This document shows, piece by piece, positions 1 to 64,000 of a stretch of 64,000 nucleotides of DNA (the first letter of the stretch is position 1; every line of letters starts with the position of its first letter). Source of the DNA: Granulicella sapmiensis (GTDB lineage Bacteria > Acidobacteriota > Terriglobia > Terriglobales > Acidobacteriaceae); contig JAMFSR010000013.1 in assembly GCA_026225395.1 (NCBI GenBank), forward strand, positions 80,933-144,932, read 5' to 3'. The position numbers and the translations under genes are program-made. The notes beneath the pieces are model-generated. The model did no database searches, was not told where the DNA came from, and saw only the letters and a program-made list of their open reading frames with translations.

Positions 1-2
1 CG

Positions 3-650
3 GACAAGATTCCGGTCGTCTTTATCGATGCGGCACCCCTGCGCCCGCTCAGCGGCTTTCTCGCGGTGGACTACCGTGCCGGCATCTACGAAGCTGTGCA
101 GCACCTGGCGGTGCTGGGACACCGCAAGATTGGTTTCATCGCCGGTCCGCTGCGGCTGCGCTCGGCTGCGGCGCGCAAAGCCGCGTTCGTTGAGTGTATG
201 CGCAGCATCGGCTTGACGAGCCACCAGGACTGGCTTGTGGAGGGCGACCATACGCTTGAAGGCGGCCGCGACGCGATGCAGAAGCTGCTGGCGTTGCCCG
301 ACCAACCAACGGCTGTTCTGTGTTCTAACGATATGACCGCGATCGGCGTGCAGCATGCGCTTTTTGAAGCGGACCTGAAGGTCCCGGACGACCTGTCTCT
401 CATCGGTTTCGATGACATTCATCTTGCGGAGTATACGATTCCGCCGCTCACAACCGTGCGCATGAGCTGTAAGGACCTCGCGCTTCGTGCGGTCAATCTG
501 TTGATGGAGCAGTTGCAGCCCGAATCAGCTAAGGCCAAGGCGGCACATCCGAAAATTGAGACAAAGCTGGTCGTGCGGCAGACTACGGGACTGCCTCGTG
601 GAGCGCTGAAGGATTTAGCGGCGGGGAAGAACGTCAAGACTCGCGGGTAA
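3..650 (+). CDS. LacI-family transcriptional regulator, C-terminal part (5' end outside window)
   Basis: Frame 3 is open from the window edge (DKIPVVFIDAAPLRPLSGFLAVDYRAGIYEAVQHLAVLGHRKIGFIAGP...); LacI/PBP1-type sensor motifs 'LGHRKIGFIAGP', 'AVLCSNDMTAIGV', 'LSLIGFDDIHLAEYTIPPLTTVRM'. Confidence 0.9.
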   Translation, partial: DKIPVVFIDAAPLRPLSGFLAVDYRAGIYEAVQHLAVLGHRKIGFIAGPLRLRSAAARKAAFVECMRSIGLTSHQDWLVEGDHTLEGGRDAMQKLLALPDQPTAVLCSNDMTAIGVQHALFEADLKVPDDLSLIGFDDIHLAEYTIPPLTTVRMSCKDLALRAVNLLMEQLQPESAKAKAAHPKIETKLVVRQTTGLPRGALKDLAAGKNVKTRG

Positions 651-759
651 GCCGCGCTGGGTAGAGCATCTCCTTGGGTAAACCAAGGGCCATGGGTGGA
701 TTTGACCTATCCCGAACGCTAAGACGCCAGCGAATGACGGCTTCGTTGGCCTGGTTTGG

Positions 760-1854
760 CTACGGTGTTGTGCCGATCTGCGGCCAATTGTTGGGCCATG
801 TGAGCTGGTTGACAAAGAGGTAGTCGAGCCCATTCTGGTTGTCGGAGAGAGCGTGGAAGGTGATGAGGTCGCCGTTCGTTGCATCGGTATAGACGAACTC
901 GCCACCGGGCGCTGTGAACTCACCACTGGAGGAGAGAACTACTGTGCCTCCGTTATTGAGCATGTCTGTACCGCTCTGGTCGAGGAATGGGCCGTTCGGG
1001 CTGGTGCCGCGACCGACGACGATCTCGTAGGTGTCTGTAGTGAAGTTGCTGTTGCAGCAGGAACCCAGCGAAGCGAAGAGGTAGTAGTAGCCATTCTTCT
1101 GGATCAGCGATGCGCCCTCGATCGGGTTGCCGGTCATAGCGGGTTGTGACGCGAGGTGGTAGTTTGTCGTGTTGGTGGTCAGCAGTGCTCCCGTCGCCGG
1201 GTTAAGTTCGCGCTGATAGATGCCGCCGTAGAAGCTGCCGTAGCTAAGCCATACGTGCTGCACGGTCGTGCCGGTACCGTAGTCGACGAGGATGTTTGGA
1301 TCTATGGCGTTATACGCACTATGGGAGGTTGACTGTAGGATTGGACCGCCTGAGTCGGTCCATGGGCCGGCCATGGTGGGGGCTGTTGCGAGACCGATAG
1401 AAGATGTGTTCGTTCCGAAGGTCGAGGCCGTGTAATAGACATGGTAGACACCATTGAAGTAGCTCACGTCAGGTGCCCATAACGTGGTAATGCCGGGATA
1501 GAGCGTGGTGATCCAGCTGGGAATGGTATTGAAAACCTGACCGCAGCGGCTCCAGTTGATCTGGTCGGATGAACAGAGGATGGGCAGATCGCCGACCTGC
1601 CCGTTCGTCGTGCCCGGATCAGTGGAGAGCACGTAGTACATGTTTCCGGAGCGGATGATTGTGGGGTCATGTACAAGGCTGACTGCGCCCTGAAGCTGGT
1701 AGACGGCCAGAGGGTTGGTACTGGCAGCGGTAGCAGGGAAGCTATTGGTGGTGCCGCTGCTGCAACTGCTCAGGCCCGCGGTCATTGCGGCAAGAGAGAG
1801 CGTGGCCAGAGATGCGGTCCTCTTCCATTTGTCATTGCGAATCTGCATGTTCAT
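760..1854 (-). CDS. GH43-type arabinan endo-1,5-alpha-L-arabinosidase, lipoprotein
   Basis: 'VHDPTIIRSGNMYYVLSTDPG', 'LWAPDVSYFNGVYHVYYTASTFGTNTSSIGLATA', 'NAIDPNILVD' are GH43 arabinanase motifs; lipobox-like signal 'LSLAAMTAGLSSCSS'. Alternative ATG at 1899 would give an ATGA overlap with the upstream gene. Confidence 0.88.
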   Translation of the reverse strand: MNMQIRNDKWKRTASLATLSLAAMTAGLSSCSSGTTNSFPATAASTNPLAVYQLQGAVSLVHDPTIIRSGNMYYVLSTDPGTTNGQVGDLPILCSSDQINWSRCGQVFNTIPSWITTLYPGITTLWAPDVSYFNGVYHVYYTASTFGTNTSSIGLATAPTMAGPWTDSGGPILQSTSHSAYNAIDPNILVDYGTGTTVQHVWLSYGSFYGGIYQRELNPATGALLTTNTTNYHLASQPAMTGNPIEGASLIQKNGYYYLFASLGSCCNSNFTTDTYEIVVGRGTSPNGPFLDQSGTDMLNNGGTVVLSSSGEFTAPGGEFVYTDATNGDLITFHALSDNQNGLDYLFVNQLTWPNNWPQIGTTP

Positions 1855-1895
1855 CTGCTGCTCCCTGAAAAGGTGTTTCGTGTTCGATGTCTTGC

Positions 1896-3035
1896 TCATT
1901 GGCCATCGCCTTCCAGCGCGGCCTGGGGCCAACCGTCTTTCCATGCAACCGTGGAGATGTGAAGCGCTGGATGCCCGTCTACCGCGCTGTACGCGTGGAA
2001 TACGATGTAGTCCGTGCCGTCGTGGCGGAGCAAGGATTCGCCTCCCGGACCGAGCCATTTACCATTGGCGCTCAGCAGCAGAGAGCCGCCGCCTTCAAGC
2101 ATGGGCCGGCCATCGCGATCCACATACGGGCCGGTCACGCTCTTCGACCGCCCAACCATCGTGTGATACGTGCTCTTTGTACCGCGGCAGCATAGATCGA
2201 AGGAGACGAAGAGATAGTAGAAGCCGCCGTGCTGGAAGACAAATGGCGCTTCCACGGCCTCTGCGTCCGGCGGCAGGTTGGGACTGCGCGGCTGCATGAG
2301 CGAGCCCGGGTAGCGCGAGGCCAGCGGATAAACCTTCGTGTCCGTCTTCGAGAGCAGGCCTGTCGCGCGGTCGAGATGGCGCATCATGATGCCCTTCCAG
2401 AAGCTGCCGAAGGCGAGCCACGCTTCGCCGTTCGTGTCGAGGATCAGGTTCGGGTCGATGGCGTTGAAGTCGTCGGTGGCGAGCGATTGCAGGACCAGGC
2501 CACGGTCAACCCACTTGTATTTGGGATTCGATGGGTCAAGTGTCTCGTTGGTCGCGAGAGCGATTCCGGAGGTGTTCTTCCCGAAGGCCGAGAAGGCGTA
2601 ATAGAGGTGGTAGCGGCCGTCGAAGTAGCTGATGTCCGGCGCCCATAGCTCGCTCGTTTTTGGGCTGAGCTTTTGGATCCAGTCTGGAATTTCAGGGAAC
2701 ACGGCACCGCAACGCTTCCATGCGTGAAGATCAGTGGAGCAGCGGATTTGGAACTGGGGAAGTTGTGCGGTCGGTGGGCGAGTGATGCCGCCCTCGCCAG
2801 GTGCGGGCGGAGGGACGGGGCCGTCGGGATGCACTGCGCCGGTTGCGAAGACGTAGTAAGTGCCGTGGTCGAAGGCGATAGAGGGATCGTGCGTGCCGTG
2901 ATATTCGCCGCTTAGCATGAGTGCCTGCGGAGCGTCTGCTGGATTCGATTGTGCGAATGCAGCAGATGCTCCGAAGGCGAAGCTAAGCGTGAACACAACG
3001 GCTTCACGCGTCCGATGATGGTAACGCGTGCGCAT
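1896..3035 (-). CDS. GH43-type arabinan endo-1,5-alpha-L-arabinosidase, secreted
   Basis: 'HDPSIAFDHGTYYVFATGA', 'LWAPDISYFDGRYHLYYAFSAFGKNTSGIALATN', 'NAIDPNLILDTNGEAWLAFGSFWKGIMM'; signal peptide ending SAAFAQ. Confidence 0.9.
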   Translation of the reverse strand: MRTRYHHRTREAVVFTLSFAFGASAAFAQSNPADAPQALMLSGEYHGTHDPSIAFDHGTYYVFATGAVHPDGPVPPPAPGEGGITRPPTAQLPQFQIRCSTDLHAWKRCGAVFPEIPDWIQKLSPKTSELWAPDISYFDGRYHLYYAFSAFGKNTSGIALATNETLDPSNPKYKWVDRGLVLQSLATDDFNAIDPNLILDTNGEAWLAFGSFWKGIMMRHLDRATGLLSKTDTKVYPLASRYPGSLMQPRSPNLPPDAEAVEAPFVFQHGGFYYLFVSFDLCCRGTKSTYHTMVGRSKSVTGPYVDRDGRPMLEGGGSLLLSANGKWLGPGGESLLRHDGTDYIVFHAYSAVDGHPALHISTVAWKDGWPQAALEGDGQ

Positions 3036-6000
3036 TAGTAAACCACCTTCAGCAGGAGTTGCATGCTGCGCGGTGCGTCGTTGAGGGAGGTGATCTGGCC
3101 GTAGTTCTGGTCGAAGACGCCGGAGTCAGGCTTGCCAAAGCCGTGACGGTTGAAGATGTTGAAGGCTTCGAGACGGAGGTCTGCGCTGATCAAGCCGTGG
3201 ATGGGGATGTGCTTGTTCACGTTGGCGTCTTCGTTGAAGTAGGCCGGGGTGCGAACTTCCGCCGAGGTGCGCGGCATATCGCCGAAGCGATAGGCGCCCG
3301 CGCCGCGATGCTGCGCGTCATTGACGTCGGTGAAGGCCTGGCCAGTCCAGAACGCGGTCGGATTCGTGCAATTGGTGGAGTTCGCGGGCGGGCAGGGGTT
3401 GGTGCAGTTCGGCGATCCGTATGCACAGAAGCTGAACACGTTGTAGTGTCCGTGGGTCACAGTTGGCAACAGGATCGCATTGCCTTGATGGCGGTCAAAG
3501 CGGATGCCACCGTCAAAGTATGGAATTCCTTGTGCTTCGAAGAAGCTGATGGGTTGGCCGCTAAGGTAGCGGTCAATGCCACCGATGCGGAAACCGCTGA
3601 TGAGCGTATTGACGAAGTTGTTGGTGTGACCAAGGAATCTCTTGTTTTTGCCGATTGGCAGTTCGTAGAGATAGCTGGCGACGAAGTTGCTGGGGACGTC
3701 GGCGATGCTCAGCGAGCGCTCTGCCTTCAGGTTGTAAGGGTTCTGTGTTCCGCACTGGCACTGGTCGACCTGTTGATACGGCTGAATGGAGTCGGCGTCT
3801 GTGAAGGTTTTTGACCAGGTGTAGGAGATCAGTACATTGAAGCCGTTGCGGAACTTGCGATCCAGCTTCGCCTCAAGGGCGTTGTAGGTGGATTGGCCAA
3901 GGTCCTGCAAATAGCCGTCGTTGTCAAGGTAGCCATACTGGGGAAAGGGAAGTAGCGCTTGGCCGACGAGGCCGTTGGTGATCTGATAGAAGTTCGTGTA
4001 AGGCTGACGAACTCCGGAGTTCGCGCCCGCAGTGGAATTCAACGGCGCGTAGATCGTATTTCCGAGCGCGAAGTAGGCAGGGTCGATTTCGTTATACCAC
4101 TGCACAAGGGAACGCAACCGCGTGCCGCGCTCGCCAAGGTAGCCCATCGTGAGGATCAGGTCTGGGGCAAGTTCAGTCTGCGTTTCGAACACCCAGTTCT
4201 GCACCATCGCCGGCTTGCCGTCGCCTTTGCGAATGTAGTCGGCGACGTCTGAGCCACCTACGAGAAGCGACGGCGTGACGGTTGGCGTGAGGGCAACATT
4301 GGGTGGACCGTTGTCGAGCAGGCTGTTCTGTACGAAGCCATCGGTGTTCGGTTGGGTGGAGGTGTTGGTGAAACCGGCACTCAAGCCCTGGCCATAGTCG
4401 GCGTAGATCATCGGGCCGTACATGATGGTGTACGAGGCGCGGACGACGAAGCTGTCGTGTAGCCAGCCCGGCGCATAGGAGAAACCTACGCGCGGCTCAA
4501 AGTCCTTGAAATAAGTGGAGGCAAACTGTTCGTGACGGTTGCCGTCGCGGCCCGGGCCAACGCCGCCGAATTTGTATCCGCCGAGGATACCGTTGGCCGC
4601 GGGGTTGGGGATCGTGGGATCGAAGGTCGAGATGTCTCCCTCGGCTTCGTAGCGAGGCGGGTCGACGCTGTAGCGGAAACCTGCGTTCACGGTAAGGTGG
4701 CGCATCGCCTTCCAATCGTCCTGCACATAGCCTGCGAAGTAGTGCTGCATCCAGCGCGGGTAGTGAAGCTGCACGGTACGGCTGGTGCCGGAGGTAACGC
4801 CGAGCAGGAAACTGGCGATACCGTTGCCGCTGTCGGCTTCGGCTGTGCCGTTGTTATAGGCAGAGGTCTGGGCGCGAGCGAAGTTGAATGTGCCGGCTGC
4901 GGGGCCGTTGTTCTCATAGCTGAACTGCTGCCAGCGATATGTGCCGCCGAAACGCAGGCCATGACGTCCCTTTTGCCAGGACAACGTATCGTCGCCCAGG
5001 ATCCCGGTGTCGATGTTATCGTCGAAATTCAAGCTGCCAAGTGAGGGCAGGCTTTCACCGATGTTGAAGACGGGGAAGTTGGTGCCTGCTTCGGGTGTGT
5101 TGGGAATGCCCAGTTGCGCGTCGTAGTTGGTGCCCAGTAGCGATGGGGGTGAGCTGTTGTAGCTGTTGATGCGGTTGCTGCCGACTGTGAATTGATTGAT
5201 GAGATTCGACTTGATCGTATAGTCCCAGCCCACGCGAAAGATCTTGGAGTAGAAGTTTTGCAACTGCGAGCCGGGGTTGACGGGACCTGGCAACGTAGCG
5301 ACGCCAGAGTAGAAGTTTTCGCGGAACATGCCGAAGCCGAAGAAATGGTGCTTCGCGCCGATGTTCTGGTCGAGACGCACGGAAGTTGCTGTCTGGCTGA
5401 TATGCACCGGCACCGTCAACGCATAGTTTCCAGTGCCCGCGCCCGTGTAGTTCGGTAGCGGAAGCAGTGACAGTACCTTGAGTGCTACTGCGCTTCGGCC
5501 CAGGGGGACCTGATTGTTCAGGAAGGCTGTGCGGCACTCAGTGCCGTTGACCGTCGTGGTGGAGAGCGGGTCGTAGATCGCACCCGCGTAAACGGGGCCG
5601 CCTGTGCATGGATTCGTGAGACCGGCGATCGGGGTCGTGGTCAGCGTGGAAGAGAAGTCACCGACTGTGCCGTAGGTGCCGGTGCAGGTCGCTGTATTCC
5701 CGAGACCGCGCTGTGCGCAAGTGGGCACCGTGGAGATGTTGGTTGCGGAGGAGGTACTGGCCGGTTGGTCAAAGCTGAAGAAGAAGAAGGTCTTGTCGCG
5801 GCCGTTGTAGAGGTGCGGTATGCGGAAGGGACCGCCGAGAGTGACGCCGTAGTCCTGATAACGGTCGGCCGGACGGCGGAATAAGGGAAGGCTGTCCTGC
5901 GTTCCGCCATCGCCGATTGCGTTGCCCTTGTTGAAGTAGTTGTTGGCGTCGAAGATGGTGTTGCGGAAGAAGTCGAAGACGGTGCCGTGGTAATCGTTGG

Positions 6001-6769
6001 TGCCGGACTTGGTCTTGTAGCTGGCAATGCCGCCTGTGGTGCGGCCGAAGTATGCCGGCAGAGCGAGAGTTTCCACGCGGAATTCGCCGATGGCATCGAC
6101 GGAAGGCGTCATCTGATCGAAAAAGCCTGTGCCGTTTTCGCTGCGCTGCGTGCTGAGGCCGTCGATAAGATTGTCGCTACCGAAGGTCTGCCCGCCGCCG
6201 ATCTTCGTGTACACTGTGCCGCCGTTTGTGCCGGGTCCTACTGCGCCAGGCGTGAGAAAGGTGAGTAATGTAAGAGAACGGAGCGCGCTGCCAGTGGGGA
6301 TAGGCAGATCGTCTACCTGCTGCTGCGAGATGGACGTACCGACATCCGAGCTCTGGGTATCCAGCGATGGGCCATTGGCTTCGACGGTGACGGTAACCTC
6401 CGACGCGCCGGGCTGCATGGTGAAGTCGTGGCCGGTGCGGTTGGAGATGAAGACCGGAAGGCCGGTGACCTGCTCCTGTTTGAAACTGGGCGCGCTCACC
6501 GTGACGTTGTACGTGCCCGGCAGCAGCGAGGGCAGGGTGTAGATGCCGGACGAGTTCGCGGTGGTGTTGTAGACTGTGCCCGTTTGGGCTTCGGTCGCGG
6601 TGACCTTGGCATTGGGGATAACTGCGCCGCTGGAGTCCGCGACCGTACCGGACATGGAGCCGGAGTTGATCTGTGCCAGGACGGGCGTAACGGCCAGCAT
6701 GAGCAGGGCCACAAGGACTCCCAGTTGTTTCATTGCGAGTCGCGCTGACGTGGGGTGAAATCTGTTCAT
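3035..6769 (-). CDS. TonB-dependent receptor, Oar-like, with N-terminal carboxypeptidase regulatory-like domain
   Basis: 1244 aa; signal peptide, 'GSMSGTVADSSGAVIPNAKVTATEAQTGTVYNTTANSSGIYTLPSLLPGTYNVTVSAPSF', plug 'DNLIDGLSTQRSENG', C-terminal beta-barrel 'LRLEAFNIFNRHGFGKP'. Confidence 0.93.
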   Translation of the reverse strand: MNRFHPTSARLAMKQLGVLVALLMLAVTPVLAQINSGSMSGTVADSSGAVIPNAKVTATEAQTGTVYNTTANSSGIYTLPSLLPGTYNVTVSAPSFKQEQVTGLPVFISNRTGHDFTMQPGASEVTVTVEANGPSLDTQSSDVGTSISQQQVDDLPIPTGSALRSLTLLTFLTPGAVGPGTNGGTVYTKIGGGQTFGSDNLIDGLSTQRSENGTGFFDQMTPSVDAIGEFRVETLALPAYFGRTTGGIASYKTKSGTNDYHGTVFDFFRNTIFDANNYFNKGNAIGDGGTQDSLPLFRRPADRYQDYGVTLGGPFRIPHLYNGRDKTFFFFSFDQPASTSSATNISTVPTCAQRGLGNTATCTGTYGTVGDFSSTLTTTPIAGLTNPCTGGPVYAGAIYDPLSTTTVNGTECRTAFLNNQVPLGRSAVALKVLSLLPLPNYTGAGTGNYALTVPVHISQTATSVRLDQNIGAKHHFFGFGMFRENFYSGVATLPGPVNPGSQLQNFYSKIFRVGWDYTIKSNLINQFTVGSNRINSYNSSPPSLLGTNYDAQLGIPNTPEAGTNFPVFNIGESLPSLGSLNFDDNIDTGILGDDTLSWQKGRHGLRFGGTYRWQQFSYENNGPAAGTFNFARAQTSAYNNGTAEADSGNGIASFLLGVTSGTSRTVQLHYPRWMQHYFAGYVQDDWKAMRHLTVNAGFRYSVDPPRYEAEGDISTFDPTIPNPAANGILGGYKFGGVGPGRDGNRHEQFASTYFKDFEPRVGFSYAPGWLHDSFVVRASYTIMYGPMIYADYGQGLSAGFTNTSTQPNTDGFVQNSLLDNGPPNVALTPTVTPSLLVGGSDVADYIRKGDGKPAMVQNWVFETQTELAPDLILTMGYLGERGTRLRSLVQWYNEIDPAYFALGNTIYAPLNSTAGANSGVRQPYTNFYQITNGLVGQALLPFPQYGYLDNDGYLQDLGQSTYNALEAKLDRKFRNGFNVLISYTWSKTFTDADSIQPYQQVDQCQCGTQNPYNLKAERSLSIADVPSNFVASYLYELPIGKNKRFLGHTNNFVNTLISGFRIGGIDRYLSGQPISFFEAQGIPYFDGGIRFDRHQGNAILLPTVTHGHYNVFSFCAYGSPNCTNPCPPANSTNCTNPTAFWTGQAFTDVNDAQHRGAGAYRFGDMPRTSAEVRTPAYFNEDANVNKHIPIHGLISADLRLEAFNIFNRHGFGKPDSGVFDQNYGQITSLNDAPRSMQLLLKVVY

Positions 6770-6794
6770 TTTTGCTCTCCTGCGCCGTTTCTCA

Positions 6795-6806
6795 GTAAAC
6801 CTTTAC
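6795..6806. promoter_or_regulatory. Putative operator GTAAACCTTTAC (site 1)
   Basis: Inverted repeat GTAAA-CC-TTTAC just upstream of the TBDR start at 6769; matches the core of site 2. Confidence 0.55.
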
Positions 6807-6864
6807 CAGAGCGGACAATCCTAAATGTTTTTAGAGAATCACCAGCATCTTCCGCCGGTATTTG

Positions 6865-6878
6865 AGTAAACCTTTACT
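6865..6878. promoter_or_regulatory. Putative operator AGTAAACCTTTACT (site 2)
   Basis: Inverted repeat AGTAAA-CC-TTTACT, same core as site 1, 71 bp away. Confidence 0.55.
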
Positions 6879-7276
6879 GAGGTGGATTGAGAATGAACCG
6901 TTCGGCTATGCGTCAACCCATATTGATCGAGCGGGATTTTTATATCGACGGCACGGGGGAAGTGTCAAGCTACATTTTTGACACCACTGTCACGGCACCC
7001 GCTGTAATGGTCATCCACGCAGCCGAAACCTCGGTTTTCTGCCGATTGACGGGTGAAATCACATGCGCACGCTCGGTTCGGATCGCAGCGGAAATTTGCA
7101 GGACGGAGGCGGCCCTTCAAAGCGCAGACGCGGCGATGGAATTTGGCTCCGCGAGTCGGTGGCAATGCTAAAAGACTGCTGAACCCACGATGTTCCGGTG
7201 ATCGGGAACGGATGCCGCGGCGAAATCCCGCGATGTTGACAGCCCGCTGTTTGCAACGTTAGGGTATTTCTTGTCG

Positions 7277-7288
7277 GAAAACGTTTTC
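7277..7288. promoter_or_regulatory. Putative LacI-type operator GAAAACGTTTTC
   Basis: Perfect 12-bp palindrome with central CG, typical of LacI/GalR operators, about 250 bp upstream of araA. Confidence 0.45.
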
Positions 7289-7539
7289 ACGAGTGTATTT
7301 GTTGCTGAAAGGACTCCCGCTTTGGCCATTGTCGTTGGCGTCGACTGCGGGACACTTAGCGTCCCCGTTACATTGCTCGGCAACGTTGCCGAATGGTTGA
7401 GAACTGCCTCGGCTGCTTATCCCCTTCACCACTATTGCGAGGAGCCTGATTTTGCTCCCCAGTCGCACGCGGACCACATCCGCGCGCTGGCCGAAACCAC
7501 AAAAGCCCGCACCAAAACCAGTCTGGAGAACGGAACGGC

Positions 7540-8997
7540 ATGAAACCATTGAAGAACTTGGAGGTATGGTTCGTCACCGGCAGCCAGGACCTCTATGGAC
7601 CGGAGACACTGGCGCAGGTTGCCGCGAACTCGAAGGCGATGGCTGCCTCGCTCAATGCGGATCCCGCATTACCCGTCCAGATCGTGTGGAAGCCCACGCT
7701 CACAACACCGGAAGAGGTTCGTGCGCTGTGCCGCGAAGCCAGCAATACGCCGTCCTGCATTGGGCTGGTCCTGTGGATGCACACCTTTTCACCCGCAAAG
7801 ATGTGGATCGCGGGCCTGCAGTCGCTGACGAAGCCTTTCCTGCACCTGCATACGCAGTTCAACCGTGAACTTCCATGGTCGTCCATCGATATGGACTTCA
7901 TGAATCTGAATCAGTCTGCGCACGGCGATCGCGAGTTCGGCTTCATCACGGCTCGTCTCAAGCTGCGACGGAAGGTCGTCGTTGGCTTCTGGAAGGATGC
8001 AGCGACAATTGCGGAGATTGCTGCCTGGACGCGCGCGGCTGCGGGCTGGTACGAGTCGCAGAACCTGAAGGTTGCACGCTTTGGCGACAACATGCGCGAG
8101 GTTGCGGTGACCGAAGGCAACAAGGTCTCGGCCGAGGCGCAGTTGGGTTATAGCGTGAACGGCTACGGCGTGGGAGACCTCGTCGTGCGTATGGAGCAGG
8201 TCACCGAGGCTGAGGTTTCAAAGCTGATTGCTGAGTATCGCGAAGCATACTCGATTGCAAAGCAGCATGATCGTACAGACTCGCTGTTTGTTGCTGCGAA
8301 GATTGAGCTTGGCCTGCGCGGTTTCCTTGAAGAGGGCGGCTTTGGCGCGTTCACCGACACGTTTCAGGATCTTCATGGCATCGGCCAACTGCCAGGTATC
8401 GCGGTGCAGCGGTTGATGGCCGATGGGTATGGCTTCGCGGGTGAAGGTGACTGGAAGACGGCGGCTTTGGTCCGCACCATGAAGGTAATGGCGCAGGGAC
8501 TGACCGGTGGAACGAGCTTCATGGAGGACTACACGTACGATTTCAGCGGCACGCCGAAGGTGCTGGGATCGCACATGCTGGAGGTTTGCCCGTCCATCGC
8601 TGCGGACAAGCCATCGCTTGAGGTGCATGCTCTGGGTATCGGCGGCAAGGCCGATCCGGTGCGGCTGGTGTTCACCGCGCCCGCGGGCCCGGCTGTGGTT
8701 GCATCGATGGTGGAGATGAGCGCGGGCTTCCGGCTGATCGTGAACGAGGTGAATGTGATCGCGCCCGATCAACCGCTGCCGAAGCTGCCCGTCGCACGCG
8801 CCGTATGGGTGCCGAAGCCCAGCCTGAAGGTCGCTGCTGCTGCATGGATCTACGCTGGCGGCGCACATCACACCGCATACAGTCAGGCGTTGAATACCGA
8901 AATGCTCGAAGACTTCGCGGAAATCGCGGGCGTAGAGTTGATCGTGATCGACGAGGATACGAAGCTGCGCGAGCTTCGTGCCCAGCTCCGCAGATAA
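7540..8997 (+). CDS. araA: L-arabinose isomerase
   Basis: 485 aa; '[21 protein letters not shown]', '[21 protein letters not shown]', '[34 protein letters not shown]' are diagnostic. Confidence 0.98.
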
Positions 8998-9021
8998 AAT
9001 TTCATCTCGTCAGGACGATTT

Positions 9022-10425
9022 CTACCAGGCATGTACAGCAACAACTTCGGTCGCTACCGGCTTGAAGTCGATCACCTTTACGTGCAGGATAAGCTGCAGG
9101 TTCTCGTTTGCCCAATTGCTTGGAAGGTGATGCACCATGTCGGAAATAGCGGCAGGGTTGCAGACGAAGTCGGCTGCGGCGAGAGTCCCGTACTGCCCCA
9201 TGCCGGCGACACTGAGCATGGGCGCGTCACCGGGTCTTTGGATGAGTCGCGTGACGATAGCATAGTCCTCGGTGTCGTGCGAGTCTTCGGAGGCGTGTAA
9301 CAGCCAACGCCGATGGGGGTCCTGCGTGTCATCAATTTCATTGCGAGCTCTCATGACAAACCGCAGGTCTTTGGTCAATTCCACCGTCATCAGATTATTG
9401 AAGCCACCAACCAGCAGAGTGGGACTGTTGCGTAGCTCGGCGAAGGAGATGTCGTTTGGAAAGCGCTCCTGAAATGTTTGTTTCTGCCGAGTGATAGTTG
9501 CCACCAGCGCAGAGACCGATGCGACATCGCCTAACGCAACAAAACTATTTTCCGCCGGCGTCAGATCGCTGCCGTGAAGGGTTGCTGTTGGGTCGAATGG
9601 AACGAAGAACTCCTGGCCGTGTGTCTCGAGTTGGTGATCCTGTGCATACTTATCGGTGACCTTATCGGAGAGCCGATAGACAGCATTGCTGCCGATCACG
9701 ATAATGACCGGTCTCAAGCTGTTCGTCCATGGGCTCCAGAACACTTTGAATCGCGAGCTTTGAGTACTTTCCCAAGGCGCTGACACCCATGTGGCGATAC
9801 CTGCCAGAGACAGAAGAACCGCGGCGGCGCACCAGAACTTCCAAACTCTTCCTGGACGAGACGGAGTCTGCTGAGAGGCCGAAGTTTTGGAAGCTTCTGA
9901 AATATCCGCAGCATACGAAGAAGAAGGAGGCTCGGCCTCTATTGCCGAAATAGCCGCAAGCGATTTTTCGGGAACACTTTGAGCTATTCCGATCGGTGAG
10001 CTTGGTCCGTGGACCGATCCATGGACCACCTCCTGATGGTTGTCATTCCCCCGGAAGGTCGCACGGTAGGAGCCTGAAGGAATCTCGATATAGAAGTCTG
10101 GCGTCTCGTGCAGCGATTGGTAGTACTGCGCCAATCGTTTTCGTACCTCTGCAACCCGGATGCGTACCACCGGATCGTCGCCGGTCTCGTAGTCCGGGCG
10201 CCGCCCGAAGACCTCTGAGCCGATAACCCGTTCGCGCAGAAGGTTATCTTCCCCGGCGAGGGTGTGTTTCACGATGTAACGCAAAAGAGTTTGCCCCTGT
10301 AGCGTGTTCCGAAAGGGTGGGCTGGACAGTATCAAGTCCAGGGCCTGTTGCACGCGCTCGTGGCTTCGAGATCCGGTTTCTCGGCTCTCTCCAAAAGAAG
10401 AGGCCGGGTTCGTAAGGGTTTCCAT
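9022..10425 (-). CDS. Putative membrane-anchored one-component regulator (N-terminal DNA-binding-like domain, TM helix, periplasmic domain)
   Basis: N-terminus '...LLRYIVKHTLAGEDNLLRERVIGSEVFGRRPDYETGDDPVVRIRVAEVRKRLAQYYQ...FYIEIPSGSYRATF', TM 'FWCAAAVLLSLAGIATWV', about 240-aa C-terminal domain. N-terminus resembles the 37785..39308 product. Confidence 0.7.
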   Translation of the reverse strand: METLTNPASSFGESRETGSRSHERVQQALDLILSSPPFRNTLQGQTLLRYIVKHTLAGEDNLLRERVIGSEVFGRRPDYETGDDPVVRIRVAEVRKRLAQYYQSLHETPDFYIEIPSGSYRATFRGNDNHQEVVHGSVHGPSSPIGIAQSVPEKSLAAISAIEAEPPSSSYAADISEASKTSASQQTPSRPGRVWKFWCAAAVLLSLAGIATWVSAPWESTQSSRFKVFWSPWTNSLRPVIIVIGSNAVYRLSDKVTDKYAQDHQLETHGQEFFVPFDPTATLHGSDLTPAENSFVALGDVASVSALVATITRQKQTFQERFPNDISFAELRNSPTLLVGGFNNLMTVELTKDLRFVMRARNEIDDTQDPHRRWLLHASEDSHDTEDYAIVTRLIQRPGDAPMLSVAGMGQYGTLAAADFVCNPAAISDMVHHLPSNWANENLQLILHVKVIDFKPVATEVVAVHAW

Positions 10426-10444
10426 TTATGGGTTACGCCTGCGA

Positions 10445-10461
10445 GGGGGTATGGTACCCCC
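10445..10461. promoter_or_regulatory. Inverted repeat GGGGGTA-TGG-TACCCCC in a divergent promoter region
   Basis: 7-bp perfect arms, 3-nt spacer, between the divergent regulator (start 10425) and TBDR (start 10678). Confidence 0.4.
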
Positions 10462-10677
10462 CTGCAATCTGCGCTGTCAAACACACAGAATCAACCACTT
10501 AGACCGGTAGAGAACCGTACATTGCTTGTGGCTTGTAAGCGCAGCAGCGTCTTGTGATCCGGGCTGAGGAAACGATAGTTCAAAGTTTCCCTATTGCTGC
10601 CGTCCGGGCTGATTCTCCGTTTGCCAACCGGAGATCCAAACGCCGCTGCCTACTTTGTTGAGTTCAAGGAGAACCAG

Positions 10678-13600
10678 ATGACCCCGAGATTTAGATTTCC
10701 ATCCACGAAGGCCTCACTAACAATGGCGCCCTCGATCAGGTTTCAAACTCCGAGCCAATTCACACCCATGAGGCAGCTGTTCGCGAGCCTCTTGTCTTTC
10801 GTTTCGCTTTGTCTCCTCCTGATGACTCCGCTCCTCCATGGACAGCTGACCACCGGAAGCCTGTCCGGCACTGCTGCCGACTCCACCGGAGCCGTTGTAC
10901 CCAATGCAACGGTAGTTCTCCTCAACGAGGCGAGCCACGACGAACGCAAAACGACGAGCAACGGTGTGGGCCACTTCACCTTTGCGGCGGTGCAGCCGGG
11001 CAGTTATACGGTTACCGTTTCGGCCGCCAATTTTAAGTCCTGGAAACAGACAGGCATCCCAATGAACCCTGGCGATATCCGTGACGTTGCCGGTATTGCC
11101 CTGGCGGTCGGCGCCTCCAGTGAAACCGTAGAGGTTGTAGCTGGCGCCATGAACCTGCTGCCAACCGATTCAGGAGAGCGATCAGCGCTGCTGAGTGAGA
11201 AAGATATTGAGCGACTTTCGCTTGTGGGTCGTAACGTCTCGGAACTGCTCAAAGTCCTCCCGGGAGTTACGAGTGTTCCTAATGGCATTGGAAACGGTGT
11301 AGGCTTCGACTTCACCGAGTCTTCGTCTACCGGAAGCACCATTGGAGTGGGACTTTCCCCCGGTGGCGCCCCCTATCGCGGTGGCACGTCGTACATCCTC
11401 GATGGCGCCAACATCATCGATCCGGGTTGCAACTGCTGGTCGATTGCGGTGGTGAACCCGTCCATGACGCAAGAGGTCAAGGTTCAGACATCGAACTTCG
11501 GAGCAGATAGTCCCAACGGTCCGGTCATCGTCAACGCGATCAGCAAGAGCGGCGGCGCTAATTTTCATGGAGAGGCCTACCTGTTTGAGCGCAATAGTGC
11601 GTTTAACGCAAACACATGGGCCAACGATCAACAGAACACTCCCAAACAGGCCGCCCATTATTACTACCCCGGCGGCAACTTCGGCGGTCCCATCAGGATT
11701 CCAAAGACAAACTTTAACCACAACGATAAGCTGCTCTTTTGGGCCGGTTATGAGTACTATGACCAGCTTCTTCCTTCGGCCAGCCCGCTTGAATCGTTTG
11801 TGCCGACCGCGGCGATGGAGGGTGGTAACTTCACCTCCGCCGGCACCGGCAACGCAGCACTCTGCCCGGGCGGCTTTACTGCTTCCGCCACTAACTGGTG
11901 CAATAACCTGACCGGCACGGTTGCCCCTGACGGCACACCGATTACGGGCGGCGTCATTCCTGCGCAGTATCTGGATGCCGGAGCGGCCGCGTTGATGAAG
12001 ATGTTTCCCGCAGCCAATACTAATCCGGCGACAACTCCCGGTGGTTACAACTTCTATCTCCCTATCACCACGCAAGCGAATGGATATGTGTGGCGTGCGC
12101 GGGTGGACTACAACCTCAGTGAAAATACCAAGCTTTTTGTCACCTATCAAACTGGCAGCAACGGCGGGTCGCAACCGGCACATATTTACTACAACCCAAG
12201 TTATGCTGTTCCTTACCAGGGCGGCACGATCAACAATCCAACCGTATCCCGCGTGTTGACGGGCAACTTCGTGCACATCTTTAGTGCCACGTTGACCAAC
12301 GAGTTTGTAGCCGCATGGGGATATGCCAGCAGCCCCTATACGCCGGACAATCTCCAGGCGGCCTATAAATCGACGCTTGGCTATGGATACGGAACGATCT
12401 ATAGCAGCGCCGCAAAGCTTGCGCCTTCAATCAGTAGCGCCGGGGCGCAGACCTTTCCCGACTTGTCTGAACCCGATCTATGGGAAGTCGGAGGTTCCTA
12501 TCCATCGGTCAAGGCCAATCCGGCTTTCTCCGATAACGTCACCAAGGTTTATAAGAACCATACCCTTAAGTTCGGAGCGTATACGGACCTTGCCAGCAAC
12601 CGTCAGGGAACCTACGCTTATCCGAACGGCAATCTTTCATTCAACAGTGGTTTGCAGCCTAACGAGGCAAATCCAACAGTTCGCATCGGCTCCTTAAACC
12701 CGGTCGCGAACCTGGCGATGGGCATTGCTACCGGCTTTACGCAAAACAACTACATGCCGATCCAGGACATGGCGTATCGCACCACCTCTGCGTATCTGAT
12801 GGACGATTGGAAGGTGACGAGCCACCTCACGGTGAACCTGGGACTGCGCTGGGATCATATCGGACGTTGGTACGACCGGCAGGGAACAGGTCTGGCAGTT
12901 TGGCTTCCGGGTAGGTATGCCAGCGATCTCGTCTCAGGAAAGGTTTATCCCGGAGTCTACTGGCACGCTATCGATCCCGGTATCCCCGTGGGCGGCTCGC
13001 CGACCCGGATTGCATGGACCTCCCCGCGCCTTGGCTTTGCCTGGAATATCGACCGAGCAGGCCGCACGGTTGTCCGTGGCGGATGGGGTCAATATCACTG
13101 GAACGATCAATACAACGACTACGGCGGAGACCTAAGTACCGCTCAACTGATGACCACCTATAACTCGCCCAGTGGACAATCGGTGACCCTTTCGCATCTC
13201 GGTCAACTTGGAACGTCTGCAGCTGCGGCTGCGAGTCTTCCGAGTGCCGTTAGTGCGGCGGATCCGAACGACTATAACGTTCCAAATACCGCTGCATGGA
13301 ATCTCACCGTGGACAGACAGCTTCCCTGGCAGTCGTTGTTCGAGATTGCCTACGTCGGTAACACAACGCATCATTTGTTGATGGGTGGCCAGAGCAGCGG
13401 CTCCTCCATTGGAGGTTCCGGATTCAGCAACGTAAATAAGATTCCCCTCGGCGGTCTCTTCCAGCCCGATCCCGTAACAGCAGCGGCAGCCCCTGCCGAC
13501 CCCGATAATACTTCCAGCTATACTCTCAACGACTATTACCCGTATCGTGCCGGTTATGGTTCGAATTCCATTACAGTGAACGAGCATGTGGGATACTCCA

Positions 13601-14388
13601 ACTACCACGGGCTGCAGATCGCATGGTTGAAACAGGCAGGCCGTTTGTCCTTCGATGTCAACTACACATGGTCGAAGTCACTGGGTATTATCAACAGCAC
13701 CGTCGATGCCTTCAGCGTGCATGGCAACTATGGCATTTTGAATATCGATCGTCCTCAGGTAATCAATACTTCTTATGCCTATGACATCGGCCGTCTCTAT
13801 CACGGGAATTATTGGCTCGTGGGTGGCACTGTAAATGGCTGGACGATCTCCGGTACGACGACCTGGCAGTCTGGTGGAAATCTTCAGGCGCAAGATACAC
13901 AGAATCTTGGCTTGACCATCCTCAATACCACGACCAACGAGTCTTTGACCTCGAACACGTACTTCGGAACCAACGCCGATGAGGTATTGCCGATTATGAC
14001 GTGCAATCCGAGGAGTGGGCTGCACAACAGGCAATTACTGAATCTTTCCTGCTTCAGCGCACCTGCTATAGGCCATCAAGGTCTCCGGCAGTTTCCCTAT
14101 TTGAGTGGGCCCGCCTATGACAACTCGGATCTGACAATTTACAAGACCTTCCGCGTTATTGAACATCAGAACGTGCAATTCCGCGCATCGGCTTTCAACT
14201 TCCTTAACCACCCGTTGGGGGGATTCAGTACCAGCAACGACATCACCCTCAAATATGCGACCGCCAACGGCACAACCTTCACTCCTAACGTGGCTTCAGG
14301 GCTGCCGGCGGGTTATACGTGGGGAACGTTGGATACCAAGTCCGGGAGTGCGAGGGTATTAGAGCTATCGCTGAAGTACAGTTTCTAA
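10678..14388 (+). CDS. TonB-dependent receptor, Oar-like, with carboxypeptidase regulatory-like domain
   Basis: ATG at 10678 preceded by AGGAG; 'TTGSLSGTAADSTGAVVPNATVVLLNEASHDERKTTSNGVGHFTFAAVQPGSYTVTVSAANF', plug and barrel features; ends in aromatic 'LELSLKYSF'. Confidence 0.92.
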   Translation: MTPRFRFPSTKASLTMAPSIRFQTPSQFTPMRQLFASLLSFVSLCLLLMTPLLHGQLTTGSLSGTAADSTGAVVPNATVVLLNEASHDERKTTSNGVGHFTFAAVQPGSYTVTVSAANFKSWKQTGIPMNPGDIRDVAGIALAVGASSETVEVVAGAMNLLPTDSGERSALLSEKDIERLSLVGRNVSELLKVLPGVTSVPNGIGNGVGFDFTESSSTGSTIGVGLSPGGAPYRGGTSYILDGANIIDPGCNCWSIAVVNPSMTQEVKVQTSNFGADSPNGPVIVNAISKSGGANFHGEAYLFERNSAFNANTWANDQQNTPKQAAHYYYPGGNFGGPIRIPKTNFNHNDKLLFWAGYEYYDQLLPSASPLESFVPTAAMEGGNFTSAGTGNAALCPGGFTASATNWCNNLTGTVAPDGTPITGGVIPAQYLDAGAAALMKMFPAANTNPATTPGGYNFYLPITTQANGYVWRARVDYNLSENTKLFVTYQTGSNGGSQPAHIYYNPSYAVPYQGGTINNPTVSRVLTGNFVHIFSATLTNEFVAAWGYASSPYTPDNLQAAYKSTLGYGYGTIYSSAAKLAPSISSAGAQTFPDLSEPDLWEVGGSYPSVKANPAFSDNVTKVYKNHTLKFGAYTDLASNRQGTYAYPNGNLSFNSGLQPNEANPTVRIGSLNPVANLAMGIATGFTQNNYMPIQDMAYRTTSAYLMDDWKVTSHLTVNLGLRWDHIGRWYDRQGTGLAVWLPGRYASDLVSGKVYPGVYWHAIDPGIPVGGSPTRIAWTSPRLGFAWNIDRAGRTVVRGGWGQYHWNDQYNDYGGDLSTAQLMTTYNSPSGQSVTLSHLGQLGTSAAAAASLPSAVSAADPNDYNVPNTAAWNLTVDRQLPWQSLFEIAYVGNTTHHLLMGGQSSGSSIGGSGFSNVNKIPLGGLFQPDPVTAAAAPADPDNTSSYTLNDYYPYRAGYGSNSITVNEHVGYSNYHGLQIAWLKQAGRLSFDVNYTWSKSLGIINSTVDAFSVHGNYGILNIDRPQVINTSYAYDIGRLYHGNYWLVGGTVNGWTISGTTTWQSGGNLQAQDTQNLGLTILNTTTNESLTSNTYFGTNADEVLPIMTCNPRSGLHNRQLLNLSCFSAPAIGHQGLRQFPYLSGPAYDNSDLTIYKTFRVIEHQNVQFRASAFNFLNHPLGGFSTSNDITLKYATANGTTFTPNVASGLPAGYTWGTLDTKSGSARVLELSLKYSF

Positions 14389-14390
14389 GT

Positions 14391-14426
14391 AAAGCCCCTG
14401 GCGGCTGCATGGCCACCAGGGGTTTT
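14391..14426 (+). terminator. Rho-independent terminator after TBDR
   Basis: AAAGCCCCTGG...CCAGGGGTTTT stem-loop right after the TAA. Confidence 0.75.
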
Positions 14427-14662
14427 CGCGCTGTATACAAAGTTGATTCTCGAAACAATCTGAGCGTTTATCTTCTTCGGAGGGCGTGAACCGTTTTAGC
14501 CTGACGACAGCCTGCAATGGCAGAAATCATTTGTAGTCCTTGTTCTTGTTCTCGGAGACTTGCTTGATGTTGGTTCAGAAGCGTGATGTGTCCCACGACT
14601 CCATGGAAGTGTTTTCCTATCGCGCTAAACCTGCGGTCTTCTTACTGTCGTGCCTGCTCTCG

Positions 14663-17077
14663 ATGTCGCGTTCGACGAGCGTCCAGGGAGAGAGTGTGTT
14701 TCTTTTTCGTCGACGCGTAAATTACAGGTGGTTCACCGTGCTCTTTTTTTGCGGTACGGCTATGGCACAACGGGCCGTGCTTACGCGTAACAACGCGACG
14801 GTGGTGCTGGAAGGGTATGCTCCAAACATTCTCCGCGTCACGATGAGCCTCGACCAGGCATTCGCGCTTAATGCTCCGGGAGTGGGCATCACGGCTGCAC
14901 CTGAGGCAACGGGCTGGACGCAATCCAGCGAAGCCAAGGGAGACGACTTTCGATCCGACCGCATGGTCGTTCATGTCTCTCCTGAAGCACATTGGAAGGC
15001 TGCGGGCACCGGTGGCAATATTGCCAGGTACTTCAATGGCTCGACGCCCAGCGTCGGTTTGCGCATTGATACTCCCGATGGAAAATCCATCTTGCGAATG
15101 AACGATTGGGAGATGGCCGTTCCGAACCACAAGGACGGCAACGCCGAAGTGCTGAACGAGCGCAGACAGGAGGACGACCCTTACTTCGAGGTAGGCGCAA
15201 CGTTTGCAGCTCCGGACGACGAACACTACTACGGCCTCGGACAGAACCAGCAGGGCTTTCTGGATCTGCGAGGTCATTCAATGGAGTGCGCCCACGACTA
15301 TACGGCTGCTGGCGGCCCCAGCGTCTGCGTTCCCTTTGTCGTGACAAACAAAGGCTATGCGATCCTTTGGGACAATCCATCGAAGACAAGAGTCGACTTT
15401 GCGTTCAACGATCAAACGCGTTGGATCTCACAGGTAGGCCAGCGCGTGTCATTTTTCATCATTGTGGGCGACACGTACGATCAACTCTACGAAGGCTACC
15501 GCAGTCTTACGGGAAGCGTCCCTATGCTGCCCAAGTCTGCTTATGGCTACATCCAGTGCAAACAGCGTTATGCCTCGCAGAAAGAGTTGCTGGATGTAGC
15601 GCACGGCTATCGCGACCGTCATCTTCCGGCCGACGTTATGGTTGTGGACTGGTTCTACTTCACCAAAATGGGCCAGATGGATATGGACCCAAAACTCTGG
15701 CCGGATCCGACGGCCATGAACGCCGAGTTGCACAAGCTTGGCTTCCACAGCATGATCAGCGTGTGGCCGCGTTTTGTGCCGGAAGATCGCTACTACGATC
15801 TTCTGCTCAAGAACGGCTGGTTCGAGCATCTTGCCGATGGGACACCGACCAACGGTCTACCGTATGACCGCGCCGGCTCAGACATTGATACAACGAATCC
15901 CGATGCAGCGCACTGGTACTGGAATACGATTCGCGAAAACTTCGTGAGCATGGGTTTTGATGCGTTCTGGTCCGATGAGACGGAGCCCGACTTACCGCCC
16001 AATGGCAGTTATCTTCATGTCGGCCCAGGTACGGAGTACTTCAACGTCTATCCGTATTTTCATACCAAGGCGCTCTACGATGGGTTCCGGCGTGACCTTC
16101 CTCAAACGCGCGCCCTCATCCTCTCACGCGATGCGTATCTGGGAGCGCAGCACAACGGCGCTATCTTTTGGTCGTCCGATATTTATCCAACCTGGGACAC
16201 GCTGCGACGGCAGGTGCCCACGGGGCTTAACTTCGTAGCATCCGGCATGCCTTACTGGAGTACCGACATCGGTGGCTGGCAGTATCTGCCTCCGTCCCAT
16301 ACCCCTGCGCATCCACCTCTGATCGATCCCAGCGATGCGCGAGCAAACGTAAACCACAATGACGACTACCCCGAGCTCTACGTGCGCTGGTTCCAGTACG
16401 CAACGTTTCAGCCGACGATGCGTGCGCATGGAAGTCGCAACTTCAACGAAGTCTGGTCCTATGGCAAGCAAGCTGAACCGATTCTCGAGAAGTACCTGCG
16501 ACTGCGCTATCAACTCATGCCGTATATCTATTCACTCGGACACTTTTCGCATGAGACCGGCGCGCCGTTCATGCGTGGTCTGTTCATGGACTTCGGCAAA
16601 GACCCCAACGCAGCCTCGATCGGTGATGAGTTCATGTTCGGCCCTGCATTGCTGGTTGCTCCAGTGACCGAGCAGGGCGCGACCAGCCGGTCCGTGTATC
16701 TTCCCGCGGGCAGCGACTGGTTCAATTTCTGGACCAACGAGCGCCTTCAAGGTGGGCAGCGCGTACAGGTTGCTGCTCCGATCGATACGATTCCGTTATT
16801 TGTTCGGGCTGGCTCTATTCTGCCTCTTGGAGAACCCATCGAGAGCACCGACCAGAAGCAGGCGATCGCCAGTGTGCGTATCTATCCCGGCGCCGACGGT
16901 GACTTCACACTCTACGGCGACGACGGCAAGACGTACGCCTACGAAAACGGCATGAGCGAGGTGACCCATCTGCACTGGTCCAATGCAACTGGCAAGCTCG
17001 AGCACACAGGAGCTAAGGCATGGAGCGGGTCCGATGCCGGCATCGTGACGATCATCGGGCAGAACAACGGAAAGTGA
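14663..17077 (+). CDS. GH31 alpha-xylosidase/alpha-glucosidase (start uncertain; ORF opens at 14540)
   Basis: 'MGFDAFWSDETEPDL' (GH31 nucleophile region), 'NGAIFWSSDIYPTWDTLRRQVPTGLNFVASGMPYWSTDIGGW', 'YELYVRWFQYATFQPTMRAHGSR'. Confidence 0.9.
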   Translation: MSRSTSVQGESVFLFRRRVNYRWFTVLFFCGTAMAQRAVLTRNNATVVLEGYAPNILRVTMSLDQAFALNAPGVGITAAPEATGWTQSSEAKGDDFRSDRMVVHVSPEAHWKAAGTGGNIARYFNGSTPSVGLRIDTPDGKSILRMNDWEMAVPNHKDGNAEVLNERRQEDDPYFEVGATFAAPDDEHYYGLGQNQQGFLDLRGHSMECAHDYTAAGGPSVCVPFVVTNKGYAILWDNPSKTRVDFAFNDQTRWISQVGQRVSFFIIVGDTYDQLYEGYRSLTGSVPMLPKSAYGYIQCKQRYASQKELLDVAHGYRDRHLPADVMVVDWFYFTKMGQMDMDPKLWPDPTAMNAELHKLGFHSMISVWPRFVPEDRYYDLLLKNGWFEHLADGTPTNGLPYDRAGSDIDTTNPDAAHWYWNTIRENFVSMGFDAFWSDETEPDLPPNGSYLHVGPGTEYFNVYPYFHTKALYDGFRRDLPQTRALILSRDAYLGAQHNGAIFWSSDIYPTWDTLRRQVPTGLNFVASGMPYWSTDIGGWQYLPPSHTPAHPPLIDPSDARANVNHNDDYPELYVRWFQYATFQPTMRAHGSRNFNEVWSYGKQAEPILEKYLRLRYQLMPYIYSLGHFSHETGAPFMRGLFMDFGKDPNAASIGDEFMFGPALLVAPVTEQGATSRSVYLPAGSDWFNFWTNERLQGGQRVQVAAPIDTIPLFVRAGSILPLGEPIESTDQKQAIASVRIYPGADGDFTLYGDDGKTYAYENGMSEVTHLHWSNATGKLEHTGAKAWSGSDAGIVTIIGQNNGK

Positions 17078-17103
17078 AGAGGGTGGATCTACTTGTGCGG
17101 AAA

Positions 17104-19320
17104 ATGGTTATGAAGGCAATCTTTGGAACGACTCTTCTAGTGGTGAGTCTGCTGGCCGCAAGGGTCCCTGCTGTCGCGCAACAGCCGCAGCATTCGTTGC
17201 CTTGGTTCAACACAAGCTTGTCACCGGATGAACGCGCGAATCTCCTGCTGCATGAGATGACACAGGCGGAAAAGATCCAGATGGTTCATGGTATCGGGTG
17301 GGGACCTCTGCGTCCGGGCTCACCTGTCCCTCTGGGCAACAATGGTGGTGCAGGTGAAGTAGTTGGCATCCCTCGCCTCGGTATCCCTGATTTAAATCAG
17401 GCTGATTCGGCAGTAGGCATACGCATGGCGGCAGAGCAGAGCCGTTACGCTACATTGTTGCCATCCGTGCTGGGCGCTGCTGCTTCCTGGGATAACGATG
17501 CAGCCTATCTCTATGGAGACGTCATCGGACGGGAACTGCGTGCGCAGGGGTATAACGAGTCTATCGGTGGCGGAGTCGATCTGGCGCGCGATCCGCGCAA
17601 CGGAAGATTATTTGAGTATCCCGGCGAAGATCCTGTCTTGGCCGGCTATACGGTGGGCAATCTCATCCGCGGTGTGCAGGCCAATCATGTGATGGGCGAT
17701 ATCAAGCACTATGCCTTCAACGATCAAGAAACGGGCCGCACGATTGTCGATGTCCATATCGACCACAAAGCAGCGCGGGAAAGCGATCTGCTGGCCTTTG
17801 AGTTGGGTATCCGTATAGGCCATCCGGCATCGGTCATGTGCTCCTATAACAAGCTAAATGGCGATTGGGCCTGCGAGAACGACTGGCTCTTGAATCACAT
17901 TCTCAAACATGACTGGAACTTTCCCGGCTTCGTCTTATCTGACTGGGAGGGAACTCACTCCACAGTCAAAGCTGTGATGGCCGGCCTCGATATGGAACAG
18001 CCCAGTAGCGATTTTTTCGGTCCGGCACTCGCGCAGGCCGTGTCGTCAGGCAGCGTTCCGCAAGCAAGGCTCGATGATATGGTCCACCGTATTTTACGCG
18101 GCATGTTCGCCACTGGTGTGATCGATCACCCCACAACTCCGCGTAAAGTAGTCGACCCTTTTCTCGGACGTGACGACGCCCAGAAAATTGCGGAAGAGAG
18201 CATCGTTATGTTGAAGAATGTGGGTGGAGTTCTGCCGTTGAATCCGGCTCGTCTCCACACCATTGCCATTATCGGAGCACACGCTGACGTGGGTGTGATG
18301 TCCGGGGGCGGATCTGCGCAGGTCGATGCACCCGGCGGCAACACCATCCGTCCGAATACACCCACTCAATGGGGCGAGCCGGTCTACTTTCCATCGTCGC
18401 CGATGCGCTATATCCGGGAACACGCACCGAATGCAGACGTACGATTCGATGCAGGCGTCGATCTCGTTTCAGCAGCGACGTTGGCAAAGAACTCTGACGT
18501 CGCCATTGTCTTTGCGGATCAATATATGAGCGAAGGGGCCGATTCTCTGACGCTCTCCTTGCCAAACAATCAAGATGCCTTGATTCAGGCCGTCACAGCC
18601 GCCAATCCTCATACAGTGGTCGTGCTGGTCACCGGCAATCCGGTGAGTATGCCGTGGGCCCACCAGGCCTCTGCAATTCTGGAAGCGTGGTATCCCGGTA
18701 TTGGAGGCGGTCAGGCGATCGCAAACATTCTCTTTGGCAGCGTCAATCCCTCCGGCAAGCTGCCCATTACTTTTGCGAAGAGTGAAGCAGACTTACCTCA
18801 TCCGCAGATATTCGGTATCGATGCAAGCGCGGGCCAGGCTGGTTTGCCGGAGCACTGGAGCGCGGAGCGACAGAAGACTTCGTTCCCCGCAAACTTCACC
18901 GAAGGAGCGCGTGTTGGGTATAAGTGGTTCGATTCTGAAGACAAGCAACCATTGTTCCCCTTCGGCTTCGGGCTCTCTTACACCACGTTTCGTTACTCTG
19001 GTCTTCATGCGGATGCGGCATCGAAGTCGGTAACGTTTACGCTGGAGAACACTGGCCAACGCGCTGGAACGGAGATCACTGAGGTCTATGTGCAGCTGCC
19101 TCATTCTTCCGGCGAAAACTTTCGTCGGCTCGCAGGATGGCAACGAGTAGCGCTTGCTCCGGGTGAACAGAGGTCAATCCACATAGAACTGGAATCGCTC
19201 GCGCTGGCTAGCTTCGATGAGGCCGCAGAGAAATGGCAATGGCTTCCGGGAGATTACGTTGTATCTGTCGGAGGCTCCTCACGCGACCTGCATTTGCAAG
19301 GTGGGATGACGATGCGGTAG
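17104..19320 (+). CDS. GH3 beta-glucosidase/beta-xylosidase, secreted
   Basis: 'GFVLSDWEGTHSTVKAVMAGLDMEQP' (GH3 nucleophile), 'EESIVMLKNVGGVLPL', C-terminal fibronectin-like domain; signal peptide 'MVMKAIFGTTLLVVSLLAARVPAVAQQ'. Confidence 0.93.
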   Translation: MVMKAIFGTTLLVVSLLAARVPAVAQQPQHSLPWFNTSLSPDERANLLLHEMTQAEKIQMVHGIGWGPLRPGSPVPLGNNGGAGEVVGIPRLGIPDLNQADSAVGIRMAAEQSRYATLLPSVLGAAASWDNDAAYLYGDVIGRELRAQGYNESIGGGVDLARDPRNGRLFEYPGEDPVLAGYTVGNLIRGVQANHVMGDIKHYAFNDQETGRTIVDVHIDHKAARESDLLAFELGIRIGHPASVMCSYNKLNGDWACENDWLLNHILKHDWNFPGFVLSDWEGTHSTVKAVMAGLDMEQPSSDFFGPALAQAVSSGSVPQARLDDMVHRILRGMFATGVIDHPTTPRKVVDPFLGRDDAQKIAEESIVMLKNVGGVLPLNPARLHTIAIIGAHADVGVMSGGGSAQVDAPGGNTIRPNTPTQWGEPVYFPSSPMRYIREHAPNADVRFDAGVDLVSAATLAKNSDVAIVFADQYMSEGADSLTLSLPNNQDALIQAVTAANPHTVVVLVTGNPVSMPWAHQASAILEAWYPGIGGGQAIANILFGSVNPSGKLPITFAKSEADLPHPQIFGIDASAGQAGLPEHWSAERQKTSFPANFTEGARVGYKWFDSEDKQPLFPFGFGLSYTTFRYSGLHADAASKSVTFTLENTGQRAGTEITEVYVQLPHSSGENFRRLAGWQRVALAPGEQRSIHIELESLALASFDEAAEKWQWLPGDYVVSVGGSSRDLHLQGGMTMR

Positions 19321-19330
19321 CGAAGTGACT

Positions 19331-19756
19331 TCAGAAAGTATGAGAAAGCAAGATACGTTCGGATTCTTTGATGGGCATGTCGTTGATGCTTGCTTCGCGG
19401 CGTTGCATCAGGCCCGATGAGGCAAACTCCCAAAGCTCGTTGCCGTAACTCCGGAACCACTGGCCGCTATCGTCGTGCCACTCGTACTGGAACTTGACCG
19501 CCATGCGGTTGTTCCGGAAGCCCCATAGCTCCTTCTTCAGTTTGTAGCCAAGCTCACGGTTCCACTTGCGCCTGAGGAACTCGACAACGGCCTGTCGTCC
19601 GGTGAGGAACTCGGTACGATTTCGCCACACCGTATCTTCGGTATAAGCTGCCGCTACCCGTTCCGGGTCACGTGTATTCCAAAGGTCCTCAGCGATTTGT
19701 ACTTTCAGGAGAGCTTGGTCCGGATCTGTGAATGGGGGAACGATGATGGAGCTCAT
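19331..19756 (-). CDS. DUF1348/SnoaL-like (NTF2 fold) protein
   Basis: '[90 protein letters not shown]' is typical of DUF1348. Confidence 0.85.
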
Positions 19757-19830
19757 GAAGAATCCTTTCTGGTCGTGCGAGCTGCCCGGGAACGGGTTCG
19801 GCACTAGAAATCAAATTTGACCGAGGCGCG

Positions 19831-20880
19831 TCAATCTCTTAAGCGGCTCGTTCGGACGCGGGCTGTCGATTCGCGAACCACCAACTCTGGTTCAATCCGG
19901 GAGATCTCCGGAACCTTGGCTCCGCCAATCTTCTTGAGCAGCAACGAGGCTGCGACGTTCCCCATCTGCTGGAGCGGCTGGCGAATCGTAGTCAGTCGCG
20001 GAGTGTAGTACTCGGCTGCCGGAATATCGTCGAAGCCCATCACCGACACATCATTCGGTACACGCAGCCCCGCGTCGTGAAGGCCGCGCACCGTGCCGAT
20101 GGCCGCGACATCGTTGAAGCAGAGGACCGCCGTGAAGTCTTTGCGGCGCATCAGCAATTGCTGGATGCCGATATATCCCAGGTCGGACGAGTGGCTGTCC
20201 TTGTCCAGGCGAATCACCATCTCCGGAGGAACTTCGAGCCCAAGCGAACGAGCCACGTGCAGTGTGGAGCGCCAGCGGCTGCGCGAGTCGGAGCTGAAGA
20301 GCTGGCCACGCATATAAGCGATCCTGCGATGGCCCAACCGATAGAGATGGCCGAGGGCCAGCTCTGCGGCGCGTTCGTGATCGAGCACAACGTTGGCCAC
20401 ACCAGGCACAGCCGTATGTCCCGCAACGGCAACCGTAGGGCAGGGCGGAGAATTTTCAAGGTGCGTGTCGATGACCAGCAGGCCTTCGACGCCGCGGGCG
20501 TGCAGCAGCCCTGGATACTCCGCCACCAGGTCGACCCTGTGGCGATGATGCGCCGTGAAGAAGAAGAAGCCCTCCTTCATGAGCATGTCGGCGGCGCCGC
20601 TCAACACCTGCGAGTGGTAGCCATCGCCCAGCTCGGGAAGGAGGATCCCAATCGTTTGAGTACGTTTGCCTTGCAGTGACCGGGCCGCGTGGCTCGGCTG
20701 ATAGCCGAACTCTCGCGCTGCATCGCGAACACGCTGCCGTGTCTTCTCGGGAATCGACCGGTTGGGTGCATTGTTCAGAACGAAGGAAACGGTAGCGGCA
20801 CTCAGGTCAAGATGCTCGGCAAGCATCTTCAGGCTCACGGGTCGCGTCGGTTTCGGCGTTGTTGCAGGCTGCTTCGGCAT
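19831..20880 (-). CDS. LacI-family transcriptional regulator
   Basis: N-terminal HTH 'VSLKMLAEHLDLSAATVSFVLNNAPNRSIPEKTRQRVRDAAREFGYQPSHAARSL' plus PBP1-like sensor domain. Confidence 0.96.
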   Translation of the reverse strand: MPKQPATTPKPTRPVSLKMLAEHLDLSAATVSFVLNNAPNRSIPEKTRQRVRDAAREFGYQPSHAARSLQGKRTQTIGILLPELGDGYHSQVLSGAADMLMKEGFFFFTAHHRHRVDLVAEYPGLLHARGVEGLLVIDTHLENSPPCPTVAVAGHTAVPGVANVVLDHERAAELALGHLYRLGHRRIAYMRGQLFSSDSRSRWRSTLHVARSLGLEVPPEMVIRLDKDSHSSDLGYIGIQQLLMRRKDFTAVLCFNDVAAIGTVRGLHDAGLRVPNDVSVMGFDDIPAAEYYTPRLTTIRQPLQQMGNVAASLLLKKIGGAKVPEISRIEPELVVRESTARVRTSRLRD

Positions 20881-20989
20881 CGGATTCGCTTGGACAGTTT
20901 ATTGCATGTAATCGGTTCAAACGCGGGAAATCTGCGTTATGTGTGGAGTTCGATACCCTTGCCGTGCCTCCACTAGCCCCGGGTTGCAC

Positions 20990-21790
20990 TTATTTCTTCG
21001 TGCTGGCGCCTCCCAGTGCATGCGTAATTTCCATCGATGCCTTCTTGAGCGCTTCAATCACATGGCCGCTCTGCATGGAAGATCCACTGTGCTGGATGTA
21101 GGGTACGGTGATTGCTGCAAGTGCTATGCCGCGGTCTCCAAAGATTGGGAAGCTGATATTCACGACGCCCTTCACCAGATAGCTCGCCCGCTTCTCGTAG
21201 CCCGTCTTGCGGATGCGTTCCAGATGCATATCCAGGTCTCGCGGCGGCTTTTTGCCGGTCTCGCGGCTCCATGTATCCAGCATGCGCTCTCTCTGCTCCT
21301 CGTCCTGGTGCGCAAGGATGACATATCCGCTAGCCGCTTCCATCAGGCCTACAGTTGATCCCAGCTTTACGTAGAACCCAAGATTTGACGGCGCATTTAC
21401 CTGGGCGACGATGACGACCCGGTCGCCTTCCAACACGCCGATATGGCACGACTGCATCGTTTCGTGAGCGAACCGGTTCATCACGGGAAAAGCATCGAGG
21501 ATCAGCCGTTCGGTTGGCGGATGTTCCTGCACCAACTTGAACAACTTCAGCGTCAGGGAGTAGCGTTCCTGATCTACCTGCGCGATGTACCCACGTCGTT
21601 CGAGGCACAACAGCATGCGGAAGATTTCGGAGACCGTTCGATTCAACCTGCGGGCAACCTGGCTCTTGGTCAGGCCTTCCGGTTCGTGCGCAAGCAACTC
21701 AAGCACATCGAGGCCTTTTTCAAGCGCCGGCGTGGCATAGTTCATAACCTTCTTCTGCTTGGCAGGGGCTGCTGCGCTTGGTTTTTTCAT
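20990..21790 (-). CDS. IclR-family transcriptional regulator
   Basis: 'ALEKGLDVLELLAHEPEGLTKSQVARRLNRTVSEIFRMLLCLERRGYI' wHTH and C-terminal IclR effector domain. Confidence 0.94.
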   Translation of the reverse strand: MKKPSAAAPAKQKKVMNYATPALEKGLDVLELLAHEPEGLTKSQVARRLNRTVSEIFRMLLCLERRGYIAQVDQERYSLTLKLFKLVQEHPPTERLILDAFPVMNRFAHETMQSCHIGVLEGDRVVIVAQVNAPSNLGFYVKLGSTVGLMEAASGYVILAHQDEEQRERMLDTWSRETGKKPPRDLDMHLERIRKTGYEKRASYLVKGVVNISFPIFGDRGIALAAITVPYIQHSGSSMQSGHVIEALKKASMEITHALGGASTKK

Positions 21791-21852
21791 AGTGGTTTAC
21801 CGGCGTGCTCCTTAAACTCTAGACAGAGTACAGCAGCCCCCCGGCCCGGCGT

Positions 21853-21858
21853 TATAAT
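21853..21858 (+). promoter_or_regulatory. -10 box of the tRNA-Gly promoter
   Basis: Perfect TATAAT 14 bp upstream of the tRNA 5' end; no convincing -35. Confidence 0.5.
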
Positions 21859-21871
21859 CACTGGAAGACGA

Positions 21872-21946
21872 GCGGGAGTAGTTCAGTGGCAGAACGTCAG
21901 CTTCCCAAGCTGAATGTCGCCGGTTCGATCCCGGTCTCCCGCTCCA
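21872..21946 (+). tRNA. tRNA-Gly (anticodon CCC), CCA encoded
   Basis: Full cloverleaf: acceptor GCGGGAG/CTCCCGC, anticodon arm TCAGC-TTCCCAA-GCTGA, T arm GCCGG-TTCGATC-CCGGT, discriminator T, CCA. Confidence 0.96.
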
Positions 21947-22090
21947 CGTCTTTCCCTTCAGTCTGGACCCTCAAGGCTTTACACCTCCCAGGATGAGTCT
22001 TGGAATGGCGTCGATGACGACCGTGCCGTTAGCATCGTGTGCGATGAGCGGTCTATAGAGTTGTAAGCTCTCGGACGAACGCCACAAAAC

Positions 22091-22120
22091 AAAAGGCCGC
22101 GCAAACATGCGCGGCCTTTT
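22091..22120 (-). terminator. Terminator downstream of S41 peptidase
   Basis: AAAAGGCCGCGC AAACAT GCGCGGCCTTTT, symmetric stem with A/T tracts. Confidence 0.8.
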
Positions 22121-22132
22121 ATCTCTTCCTGC

Positions 22133-23731
22133 TTATCTACTGGCCGTCTGTGTCTTCTGTTCGGAGGGCAGCGTGTGGTTCTCAAGCGCCAGCGCCTCAG
22201 GCATAAACGTCAGCGCCTTTGCAATCTGCGGATCCCACAATGCGCGCACCTGCATGCCCAGCGCCTGGCCGAACTGCGAGGTAAACAGCTCAGCCTTGAT
22301 GCTCGACTTGATCCAGTCGCTGTTGTCGGCCACATCCTTATCGGTGTAGTCAATCTTCTCGGTCTTCAGGAAGTCTTCAAACTGCCGCAGGATGGCGTCG
22401 TCCACAGTGAAGTCCTTGGCCACCGCGTGATCGGCCAGATAGTGCTTCGAGAAGTTGAAGAACGCATAGTGCTGCAGCAGCACATCTTCAAAGTGGTTCG
22501 ACTTCAGCTCAGCGATCTTCTCATCCGGCGTGATGCCGCCGCCGCCATAAACCGTGCGTCCGGAATCCGTCAGCTTCACTTCCTTGTTCGAGTTATCCGC
22601 CGGCTTCGCACCTTCGCGCCCGTAGTAGTAGTCGTACAGCGAAAGCCCTTCATAGTTCCGCTGGATCAACCTTCCCGAAGGCGTGTAGTAGTGGAACGTC
22701 GTCAGCGCCAGCCCGGTATTCTCAGACAACGGAATCACCGTCTGCACCAGCCCCTTGCCGAACGTCGTCTCGCCCACGATCAGCGCGCGATCATGGTCCT
22801 GCAAGGCACCCGAAACAATCTCCGCCGCCGAAGCCGTATTGCGGTTCACGAGCACCACAATCGGATACTTGCCATCCGAACCCTTGGGCGCGCGATATAC
22901 CTGGTCGGGGAACGCCCGCCCACGCTGCGACACCACGATCTGGCCCTTCTGCAAGAACTTGTCGGACATATTGACGGCTTCATTCAGCAGGCCGCCCGGA
23001 TTGCCCCGCAGATCGATCAGCAGACCCTGAAGGTTCGGCCCAAACTTATCCAGCGCCTCCTGTACCTCATGCGAGGTCGTCTCCATAAAGTTCGTGACGT
23101 GGATATACCCAATCCCCGGCTTGATCTCAAACGCAATATCCACCGAGTACCGTGGAATCTCATCGCGCACCAGGTTGAACACCAGCGGCTTCGGCGAACC
23201 CTCACGGCCCATCGTCACCGAAACATTTGTGCCGCGCGGCCCTTTCAGCATCGAAGCCACACCGGCCGAATCCATATGCTCAGTCGTCTTCCCATCCACA
23301 GCCAGGATCACATCGCCCGGCCGAATGCCTGCCTTATAAGAAGGTGTGCCCTCAAACGGCGCCAGCACCACGATCTTGTCGCCCTGCGGCTGGATCTGCA
23401 TGCCTACGCCGTAGTACTTACCGTGCTGGTCTTCGCGCATCTGCGCAAAGCTCTTCGGATCGTAGAAATTCGAGTGCGGATCGAGCACATGGAGCATGCC
23501 CGGGATCGCGCCGTCGTAGATGGCCTTGTCCGCCTTGTCGCTGTCCAGTTTGTCAGCGTAGTTCTGCTCCACCAGCGCATACACATTGGTGAACGACTTC
23601 ATCGAGTCCCGCAAATTGGACTCGTCAGTAGCCGTCTGCGCCGAAACGCCACCGAACACCGAGCCCGCAATGCCGCAGACTGCCAGGAAAATTGTTGCCG
23701 AAAAGAGTGCGCGACGGGAGCGGTTGGCCAT
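22133..23731 (-). CDS. S41 family carboxy-terminal processing peptidase
   Basis: PDZ 'KYYGVGMQIQPQGDKIVVLAPFEGTPSYKAGIRPGDVILAVDG', 'LLIDLRGNPGGLLNEAVNMSDKFL', 'VLVNRNTASAAEIVSGALQDHDRALIVGETTFGKGLVQTV'. Confidence 0.96.
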   Translation of the reverse strand: MANRSRRALFSATIFLAVCGIAGSVFGGVSAQTATDESNLRDSMKSFTNVYALVEQNYADKLDSDKADKAIYDGAIPGMLHVLDPHSNFYDPKSFAQMREDQHGKYYGVGMQIQPQGDKIVVLAPFEGTPSYKAGIRPGDVILAVDGKTTEHMDSAGVASMLKGPRGTNVSVTMGREGSPKPLVFNLVRDEIPRYSVDIAFEIKPGIGYIHVTNFMETTSHEVQEALDKFGPNLQGLLIDLRGNPGGLLNEAVNMSDKFLQKGQIVVSQRGRAFPDQVYRAPKGSDGKYPIVVLVNRNTASAAEIVSGALQDHDRALIVGETTFGKGLVQTVIPLSENTGLALTTFHYYTPSGRLIQRNYEGLSLYDYYYGREGAKPADNSNKEVKLTDSGRTVYGGGGITPDEKIAELKSNHFEDVLLQHYAFFNFSKHYLADHAVAKDFTVDDAILRQFEDFLKTEKIDYTDKDVADNSDWIKSSIKAELFTSQFGQALGMQVRALWDPQIAKALTFMPEALALENHTLPSEQKTQTASR

Positions 23732-23997
23732 AGGAGCGGAGAGTCCTCAAATAAAGCGAAAAAGCGGCGGAAGGCGCACAAAACCTGCACCACACTCCAG
23801 CCGTGTGGGTTGGACGGAGTATAGCACCGGCGGTTAGCTGTTTGCAGGCCGGGAACCGCCGCTTCCCGGCAATCCCTGAACCCTATTTCCGTTTAGAATA
23901 GGAGAGCCAGATGACCTCTGTTTCGCCGCGCGGTCAAACCAAGCATCGCCTGATCGCGGCAGGGCATAACTACAGGGGCAAGACTGTAAAGGAACGG

Positions 23998-26013
23998 ATG
24001 ATCGAGAAGCAGAATCGCAATACCTCCACGGGCCGGCTGTTTGCGGGCGCCTTGCTCCCTGTTGTATTGGCCGTAGCCGCCTTCAGCGCTGTTCCGTCTT
24101 TGGCTCAGGTGCAACGCCCCAACTATCAATTTGGCGCCACGCCTTTGCAGCTTCCGCCGTTGCCTGCCACCGCGCCCATCACGCCCAACGGCGAAGTGGT
24201 GGAAGACATCGTGGCGCGCGTCAACGACCAGATCATCACCCGCAGCGAGTACGAGCAGGCCGAAGCCTCGCTGCTGCAGGAAGCCCAGCGCTCCGGCGCC
24301 ACGCAAGCCGATCTCAACGCGCAGCAGCAGAACCTGCTCCGCGACATGATCGATCAGCAGATCCTGCTCTCCAAGGGCAAGGAGCTCGGCATCAGCGGCG
24401 ACGCCGAAACCATGCGCCGCCTCGATGAGATCCGCAAGCAGAACCATCTCGATTCCATGGAAGCCCTGCAAAAGGCCGCCGCCACACAGGGCGTCTCGTT
24501 TGAGGACTTCAAGCAGGGAATCAAGAACAGCGCCATCACCCAGCAGGTCGTGCGCGATGAAGTCGGACGCCGCCTCAACCCAACGCATCAGCAGGAACTG
24601 GACTACTACAACGCCCACTCCAAAGAGTTCGAGGTCCCCGAGCAGCTCCACCTCAGCGAAATCCTGATCCCCACGCCGGACACCGCCACCCCCGCTCAGA
24701 TCGACGAAGCAAAGGCCAAAGCCGATGACCTCGAAGCCAAGCTGAAAGCCGGTGGCAACTTCGCCGAGATCGCCAAGGCTTCCTCCGGTGGCCCCACGGC
24801 TGCTGCCGGCGGCGACCTCGGCGACTTCAAGCGCGGCACCCTCGGCGACGTCCTCGAAAACGCGACCTTCCCACTGCCCGCAGGCGGCTTTACCACTCCC
24901 ATCCGCACCCGCCAGGGCTACGTCATCCTCCGCGTCGATGCCCATCAGGCCGCCGGCGTTCCTCCTTTGGAGACCGTTGAAAACCAGGTGCAGGAAGGCG
25001 TCTACATGGATGCCCTGCAGCCTGCGCTGCGCGACTATCTCACCAAGGCCCGCACCGAGCTCTACGTAGACGTCAAGCCCGGCTTCGTCGATAGCGGCGC
25101 TCCTAAAAAGACCAGCCGCGATGTCTTCACCTCTTACACCGCACCGGCGCCCAAGAAGAAGGTCGTCAAGCACGAAAAGGCTGAGGAGCAAAAAGCCATT
25201 CGCGTGCAGGCAGAGCTCGCCGCCGCGCGTGCCAAGGTCGCCGAAAAGAACGCCCAGAAGGCTGCCGAAGCCGCCGCCAAAAATCCTGGCAGCGTAAAGA
25301 ACGCCTCCAGGCCGGAAAAGAAGCAGAAGATTCACCGCGAAAAGATCCGCTACGGTCAGTCTCCGCGGAACACACTACCCAACGCTCCTACCGAAACCGC
25401 GACGGTCAACAACAATACGTTGGCTGGCCAGGCTCCGGGCGCCGCGATGGCCCTGGGCGAATCCACCACGACCATCTCTACCGGTAACGCGATCGAAACC
25501 GCCGACGCGGACACCGATCCGCTTGCGCCCAAGGCCGCACCGCAGAAAAAGACGCGCTTCGCTCAGCGCGAGGTCGAACAGAACGAGAAGGGTCTCGAAA
25601 CCAAACTCAACAAGGCAGAGCTCAAAGCAAGCAATCGCCCTGTAGTGGCCGACAAGCAGGCCACGACTGCGGAAAAGCTTCAAGCAGCGCCACTCGGCTT
25701 GAATGGAGACACCGCCAAGAAGACCAAGCCCAAGCGCGTAAAGGGCGCCCCCAAGGAGCGTCTGCAGGAGCAGCCCAGCAAGCCGGTAGACAACGGCCCA
25801 ACCATCGCTCCCACGGCAAACCCGGCACTGGTCAACACACCAGCCGCCGTGCAGCACACGGACACGCCCGCGAAAACCGTTCCTTCGTCTGACCAGACAA
25901 CACTACCCCCCGCCGACACCCCAGCTCCCGGCGCTCCGCCACAGGGTCAGCCACTCCCGGCCACAACCTCGACGGAGTCCAACGCCCCGGTCACCACCCC
26001 AGCACCTCACTAA
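23998..26013 (+). CDS. SurA-like peptidylprolyl isomerase with long basic/Ala-Pro-rich C-terminal tail
   Basis: SurA_N region 'VVEDIVARVNDQIITRSEYEQAEASLLQEAQ', parvulin region 'EQLHLSEILIPTPDTATPAQIDEAKAKADDLEAKLKAGGNFAEIAKASSGGPTAAAGGDLGDFKRGTL'; signal peptide. ATG 23998 preceded by AAGGA. Confidence 0.9.
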   Translation: MIEKQNRNTSTGRLFAGALLPVVLAVAAFSAVPSLAQVQRPNYQFGATPLQLPPLPATAPITPNGEVVEDIVARVNDQIITRSEYEQAEASLLQEAQRSGATQADLNAQQQNLLRDMIDQQILLSKGKELGISGDAETMRRLDEIRKQNHLDSMEALQKAAATQGVSFEDFKQGIKNSAITQQVVRDEVGRRLNPTHQQELDYYNAHSKEFEVPEQLHLSEILIPTPDTATPAQIDEAKAKADDLEAKLKAGGNFAEIAKASSGGPTAAAGGDLGDFKRGTLGDVLENATFPLPAGGFTTPIRTRQGYVILRVDAHQAAGVPPLETVENQVQEGVYMDALQPALRDYLTKARTELYVDVKPGFVDSGAPKKTSRDVFTSYTAPAPKKKVVKHEKAEEQKAIRVQAELAAARAKVAEKNAQKAAEAAAKNPGSVKNASRPEKKQKIHREKIRYGQSPRNTLPNAPTETATVNNNTLAGQAPGAAMALGESTTTISTGNAIETADADTDPLAPKAAPQKKTRFAQREVEQNEKGLETKLNKAELKASNRPVVADKQATTAEKLQAAPLGLNGDTAKKTKPKRVKGAPKERLQEQPSKPVDNGPTIAPTANPALVNTPAAVQHTDTPAKTVPSSDQTTLPPADTPAPGAPPQGQPLPATTSTESNAPVTTPAPH

Positions 26014-26032
26014 ACAACTCAGCTTCCAAGCA

Positions 26033-26063
26033 GTAAAGGCCACGGATCCTCCGTGGCCTTTAC
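26033..26063 (+). terminator. Terminator after SurA-like gene
   Basis: Perfect 14-bp inverted repeat GTAAAGGCCACGGA-TCC-TCCGTGGCCTTTAC, followed by TGTTTTC. Confidence 0.8.
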
Positions 26064-26210
26064 TGTTTTCACCGCTGTTGTTGCTTACTTTCGCCGTCCT
26101 CCTTGAGCGCAGCGAAGAACCCGCGAACTTTCTCCAGAGTCGCCACGAACCTCATCCCTCCTTCCCTCATTCCTCTCCAACCCACCCCGCAAGGTATCCT
26201 GATCTCCAGC

Positions 26211-27341
26211 ATGAAAGACTTCTATATCGCCGACGCCGTCAGCTTCGAAAACCAGGCCATCACCAGCTACTTCCTCCTCGCCTCGCTCGGCGTTCGTGAG
26301 CGCAAAGGCGGCTCCGGCCAATACCTCGCTCTCACCCTCGCCGACAAGACCGGCCAGTTCGAAGCCCGCATGTGGGAAGACTTCGCAGACGTCGTTACCC
26401 ACTGCTCCGAAGGCTGCTACGTCAAGGTGCAGGGTCAGGTCTCGAGATATCAGGGCAAGTACCAGATCACCCTCACCAAAATGCGCTCCGCCGCCGCCTC
26501 CGAAATCGACACTGCCGACTTCGTTCCCACCACCCAGTTCGACGTCGCTGAAATGTACGCCGAGCTCCGCGGCTACGTCGAAGCCTTCTCAAACCCACAC
26601 CTCCGCGCCCTCGTCTTCGCCTTCCTCGACGACCCCTCCATCGGCCCCGCGTTCATCACCGCCCCCGCCGCCAAACGCCTCCACCACGCCTGGATCGGCG
26701 GTCTGCTCGAACACGTCCTCACCCTCGTCCGCGTCTGCCTCGCCACAGCCCCGTTCTACCCCGAAGTCGACCCCGATCTCCTCGTCACCGGAGCCATCCT
26801 CCACGACGTCGGCAAGATCCGCGAGCTCTCCTGGAAGTCCAGCTTCAACTACACCCTCGAAGGCCAACTCATCGGCCACATCTCCATCGCGCAGGGCATG
26901 CTCCACGAAAAAATCGCACTCCTCAATGCGCAAGCAGCAGCCCGGATTAGCAGTGGGCTTCAGCCCACTGAATCAGCCACTCCCATAGAAGGGGCTTTAG
27001 CTCCGGGCCTCTTCGGAGCAAGCAGCGGGCTTCAACCCGTCACGACCGAACCCTCCCCCTCCGCGCAGGAGTTTCCCGACCGTCTCCGTCTCCTCGTCGA
27101 GCACATGATCCTCGCCCACCACGGCAAACTCGAGTTCGGCTCCCCCAAACTCCCCATGACCCCCGAAGCCATGCTCCTCAGCGCCCTCGACGACCTCGAA
27201 GCCAAGTTCCAGGCCATGCGCAACGAGTTCGCCGCCGCCAAGCAAGCCGGCAAGTCCGCCGATGAAACCACCGAATGGGTCCGCTCCATGGACCGCCCTC
27301 TCTTCAACTCCAAAGCCTTCCTCAGCCAGGAAGAAAAGTGA
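26211..27341 (+). CDS. YhaM-like 3'-5' exoribonuclease (OB-fold plus HD domain)
   Basis: 'MKDFYIADAVSFENQAITSYFLLASLGVRERKGGSGQYLALTLADKTGQFEARMW'; HD region 'DLLVTGAILHDVGKIRELSW...GHISIAQGMLHEKI', 'LVEHMILAHHGKLEFGSPKLPMTPEAMLL'. Confidence 0.9.
   Translation: MKDFYIADAVSFENQAITSYFLLASLGVRERKGGSGQYLALTLADKTGQFEARMWEDFADVVTHCSEGCYVKVQGQVSRYQGKYQITLTKMRSAAASEIDTADFVPTTQFDVAEMYAELRGYVEAFSNPHLRALVFAFLDDPSIGPAFITAPAAKRLHHAWIGGLLEHVLTLVRVCLATAPFYPEVDPDLLVTGAILHDVGKIRELSWKSSFNYTLEGQLIGHISIAQGMLHEKIALLNAQAAARISSGLQPTESATPIEGALAPGLFGASSGLQPVTTEPSPSAQEFPDRLRLLVEHMILAHHGKLEFGSPKLPMTPEAMLLSALDDLEAKFQAMRNEFAAAKQAGKSADETTEWVRSMDRPLFNSKAFLSQEEK
26944..27037. repeat. Twin-palindrome repeat, copy A (inside the YhaM-like CDS)
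   Basis: GGATTAGCAGTGGGCTTCAGCCCACTGAAT...GGGGCTTTAGCTCCGG...CGGGCTTCAACCCG; alignable to reverse complement of copy F (57803..57860). Confidence 0.8.
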
Positions 27342-27355
27342 GCGGGTCAGGAGTA

Positions 27356-27829
27356 TTAGGGATTCCGTCTAAGAAACTCTTCGCGGATGCTGGCTGATAT
27401 CCGGAAATTCGTCCGCTCCAGCTCTGTCAATGCTGAACGAAAATCCAGCAATCCACGCTGTCCCGCTTTCTCAAGCAGGGCGACGGTCCCAGTAACTTTC
27501 AGGTGACGTTGCACCGCCGCGCGTCGTCCCTCGCTCTCGTCGATGAGCACCGTATCGATCCCATTCTCCAACGCCAACTGGATAGCGTCTCGTTCTCCAT
27601 CATCCAGCTCCTTCATGCTGCCATCGCGGTCACCGCGAAGAGTATGAACCTCGCACCAGAAGGGAAGCGCAGACGCCTATTCGCGCACCACCCCGGGCGC
27701 TTTTGTGCTTTGCAGTTCGCGATGAACGGCTTGCGGGATGAGGACAACACGATAAAGCGAGGGGAGTAGTTCGATCTTCCCGATCAGAACGAGATAGTTG
27801 ATCGGGGTCGTATCCGCCACAACGATCAT
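27356..27829 (-). pseudogene. DUF3368/PIN-like toxin, interrupted by in-frame amber TAG (27679..27677)
   Basis: From ATG at 27829: MIVVADTTPINYLVLIGKIELLPSLYRVVLIPQAVHRELQSTKAPGVVRE*ASALPFWCEVHTLRGDRDGSMKELDDGERDAIQLALENGIDTVLIDESEGRRAAV..., one frame on both sides of the TAG. Confidence 0.82.
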
Positions 27830-28110
27830 GCCGTCGGGTGGCCTTCGTCTTCAAGCTCTCGCAATGTCACCCGGTCTTGTTCAAGGTCTTCCAAACTATA
27901 GGCACGTTCCGTGACATGGTGTTCCTTCAGAAAGCCGTCCAGCTCATAACGGGTCTCAAATCCTAGTAGCCGGCGCGTCTGCGAGGTAGTCAGCGTCCCG
28001 GAGCGATACCCCTCAATAGCGATCGCCTCCAGCGCAGCACGCACAGGATCCTGCCCGCTCGGTATCAAACTCTGGGCCATTTCATCCGGAATGTCCACCG
28101 TCACCTGCAT
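27826..28110 (-). CDS. UPF0175-family putative antitoxin
   Basis: 'MQVTVDIPDEMAQSLIPSGQDPVRAALEAIAIEGYRSGTLTTSQTRRLLGFETRYELDGFLKEHHV'; ATGA overlap with the following toxin ORF. Confidence 0.88.
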   Translation of the reverse strand: MQVTVDIPDEMAQSLIPSGQDPVRAALEAIAIEGYRSGTLTTSQTRRLLGFETRYELDGFLKEHHVTERAYSLEDLEQDRVTLRELEDEGHPTA

Positions 28111-28271
28111 ACGAGAAAAATAGCACGGCAAGAACGCCATCGGGGAATCGGGTTGTCTCGCCCTCAATCGTCGCCTTTCCAAACGAGCAGTAAGGCGCAC
28201 CTAAGTCCAACGTTCTGTGGGCCGGTATCCTTCCAGCGCCAACAAAAGCACCCCGGTATAATCAAATTTCG

Positions 28272-29459
28272 ATGCTTCGTTTTTCTACAGCCGGCGAAAG
28301 CCACGGCGAATCCCTCGTTGCCCTCCTCAGCGGACTTCCGGCAGGCATTCCCGTCGATCAGGAATTCCTCGACCACGAACTCTGGCGCCGCCAGCAGGGC
28401 TACGGCCGTGGCGGCCGTATGCGCATTGAGCGCGACACCGCCCACATCCTCTCCGGCGTCCGCCACGGCAAAACCATCGGCTCGCCCATCGCGATGACGC
28501 TCGCCAACAAGGATTGGAAGAACTGGGAAGAAATCCTCCCCGTCTCCCCCGGCGACCCCGAAAAGCATAAGGCCGTCAAAAGCCCACGCCCCGGCCACGC
28601 CGACCTCGCCGGTGCCCTTAAGTACGATTTCCCGGACGCCCGCTACGTCCTCGAGCGCGCCTCGGCCCGCGAGTCCGCCGCCCGCGTCGCCTGCGGCGCC
28701 GTCGCCAAAATGCTCCTCCGTTCCCTCGGCATCGAGGTCGCCAGCCACGTCATCCGCGTCGGCACCGCCGAGCTCTCCCGCCCGGCCACCTTCGCTGAGA
28801 TCGCCGCCATCGCCTCCCGCGAGGAAGTCCTCCTAGCCTGTGTCGATCCCGAATCCGAAGCCCGCATGAAGGCCGAAGTCGACATCGCCCTTCGCACCGG
28901 CGACACCATCGGCGGCGTCTTCGAGGTCGTCGTCCACGGCCTCCCGCCCGGCGTCGGCACCCACGTCAACTGGGACGAGCGCCTCGACGGCCTTCTAGCC
29001 CAGGCCGTCATGAGCCTCCAGGCAGTCAAGGCCGTCGAGCTCGGCCGCGGTGTCACCGCCGCCCAGTCCCTCGGCTCGACCGTACACGATGCCATCGCCT
29101 ACGAAGGCGAACCAGCCACAGACCCCGCTACCTTCACCAAATTCAGCCGCGAACACAACAACGCCGGCGGCCTCGAAGGTGGCATCTCGAACGGGGAAGA
29201 CATCGTCGTCCGCGGCTACCTCAAACCCATCTCCACCCTCCGCCGCCCGCTCGGCTCCGTCTCCTTCGAAACCCGCGAGCCCACCAAGGCCGCCTACGAG
29301 CGTTCCGACGTCTGCGTAGTCCCCGCCGCCGGCGTAGCCGCCGAGTCCATGGTCGCCCTTACCGTCGCCCGCCTCGTCATCGAAAAGTTCGGCGGCGACA
29401 GCCTCCGCGAGCTCCAGCGCAACTACGCAGGCTACTGCGACCAGATCCGATCCTTCTAA
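28272..29459 (+). CDS. aroC: Chorismate synthase
   Basis: 'MLRFSTAGESHGESLVALLSGLPAGIPVDQEFLDHELWRRQQGYGRGGRMRIERD', 'SPRPGHADLAGALKY', 'ASARESAARVACGAVAK'. Confidence 0.98.
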   Translation: MLRFSTAGESHGESLVALLSGLPAGIPVDQEFLDHELWRRQQGYGRGGRMRIERDTAHILSGVRHGKTIGSPIAMTLANKDWKNWEEILPVSPGDPEKHKAVKSPRPGHADLAGALKYDFPDARYVLERASARESAARVACGAVAKMLLRSLGIEVASHVIRVGTAELSRPATFAEIAAIASREEVLLACVDPESEARMKAEVDIALRTGDTIGGVFEVVVHGLPPGVGTHVNWDERLDGLLAQAVMSLQAVKAVELGRGVTAAQSLGSTVHDAIAYEGEPATDPATFTKFSREHNNAGGLEGGISNGEDIVVRGYLKPISTLRRPLGSVSFETREPTKAAYERSDVCVVPAAGVAAESMVALTVARLVIEKFGGDSLRELQRNYAGYCDQIRSF

Positions 29460-29470
29460 TCAGAGAACGC

Positions 29471-30034
29471 ATGAGCGCCAAAACCACCAACCCGAAGACC
29501 ACGACGGCCACCGTCACACCCCACAAGATCCACGAGGTCGTGAAGTACCCCGACCCCGTCCTCGCCAAGCCCAGCGAGAAGGTGACCGAGTTCACCCCCG
29601 AGCTTGCCGAATTCGTCGAGGAAATGTTCGAGACCATGTACGCCGCGCAGGGCATCGGCCTCGCCGCCCCCCAGATCGCCGTCTCCAAACAGATCACCGT
29701 CATCGACGTCAGTTTCAAAGAGCGCCCCGAAGACAAAATCGTCCTCATCAACCCCGAAATCATCGACCGCACCGGCAAGCAGATCGAAGAAGAAGGCTGC
29801 CTCAGCCTTCCCGATATCCGCGAAAAAGTAGCCCGTGCCTCATGGGTTAAGGTTCGCGCTCAGAACGTCAAAGGGGAATTCTTTGAAGTAGAGGGTGAAG
29901 AGTTGCTCTCCCGCGCCCTACAGCACGAGATCGACCACCTCCACGGAATCCTCTTCCTCGACCACCTCAGCCTCCTCAAGCGCGACCTCGTCAAACGGCG
30001 CATCAAGAAGCTCCAGAAGAACGGCGAATGGTAA
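29471..30034 (+). CDS. def: Peptide deformylase
   Basis: 'GIGLAAPQIAVSKQITVID', 'EEGCLSLPDI', 'LLSRALQHEIDHLHGILFLDHL'. Confidence 0.97.
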   Translation: MSAKTTNPKTTTATVTPHKIHEVVKYPDPVLAKPSEKVTEFTPELAEFVEEMFETMYAAQGIGLAAPQIAVSKQITVIDVSFKERPEDKIVLINPEIIDRTGKQIEEEGCLSLPDIREKVARASWVKVRAQNVKGEFFEVEGEELLSRALQHEIDHLHGILFLDHLSLLKRDLVKRRIKKLQKNGEW

Positions 30035-30056
30035 ACCTGCCGGGAGGCACATCGGC

Positions 30057-30992
30057 ATGAAACTCGTCTTCTGTGGAACACCAGACTTCGCCGTTCCGAC
30101 CCTCGAAGCGGTCCTGGCCGCCGGCCACGAGGTAGCCCTCGTCCTCACCCAGCCCGACCGCCCCGCCGGCCGCAAGATGGAGCTCCAGACCTCCGCCGTC
30201 AAGAAGCTTGCCTTGAAGCACAGCCTGCAAATCGTTCAGCCAGAAAAGCTTAAGCTCAACGAAGACCTCAAATCCCAGCTTCAGCAAATCCAGCCTGACG
30301 CCATCCTCGTCGTAGCCTACGGTCGCATCATCCCCCAGTGGATGCTCGATCTCCCGCGCTTCGGCAACATCAATCTCCACGGTTCGCTCCTGCCCAAATA
30401 CCGCGGCGCCGCTCCCATCCAGTGGGCCGTAGCCAACGGCGAGACCGAAACCGGCGTCACCACCATGCATCTGGATGCCGGTCTTGACACCGGCGATGTC
30501 CTTTTAGAACACCGACTTGCACTCGGTCCTGACACTATGGCATCCGATCTTTTTCCACAGCTTTCCCAGATTGGCGCAGACCTCGTCCTAGCCACCCTCG
30601 CGGGACTCGAAGCCGGCACTATCACCCGCAAGCCTCAGGATCATTCCCAGGCCACTCTGGCCCCCATCCTCACCCGCGAAGACGCCCGCATGGATCTCAC
30701 CGATCGAACGGCCACCGAAGCCTACAACCGCTGGCGTGGCTTCTATCCCTGGCCCGGCGCCCACGCAACGTTCCGCGGAAAGCGCTTCTTGATCCACCGC
30801 ATGAGCGTCAGCCCCATCAATCCCGGCCTTCGCGCTGGTGCTCTCGACTGGTCAACCGGCCAACTCCTGGCCGGCGCCGCTGAAGGCACAGCCATCATTT
30901 TGGAAGAGGTTCAACTAGAAGGGAAACAGCAGCTTAGTGGCATAGACTTCGTGCGAGGCTTTCAGCTGAAGCAGGGTGAATTTCTTGAGTAA
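30057..30992 (+). CDS. fmt: Methionyl-tRNA formyltransferase
   Basis: 'MKLVFCGTPDFAVPTLEAVLAAGHEV', 'NINLHGSLLPKYRGAAPIQWAVANGETETGVTTMHLDAGLDTGDVL'. Confidence 0.98.
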   Translation: MKLVFCGTPDFAVPTLEAVLAAGHEVALVLTQPDRPAGRKMELQTSAVKKLALKHSLQIVQPEKLKLNEDLKSQLQQIQPDAILVVAYGRIIPQWMLDLPRFGNINLHGSLLPKYRGAAPIQWAVANGETETGVTTMHLDAGLDTGDVLLEHRLALGPDTMASDLFPQLSQIGADLVLATLAGLEAGTITRKPQDHSQATLAPILTREDARMDLTDRTATEAYNRWRGFYPWPGAHATFRGKRFLIHRMSVSPINPGLRAGALDWSTGQLLAGAAEGTAIILEEVQLEGKQQLSGIDFVRGFQLKQGEFLE

Positions 30993-32247
30993 AACCCCTG
31001 CAAATCTCCCAGCGCCAGCACCACCTCCAGCCCGCATCAGCCCTTCACGCGTAGCAGCCTTCGCCGTCCTCGAACGCATGGCCACTACCAGCGACCACAG
31101 CGACGACCTCCTCCACGGCCGCCGCCTCGCCGGCCTCTCACAGGCCGACCGCAACCTCGCCACCGCCCTCGTCCTCGGTGTCCTCCGCTGGCAGATCGCA
31201 CTCGACGCGCGTATCCAGCCGCTCCTCTCCCGCCCGGAAATGGAGCTTGCCCAGCCCATTCGCACCGCCCTCCGCCTTGGCGCCTTCCAGCTTCTCCAAA
31301 TGGACCGCATCCCGGCCCACGCCGCCCTCAGCGAAAGCGTCGAGCTCGTCCGCGCCGCCGGCCAGACCCACGCCGCCGGAATGGTCAACGCCATCCTCCG
31401 CAACCTCACCCGCCAGCCCCCCGCTGGCAAGCCCCTCTTCGAAACCACCCCGGCCATCGCCGAGCGCCTCGGACACCCCACCTGGCTGGTTGAGCGCTGG
31501 GCAAAAAACTACGGCCGCTCCGCCGCCATCGCCATCTGCACCTACGACCAGCAGGAGCCCACCCCCGGCACCCTCTTTCCAGCCACCCCCGGCCCGCACC
31601 TCGACGACGGCTCCCGCCTCGTCGCCGAGCTGGCCTCCGCCGCCTCACCCTCCCCCACCCGTATCTGGGACTGCTGCGCCGCCCCCGGTGGAAAAACCCT
31701 CGTCCTCGCCGCCCGCCACCCCGCAGCCGACATCCTCGCCACCGACGTCAGCCCCTCCCGCCTAAAAGCCCTCACCCACCGCCTCGAACGCGACCCCTCC
31801 GCCGCCAACGTCCGCACCCTCGAGTCCGACGCCACCACCCTCCCCGCCGTCGAAGGCGACTTCGACCTCATCCTCTGCGACGTCCCCTGCAGCGGCACCG
31901 GCACGCTCGCCCGCAACCCCGAAATCCGCCACCACCTCCGCCCCAGCGACCTCGCCCGCCAGGCCGACCGCCAACGCGCCCTCTTAGCCGGTGCGCTCGC
32001 CCGCCTCGCCCCCGGCGGCAAGCTCCTCTACTCCACCTGCTCGCTCGAACCCGAAGAGAACGAAGCCGTCATCGCCGCAACCCCGCTCCCCGGCTCCGTT
32101 CGCCGCCTCCCGCTTGACCCCCTCCTCGCTACTCTCCAAATCACCACCGACCTAACCCCCACCCTCCGCGACGGCTTCCTCCGCACTCTCCCCGGCTCCA
32201 ACTTCCACGGCGACGGCTTCTTCGCTGCCCTCTTCGAGCGCATCTAG
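30976..32247 (+). CDS. rsmB: 16S rRNA (cytosine-C5-) methyltransferase, RsmB/NOP family
   Basis: NusB-like N-terminus; 'IWDCCAAPGGKTLVLAARH', 'DLILCDVPCSGTGTLARNPEIRHHL', 'KLLYSTCSLEPEENEAVI'. Start uncertain, overlaps fmt end. Confidence 0.93.
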   Translation: MNFLSKTPANLPAPAPPPARISPSRVAAFAVLERMATTSDHSDDLLHGRRLAGLSQADRNLATALVLGVLRWQIALDARIQPLLSRPEMELAQPIRTALRLGAFQLLQMDRIPAHAALSESVELVRAAGQTHAAGMVNAILRNLTRQPPAGKPLFETTPAIAERLGHPTWLVERWAKNYGRSAAIAICTYDQQEPTPGTLFPATPGPHLDDGSRLVAELASAASPSPTRIWDCCAAPGGKTLVLAARHPAADILATDVSPSRLKALTHRLERDPSAANVRTLESDATTLPAVEGDFDLILCDVPCSGTGTLARNPEIRHHLRPSDLARQADRQRALLAGALARLAPGGKLLYSTCSLEPEENEAVIAATPLPGSVRRLPLDPLLATLQITTDLTPTLRDGFLRTLPGSNFHGDGFFAALFERI

Positions 32248-32369
32248 CTTTACCCAAAGCCGTCCATCTCACTCATCTTCGATCCCGGCTGGACACGGCT
32301 CTGCGCACTGTCTTACAGTTCATCGCGCAACCGCGACGAACCCATCCCGGTGCGCGAAAGTGAGACGCC

Positions 32370-33719
32370 ATCACACACCTCGACCGCAGAAGCTTCCTCC
32401 AGTCCGCCGCCAAGACCGCCGCCCTTGCCTCCGCCTCTACCGGCTTTCAGACCCTTCTCGCCCAAACCGCGCCCACCCCCGCACCTTCCGCTGCCGACAC
32501 CATCCACCTCGCCCTCATCGGCGCCGGCATCCAGGGCCAGGGCGATACCGCAACTGCCCTCCAGGTCCCCGGCGTCAAGCTGGTTGCCGTCGCCGACTGC
32601 TACGACGGCCGCCTCACCCACGCCAAAGAGCTCTGGGGCCAGGACATCTTCACCACCCGCGACTACAACGAAATCCTCGCCCGCAAAGACGTCGACGCCG
32701 TCCTCATCGCCACGCCCGACCACTGGCACAAGCGCGCCGCCGTCGACGCCATGAAGGCCGGCAAGGACGTCTACCTCGAAAAGCCGATGATCCACATCTA
32801 CCCCGACGGCCCGGAGATCATCGAAGCCGCCCACTCCACCAACCGTATTCTCCAGGTTGGCAGCCAGCGCGTCAGCTCCGTCGTCTACGCCAAGGCCAAA
32901 GAGCTCCTCGCCTCCGGCGCCATCGGCAAGCTCAACATGGTCACCGCCCGCTGGGACCGCAACTCCTCCATCGGCGCCTGGAACTACTCCATCCCGCTCG
33001 ACGCCTCCACCGAAACCTGCGATTGGCCGCGCTTCGAAGGCGCAGCCCCCAAAATCCCGTTCTCCGCCGAGCGCTTCTTCCAATGGCGCAAGTGGAAGGA
33101 CTACGCCTCCGGCGTCGCCGGCGATCTCTTCGTGCATCTCTTCAGCGGCACACACTTCATCACCGGCGCCAACGGCCCCACCCGCGCTATGGCTACCGGC
33201 GGTCTCCGCTTCTGGAAGGACGGCCGCGACGCCAACGACGTCCTGCTCGCCCTCTTCGACTACCCCGAAGGCTTCAACCTCAGCCTGCACGTCAACTTCG
33301 TCGATGGCGGTGAAGAGAGCGAAGGCTTCCTCTTCACCGGCTCAGAAGGCCTCATGGAAATCGCCGGCAACACCGTCACCGTCACCCGCACACCCCTCGC
33401 CACCGAACCCGGCTACACCGTCTCAACCTTTGCCAACGCCATGCAGAAGGATTACCTCCAGCAGTATCGCCAGAAATATCCCGTGACGCATCCGGACGGC
33501 CCTCCACCCCAGGCAGTCGAAAAGTACGCAGCCGCCCGTGGATACTCCGACAGCTACGACCACTTCCACAACTTCTTCGCCTCCGTCCGCAGCCGCAAGC
33601 CCGTCGTCGAAGACGCCACCTTCGGCTTCCGCGCCGCCGGCGCCGCTCTGCTCAGCAATCTCAGTGTCGAGCGGGGAAGCGTGGTCCACTGGAATCCGGA
33701 GACGATGAAGCTCGGCTAA
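32370..33719 (+). CDS. Gfo/Idh/MocA-family oxidoreductase with Tat-like signal; non-canonical or lost start codon
   Basis: Frame 3 from 32364 encodes (D A I)THLDRRSFLQSAAKTAALAS...IHLALIGAGIQGQGDTATALQVPGVKLVAVADCYDGR...IATPDHWHKRAAVDAMKAGKDVYLEKPM. First in-frame ATG is 32751, after the Rossmann motif. Confidence 0.8.
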   Translation: MTHLDRRSFLQSAAKTAALASASTGFQTLLAQTAPTPAPSAADTIHLALIGAGIQGQGDTATALQVPGVKLVAVADCYDGRLTHAKELWGQDIFTTRDYNEILARKDVDAVLIATPDHWHKRAAVDAMKAGKDVYLEKPMIHIYPDGPEIIEAAHSTNRILQVGSQRVSSVVYAKAKELLASGAIGKLNMVTARWDRNSSIGAWNYSIPLDASTETCDWPRFEGAAPKIPFSAERFFQWRKWKDYASGVAGDLFVHLFSGTHFITGANGPTRAMATGGLRFWKDGRDANDVLLALFDYPEGFNLSLHVNFVDGGEESEGFLFTGSEGLMEIAGNTVTVTRTPLATEPGYTVSTFANAMQKDYLQQYRQKYPVTHPDGPPPQAVEKYAAARGYSDSYDHFHNFFASVRSRKPVVEDATFGFRAAGAALLSNLSVERGSVVHWNPETMKLG

Positions 33720-33767
33720 CCGCCAACAGCCAACAACGACCGTCTGTGGTCAGCCAACGAACGGTAG

Positions 33768-33820
33768 GGCAGGGCTTCAGCCCTGCCATTAACGTGAAGA
33801 AAGAGATGGGCTTTAGCCCC
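33768..33820. repeat. Twin-palindrome repeat, copy B
   Basis: GGCAGGGCT-TC-AGCCCTGCC (33768..33787) then GGGCTTTAGCCC (33808..33819). Confidence 0.8.
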
Positions 33821-33835
33821 CGAGGCCTGTTACCT

Positions 33836-35245
33836 ATGTCCAGAAACGTCCACCTCAAACTTCTGCTTCCGCTGCTCATCGCCGCGATCGCCGCCCCACT
33901 CCACGCGCAAGACCCCGCCCACGCCACCGAGTTCCGCCTGCAGCACCCCGGCAACGGCCCCAACGGCGAACCCCGCATCGCCTTCCTCACCCATCGTCTC
34001 GGCACCGACCACGCTGAAGGCATCTCCGTCCTCGACATGAACCACGACGGTTTTCCCGACCTCCTCAGCGGCGCCTACTGGTACGAAAATCCCGGCGCCA
34101 ACGGCGGCGCCTGGAAGCAGCACCAGTTCCGCACCGTCGGCATTCACAACGAGTTCGTCTCCGACTGCGGCGAGTGGGTCGTCGACGTCGACCACGACGG
34201 CCTGCCCGACCTCGTCACCACCGGCTGGATCGCCAACGGCGTCTGGTGGTACCGCAACCCCGGCCCTGAAGCCACAGCCGCCGGCACCATGTGGAAGCCC
34301 GAGAAAATCACCGACAGCTTCGACACCGAAGGCGGCGCCTTCTTCGACATCAACGGCGACGGCAAGCCCGACCTCGCGCTCGCCCACTACAACCGCTCCG
34401 GCGTCCTCTGGATCGACTTCAGCCACGACAAACCCCGCACCCACCACCTCGGCGGCAAGGAGCAGGACGGTCACGGCATCGGCATCGCCGACATCAACGG
34501 CGACGGCAAAGCCGACGTCCTCACCACCCACGGCTGGTTCGAGCAGGTCGATGCCGACAACGACAAATGGATCTGGCACGCCGATTGGGACCTCGGCGAC
34601 GCCGGCTTTCCCATCCTCGGCTACGACGTCAACCACGACGGCAAAATGGACCTCATCTACGGCCAGGGCCACGGCTACGGCCTCTACTGGCTCGAACAAA
34701 CCGGCACCGGCTCTACCCGCCATTGGACCCGCCACACCATCGACGAATCCTTCTCCCAATCCCACGCCCTCGCCCTGATCGACCTCGACGGCGACGGCAT
34801 CCCGGAACTCATTACCGGCAAGCGCTACCGCGGCCACTCCGGCAACGATCCCGGCTCCTACGACCCCGTAGTCGTCTACGCCTACAAGCTTCCCACCGCC
34901 GCGCAGTTCGCCGTCGCAAAGCCCCACAGAAAAACTTCATCGGCAAAGCCACAGAGCGCCACGATGACCATCGGCGATGGCATAGGCGATCCCGTCTTTG
35001 AGCGCATCACCCTCTCCGTCAACGGCACGGCCAGCGCGGGCACGCAGTTCGTCTCCGCGGACTTCGACCACGACGGTGACATCGATCTCGCCAGCGCCGA
35101 AAAACTCGGCGTCCACGTCTTCGAAAACCTCAAGATCGACCACACACCCAAAGCCGTCCGCGAAGAAATCCAGCCACTCAACCGCACATGGCCATTCCCG
35201 GGCGAAGGCTCCGAAGTCCCACAGGAAGACGGCCCCAAACCGTAG
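33836..35245 (+). CDS. FG-GAP/VCBS repeat-containing secreted protein
   Basis: Repeated 'D.N.DG..D' motifs (VLDMNHDGFPDLLSG, VVDVDHDGLPDLVTT, FFDINGDGKPDLALA, IADINGDGKADVLTT, YDVNHDGKMDLIYG, LIDLDGDGIPELITG, SADFDHDGDIDLASA); signal peptide. Confidence 0.93.
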   Translation: MSRNVHLKLLLPLLIAAIAAPLHAQDPAHATEFRLQHPGNGPNGEPRIAFLTHRLGTDHAEGISVLDMNHDGFPDLLSGAYWYENPGANGGAWKQHQFRTVGIHNEFVSDCGEWVVDVDHDGLPDLVTTGWIANGVWWYRNPGPEATAAGTMWKPEKITDSFDTEGGAFFDINGDGKPDLALAHYNRSGVLWIDFSHDKPRTHHLGGKEQDGHGIGIADINGDGKADVLTTHGWFEQVDADNDKWIWHADWDLGDAGFPILGYDVNHDGKMDLIYGQGHGYGLYWLEQTGTGSTRHWTRHTIDESFSQSHALALIDLDGDGIPELITGKRYRGHSGNDPGSYDPVVVYAYKLPTAAQFAVAKPHRKTSSAKPQSATMTIGDGIGDPVFERITLSVNGTASAGTQFVSADFDHDGDIDLASAEKLGVHVFENLKIDHTPKAVREEIQPLNRTWPFPGEGSEVPQEDGPKP

Positions 35246-35310
35246 GCTCTATCCGCCGGACTTTCACAGACATCGTGTGGTTGGGGGCATGATCGAACGA
35301 CTCGACCCAC

Positions 35311-36195
35311 CTAGTTCGAAGCGGCCTGACTAGCGGGATGCCCAAACGTCAGCCGCACGGTATCGCCCTTCGTCACGCGATAACCCGAGTCCGGCTTCTG
35401 GGCCGTAACAGGCCCCGCAGGGACCACAGGCGCTGCAACCACAGGAGCAGCAACAACCGCGGCAGGTGGTGGCGCTCCTGCCGGGAAGGAAATCGCCTGC
35501 CCGTTCGCATCGATCTTCACCCCGGCCGCGTTCGTGGTGTATGCCGGAGGTGCAGCCGCAGCTACGGGCGCAGCCGCCGCTGGCGCTGGAATATCCGAAA
35601 GAAACGTCACCCGCAGCCCCAGCGCAGCGGCTGCATGGTTCGCATCTCGATACGTCATCCCCACAAACGACGGCATCACAATCGCGCTCGATGCACCGGA
35701 GGCAGTCGAACTCAGCAGCAGCGAAACCCGTGGCTGATCGACACCCGCATTCGGCGGCGGCGTCTGCGCCAGCACAATATCCGGATCGCCCGGCGCATCG
35801 ATATGCGCCAGTGTCCCAAGGTCCAGCGAATCGCGCCGGATGTTGATCGAAGCCTCACGCTCCGGCTCTCCCGCAACATCGGGAATCGTCACCTGCTGCG
35901 GCCCCAGGCTCTCCGTAACGCGAACCACCCACCCATGCCGCACCTTCGAGCCCGAAGCCGGAGCCTGAGACAGCATCCGCCCAGCCGGCACAGTCGTCGA
36001 ATAAAACTTGTTCTCGATATTGAGATCGACGCCTGTCTGCAACGCAGCAGCGCTTGCTTCAGAAACCGTCATCCCCGAAAAATTCGGCACCGTCACCTCA
36101 TGTCCATGCAGCGCAATCCGAAGCGTGATGGCCGCGGAGAGGAACATCACGAAGAGCATGGCAAGCGTGCTGAGGATCAATCGAAAAAGCTTCAT
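35311..36195 (-). CDS. PASTA-domain protein with N-terminal TM anchor
   Basis: Successive PASTA units 'VTVPNFSGMTVSEASAAALQTGVDLNI', 'VTIPDVAGEPEREASINIRRDSLDLGTL', 'IVMPSFVGMTYRDANHAAAALGLRVTF'; N-terminal hydrophobic helix. Confidence 0.88.
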   Translation of the reverse strand: MKLFRLILSTLAMLFVMFLSAAITLRIALHGHEVTVPNFSGMTVSEASAAALQTGVDLNIENKFYSTTVPAGRMLSQAPASGSKVRHGWVVRVTESLGPQQVTIPDVAGEPEREASINIRRDSLDLGTLAHIDAPGDPDIVLAQTPPPNAGVDQPRVSLLLSSTASGASSAIVMPSFVGMTYRDANHAAAALGLRVTFLSDIPAPAAAAPVAAAAPPAYTTNAAGVKIDANGQAISFPAGAPPPAAVVAAPVVAAPVVPAGPVTAQKPDSGYRVTKGDTVRLTFGHPASQAASN

Positions 36196-36288
36196 AGGTC
36201 TTCACAATACAGATGTAGAAAATCGGTTGTCAGTTGTGAGTCAAAACCGTCGAAGTCAAAGAGCTAAACCCAACCCCCAAAACCCGTT

Positions 36289-37743
36289 TCATCTTGCATT
36301 ATCAGTAGCCGGCTCCGGGTGAATCAGCACCCGCGCCACCTGCGGATGGTGCAGCCGGAACTCGCTTTCGAACTCGGTAATGACTTCATGGACGCGTGAC
36401 ATGGGCAGATCGTCGGGCAACGAGATGTGGCAATTGATCTGCACACTGTTCGCCGCTCCGCCATGCCCACGCGTGACGGTAACCTCGTGGACGTCGTGGA
36501 TTTCGGGAAAGTGTTCCGCGGTCTGGACCAGCTGCTGCGTCAGATGCTCGTTGGCCTCGAACTGCACCGGCGATGCAATCGTAGCGGGTTCGGACTCAAT
36601 GTGCGTGAGCACCGTATCGACCGACGGAACTTCGCGGCGAATCTCCGACTCAAGCTGTGTAGCCACGTCGTGCGCGTCTTGCAGCGACATCGTCTCCGGC
36701 ACTTCAAGATGCTGCTCCACATGCAGCGCCCCTTCATACTGCTGCACGCTCACATCATGCAGGTTCAGGTTGTTGCGCGCAGCCACGGCGCGGATGCGGT
36801 CAAAAACGCTTTCGCCCACCGCAGCCGTAGGCACCGAATGGATCACGACATCTGCCCCAGGCAAACGCTGCTGCACCGCCGCCGTCGCTGCAAACGTAAT
36901 CTGTTCCGACCTCTGGAAAGTCAGGTTGCGCGGCATACCTAGCGTAAGGTCGACGAAATAATCCGAGCCCGACCGCCGCACCCGCACCCGCTCCACGGTG
37001 AGCACGCCATCTACAGCCTCAAGATCGTTCACCAGATCGCGGCGGATCTGCGCACGGGCTTCCGAAGGCGTCGCATCCAGCAGCGAGTCGATCGTCGTGC
37101 GCGCCAACCGCCATGTCACCGTGAGGATCACGCACGAAACCGCAAGCGCAGCAACGGGGTCGGCATAGCGCAAAGCGGGAATATGGAATCGCCCGCCCGC
37201 ATAGGTAGCCAGAAGTCCGAGAAAGACCGCCGCTGCGGACCACAGATCGGTGCCGAAGTGGACAGCATCGGCCTCCAGGGCGTCCGAACGCTGTTCCATG
37301 GCGACACGGTGCAGCGACCGCGACCGCGTGTAATCCACCGCCATCGAAAGCAGCAGCACCACGAACGGCCACACCGACCATCGAAGATCGAGGTGCTCAT
37401 TGTGCAGGATGCGGTAGATGGCTTCGCGCGCAATCCACACACACGAACCCGCCATAAGCAGGATCTCAAACGCCGCCGAAAGGCTTTCGAGTTTCCCATG
37501 CCCGTAGTTGTGGTCCTCATCCGCAGGCCGGTCGGAGACGCGCACGGTAACAAGCGTAATAGCGGAAGCGATCAGGTCGATCGCCGAATGCGCAGCCTCG
37601 CTCAACATACCCAGCGATCCGGCAAGCACACCCGTAAGCAGCTTGAGCAGCGTGATCGCCAGCGCCGCCATCAGGGACGAAAGAGCAGCGGCGCGTTTAG
37701 CGGCACTGCGTTGTTCCAGCTCTCGCGTCCACTGCCCGTGCAT
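36289..37743 (-). CDS. Cation diffusion facilitator (CDF) family transporter
   Basis: 'SLGMLSEAAHSAIDLIASAITLVTVRVSDRPADEDHNYGHGKLESLSAAFE', 'DALEADAVHFGTDLWSAAAV' and three C-terminal cytoplasmic-type domains. Confidence 0.94.
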   Translation of the reverse strand: MHGQWTRELEQRSAAKRAAALSSLMAALAITLLKLLTGVLAGSLGMLSEAAHSAIDLIASAITLVTVRVSDRPADEDHNYGHGKLESLSAAFEILLMAGSCVWIAREAIYRILHNEHLDLRWSVWPFVVLLLSMAVDYTRSRSLHRVAMEQRSDALEADAVHFGTDLWSAAAVFLGLLATYAGGRFHIPALRYADPVAALAVSCVILTVTWRLARTTIDSLLDATPSEARAQIRRDLVNDLEAVDGVLTVERVRVRRSGSDYFVDLTLGMPRNLTFQRSEQITFAATAAVQQRLPGADVVIHSVPTAAVGESVFDRIRAVAARNNLNLHDVSVQQYEGALHVEQHLEVPETMSLQDAHDVATQLESEIRREVPSVDTVLTHIESEPATIASPVQFEANEHLTQQLVQTAEHFPEIHDVHEVTVTRGHGGAANSVQINCHISLPDDLPMSRVHEVITEFESEFRLHHPQVARVLIHPEPATDNAR

Positions 37744-37784
37744 GCCCTTGAGGATACAGGAGAGAAGGCGTGAACGTTACCTTG

Positions 37785-39308
37785 CTATGGTTCCGGAACA
37801 ACTTCGATAGCATTCACGAGCGGGTAATTGACGATCGGTAAAAAGGAAAGCTCGATATTGCCCTGCGGCGTCGCTTCCACATTGTCGAACGTCTTCACCA
37901 CCGGATTGGACCCGCCTTCGGCCATGATGTCGAAGTTCTTCAATAACAGGCTGCCGTTGGCCGAAACGTCGAAGACGCGGCTCCCCGGTCCGCCCGGCGT
38001 ACTGTTGTACTTCCCAAACCATGGCTCGGAGAAATAAAGCGTCACGCGATATTTTTCATGGGCCAGTACGGGGATGTTGTAACGAAAATGCCCAATGCGG
38101 TCGTAACTATAAATGCCACGATTGGGATTTCTTGCTTGATCGGGAAGCTGCCCCCGCCGGCCGCCGGTGAAATACCGATCGGAAAGCCACGTCTGGTTAT
38201 TGGAGTCGACGATCGCTACAGGACCTGTAGTGATGCGCACAGGCAGAAGTTTTTCAGACGGCGCAGGCAGGATCTCGATCGCGTTCAGCGGAGATACTTC
38301 GCTTGTGTAATCGATATGGATAGTGCCGTCCGTCTCCGGCCGGACCCCACCCACAACATAGGCGGTAGCTACTCCGTCGCCTCCCGCATTGTCCACCACA
38401 TCGAAGTTCACCGCTGCTTCCGCTGCGTTAATTGCCAGGCTGGCGCGGCGTGTAGCAGGCGGCAGGTTCGAAGTCTCCGCGAAATGGAAGTGCAACTCAT
38501 ACATGCCCGGCTTCACCTTGAAGGTGCAGTGAGCGATCCCGCGGATCCCGGCAAGATAAAGATACGGGTCCTCGGTGCCTCCAATGCGTTGGGCGGGAAT
38601 GCTGACGTCTTCGCCACTGGTGCAATATTTGCCGTTGGCCCAGGTATTTCCTGAGCGATCTACATAAGGTTTGCGGCTGGGACCCATCAGCGCCCGGACG
38701 GTATTCTCCGGAATCGGCAAAGCCGGTGGCGATCCCGCCGTCAGCGCCGTGGCGACGCTTGAACTCTTGTTGTGGGCATACACAAACATCCCGTAGATGC
38801 CAAGAGCGACGACCAGCGCCGTCATGAGCATCCACATCCCGCCGCCTTTGGCCGGTGGCAGCGCTGCCTGCGGCGCGTCGGCCGTTGGTGCAGGCACATC
38901 CGCCTCAAGCGACAACGGCAGATCCAGCTCCATGCGCTTGGCATCGCTCTCCCGATGCACAAAGGAAGGAACATAGTGTCCCGCGGGGATCACGATATGG
39001 ACAGCGTGTTCCGCGCCCCCGTTTGAATAAATCTCCTGCAGCCGCTTGCGCAGGGAGTGCGCAGTCACCCGGACGATCGTGTCGACCTGCGGATCAAAGT
39101 CGCTTCGCCGGCCCAGCGCCTCGACCGCGATGGTGTACTCCTTCACCTGCTCGTCCCGGCCTTCGAAGTGTTTTTCGCAGATAAAAGCGAGCATCCGCGC
39201 GAGGTGGTTGGATCGCCCGAGCACGCCGGACGTCAAAAGCCAACTCAGTTCCTCCTTCTCTGCTTCGACGCTGTCGCACACTGCCGGCATCCCACACACC
39301 CAATACAT
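37785..39308 (-). CDS. Putative membrane-anchored one-component regulator with tandem malectin-like periplasmic domains
   Basis: N-terminus 'LARMLAFICEKHFEGRDEQVKEYTIAVEALGRRSDFDPQVDTIVRVTAHSLRKRLQEIY...VHIVIPAGHYVPSF'; TM 'GGMWMLMTALVVALGIYGMFVYA'; two malectin-like units (GTEDPYLYLAGIRGIAHCTFKVKPGMYELHFHFAET...; WLSDRYFTGGRRGQ...YRVTLYFSEPWF...RVFDVSANGSLLLKNFDI...PLVNAIEVVPEP). Confidence 0.75.
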   Translation of the reverse strand: MYWVCGMPAVCDSVEAEKEELSWLLTSGVLGRSNHLARMLAFICEKHFEGRDEQVKEYTIAVEALGRRSDFDPQVDTIVRVTAHSLRKRLQEIYSNGGAEHAVHIVIPAGHYVPSFVHRESDAKRMELDLPLSLEADVPAPTADAPQAALPPAKGGGMWMLMTALVVALGIYGMFVYAHNKSSSVATALTAGSPPALPIPENTVRALMGPSRKPYVDRSGNTWANGKYCTSGEDVSIPAQRIGGTEDPYLYLAGIRGIAHCTFKVKPGMYELHFHFAETSNLPPATRRASLAINAAEAAVNFDVVDNAGGDGVATAYVVGGVRPETDGTIHIDYTSEVSPLNAIEILPAPSEKLLPVRITTGPVAIVDSNNQTWLSDRYFTGGRRGQLPDQARNPNRGIYSYDRIGHFRYNIPVLAHEKYRVTLYFSEPWFGKYNSTPGGPGSRVFDVSANGSLLLKNFDIMAEGGSNPVVKTFDNVEATPQGNIELSFLPIVNYPLVNAIEVVPEP

Positions 39309-39390
39309 TCAAGTCAAACGCGCCGCAATTCTACTACAGCAATATCATCGTTGAATGCCTTCACTCCCGGGGAATCGATCGAGCTAAAAA

Positions 39391-39411
39391 TGTTAGCGGC
39401 AACCGCTAACA
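39391..39411. promoter_or_regulatory. Putative operator TGTTAGCGG-CAA-CCGCTAACA
   Basis: 9-bp perfect arms, 3-nt spacer, in the divergent intergenic region between the malectin-type regulator and a TBDR. Confidence 0.6.
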
Positions 39412-39869
39412 ACGTTAATTTTCCGCATTCACGCAGGTTTTCCCGGAACGAAAGTCCTTATTTTAGTTTGCTTTACAAGGCGTTCCCGCTGGGGCGTGAC
39501 TTCCCGGCTTCCGTTCACCTGTATTCACTTCGGATTCACATGACAGCCTCGATTTCTGTTGCTACGTTGGCTCCCGTAAATCAACGATTCTTTCGTGTGC
39601 CTCCAAACCGGGCGACGATCCGGCGGATGTACGGCGCATACGGAAGAGATCGGATATGGCAACGAACACCTTCCCCCCGCCCTGAGTGGCAAAGACTTCC
39701 GGCGGGGCCGACAAGAATCCTGACGGAGTCAATATGTAACTCGCGCTGCGACTCGTTGCAGACCATCTCGTTACTGGCCTTGTTTATTCAAGCGCTTGTG
39801 TATTAAAGTGCACCGTTCCAAAAACAGATGCACCAGCCGGCACCAATGTTCCACTTCTAGGAGATCCAA

Positions 39870-42800
39870 ATGGACGTACATCGCATTTCCCAGTCCCAGC
39901 CTCGTAGCCTGTTCCGTACATGCGTCGCTTTCGCCGCGCTTCTCATCCTGTCGCTCTTCGGAAGCAGCAGCTACCTCCACGCACAGGCTGTCAGCGGCAC
40001 CATCGTAGGCACCGTCACCGACCCCTCAGGCGCAGTCGTCGCCAACGCCCAGGTCACGATCGTCCTTACCGGCCAGAGCGCCGTCCACACCTCGGTCACC
40101 AACGAGAGCGGCAACTTTACAGAGCCGAACCTTCCTCCCGGCGTCTACGCCATCACCATCGTTGCTCCCGGCTTCAAAAAGGAAACCCGCGAAAACATCA
40201 CGCTGGACACCAACGCGACCTCCCGCGTAGACGTCACCATGGCCACCGGCAGCGCGACCGAAACCATCACCGTCACCACCGCTCCCCCACAACTCCAGAC
40301 CGACCGTGCCGACATCTCCACCACAATCGAAGCCAGACAGATTGCCGCCCTTCCCCTCTCCAGCGGCAACAGCTTCCAGTCCCTGCTCAACACTGTGCCC
40401 GGTATGGCGCCCGTCGTCTTTAACAACTCGCAGTTCTTCAACTCCAACAACGATCTCTCCACCAACGCCAACGGCCAGTCATCCTACGTCAACCTCTACC
40501 AGGTCGAAGGCATCGACGACGACGAGCGTACCGGCATTCACATCATTCTCGTTCCACCCGCCGCCGCCATCGCCAACGTCGACATCACCACCAATAACTT
40601 CGAGGCCGAGTTCGGCCGTGCCGTCGGCACCGTCGTCAACGTCACCCTCAAGTCCGGCACCAACCAGTTTCACGGTTCTGTCTTCGGGAGCATGGAGAAC
40701 AACGGCGTCAACGCCCGCAACTTCTTCCAGAAGGCTCCCAACGGCCGCCTGGTCTATAACTACGACGGCGCCTCCATCGGTGGCCCGATCCTCAAAAACA
40801 GGCTCTTCATCTTCGGCGACTTCCTCCGTGTCTCCGATCACGAGGAAGCGAACAACGTTGCCACCATCCCTTTCTATAACGTCAACTCCGCCGGTGCTCT
40901 CAACCTCTCCGAATACAAGGGTCAGGCGTACGATCCCACCACCGGCGACACGGCAGACTGCCTTGGCGCCACGGCCAATGCTGCTTGCGGAACAGGTCGC
41001 ACTCCCTTCGCCGGCAACCTCATCCCGCTCTCGAATCCCGGCATCAACCAGTCCGCCCTCACCGTCCTCAAGGATATCGACGCCATCGCGCGCAACCCGG
41101 CGACCAACCTCGCCTCTACCGCATACCTCGCAGGCGCCACCTCCAACAACCTCTCGCAGAATCTCGGCTTCCACAAGGACTTCACCAGCTACGACATCAA
41201 GTCCGACTACGCTATCTCCACCAAAAGCCACCTCAGCTATCGCTTCAGCCATCAGAACGTCAACACCTTCCAGGCCCCGACCTTTGGCGCCTTCCTGGGT
41301 GGTCCGGCCGGCGGCGGATTTGAAGCCACCGGCGTCGCGGCCGCCTACTCCACCGGCGCCAACTACGACCATGTCTTCTCGCCCACCCTCTTTACCGAGG
41401 CCCGCGTTGGCGTAGCCCACTACCGCAACTCCGCCACCCAGACCGACTACGGCGCCAACGACGCCAAGACCCTCGGCATCCCCGGCAACGGCCCCAACGG
41501 CACCGACAACACCATCACCAGCAGCGGCCAGGTAGCTCTCAATCTCGGCAACTTCACGGCCCCGACGGTCGGTTACTCGGTTTCGCTGCCCTGGCTGCGC
41601 GCCGAATCGAACATCGACTTCGCCAATAACTGGACCAAGCTCCTCGGCAACCACACCCTTAAAGCCGGAGCCGATATCCGCCGCATTCGCGACGATCTCT
41701 TGCAGGGCAACATCAACGCCGCGGCCGGCTCGTTCACGTACGCGGAGAACCAGACCTACGTTCCCACCGGCGGGACCACCTTCAACGGATCGGCCACCGG
41801 CCAGGCCAACGATGTAGCCAGCTTCCTCTTCAACGTGCCAAGCAACGTCGGTCAGGACACCAACAGCACCTTCCCCGCATACCGTCAGACCTGGCTCTTC
41901 TTCTTTCTCTCCGATAAATGGCAGGTCAACTCCAGGCTCACGGTCGATATCGGCGGACGCTACGAGCTCTACCCGCCGGCCACGCCGCGCAAGCCTGGTG
42001 GCTTCGTCAACTACAACCCCACCACCAACCAGCTCGTCGAGGCGGGCCTCGCCGGTAACCCCTCCAACCTCGGCATGAAGACCGACTACGATAACTTCGC
42101 GCCACGCCTCGGAGCCTCTTTCCGCGTCACCGAAAAACTGGTCGTACGTGGCGGAATCGGCGTCAGCTACGTCCCCTTCGTCGATAACACCTACGCCTAC
42201 AACTACCCCATCAAAACCAGCACCAACTACACCCCCGGCACCACCTATGGCCCCTCTCTCAACCCGGCTGGCGGCGTCGTCAACCTCTCCACCGGTGTTC
42301 CGGCCACTCCGACAGTCGCCTTCGGGTCGGACGGTACCCTCCTGGAGTCGGCCGCCAACGGCACCCTTTCACTCGGCAACCTCTACATTCCCCTCAACTT
42401 CAAGAACGCCTACGTCACCAGTTGGAACACAGCTATCCAGCAGGCTCTTCCGCAGGATATGTCTCTCCAGATCGCCTACGTCGCCAACCACGGCACCCGT
42501 ATCGATGTAGCGCAGAACATCAACCTGCCCAAGATCTACGGGCAGGGAGCAAACTACGATCCGCTGAACAAAGCCCCTGACGGCGTCACCCCGACCTTCA
42601 ACAAGACCGCGTCGGTAACCGAGTACTTCCTCGGTTATTCCACCAACTACCAATCCCTCCAGGTGGAACTCAAGAAGCGCTTCAACCACGGTGTGGCCTT
42701 CTCTTCCGCCTTCACCTGGGGCAAGGCCATGAACTGGCAGACCGGCCCACAGGATGGCGGTCTTCTCTTCTGGGCCGGTCCGCTTCGCCGCAACTACGGG

Positions 42801-43436
42801 TTGGCCGACTTCGACCGTGCCCGCAACTTCGAGCAGACCGCTACCTATGAACTGCCCGCGGGACGCGGCCACAAGTACTTCAACCATGGACCCGCGAACC
42901 TTGCGCTGGGCGGCTGGAAGGTCTCGACGGTCATCTCCGCGGTCTCCGGCCTGCCCTTCAACATAACCGGCAACAGTGCAACCACTGGAACGACACAGAC
43001 GGCCAATCTGTCCGGCGCGTACAAGGTGTTGCACAACGTAGCTGGGGGCAATATCTCAACCTATCCGCAGTGGTTCGATCCAGGCACCACGACCGCTCCC
43101 AACTTCACCGCGCCGGCAACCTGCGTTGTCTATTCGCCGACCAACCAGGTTCCCTGCGCCGTCGGCAACACCGGCCGCAACCAGTTCCGCGGTCCCGGCT
43201 ACCTGTCGGACAATCTGTCCCTCTTCAAGAGCTTCCCCATCTTCCGCGAGGCGGCTCTTGAGGCCCGCTTCGATGCCTTCAACGCCACCAACACACCGGC
43301 CTTCGGCTTGCCCTCCAGCAGCATCACCTCCAGCACTTTCGGCCAGATCACCGGTACCCTCGGTTCGGGCGTCGGCAACGTCAACGGCGTAGGCGGCCCG
43401 CGCGTCCTTCAGGCAGGAGTCAAAATCACGTTCTAA
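39870..43436 (+). CDS. TonB-dependent receptor, Oar-like, with carboxypeptidase regulatory-like domain
   Basis: 1188 aa; RBS AGGAG; 'GTIVGTVTDPSGAVVANAQVTIVLTGQSAVHTSVTNESGNFTEPNLPPGVYAITIVAPGF'; barrel end 'GPRVLQAGVKITF'. Confidence 0.93.
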   Translation: MDVHRISQSQPRSLFRTCVAFAALLILSLFGSSSYLHAQAVSGTIVGTVTDPSGAVVANAQVTIVLTGQSAVHTSVTNESGNFTEPNLPPGVYAITIVAPGFKKETRENITLDTNATSRVDVTMATGSATETITVTTAPPQLQTDRADISTTIEARQIAALPLSSGNSFQSLLNTVPGMAPVVFNNSQFFNSNNDLSTNANGQSSYVNLYQVEGIDDDERTGIHIILVPPAAAIANVDITTNNFEAEFGRAVGTVVNVTLKSGTNQFHGSVFGSMENNGVNARNFFQKAPNGRLVYNYDGASIGGPILKNRLFIFGDFLRVSDHEEANNVATIPFYNVNSAGALNLSEYKGQAYDPTTGDTADCLGATANAACGTGRTPFAGNLIPLSNPGINQSALTVLKDIDAIARNPATNLASTAYLAGATSNNLSQNLGFHKDFTSYDIKSDYAISTKSHLSYRFSHQNVNTFQAPTFGAFLGGPAGGGFEATGVAAAYSTGANYDHVFSPTLFTEARVGVAHYRNSATQTDYGANDAKTLGIPGNGPNGTDNTITSSGQVALNLGNFTAPTVGYSVSLPWLRAESNIDFANNWTKLLGNHTLKAGADIRRIRDDLLQGNINAAAGSFTYAENQTYVPTGGTTFNGSATGQANDVASFLFNVPSNVGQDTNSTFPAYRQTWLFFFLSDKWQVNSRLTVDIGGRYELYPPATPRKPGGFVNYNPTTNQLVEAGLAGNPSNLGMKTDYDNFAPRLGASFRVTEKLVVRGGIGVSYVPFVDNTYAYNYPIKTSTNYTPGTTYGPSLNPAGGVVNLSTGVPATPTVAFGSDGTLLESAANGTLSLGNLYIPLNFKNAYVTSWNTAIQQALPQDMSLQIAYVANHGTRIDVAQNINLPKIYGQGANYDPLNKAPDGVTPTFNKTASVTEYFLGYSTNYQSLQVELKKRFNHGVAFSSAFTWGKAMNWQTGPQDGGLLFWAGPLRRNYGLADFDRARNFEQTATYELPAGRGHKYFNHGPANLALGGWKVSTVISAVSGLPFNITGNSATTGTTQTANLSGAYKVLHNVAGGNISTYPQWFDPGTTTAPNFTAPATCVVYSPTNQVPCAVGNTGRNQFRGPGYLSDNLSLFKSFPIFREAALEARFDAFNATNTPAFGLPSSSITSSTFGQITGTLGSGVGNVNGVGGPRVLQAGVKITF

Positions 43437-43457
43437 CTAGAAAGGCAGCACTCACGG

Positions 43458-43489
43458 CGCGCATCCCTGGGGATGCGCGTCTCTTTTTG
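43458..43489 (+). terminator. Rho-independent terminator after TBDR
   Basis: CGCGCATCC-CTGG-GGATGCGCG followed by TCTCTTTTT. Confidence 0.85.
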
Positions 43490-43504
43490 CTCTTGCTCCT
43501 GCTT

Positions 43505-43545
43505 TTCTTATTGTCATTCTGAGCGCAGCGAACGAACCTGCTTCC
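43505..43545. repeat. Dispersed 'GTCATTCTGAGCGCAGCGAACGAACC' element
   Basis: TTATTGTCATTCTGAGCGCAGCGAACGAACCTGCTTC; matches a short intergenic element I recognise from many bacterial genomes; degenerate related copy near 26099. Confidence 0.6.
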
Positions 43546-43610
43546 TCCCGTTCTTGACTTTGCTTTTCTTTCTGTCATCCTCGCAGGCGATCTGCTTTTC
43601 TCCCGTCTAC

Positions 43611-43765
43611 CCAACCCCCGGGTGGCCCATCCTTTGCGCTCTTTGCAAAGGGTGGGGTACCGCGCAAAGCGCGACCGCTCTTGCTTTTCCTTCCGCCGGC
43701 CCCAACCCTCCGGGTGGCCCATTCATGCGCGCTCTTTGCGCATGAGTGGGGAACACCAAAAGCCA
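43611..43765. repeat. GCTCTTT-loop hairpin repeat, copy 1 (two hairpins)
   Basis: GGGTGGCCCAT-CCTTTGC-GCTCTTT-GCAAAGG-GTGGGG and GGGTGGCCCAT-TCATGCGC-GCTCTTT-GCGCATGA-GTGGGGAACACC. Confidence 0.85.
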
Positions 43766-43853
43766 AGCCCGCTCCTTGCTTTTCTTCCTATCATCTCGCA
43801 GAGGACCTACCGTCCTAAGGCCTGAAGGCCCGACCCATAAACCTCCGCCCCGG

Positions 43854-45089
43854 CTACTGCGTCGCGGGATTCCCCGCCCAATACCCATCCCGCGACGTCA
43901 CCACAAACCCCGCATACCCCGGCGTCTTCAACTCAATCACATGAAACCCCGCCGTTGGCGACTGCGGTTGAAAGCTCAACACATACCTGTTCGGAATATG
44001 GTTCGAAAGCGTCTGCAAACTCTGCTCCATGCTCTTCTCATCCGTCAGCTTGAAGTACTCCCCACCCGTAAGCCGCGCCACCGTCTCCGGAATATTTCGC
44101 TTCAAGCTATCGGTAGCATCGATGGCCGCCATCTTCGCCAGCGCCAGCGGCGGCGCGAGCTGCGTAAGGCAATCGTAGGCCTGCACAATCTTGTTATGCG
44201 TAGCGTCGGGATCGGCATTAGGATCCTTGCCCATGCACCCATGCGGTGGGCCCGGATGTGCATTCTCAAACAGCCGTCCCGAGTTCGACATCGGGCTCAC
44301 CGGAACCGTCGGCAGCTCCCGATGCGCATAGTGCGCCGCCTCCGACTTGCCCGTCGAAAACCCAATACTGTAGATCGCCGTGTTCGTGTCCGTGATAGCC
44401 CGCAACGCTTCGTCAAGCTTCAGCGAGCTCCCGCGATCCAGCGTCTCACTCACCAGCAGAATCGCCCGCCGGTACGTCGTCGGCTGCTTGCGCAGCAAAC
44501 TCACCGAGTATCCAATGCTATCCAGAATCGCCGCCCCGTTATCCCCCAGGCTCACGTCGTGTTCCGCACCCTTTGCCTCACAGTTATCCAAATGCTTCTG
44601 TCGCGTACATCCCGGTTCGAGATCCAGAATCGCCTGCGCCGCCGCATCCACATTCGACGTAAAGTCCTGTTCCAGCGACGACCGGCTATCGAACGCCACC
44701 ACCGCAATCCTATGTGGCACATTCCCCACCAGCGCATCGAGCATGGGCGCAAGCGCCTTGAACTTCTCATACTCCCGCGTACCCGCACCCCCAATCTCGA
44801 TGTCAACCACCAGCGCCAGCGGCTCACCGCCGGTATCCGGCTCAAGCCTCAGCTTCTGCGGAACCCCATTGTCGGTAAGCGCAAAGTCATCAGCCGTCAG
44901 CGTAAAGACCAGGTTGTTATGCTTGTCGCGAACCAGCGCAGGCACAAGCACCAGCGTAGAGCTGGTCGTGATGGTATCGGTCTGCAACGGCCCATCAGAG
45001 GAAGCCTGCGCCACACCATACAAGCTCGTCGCAGCAAGAGCCACACAGCCGGCCGATAGAGCGACGTGAAACTTCATGCCGAATCTCAT
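43854..45089 (-). CDS. VWFA-related Acidobacterial domain protein, secreted
   Basis: 'VLVPALVRDKHNNLVFTLTADDFALTDNGVPQKLRLEPDTGGEPLALVVDIEIGGAG', 'VAVVAFDSRSSLEQDFTSNVDAAAQAI', 'RAILLVSETLDRGSSLKLDEALRAITDTNTAIYSIGFS'. Confidence 0.88.
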   Translation of the reverse strand: MRFGMKFHVALSAGCVALAATSLYGVAQASSDGPLQTDTITTSSTLVLVPALVRDKHNNLVFTLTADDFALTDNGVPQKLRLEPDTGGEPLALVVDIEIGGAGTREYEKFKALAPMLDALVGNVPHRIAVVAFDSRSSLEQDFTSNVDAAAQAILDLEPGCTRQKHLDNCEAKGAEHDVSLGDNGAAILDSIGYSVSLLRKQPTTYRRAILLVSETLDRGSSLKLDEALRAITDTNTAIYSIGFSTGKSEAAHYAHRELPTVPVSPMSNSGRLFENAHPGPPHGCMGKDPNADPDATHNKIVQAYDCLTQLAPPLALAKMAAIDATDSLKRNIPETVARLTGGEYFKLTDEKSMEQSLQTLSNHIPNRYVLSFQPQSPTAGFHVIELKTPGYAGFVVTSRDGYWAGNPATQ

Positions 45090-45123
45090 GCAACGGTTAG
45101 ACGTACACAGAAACGACCCGCGA

Positions 45124-45939
45124 CTAAACCTTCGTCGCCCGGTAAAGCCCCGCCGCCCGCAGCAAATACCCATCCCACATCTCGCCGCGAAACCCCGCGT
45201 CCCGCAACAACCCCAGCATCTGCGGCGGCCGCGGAAACCGCGCCACCGAAGCCGGCAGATACCGGTACGCCGCGCGATCCCCGGAGATAGCCCCACCGAT
45301 CACCGGCAACACATGCTTGAAGTACAGGTTATACAGCGCCCCCGAAAGCCCATCCGGATTGTTGCACTCCAGAATCCCCAACTGCCCACCCGGCTTCAAC
45401 ACGCGATGCAACTCCGCCAGCGCCGCCGGATAGTTCGTCAAATTCCGAAACCCAAACGCCGAAGTCACCAGGTCAAAACTCGCATCCGGATAGGGAAGCC
45501 GCATCGCATCGCCTTCCACCCACTCGATATGCGTCTTCGGCGTCGGATACTTCACCCTCGCCCGGTTCAGCATCTCCGCCGAAAAGTCCAACCCCACAAT
45601 CGGCGCAACCGGCCCATCCGCCAGCGGCTTCACCGAGCACACCGTGCACATCGTATCGGTAGTCGGCCTCAGTGCCAGCAGCGCGGAAGTCATGTCCCCG
45701 GTCCCGCAGCAGATATCCAGCACCCGCGCCTCGGGCCGTATCAGCGTCTTCCGAAAGCACTGCGCCGCCCGCGACCACCACAACCGGTCCAACCCCATCG
45801 AAAGCAGATGGTTCAGCAAATCATAGCTGGGCGCAATCGAATCAAAAATCTCTCGCACATGCGTAGCAGCAGTTGCCTCTTCCACCTCAGCCGTTGGCCG
45901 CGCGCCCAGAATCTCCGGTGTCACAATCGGCGTAGACAT
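45124..45939 (-). CDS. ubiE: Ubiquinone/menaquinone biosynthesis C-methyltransferase
   Basis: 'VREIFDSIAPSYDLLNHLLSMGLDRLWW', 'VLDICCGTGDMTSAL', 'GDAMRLPYPDASFDLVTSAFGFRNLTNYPAALAELHRVLKPGGQLGILE'. Confidence 0.96.
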   Translation of the reverse strand: MSTPIVTPEILGARPTAEVEEATAATHVREIFDSIAPSYDLLNHLLSMGLDRLWWSRAAQCFRKTLIRPEARVLDICCGTGDMTSALLALRPTTDTMCTVCSVKPLADGPVAPIVGLDFSAEMLNRARVKYPTPKTHIEWVEGDAMRLPYPDASFDLVTSAFGFRNLTNYPAALAELHRVLKPGGQLGILECNNPDGLSGALYNLYFKHVLPVIGGAISGDRAAYRYLPASVARFPRPPQMLGLLRDAGFRGEMWDGYLLRAAGLYRATKV

Positions 45940-47045
45940 TAGGCAGTCACCTGTTCCCCACGCAACTCCATCATCGCCTCCGCCGCGTCCGTCAACTCCG
46001 CCGGCGAAACATCACGAACCACCGTAGCATCCCCAATCCCAATCGGCAGCACAAACGACCGCGATCCGCTCCGGTTTTTCTTATCCTTCGCCGTCAGCGC
46101 CACCAGGTCACCCACATTCGCCGAAAAGTTCTTCAGCGGCCCATAAGCCCGAATCACGCGTCCCATCCGCTCTGCCTCATCGGTCGTCACCAACGCCCGT
46201 CGCTCCGCAATCCCAATCGCCGCCAGCATCCCCCACGCCACGGCCTCGCCATGCAGCAGCGCCTTGTACTTCGTCGCCGCTTCAATCGCATGCCCCAGCG
46301 TATGCCCCAGGTTCAGCAGCATCCTCTCGCCGGACTCCTTCTCATCCGCCGCGACAACCTTAGCCTTCACTCGCACACTCTCTGCGATCACATGCGTCAG
46401 CGCCGCAACATCCCCAGCCAGCACCGTCTCACTATGCTCGTCCATGTACTCAAACAGCGCCCGGTCGCGAATGATCCCCGCCTTCACCGCTTCCTGCAGC
46501 CCCGCCCGAAGCTCAGCATCCGGCAGCGTCGCCAGCACTGCCGTATCCGCATACACCGCCAGCGGATGATGAAACGCCCCAAACAAATTCTTGCCCGCGG
46601 CCAGGTTCACGCCCGTCTTCCCGCCAATCGCACTATCGATCTGCGCCAGCGCCGTCGTCGGCACCTGGATATACCGAATCCCGCGCATATACCCCGCCGC
46701 CAGAAACCCCGTCATATCCCCGAGCACGCCACCGGAAAACGCAATCAGCACCGAATCCCGATCCGCCCCCGCTTCTGCCATCTGCTCCGCCAGCCGCTCC
46801 ACCGTAGCCAGCCGCTTATGCTGCTCGCCCGCCGGCACTTCCAACACCGTAGGCGCCGTCGCAAAGCCCTTCAGAAACGCCTCACCATGCAGCGCCCAAA
46901 TCCCCGGCGACGTCACCACAAACATCCTGGGCCCCGCCGGCAACAGAGCCGCTACGCGCTCTCCAACCTCAGCCAGCAAACCAGGCGCAATCTCCACGTC
47001 ATAAGACGCCGAAGCCGTGCGCACGGGAATAATCGTTCCAGTCAT
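45939..47045 (-). CDS. aroB: 3-dehydroquinate synthase
   Basis: '[92 protein letters not shown]', '[14 protein letters not shown]'; TAATG overlap with ubiE. Confidence 0.98.
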
Positions 47046-47095
47046 CCCTTTCAGGATATCCCACCCGCCCCCTCACACCTCATCCCTCCCCACCC

Positions 47096-48004
47096 TCATA
47101 CCTCTACAATCACCTTCGGCCAAAGCAACGATGCCCCCACCGTCACCCCCAGCAACCCCGCAATAATCCCCAGCGAAAGCAGCGGCCCCACCGTCACCCA
47201 ATCCGCCATCAACATCTTCAGCGACGCAAATATCAGCAGCGCCGCCAGCCCAAAGTGGATATACCTTAGCTTCACCAGCATCGCCGTCAGCAGCACATAC
47301 AGCGACCGCAAACCCATCACCGCCATAATGTTAGACGTATAGGCCAAAAACGGCACCCGCGTAATCGAAAGCACCGCCGGTATCGAATCCAACGCAAAAA
47401 TCACATCCGTCAGCTCGACGGCCACCAGCGCCAGCAACAAAATCGTCGCCATCCTCCGGCCACCTTCCTTCACAAAGAAATGGTCCTGGCTCTCGCTGAT
47501 CGGCCGCAGCTTCGTCAGCCACGTAATCCATTGGGGCGTCTTCTCGTTCGTATCCGGATTCTCCGGCTTCAGCAGCCTTACCGCCGCCACCAGCAGGATT
47601 GCCGCAAACACATACTCCACCCAGTGAAACCGTTCCAGCAGCCCCAACCCACCCGCAATAAACGCCCCCCGCATCACAATCGCTCCGGCAACGCCCCAGA
47701 ACAACACCCGTGGCTGTCGCGCCGGCGGTATCCGAAACATGTTGAACAGCAGCAGAAACACAAACAGGTTATCGATCGAAAGCGCCTGCTCCAGCGCATA
47801 CCCCGCCAGATACTCCAGCGACCCGCCACGCCCATAGTGCCGCGCCAGCACCCCTGCCAGCACCAGCGCCGAAGCCGTCCACAGCACCGTCGCATACGCC
47901 GCCTTCTTCCGCGTATCCGGCACAGCAATATGCAGCGCATACTCCGCCGCCAGCAGCGCCACGAGCGCAAGATGAAAGTAAAGCCAGTAGGAGAGGGGAG
48001 TCAC
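47096..48004 (-). CDS. TerC/Alx-family integral membrane protein
   Basis: 'EYLAGYALEQALSIDNLFVFLLLFNMF', 'VAVELTDVIFALDSIPAVLSITRVPFLAYTSNIMAVMGLRSLYVLL'. Confidence 0.95.
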   Translation of the reverse strand: MTPLSYWLYFHLALVALLAAEYALHIAVPDTRKKAAYATVLWTASALVLAGVLARHYGRGGSLEYLAGYALEQALSIDNLFVFLLLFNMFRIPPARQPRVLFWGVAGAIVMRGAFIAGGLGLLERFHWVEYVFAAILLVAAVRLLKPENPDTNEKTPQWITWLTKLRPISESQDHFFVKEGGRRMATILLLALVAVELTDVIFALDSIPAVLSITRVPFLAYTSNIMAVMGLRSLYVLLTAMLVKLRYIHFGLAALLIFASLKMLMADWVTVGPLLSLGIIAGLLGVTVGASLLWPKVIVEV

Positions 48005-48131
48005 GACACTACAAGGCTATATCGGAACCCCCCACCAACGCGACCTTCCCAACATCGCCTCCACATCCACCAACGACAAGCGGCGAAGCCAATTCGCCTC
48101 GCCGCCTGCCCATCGCTAACTCCCGCCGAAC

Positions 48132-48677
48132 CTATCGATGTCCACCACCACCCTCTGCATGACCACCACCGCCTGCATGTCCACCACCACCGCCAGCCGG
48201 AGCCGCATGAGCAGCTGGAGCCGCATGAGCCTGCGCATGCACCTGCCCACCACCTACACGCCCACCACCACCGGCCACATGAGCCTGCCCACCGCCGACA
48301 CGTCCAGCACTAACCGCGCCACCACGCCCGGCAACAACGGCGCGTCCACCGCCGCCGCCATGAAACCCTCCGCCATAACCCCCGTGATACTGCCCACCGC
48401 CATCCCCTCCAAAGCGATGCCCACCCCATCCATGGCTATATCCCCAGTTCGACCACGGCCCAACGCCCAGAAACAGCCCGTTATAGAAATAACCGGAGCC
48501 GTAATAGCCATAGGGCGCGCACCCATACGGCGCATACCCGTAATACCCATACTGGCAAACCGGTGGCCCGCCGCCGACACCGATCCCGATAGAAATCTGT
48601 GCCTTGGCTGTAGGAACGAACGTAAGGGAAGCGGCAACCGCTACCGACGAGAGCAGGAGAGTCTTAAATCCACGCAT
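48132..48677 (-). CDS. Secreted Gly/Tyr/His-rich low-complexity protein
   Basis: Signal peptide MRGFKTLLLSSVAVAASLTFVPTAKAQ, then YGYYGYAPYGCAPYGYYGSG and degenerate GGGxxHxGG repeats. Confidence 0.7.
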   Translation of the reverse strand: MRGFKTLLLSSVAVAASLTFVPTAKAQISIGIGVGGGPPVCQYGYYGYAPYGCAPYGYYGSGYFYNGLFLGVGPWSNWGYSHGWGGHRFGGDGGGQYHGGYGGGFHGGGGGRAVVAGRGGAVSAGRVGGGQAHVAGGGGRVGGGQVHAQAHAAPAAHAAPAGGGGGHAGGGGHAEGGGGHR

Positions 48678-48869
48678 GTTGGAGCCTTTCTTGCGGCGGC
48701 TAGGGCTCCAATAGGTTGTGGGTGGATATGCTCTATCCCGTGATCACACGTCTCAGGGTCGTTGTCGAGGCAACTGTCTCCTATAAGACATAGCCCAGCA
48801 CCGAATGGTTGTTCCGACGATCCTTATAGCGGCTGCCGAGCTGCGAATCGCTTTTGTTGTTGTTCTTGC

Positions 48870-48945
48870 TTCTGAGATAGGTCTGGGCTTCAGCCCGGAC
48901 ATTAAGGCCCGCCAAAAACCGGGCTTCAGCCCCTGGGACTGCTCT
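48870..48945. repeat. Twin-palindrome repeat, copy C
   Basis: CTTCTGAGATAGGTCTGGGCTTCAGCCCGGACATTAAGGCCCGCCAAAAACCGGGCTTCAGCCCCTGGGACTG; close to copy E. Confidence 0.85.
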
Positions 48946-49056
48946 CTTACCAGCTCCCAACGCATAGACTTGAGCCCCAAACGGATCCATCAGACGCTAC
49001 CTGGCCCTGGGCCCTCTCGTCCGGGACACATAATCGCCCTCTTCGTAATAACGCCC

Positions 49057-49986
49057 CTACCGCTGATCGATCAGCTTCACCATCTCCAGAAACAAATCCG
49101 CCGAAACCTGCAGACTCTGCGCGCTCAGCTTATCCATCGTGTCCTCGGCCGTATGGTGATACCCACCTTCCGGATGCTCCCGCGTAGGCGGCCCATAATC
49201 CAGGTCGATCACATCCACCACCGGCACACCCCGCTTCTGGAACGGAATATGGTCATCATCCACCTGCGTCGGATTCTTGAACAGATACCCGCTATGCCCA
49301 GTATCCTTACCCGCCTTCGCCAGCAGATCCAGCAGCCACGGCGTCGAGTTCGCATCCTTGTCCACGTTCAGGTCCTTCGCGCCGATCATGTCCGCCAGCA
49401 CGAACGCCTTGATGTGCGAAATCGTCCCATCCGCCGACCACTTCGCCGCCAGGTGCCTCGTCCCATACAGCGAATCCGAATCCGTCCACTCCGGGTTGAT
49501 CGACTCTTCGCCATCGGTGAACAGCAGCCAAACCGAGTACCCCTGCGGCGGATGCACCCTGTAATACGCACCCAGCTCGATCAGCAACGCCGTCGTGCAT
49601 GCGCCATCATTCGCGCCGATAAAGTTGATGTCCTTCAGCCAGTAGTTCGTTTCATAGTGCGTCGCCAGCACAATGATCCCGTCCTTCTTACCCGGAAACT
49701 TCACCAGCAAATTGTGCATGTTCAGCATGCCCACCGGCGTGCGCGCCGTAAACGCATCGTCCACAAAGTTGCCCTTCGCAACCTCCGGCCCAAAGTGCGA
49801 CTTGATGAACTGCTCCGCTGCCGCATGCCCCGGCGATCCCACATACCGCTTCGGAGCCACGTTCACATACTGCTGCGTCAGCTTCAAAACCTCAACACCC
49901 GAAACCCCATGCACCTGAGCGTGGGCGAAGGATGCACTCGCGATAAAGGGGAGAGCAAGAAGAAGGGCGGCAACAAACGATTTCAT
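49057..49986 (-). CDS. M28-family metallopeptidase (secreted)
   Basis: 'GIIVLATHYETNYWLKDINFIGANDGACTTALLIELG', 'WLLFTDGEESI', 'DDDHIPFQKRGVPVVDVIDLDY', 'YHHTAEDTMDKL'; signal peptide. Confidence 0.9.
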   Translation of the reverse strand: MKSFVAALLLALPFIASASFAHAQVHGVSGVEVLKLTQQYVNVAPKRYVGSPGHAAAEQFIKSHFGPEVAKGNFVDDAFTARTPVGMLNMHNLLVKFPGKKDGIIVLATHYETNYWLKDINFIGANDGACTTALLIELGAYYRVHPPQGYSVWLLFTDGEESINPEWTDSDSLYGTRHLAAKWSADGTISHIKAFVLADMIGAKDLNVDKDANSTPWLLDLLAKAGKDTGHSGYLFKNPTQVDDDHIPFQKRGVPVVDVIDLDYGPPTREHPEGGYHHTAEDTMDKLSAQSLQVSADLFLEMVKLIDQR

Positions 49987-50012
49987 GGAATCCTCTTGTA
50001 CTTTCGGATTAG

Positions 50013-50066
50013 CGTGGGGCTTTAGCCCCACGAATAAACTTCATCAACGAATGGGCTTTAGCCCCG
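50013..50066. repeat. Twin-palindrome repeat, copy D
   Basis: CGTGGGGCT-TT-AGCCCCACG (50013..50032) plus GGGCTTTAGCCC (50053..50064). Confidence 0.8.
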
Positions 50067-50213
50067 GGTCTTCTCGCACGAGACCACAATTTGCCGAAGG
50101 GCACTGTTCAGCCGTGCCATAAGTACCCTGGCTGCCCGGCTTCTTTAGCCGCTGAGGAATGCTTGAGGACTTGATCAGACCCTCCTTGAAACACATTCGT
50201 TCGCAAACAAAAC

Positions 50214-50996
50214 CTACGCAACCTTCTTCTTATTCCGCCGGTCCGGATGCACCATAAACGCCACACCAACCCCGATAAAGTACAGCAACAGCATCGGCGT
50301 AGCGAACAAACACATCCCAATCGGGTCAGGCGTAGGGCAAATCACGGCCGCAATCAAAAAAATCGCCAGCACCGCATAGCGAAAGTGCTTCAGCAAAAAC
50401 TTGCCGTCCACAATCCCAAACAGCGCCAGGAAAAAGATAACGATCGGCAGCTCGAACGTAATACCCAGCCCCAGGATCACGGCCAGAAAGAACCCCGTAT
50501 AGTCCTCGATCGTCAGGATCGGATGGAAGTCCTTGGCCATCTTGATCACCAGCATGTCGATCGCACCGGGCAACACCCACCGGTACCCAAACCACGCCCC
50601 TGCAAGAAACAGCCCGACCGTCGCCGTCATAAACGGCCACACATACTTCTTCTCGTTCGTATACATCCCGGGCGAAATGAACAGCCACACTTGATACAGA
50701 ATGAACGGACTCGCCAGGATCGCCCCACCCACAAACGCCGTCTTGATGTAGAGATTCAGCCCATCGGTCGGATGCGTAAAGTTCAGTTGCAGCCCGAGAT
50801 TCGTAACCGGAGCCTGCACCCAGTTATAAATTCGTTCGTGGAAAACGTAAGCTACGATGAACCCAATCGCCAGATAGCCAACAGACCAGAACAGCCGCGT
50901 CCGCAGCTCTTCCAGGTGTTCCATCAGGCTCATGCCGGGGAGCTCTACGCGTTCCGTCATGGACGCGCGTGCGCGGTCTAGCAGTTCAGTCGCCAT
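50214..50996 (-). CDS. tatC: Sec-independent protein translocase TatC
   Basis: 'SLMEHLEELRTRLFWSVGYLAIGFIVAYVFHERIYNWVQAPV', 'LYIKTAFVGGAILASPFILYQVWLFISPGMYTNEKKYVWPF', 'GLGITFELPIVIFFLALFGIV'. Confidence 0.97.
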   Translation of the reverse strand: MATELLDRARASMTERVELPGMSLMEHLEELRTRLFWSVGYLAIGFIVAYVFHERIYNWVQAPVTNLGLQLNFTHPTDGLNLYIKTAFVGGAILASPFILYQVWLFISPGMYTNEKKYVWPFMTATVGLFLAGAWFGYRWVLPGAIDMLVIKMAKDFHPILTIEDYTGFFLAVILGLGITFELPIVIFFLALFGIVDGKFLLKHFRYAVLAIFLIAAVICPTPDPIGMCLFATPMLLLYFIGVGVAFMVHPDRRNKKKVA

Positions 50997-51558
50997 GCAG
51001 TGCATTCTCCCGCGCTTGCTCTTCAATCTCGGACAAAGGTTGCGGTGTCTCCGGAATCGATTCGATCAGACCCCCGAGCACGTTCTCACTGGAGCTCAGT
51101 GCTCCGTTAGCCCCGTTGGCCTCGTTTGACTCATGAGCGTCGCGAGCCCCATTCGTCCCTCGCCCCACCGGCAAACCAGTAGCCGGCGGCATAATGCTCA
51201 ACTCGCCAGACGTCGCAATCGGCAGCGGCTCCGCCGGCGCTTCAAACGGCCCATCGAAAGAGGTCGTCCCCGCCTCGGCTGCCGCTTCCACTTCAGGAGC
51301 AGGAAGACTCGCCTGCTCGGGCTCCGTCAGCGACGGTGCAACCGGCGCGGCCGCTTCCATCGCCGCAATCTGCTTCTGCCGGTCCGCTTGCTCGGAAAGC
51401 CGCAGCTCTTCTTCCATCTGCATCTTGAACTCGTTGGAGGCACGCCGAAACTCACCCACCCACTTGCCCAGCTCGCGGGCAAGCATCGGCAGCCTCTTCG
51501 GCCCAAACAGAAGAAGAGCGAGGATGAACAGGAAGATACTGTCCGAAAAACTGGGCAT
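50986..51558 (-). CDS. tatB: Twin-arginine translocase TatA/TatB-type subunit
   Basis: 'MPSFSDSIFLFILALLLFGPKRLPMLARELGKWVGEFRRASNEFKMQMEEELRLSEQ'; overlaps tatC start. Confidence 0.9.
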   Translation of the reverse strand: MPSFSDSIFLFILALLLFGPKRLPMLARELGKWVGEFRRASNEFKMQMEEELRLSEQADRQKQIAAMEAAAPVAPSLTEPEQASLPAPEVEAAAEAGTTSFDGPFEAPAEPLPIATSGELSIMPPATGLPVGRGTNGARDAHESNEANGANGALSSSENVLGGLIESIPETPQPLSEIEEQARENALHGD

Positions 51559-51592
51559 ACAGGTCTAGATGATACGGCATCGGTATTCGCTT

Positions 51593-51675
51593 TTGCTTCT
51601 GAGATAGGTCCGGGCTTTAGCCCGGACATAAGACCACGCCACAAATCAGGGCTTTAGCCCCCGGGACACGCTCTT
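51593..51675. repeat. Twin-palindrome repeat, copy E
   Basis: TTGCTTCTGAGATAGGTCCGGGCTTTAGCCCGGACATAAGACCACGCCACAAATCAGGGCTTTAGCCCCCGGGACACGC. Confidence 0.85.
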
Positions 51676-51825
51676 CTCCGCCTCTACAACAAGAAATCCA
51701 TCCCCCAAACGCAACCATCGCCCCGCCCATCCGTCCTATGAAACAAGCAGTAAAGAAGAGCCAAGGGCGGATGCGACAATAACAAAATCCCCCAGGCCGG
51801 CTGCGGGCAGAATTCTGGAGAGGCA

Positions 51826-52986
51826 TTGGAGACGGGACGCGTGGCATTGAAGAGCAGGTTTGGGCGGGTACGCATATTGCTTTCGGGAGCCGGTTTGTCG
51901 CTCCTCCTCGCAGTCACCGGCTGCGGCGCATTCTTCCAGTGCGAAGGAAAATCTGACTGCGGCACCAGCTCGAGCACCAGCAGCTCCGGCGACTACGCCT
52001 ACATCTCCAACAGTGCTTCGGGATCAACTTACATCGACGGGTTCGACGTCTCCAGCGGTTCGCTCACCGCGGCCACCGGCTCACCCTACTCCCTCGGCTT
52101 CATCCCCATAGCCATGGCCGTCGACCCCAGCAACGACTCCTTCCTCTACATCTCCAGCGGAACCAACATCTACGGATACTCCATAGGCACCGGCGGCGCT
52201 CTCACCATCCTGAACAGCGGCACCACGCTGCAGGCCGAGGACTGCGCCGCACTCGCCATCTCTCCCGATGGTCAGTGGCTCTTTTCGCTCAACACCAACG
52301 ACCTCACCATCGAGGAGTACAAGATAGCCTCGACCGGCCTTCTCACCTACGAAGCCAACTACCAGATCAGCAACAGCTACAGCGGCGCCATCGCCGCTGC
52401 GGGTATCCAGGTAGCTCCCTCGGCCGCATACATCGCAGTAGCTCTCGGTACGGCAGGCACGGAAATCTTCACCTTCAACACCAGCACCGGCGCGGCCGCC
52501 TACGCCAGCCAGATTTCAGCATCCTCCGCTACCTCCGGCGACTACGCCGTCACCATCGACAGTAATAACAACCTCTACATCGCCACCACCAACAATCTGT
52601 ACGTGTTTTCGGTAACCTCCGCCGGTGTGCCAACCCAGGTCTCCACCAGCGCAACCGGCACAGGCCCCTACTCGGTAGCGCTCGACGGTACCAGCTACGT
52701 CTACGCCGGCAGTGAAAGCTCCAGCTCCTCACCCATCGTTTCAGGCTTCGCAGTCAGCACATCGAACCCCTTGGTCGCAGTAACCGGCTCACCCTTCACC
52801 GGCCCAACGGATGTCTCCGCAATCGCCGTGGATAAAACCGCGAAGTACCTCATCACCGCCGGCTATAACGCCACCAGCGGAATCCAGCTCTTCACCATCG
52901 GCTCCGCCGGCGCCCTCACGTCAGCCAGCACCGCCGCCACCGGCACAACCACCACCATCCCCACCGTAATGGCCCTCACCCACTAA
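51826..52986 (+). CDS. Beta-propeller (lactonase/YncE-like) lipoprotein
   Basis: Lipobox-like 'LLLAVTGCGAF'; repeats 'YAYISNSASGSTYIDGFDVSSGSLTAATGSPYSLGFIPIAMAVDPSNDSFLYISSGTNIYGYSIGTGGALT'. Confidence 0.85.
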   Translation: METGRVALKSRFGRVRILLSGAGLSLLLAVTGCGAFFQCEGKSDCGTSSSTSSSGDYAYISNSASGSTYIDGFDVSSGSLTAATGSPYSLGFIPIAMAVDPSNDSFLYISSGTNIYGYSIGTGGALTILNSGTTLQAEDCAALAISPDGQWLFSLNTNDLTIEEYKIASTGLLTYEANYQISNSYSGAIAAAGIQVAPSAAYIAVALGTAGTEIFTFNTSTGAAAYASQISASSATSGDYAVTIDSNNNLYIATTNNLYVFSVTSAGVPTQVSTSATGTGPYSVALDGTSYVYAGSESSSSSPIVSGFAVSTSNPLVAVTGSPFTGPTDVSAIAVDKTAKYLITAGYNATSGIQLFTIGSAGALTSASTAATGTTTTIPTVMALTH

Positions 52987-53000
52987 AGGGACTCGCAGAA

Positions 53001-53215
53001 CGCCGGGTGGCCCATCCTTTGCGCTCTTTGCAAAGGGTGGGGTATCGCGCAAAGCGAGACCGCTCTTGCTTCTTTCTGCTACCCCCAACCCTCCGGGTGG
53101 GGAACACCACGCTTCACCAGCCTCGTTTGCGGTTGCCTTTCTCCCGTCTACCCCAACCCTTCGGGTGGCCCATTCATGCGCGCTTTTGCGCATGAGTGGG
53201 GAACACCACTCTTCA
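53001..53215. repeat. GCTCTTT-loop hairpin repeat, copy 2 (two hairpins)
   Basis: Same two hairpins as 43611..43765, in the same order, with a different spacer. Confidence 0.85.
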
Positions 53216-53346
53216 CCAGCCACGCCCTGCCGCTCTTTCTGTCATCCTCGCAGGGGATCTGCTTCCATCCCGCGATACTCTTAATCCACACGATTGTTTC
53301 GCACCCGCAAACAACGCCGCAGCCCCAAAGAGGCATCGCCACAAGT

Positions 53347-54528
53347 ATGGATTGGAACGGTCATAAAAGTTTGAACAGGCGCACCCGCACCATAGGGACG
53401 ATCTTCGCAACAGGCATCGCTCTTCTCGGCGCAACAGGCTGCTCGCACCTGCATACCAAGCCCGCGGATAAATACGTCTACGTCATCGCCCGCCAGAGCT
53501 TCCTGCGCGACCGCGTCGCCGCCGTCTCCAATCGCACCGGCGAGGTCACCAACGGCGAAAAGCTTGTCGTCCTCGAGCGCGCCCGCCGCTTCGTCAAAGT
53601 CCGCACGCCCAACGGCGAAATCGGCTGGATCGAAGAGAAACTAACCGCCGACCAGGCCCTCGCCGACAAGTTCGACCAGCTCCGCGTCAAGCATCTGCTC
53701 GACCCCACAGTAGGCTCCGCCAGCGCACGCGACGAGGTCTACCTCCACATCGCGCCCGGCCGCGAAACCGACCGCTTCTTCCGCCTCGCCGAAGGCGACA
53801 AGCTAAGCCTCCTCTCCCGCGCCATCATCGCCAAACCCTTGCCACCGGGCGCATCCCTAGCCAAAACAGCCGCAGACGCCAAAGGCGACCCCGCAGCTCC
53901 ACCAGAACCCGTCATGGAAGACTGGTGGCTCGTGCGCGACGCCAAGGGCGACACAGGTTGGATCTACTCCCACCTCATCGATGTAGACGCCCCAGACGCC
54001 CTCGTCCGCTACGCCGAAGGCCAGCGCATCGTCGGCGCCTACATCCTAGCCAAGGTCGAAGACCCCGACTCCGGCATGTTGAGCAACGGCGTCGCCGTAA
54101 CCACCATCCCCGAGTACGTGACTGTCCTCAGCCCTTACAAAGCCGGCTTGCCGTATGACTTCGATCAGGTCCGCGTCTTCACCTGGAACCTCAAGAAGCA
54201 CCGCTACGAAACAGCCTTCCGCGAGCACAACGTAGCCGGCTACCTTCCATTGGTGATCTCAAACAAAACCGACCCCTACAGCAAGAGCGCAGACGCTTCC
54301 ACACCCATGCCTGCCTTCAGCTACAAGGTGCTCGCCGCCGGCGCCACCATCCCCCAACCCGACCCCGAAACCGGCACGCTAACCCCCGGTGCTACCGTCA
54401 CCAAAACCTATCGCCTCGAAGGCAACATCACCCGCCGCATCCTCCAACCCGGAACCCCCGCCCCCGAGGAACTCCACCCCACTCCCGAGACCGACAAAAA
54501 AGACAAAGGCAAGAAGAAAAAGAAGTAG
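53347..54528 (+). CDS. SH3-domain-containing lipoprotein
   Basis: Lipobox-like 'GIALLGATGCSH'; SH3-like units 'DRVAAVSNRTGEVTNGEKLVVLERARRFVKVRTPNGEIGWIEEK' and 'WWLVRDAKGDTGWIYSHLIDV'. Confidence 0.8.
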   Translation: MDWNGHKSLNRRTRTIGTIFATGIALLGATGCSHLHTKPADKYVYVIARQSFLRDRVAAVSNRTGEVTNGEKLVVLERARRFVKVRTPNGEIGWIEEKLTADQALADKFDQLRVKHLLDPTVGSASARDEVYLHIAPGRETDRFFRLAEGDKLSLLSRAIIAKPLPPGASLAKTAADAKGDPAAPPEPVMEDWWLVRDAKGDTGWIYSHLIDVDAPDALVRYAEGQRIVGAYILAKVEDPDSGMLSNGVAVTTIPEYVTVLSPYKAGLPYDFDQVRVFTWNLKKHRYETAFREHNVAGYLPLVISNKTDPYSKSADASTPMPAFSYKVLAAGATIPQPDPETGTLTPGATVTKTYRLEGNITRRILQPGTPAPEELHPTPETDKKDKGKKKKK

Positions 54529-54614
54529 GCAAAATGTAAAGTTTGCTGGACACCATACGCATCCACAAACTCACCACAACTCACCGTAAACCACCATAAA
54601 TTTGCACGGTAAAA

Positions 54615-55757
54615 TCAGCGGTAAAACCGCCGGATCGCCTCCACCACCGTCTCCACTTCATCCTCACGGAGCTCCGGAAACATAGGCAGCGCCAAAACTT
54701 CTTTCGCAGCCTTTTCCGAAACAGGAAAATCCCCCTCTTTGTATCCGAGGTGCTTGAGGCTTTGCTGCATGTGCAGCGGCAGCGGATAGAAGATCTCACT
54801 CCCTATCTTATTGTCCATCAAATACTTACGCAGCTCATCGCGCCGCGGCGCACGGACTACATACTGATGGAATACATGCTCCGCCCGCGGATCGGTATAA
54901 GGCAACACCAATTCTCCATCGCCCGTAAGCCCCTCATTCGTAAACAGTTGATCGTAAAGCGCAGCCAACTCCCGCCGCCTCTGATTACCCGCATTCACAC
55001 GCCGTAACTTAACCTCAAGCACAGCCGCCTGCAACGTATCCAAACGCGAATTCCAGCCAATTTCCTCATGAAAATAGCGTTCCCGCATCCCATGCGCTCG
55101 CAAAATTCGCGCGCGGTCATCAACAGCCTCGTCGCGGGTAGTCAATAGACCGGCGTCGCCAAACGCCGATAAGTTCTTGGTGGGATAGAAGCTAAACGCC
55201 GCCGCGTCCCCTAGCGCGCCCGCGGGAATGCCATTGAAACGCGCTCCAAAAGCCTGCGCAGCGTCTTCGATCAGCTTGAACCCGTATTGCGGTGCAAGCG
55301 TGCTAAAGGCGTCAAAATCAGCGCATTGGCCGTACAGATGAACCGGCATAACGCCGGAAATATCGCCATGCTCTTCAGCAAGTTCCGCTACGGCTAGAGG
55401 CGACAAGTTGAAGGTCCGCTCGTCGATATCGGCCAGCAACGGCGTAGCCCCAGCACGCAGAATGCTGCTAACAGTAGCGAAAAAGCTGAACGGCGTAGTG
55501 ATGACAAAATCGCCCGGGCCGATGTTCAAGGCGACGAGCGCGAGCCAGAGGGCGTCTGTGCCGCTGGCGCAGCCGATGGCGTAGGGGACTTCGCAGGCTG
55601 CGGCTGCAGAATATTCAAACTGCGCGACTTCCGGGCCGAGGACGAAGCGTTGCGAGGCACAGACGGATTCGATGGCGGCCATAACTTCGTCGCGGATGAG
55701 GGTGAATTCGCGGGAAAGATCGAGGAGTGGGACGGGTTGGAGCGGGTCAAGCGGCAT
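54615..55757 (-). CDS. DegT/DnrJ/EryC1/StrS family PLP-dependent aminotransferase
   Basis: 'VPLLDLSREFTLIRDEV', 'YAIGCASGTDALWLALVALNIGPGDFVITTPFSFFATVSSILRAGATPLLADID', 'DAAAFSFYPTKNLSAFGDAGLLTT'. Confidence 0.95.
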   Translation of the reverse strand: MPLDPLQPVPLLDLSREFTLIRDEVMAAIESVCASQRFVLGPEVAQFEYSAAAACEVPYAIGCASGTDALWLALVALNIGPGDFVITTPFSFFATVSSILRAGATPLLADIDERTFNLSPLAVAELAEEHGDISGVMPVHLYGQCADFDAFSTLAPQYGFKLIEDAAQAFGARFNGIPAGALGDAAAFSFYPTKNLSAFGDAGLLTTRDEAVDDRARILRAHGMRERYFHEEIGWNSRLDTLQAAVLEVKLRRVNAGNQRRRELAALYDQLFTNEGLTGDGELVLPYTDPRAEHVFHQYVVRAPRRDELRKYLMDNKIGSEIFYPLPLHMQQSLKHLGYKEGDFPVSEKAAKEVLALPMFPELREDEVETVVEAIRRFYR

Positions 55758-56012
55758 CGAGGTTTATCGTACAGCGTGCGGACAATGACAAAAGTCTGTC
55801 GGGCTGCGATAAAACGCGTCTAAGTTCGACTTACTCCCGTCTAATGCTGTGTCGCCGTTATTTGGGGATGTAGAGGTGCGCTTGTGTCCGCCGCGTAAGC
55901 TTGTTAGGGTGGATTGCTGCAACTCTGCAGCGCTGTTTGTCTGCTGCGGGCCAAGGGAACGGATCGGCGCGCGTTTTGCTATTGGTTTATGAAACGACAG
56001 GAGATCGGCCCC

Positions 56013-56324
56013 ATGGAATCAAAGCCGGCACAGAATATTCAGGACACGTTCCTGAATACGGTCCGCAAGGACAAAAGCCCCATTACGATCTACCTGGTCA
56101 GCGGCGTAAAGCTGACGGGAAAGATTCGGTCGTTCGATAAGTACTCCGTGCTGCTGGAAAACAACGCGCAGGAACAGTTGATCTTCAAGCATGCGATTTC
56201 GACCGTGGTTGCCGGACGCGCCGGGATGCATAGCGAGATGCGTTCGGATGTCCGTCCGATCTCCGAAGCTCGCGCTGTGAGTGCGGCTCCGTTGACTCCG
56301 GAAGCACCGCCGCGCAGCGCGTAA
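56013..56324 (+). CDS. hfq: RNA chaperone Hfq
   Basis: '[60 protein letters not shown]'; RBS AGGAG. Confidence 0.97.
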
Positions 56325-56337
56325 CGCAAACCTAATT

Positions 56338-57810
56338 TTGGCTAAAGAATTTCTACAAAAGACGAAGAACTCACGGCTGGTCGCCGCGCAGGAGCGGGCG
56401 CTGCTGCGCGAGCGGCAGGAAGCCACGCGCGAACGCGCCGTGCTGGTCGCTGTAGAGTTCACCTCCGGCAAGCACCGGCTTTCGACCGTTGCGCAGCAGG
56501 CGCGATCGGCTGCTGCGGTTACGGAGCGTGCGGGCGGACAGGGAATCGATGTCGACAGCGATGTAGCCGCGCTGGCGTCGAAGCTTCCGCCGGTGGATGT
56601 GGACTTCGATGCTTCGCTGGCCGAGTTCCAGGAGCTGGCGCGATCGGCCGGTGCGACGATTGCGGCTGTGCTCATCCAGCGGCGCGACAAGCCGGATGCG
56701 GCTACGCTGGTGGGTGGCGGCAAGCTGGAAGAGATTATCGCGACGGTGGCTTCGACGAAGGCTTCGCTGGTGCTGTTCGATCATGATCTGACACCTTCGC
56801 AGGCGAGGAACGTGGAAGCGCGGCTGCCTTGTACGGTGATCGACCGCACACAGTTGATCCTGGATATTTTTGCCCGACATGCGCGGACTCGCGAAGGGCA
56901 GTTACAGGTGGAACTCGCGCAGTTGGAGTACCAGTTGCCGCGGCTGGCGGGTAAGGGCAAGTCGATGTCGCAGCTTGGCGGCGGTATTGGAACGCGCGGG
57001 CCGGGTGAGACGCAGCTTGAGACTGACCGGCGGCGGATCAATGTGCGGTTGGACAGGATCAAGCAGCAGCTGGAGGCTGTGCGCCGGATTCGGCGGCAGC
57101 AGCGTGGGCGGCGTGAGGCTGTGCCGGTGCCTACGGTGGCGCTTGTGGGTTATACGAATGCGGGGAAGTCGACAGTGTTCAACGCGCTGACGGGAGCGGA
57201 GGTGCTGGCTTCCGAGCGCATGTTTGCGACGCTCGATCCGAAGCTGCGGCAGTTGACGCTACCTTCGCGGCGCAAGGTTTTGTTGAGCGATACGGTGGGT
57301 TTCTTGCGCAATCTGCCGCATGCACTGGTGACGAGTTTTCGCGCGACGCTGGAGGAAGTAGAACGGGCCGAGTTGTTGCTGCATGTGCGCGATGCAGCGA
57401 GCCCTACGCTGGTGGAGCAGAAGGCGCAGGTGGAGGCGGTGCTTGCCGAGCTGGATGTGGCGCAGAAGCCTACGCTGCAGGTGCTGAACAAGATCGATCT
57501 GCTGCCGGAGGGGACGCACTTTGAGGCGGGGGCGATTCCGGTTTCCGGACTGACGGGACAGGGGCTGGATGCGTTGTTGCATGCAATTGACGCTGCTCTG
57601 ACGGCCGATCCGCTGACGGAGGCGCGGTTCCGCATTCCGCAGGCGGAGGGGCGTGTGATTTCGGCGCTGGAGCGCGGGGCGACGCTGACGCGGCAGCACT
57701 TTGATGGGAATCTGGTGTTTTTGACGGCTGTGGGACCGGCGTCGTTGTTGGATCGGTACCGGCGGTACCAGTTGCGTGGGGATGAGGTTGTGGCGGCGGT
57801 CCAGGGCTAA
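56338..57810 (+). CDS. hflX: GTPase HflX (TTG start)
   Basis: '[30 protein letters not shown]', '[75 protein letters not shown]'. Confidence 0.97.
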
Positions 57811-57860
57811 AGCCCTTGTTCTGCTGGCTCTATACAGTGGGCTGAAACCCACTTCTAATC
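57803..57860 (-). repeat. Twin-palindrome repeat, copy F (reverse orientation)
   Basis: Minus strand: ATTAGAAGTGGGTTTCAGCCCACTGTATAGAGCCAGCAGAACAAGGGCTTTAGCCCT; alignable with copy A. Confidence 0.85.
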
Positions 57861-58226
57861 GCGAAAGACGACATGATTTTAAATAGGACAGGCCGCCTGA
57901 TTGGGGAGCGGAGGTGGTGTCCCCTATCACGCGGCCTGCATGACCCGGATGGGTCCAGGCTGGTAAAATCAGTTTATGCTTCCCGCGGAGAAACGGCGCA
58001 TTATTTTTTTTTTGAAAAGGGCGATTTTCTGTGGATCGGACGGCGTGCCGCTAATCGAACTTCGAAATCGGTTATCGAATGCCAGCTTTGACTTTCCTCA
58101 ACCTGCTTTGTTACAACTAACTCGTACGAATGCCAGCATTTGCGCTTGAATTTATCCCTCAGCGCGACTCGCGGGTAACGGGCGAGGCCTGAGCGCTTTG
58201 CCCTCCGCAATACCCTGAAAAACTTC

Positions 58227-58691
58227 ATGGAAATTTTGAATCAACTTGGCGGTCTCGTGCTCGGCTCTGTGCCGACGATGATCATGTTCATCCTGCTGGT
58301 GCTTGCGTACAACGTGCTTGTACAAGGCCCGCTGATGAAGACTTTGGAAGAGCGCAGAGCGCGGACGACCGGTGCCGTGGAGCAGGCGCGTGGAGCGATC
58401 TCTGCGGCTGAAGCGGAGACGGCTGTGTATGAAGCGAAGCTTCGTGCAGCGCGTGCGGACATTGCGGCGGCGCGGGAGCATCGCCTGCAGCAGTGGCAGA
58501 AGGAACGCGATGCGGCCCTGGCAGCGGCGCGTGATATTTCGCAGGCAAAGATTCGCGCGGCCAAGGTAGAGATTGAAGCTTCTGCCGCTACGGCGAAGTT
58601 GCAGATTGAAGGCGCTACGGCTCAACTGAGCGAGAGCATTCTGCGTGCGGTGCTTCCTGCGGGCAGCAAGATTGCGGAGGCTCGCCAGTAA
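58227..58691 (+). CDS. atpF: ATP synthase F0 subunit b/b'
   Basis: N-terminal TM 'VPTMIMFILLVLAYNVLVQGPLMKTLEERRART' and long charged coiled coil; adjacent to atpF/H/A/G/D; TAATG junction with next gene. Confidence 0.88.
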   Translation: MEILNQLGGLVLGSVPTMIMFILLVLAYNVLVQGPLMKTLEERRARTTGAVEQARGAISAAEAETAVYEAKLRAARADIAAAREHRLQQWQKERDAALAAARDISQAKIRAAKVEIEASAATAKLQIEGATAQLSESILRAVLPAGSKIAEARQ

Positions 58692-59437
58692 TGAAATTTT
58701 CGAGCCGTGGATTTGCTTTGCGCGCGTTTGCGCTGACGATGTTCTCGATTGCTTTGGTGGTGCCTGCGGGCGTGGTGCATGCGCAGGAGCAGCCGCATCA
58801 TAAGGCTGTGCAGCAGGCGCCGGCCGATGGTGGCGAACAGACGACAGCCGATGCTGCTTCGCCTGAGAAGAAGGAAGAAGTCAAGGACGAGAACGACGAG
58901 TATCTGAAGTCGCCGATGGTGGTGCAGTTGGGCCACATGCTGGGGATGAATCCGGCGCAGGCGGCGACGGCGTTCACGCTGTTCAACTTCGTGATCCTCG
59001 CGCTTGCGGTTGGCTATGGGCTGCTGAAGATCCTTCCGAAGACGTTCCGCAATCGCAATACGCAGATCCAGAAGCAGCTGGTGGATGCACGTACGGCGAC
59101 CGAAGAGGCGACCTCGCGGTTGAACTCGGTGGAAGAGCGGCTGTCGAAGCTGGATTCGCAGATCGACGAGATGCGCAAACATGCTGAAGCCGATGCGGTG
59201 CGTGATGAGCAGCGCATCAAGGCCAGCGTGGAAGACGAGAAGACCAAGATCATTGCGGCAGCTGAGGCTGAGATTCAATCGGCGACGGCTGTGGCGCAGC
59301 GGCAGATTCAGCAGTACGCGGCGGAACTGGCGATCGACCAGGCGGCTCGCAAGCTGATTGTGACCGCGGAGACGGACCGCTTGCTGGTGGAGAGCTTTGC
59401 GCACCGGCTGGGTTCGGATAACGGAGGCCAGAACTAA
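58691..59437 (+). CDS. atpF: ATP synthase F0 subunit b with N-terminal signal-peptide-like extension
   Basis: 'AATAFTLFNFVILALAVGYGLLKILPKTFRNRNTQIQKQLVDARTATEEATSRLNSVEERLSKLDSQIDEMR'; 'MKFSSRGFALRAFALTMFSIALVVPAGVVHAQEQ' at the N-terminus. Confidence 0.9.
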   Translation: MKFSSRGFALRAFALTMFSIALVVPAGVVHAQEQPHHKAVQQAPADGGEQTTADAASPEKKEEVKDENDEYLKSPMVVQLGHMLGMNPAQAATAFTLFNFVILALAVGYGLLKILPKTFRNRNTQIQKQLVDARTATEEATSRLNSVEERLSKLDSQIDEMRKHAEADAVRDEQRIKASVEDEKTKIIAAAEAEIQSATAVAQRQIQQYAAELAIDQAARKLIVTAETDRLLVESFAHRLGSDNGGQN

Positions 59438-59982
59438 TGGCAATCGTCGACTCAAGATATGCGCGTGCGTTTGCCGCGGTTGTCGAAGACCAGAAGCTGG
59501 ACATCGTTGCAGCGCAAGGGCAGTTGAAGGACTTTGCAGACACGCTGGATGGCAGTGTGGAGTTGCGCGAGGTGCTCGAGAATCCTTCGATTCCCGAGCC
59601 GCAGAAGATGAAGGTGCTCGATGCGATTGCTTCTCGCATTGGGATGAGCAAGACGGCGCGGAATTTGATTGCGGTGATGATTTCGCATCAGCGGTTGAAT
59701 GAGGTCCATGAGGTTCTGGCTTCGTACGCGGGCGTTGCGGATGAAGAGCGCAGCATTACGGAGGCAGAGATTGTTTCCGCGCGGCCTCTGGATGCGGCGA
59801 ACCGCAAGCTGCTGGAAGAGCAGGTTTCGAAACTTTCGGGCGGGCAGCAGGTGCGCGCGACGTACAGCGAAGATGCCGGGCTGCTGGGCGGTGCGGTGAT
59901 CAAGATAGGGTCAACCGTGTACGATGGCTCGGTTCGCGCTCAGTTGCAGCAGTTGAAGCAGCGGATGGTCGCAGCGGTTTAG
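59437..59982 (+). CDS. atpH: ATP synthase F1 subunit delta
   Basis: 'SRYARAFAAVVEDQKLDIVAAQGQLKDFADTL', 'YSEDAGLLGGAVIKIGSTVYDGSVRAQLQQLKQRM'. Confidence 0.95.
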   Translation: MAIVDSRYARAFAAVVEDQKLDIVAAQGQLKDFADTLDGSVELREVLENPSIPEPQKMKVLDAIASRIGMSKTARNLIAVMISHQRLNEVHEVLASYAGVADEERSITEAEIVSARPLDAANRKLLEEQVSKLSGGQQVRATYSEDAGLLGGAVIKIGSTVYDGSVRAQLQQLKQRMVAAV

Positions 59983-60016
59983 TAAGAGGCGCTTGAGCAA
60001 GACGGGCGCACAGTAA

Positions 60017-61597
<1,581 letters not shown>

Positions 61598-61603
61598 GGA
61601 CGA

Positions 61604-62695
61604 ATGGCAAACGTACTCGACTTACGACGCCGCATACGCAGTGTGAAGAACACGCGGCAGATCACCAAGGCCATGAAGATGGTTTCGGCGGCGAAGCTGC
61701 GGCGCGCGCAGGAGCGTGCGATGCAGGCACGGCCCTATGCGCAGATGTTGACGAATGTGCTGGAGTCGCTGGTGCGCCGCACGGACCTGTTTGACTCGGC
61801 GAGCGGCGATATTATGCATCCGTTGCTGGTGGAGCGCGAAGAGAAGAACGTGCTGGTGATTGTGGTTGCCGGCGACAAGGGTTTCGCGGGTGGATTCAAC
61901 TCGAACATCGGCAAGGCAGCGCAGAAGTTCATTGACGAGCGCCGCGGCATGGGGCAGAACATCGACCTCGAGCCGATTGGCAAGAAGGCGATTGGGCTTT
62001 ATAAGAAGCGCTTTCCGGCGGCGAACTACGAGCACAAGGAAGAGCTTTACGATAACGATCTGTCGAAGCATATCGAGGACATTCGTCATCGTGGAGCGCC
62101 GATTGAAGTTGCCGCGGAACATCCGACGATGCTGGTGAAGGCTGACTTCGACGATGTGACAGAGATGGCGCACTCAATTATTGCGCGGTACGAGCGGGCT
62201 GAGATTGATGCGGTGTATATCGTGTTCAACGAGTTCAAGTCGGTGATCTCGCAGCGTGTGGTTGTGGAGAAGCTGTTGCCGATCCGCAAACTGGGATCGC
62301 ATGAGATTACGGCTGCCGAAGAGATGACCGAGGAGCAGAAGGAAGCAGCGGGTAAGGCTGCGCAGTCTGCGGGTATCTCGATCAACGAGCCGGAAGAGAC
62401 GGAAGTTGAGGCCGAGACCAAGAAGTTTGGCACGGCGGATGTGGACTACATTTTCGATCAGGCGCCGGACCGTTTGTTCCGCCACCTGATGCCGCGATAT
62501 GTGACGACGCAGATTTTTCATGCGCTGCTGGAGTCGATTGCGGCGGAGCATGCGGCGCGTATGACGGCGACGGATGCGGCTACGAAGAATGCAGGGGATT
62601 TGATCGACAAGCTTTCGCTGACGATGAATCGTGTGAGACAGGCGGCGATTACGAAGGAAATTATTGAGATTGTGAGCGGGGCTGCTGCGTTGTAG
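61604..62695 (+). CDS. atpG: ATP synthase F1 subunit gamma (363 aa)
   Basis: 'LRRRIRSVKNTRQITKAMKMVSAAKLRRAQ' and C-terminal 'RMTATDAATKNAGDLIDKLSLTMNRVRQAAITKEIIEIVSGAAAL'. Confidence 0.98.
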   Translation: MANVLDLRRRIRSVKNTRQITKAMKMVSAAKLRRAQERAMQARPYAQMLTNVLESLVRRTDLFDSASGDIMHPLLVEREEKNVLVIVVAGDKGFAGGFNSNIGKAAQKFIDERRGMGQNIDLEPIGKKAIGLYKKRFPAANYEHKEELYDNDLSKHIEDIRHRGAPIEVAAEHPTMLVKADFDDVTEMAHSIIARYERAEIDAVYIVFNEFKSVISQRVVVEKLLPIRKLGSHEITAAEEMTEEQKEAAGKAAQSAGISINEPEETEVEAETKKFGTADVDYIFDQAPDRLFRHLMPRYVTTQIFHALLESIAAEHAARMTATDAATKNAGDLIDKLSLTMNRVRQAAITKEIIEIVSGAAAL

Positions 62696-62775
62696 GAAAG
62701 CGGGAACGCAGAGGTCGCGAAGGTAACGCAAAGGCCGCGGAGTAAGGCGGAAAGCAAGAAATGAGTTCGGAGTAG

Positions 62776-64000
<1,225 letters not shown>

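Follow-up and report, generated by a model that had tools for sequence, protein, structure and literature searches.

CadC and ToxR carry an N-terminal winged helix-turn-helix (wHTH) domain, a single transmembrane (TM) helix, and a C-terminal periplasmic sensor. SusR of Bacteroides, likewise a one-component regulator bound to the membrane, senses glycans in the periplasm and controls a TonB-dependent receptor. Hybrid two-component systems and the sigma/anti-sigma pair FecI/FecR are dedicated, multicopy, local regulators of TonB-dependent receptor loci. Acidobacteria are abundant in soil and encode dozens of TonB-dependent receptors per genome; a literature search returned nothing on the regulation of acidobacterial TonB-dependent receptors.

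The DNA analyzed here (the window) is a 64-kb stretch of the Granulicella sapmiensis contig JAMFSR010000013.1. A preliminary description of it had placed at positions 37785 to 39308 an open reading frame encoding a candidate CadC/ToxR-like regulator with a sugar-binding periplasmic sensor, and a reading frame is present there. Its product is best read as a transmembrane one-component regulator of the CadC/SusR kind. The general idea has precedent; for the domain family to which it belongs, the scale of that family, its link to receptors, and the exchange of sensors within it, no description was found in the literature search.

Architecture of the window protein

The gene and the parts of its product are as follows.

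37785..39308, minus strand: membrane-anchored regulator of 507 amino acids with an N-terminal domain (N-domain), a TM helix, and two malectin domains (open reading frame, Pfam, AlphaFold)
38949..39281, minus strand: N-terminal domain, residues about 10 to 120, putatively DNA binding (AlphaFold model of the isolated domain; hhalign against Trans_reg_C)
38757..38840, minus strand: single TM helix, residues 157 to 184 (hydropathy, AlphaFold helix)
38262..38699, minus strand: malectin-like domain 1, residues about 204 to 349 (AlphaFold; profile search of the PDB)
37794..38240, minus strand: malectin domain 2, residues about 357 to 505 (Pfam PF11721 at residues 359 to 479; malectin and ANXUR matches)

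This anatomy of one N-domain, one TM helix, and two malectin-like units had been proposed from the letters of the sequence, and hydropathy, Pfam, AlphaFold, and Foldseek bear it out. The full-length AlphaFold model, built on an alignment of 21 relatives, has a mean pLDDT of 82. Met7 (position 39290) is as good a start as the first codon of the reading frame, since the protein of the ortholog L001 begins MPVAPSRLEAEKAEL.

Pfam, AlphaFold, and Foldseek agree on the malectin assignment of the C-terminal half. PF11721 matches the product in two stretches at 81.6 bits (cutoff, 23), both domains are modeled as beta-sandwiches, and positions 209 to 356 of the family profile, covering domain 1, match GH2-associated malectin modules in the PDB. 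The best Foldseek matches in the PDB are the tandem-malectin ectodomains of plant ANXUR2 and FERONIA (E value, 8.6e-16), and human malectin (9ikp) aligns with a TM-score of 0.64 by target. Domain 2 has an aromatic pair, W430-F431, at positions that are aromatic in 17 and 19 of 21 sequences, respectively; it aligns with Y116/F117 of malectin, which together with Y89 we take to be the carbohydrate-binding aromatic residues of that protein. The aligned columns of domain 1 lack the pair, and the position of Y89 is Ile405 in the window protein and its clade and aromatic in most relatives.

The N-terminal third of the product has no Pfam match, and neither Pfam nor NCBIfam holds a model for the N-domain. 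In the AlphaFold model of the isolated domain (pLDDT, 92), four helices are followed by a beta-hairpin wing; in the full-length model the helices span residues 10 to 26, 34 to 48, 57 to 64, and 78 to 96, and the hairpin spans residues 103 to 106 and 115 to 118. The predicted order of helix, helix, basic helix TIVRVTAHSLRKRLQEIY, and a wing with a G-x-Y turn is that of Trans_reg_C. The stretch VRVTAHSLRKRLQEIY, which had first suggested a Trans_reg_C-like domain, starts at V79, and R80 and R87, invariant in the alignment of relatives, both lie within the predicted recognition helix. When the N-domain was aligned by hhalign with 13 Trans_reg_C domains from the same genome, 48 columns were in register, a weak profile similarity (P values of 2.8e-4 to 7.9e-4, probability of 25 to 41) to be set against a best P value of 0.0055 among 12 column-shuffled profiles.

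By Pfam, membership in the OmpR/CadC family fails, with no match of PF00486 (Trans_reg_C) to the window protein even at an E value of ≤10. A Foldseek search of the PDB with the isolated domain returned nothing significant (best E value, 2.3), and its highest-probability match, at a nonsignificant 0.15, was 3q9v, a response-regulator C-terminal domain that we take to be of the OmpR type. A TetR match from a profile search of the PDB was at chance level (E value, 1.1) and was set aside. The Trans_reg_C-type claim is thus supported in part: the predicted order of elements and the in-register alignment fit it, and the Pfam and Foldseek searches do not bear it out. DNA binding is the best reading of the domain and is likely.

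Hydropathy finds only one hydrophobic segment in the window protein (residues 158 to 176), and the linker before the helix is disordered in the AlphaFold model. Nearly all of 32 proteins of the family have one TM segment between the N-domain and the sensor. Lysines and arginines on the two sides of the helix, summed over the 32 proteins, number 86 and 66; this charge bias is weak, and it is the logic of the domain arrangement that favors an N-in orientation. The topology claimed from CadC/ToxR therefore holds for domain order and helix number, and a cytoplasmic N-domain with a periplasmic sensor is the probable arrangement.

A multicopy family with exchangeable sensors

The window protein matches the N-domain profile, in which it is included, with an E value of 2.5e-43, and N-domains of distant family members also retrieve it. 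Of 199 genomes drawn from the whole phylum, 26 encode the domain, with a concentration in the family of the window's organism; copy numbers reach 19 per genome in this set, and G002, a complete congeneric genome, has 25 copies. The malectin-type regulator occurs in 8 of 297 genomes. It is a minority within a multicopy regulator family with exchangeable sensors: 60 of 70 members collected outside the malectin search carry a sensor domain of about 270 residues, for which Pfam and the PDB gave no match when the paralogs were searched, and TPR and PD40 domains, which are partner domains of CadC-like regulators, also occur behind the N-domain. On rhizobial plasmids, tblastn finds the N-domain in TPR proteins annotated as "adenylate cyclase."

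Apart from two proteins, L067 and L073, which lie inside clades of the other sensor type, the malectin pairs group in one main clade, and the branches starred in the tree force at least two changes of sensor label. Nested in the malectin clade, L074 and L075 carry a GH16 domain instead. Active GH16 enzymes have the motif ExDxxE; at this position L074 and L075 read SVTIAE and SIGIMQ, and by this replacement their GH16 sensors are apparently catalytically dead. That a DNA-binding-like domain stays constant while the carbohydrate modules attached to it change is the best argument for a sensor role of the periplasmic part. The family was not described in the literature searched; HigX of Caulobacter (PMC13384398), considered as a match, was rejected because it has four TM helices and belongs to the LytTR proteins.

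Family members also keep company with carbohydrate-active genes. Paralogs face GH2, alpha-galactosidase, or receptor operons, and malectin-type relatives adjoin GH16, GH12, GH81, GH43, GH10, and GH2 genes. GH16, GH12, and GH81 are beta-glucan types.

Association with TonB-dependent receptors

The window gene is divergent from a receptor gene across a gap that contains a palindrome.

39870..43436, plus strand: TonB-dependent receptor of 1,188 amino acids with CarboxypepD_reg and OMP_b-brl_4 domains, the divergent partner (Pfam)
39309..39869, no strand: divergent intergenic region of 561 bp (sequence)
39391..39411, no strand: perfect palindrome with 9-nucleotide arms and a 3-nucleotide center, candidate operator or terminator-like (inverted-repeat search)

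Both the receptor and the gap length are as first described, and PF25183 matches the receptor at 616 bits. Scans of a subset of the open reading frames around 32751 to 48004 revealed no SusD or glycoside hydrolase beside the receptor, no hybrid two-component system or sigma/anti-sigma pair, and no glycan-degrading enzyme adjoining the regulator gene. The predicted absence of SusD and of both kinds of dedicated regulator was thus upheld among these neighbors, and by the same scan the locus does not qualify as a SusCD-type polysaccharide utilization locus. The window contains a second regulator/receptor pair, and GH31 and GH3 genes come after it.

A lack of positional association between the N-domain family and receptors had been named in advance as grounds for abandoning the proposal; the association is strong. 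In G002, 12 of the 25 N-domain genes are immediately divergent from a PF25183 receptor (barrel start less than 2 kb away), a lower bound because scoring covered 65 of the 140 candidate receptors, and random placement gives 0.24 such pairs on expectation and a maximum of 3 in 2,000 randomizations. The window's own genome yielded 10 N-domain regulators, 3 of which are immediately divergent from a receptor and 3 more of which have one second or third in the divergent run; none of 13 Trans_reg_C genes is so arranged. Among 60 loci from 25 relatives, a nonrandom sample chosen by similarity to the query, 34 have a receptor as the nearest divergent gene, and several more have one downstream in the same orientation. 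Of 21 malectin-type proteins, 7 (6 relatives and the window gene) have a receptor in the first divergent position, and others adjoin malectin-bearing GH16, GH12, or GH81 proteins. The association is thus a trait of the N-domain family and not of the malectin sensor alone.

The palindrome, TGTTAGCGGCAACCGCTAACA, had been called near perfect; its arms are in fact perfect (TGTTAGCGG-CAA-CCGCTAACA). By itself it is only mildly surprising, because about 1.5 to 2.5% of shuffled copies of the 561-bp region contain an equally good inverted repeat. It is present as a single copy in the window's genome and in no copy of the same form in the related genome G001, and it was rejected as a regulon-wide motif. 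The G001 ortholog of the regulator is 51% identical, and at a comparable distance from it the octamer half-site TGTTAGCG occurs twice exactly and once with a single mismatch. The two upstream regions also share the 13-mer AAATGTTAGCGGC and the 10-mer CGCTAACAAC. That half-sites are kept when identity between the facing receptors is as low as about 25 to 37% argues for an operator. The octamer is absent upstream of the regulator in L001 and L002, where regulator and receptor share a strand and the receptor comes second. A scan of the intergenic region for sigma-70 promoters gave no match.

Proposed mechanism and alternatives

The reading that we consider moderately probable is that the window gene encodes a one-component transmembrane regulator whose tandem malectin module senses a carbohydrate and which controls the facing receptor. 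The winged-helix-like N-domain, in the cytoplasm, would bind the divergent promoter region, with positions 39391 to 39411 as the candidate site; the single helix would span the inner membrane; and the periplasmic tandem malectin would bind a carbohydrate, probably an oligosaccharide. A ligand signal passed through the membrane would then alter, upward or downward, transcription of the TonB-dependent receptor gene, closing an uptake loop. On a broader scale, the evidence leaves us evenly balanced over whether many of these paralogous transmembrane regulators, up to about 25 per genome, each serve one receptor locus, with an interchangeable periplasmic module setting specificity. Such modules would have been recruited from carbohydrate-active proteins (tandem malectin, catalytically dead GH16) or from the unassigned 270-residue domain, and the family, with a DNA-binding domain that Pfam does not model, would be the acidobacterial equivalent, in one polypeptide, of FecIR and hybrid two-component systems.

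The same regulator might instead use its malectin module to sense an envelope component, such as a peptidoglycan fragment, the cell's own exopolysaccharide, or a peptide. The closest structural matches are ectodomains of plant receptors, including one in complex with a RALF peptide (6a5e); the window gene has no glycan-degrading gene next to it; and its clade retains only some of the aromatic residues at the binding positions. However, the gene faces a PF25183 receptor, relatives and paralogs adjoin glycoside hydrolase genes, and GH16-like sensors within the same clade point to glycans, and we consider an envelope ligand unlikely. It is also rather improbable that the N-domain makes no DNA contact and acts as a cytoplasmic signaling module that recruits or releases another factor, in the style of FecR and FecI. 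The lack of a significant structural match to a DNA-binding domain and the weak Trans_reg_C similarity would fit such a role, whereas the predicted helix order ends in a basic helix and wing, TPR and PD40 partners occur as in CadC-like wHTH proteins, and the receptor is a recurring neighbor of the family. In addition, 8 of 42 divergent regions of the family contain an inverted repeat at a P value of ≤0.025, where about one is expected.

That the receptor is incidental and the true target is the gene at 36289 to 37743 seems very improbable. This gene, with Cation_efflux and ZT_dimer domains by Pfam, lies 41 bp downstream of the regulator on the same strand, but the genes downstream of malectin-type orthologs have different lengths and strands at different loci, and divergent receptors are much more frequent across the family than chance would give. 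A more serious, though still doubtful, alternative concerns the palindrome, which could act in the leader of the regulator itself, as an intrinsic terminator or attenuator, and not as an operator. On the minus strand its 9-bp stem is followed by TTTTT and scores as terminator-like; it lies 82 bp upstream of the regulator reading frame on that same strand, however, an odd site for a simple terminator, and the half-sites in G001 are arranged differently and lack the T run.

Some observations sit uneasily with carbohydrate-dependent control of the facing receptor: the N-domain has no significant fold match, the receptors facing orthologs are highly divergent, the L001 and L002 receptors are placed differently, no glycan-degrading enzyme is adjacent, the charge bias is weak, and the aromatic set is incomplete.

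Comparison with known systems

If the N-domain family consists of dedicated receptor regulators, the sensor domain attached to each N-domain tells which substrate the facing receptor takes up, and tests on soluble ectodomains could assign many receptors. Malectin and apparently dead GH16 folds would also be used as transcriptional sensors, their proposed role here.

Hybrid two-component systems and FecI/FecR differ from the window regulator, which is one polypeptide with no kinase, receiver, sigma, or anti-sigma component. Plant CrRLK1L proteins (FERONIA, ANXUR1/2) likewise have two malectin domains in their ectodomain and one TM helix, but with a kinase effector, an N-out topology, and ligands that include RALF peptides; orthology with the window protein is not claimed. 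The rhizobial "adenylate cyclase" proteins share the N-domain, whereas their C terminus is TPR and the one record viewed has no receptor neighbor. SusR resembles the window protein as a membrane-bound one-component regulator with a glycan sensor, proposed here to act on a TonB-dependent receptor, but its sensor and effector domains are unrelated and differently ordered, and no SusD was present among the neighbors scanned here. CadC and ToxR share the wHTH-like N-domain with a similar helix-wing motif, the single TM helix, and the C-terminal sensor, predicted here to be periplasmic. Unlike them, the window protein has no PF00486 match and no N-terminal beta-sheet in its model, its sensor is a tandem malectin, and the genes of its family adjoin receptors.

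Regulator-receptor pairs and candidate operators

The window contains a second gene for a regulator with the putative DNA-binding N-terminal domain (N-domain), which is directly divergent from a PF25183 TonB-dependent receptor gene and is flanked, on the far side of the regulator and after the receptor, by genes for carbohydrate enzymes:

7540-8997, L-arabinose isomerase gene
9022-10425 (-), N-domain regulator gene
10594-14388 (+), PF25183 receptor gene
14540-17077 and 17020-19320, GH31 and GH3 genes

Among loci carrying relatives of the window regulator, perfect palindromes lie in the gap separating an N-domain gene from a receptor gene, within L022:9160-9568 and where the two genes diverge at L105 and L104 (arms of 11, 15, and 11 bp, respectively), and these are candidate pair-specific operators. 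The receptor opposite the ortholog in genome G001 is made up of two ORFs of 240 and 918 amino acids (L058:4846-8379), a split that is possibly a frameshift.

Putative sensor domains and other architectures

In 60 N-domain proteins, the transmembrane helix is followed by a conserved C-terminal domain of ~270 amino acids (pattern ARD..DL...N.IL.GSP..NPW..LF), which had no matches in Pfam or the PDB and is the main predicted sensor of the family. An example of this domain and other architectures were as follows:

L023:808-2184 (+), ~270-amino-acid domain
L141:1-1566 (-), Ser/Thr protein kinase domain (19-280), then the N-domain, in one ORF that runs open at the end of the L141 stretch
L074:753-2603 (-), N-domain and GH16-like domain
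L075:9595-11478 (+), N-domain and GH16-like domain

The catalytic motif of the GH16-like domains is replaced (SVTIAE and SIGIMQ in the L074 and L075 proteins), and both are apparent dead-enzyme sensors.
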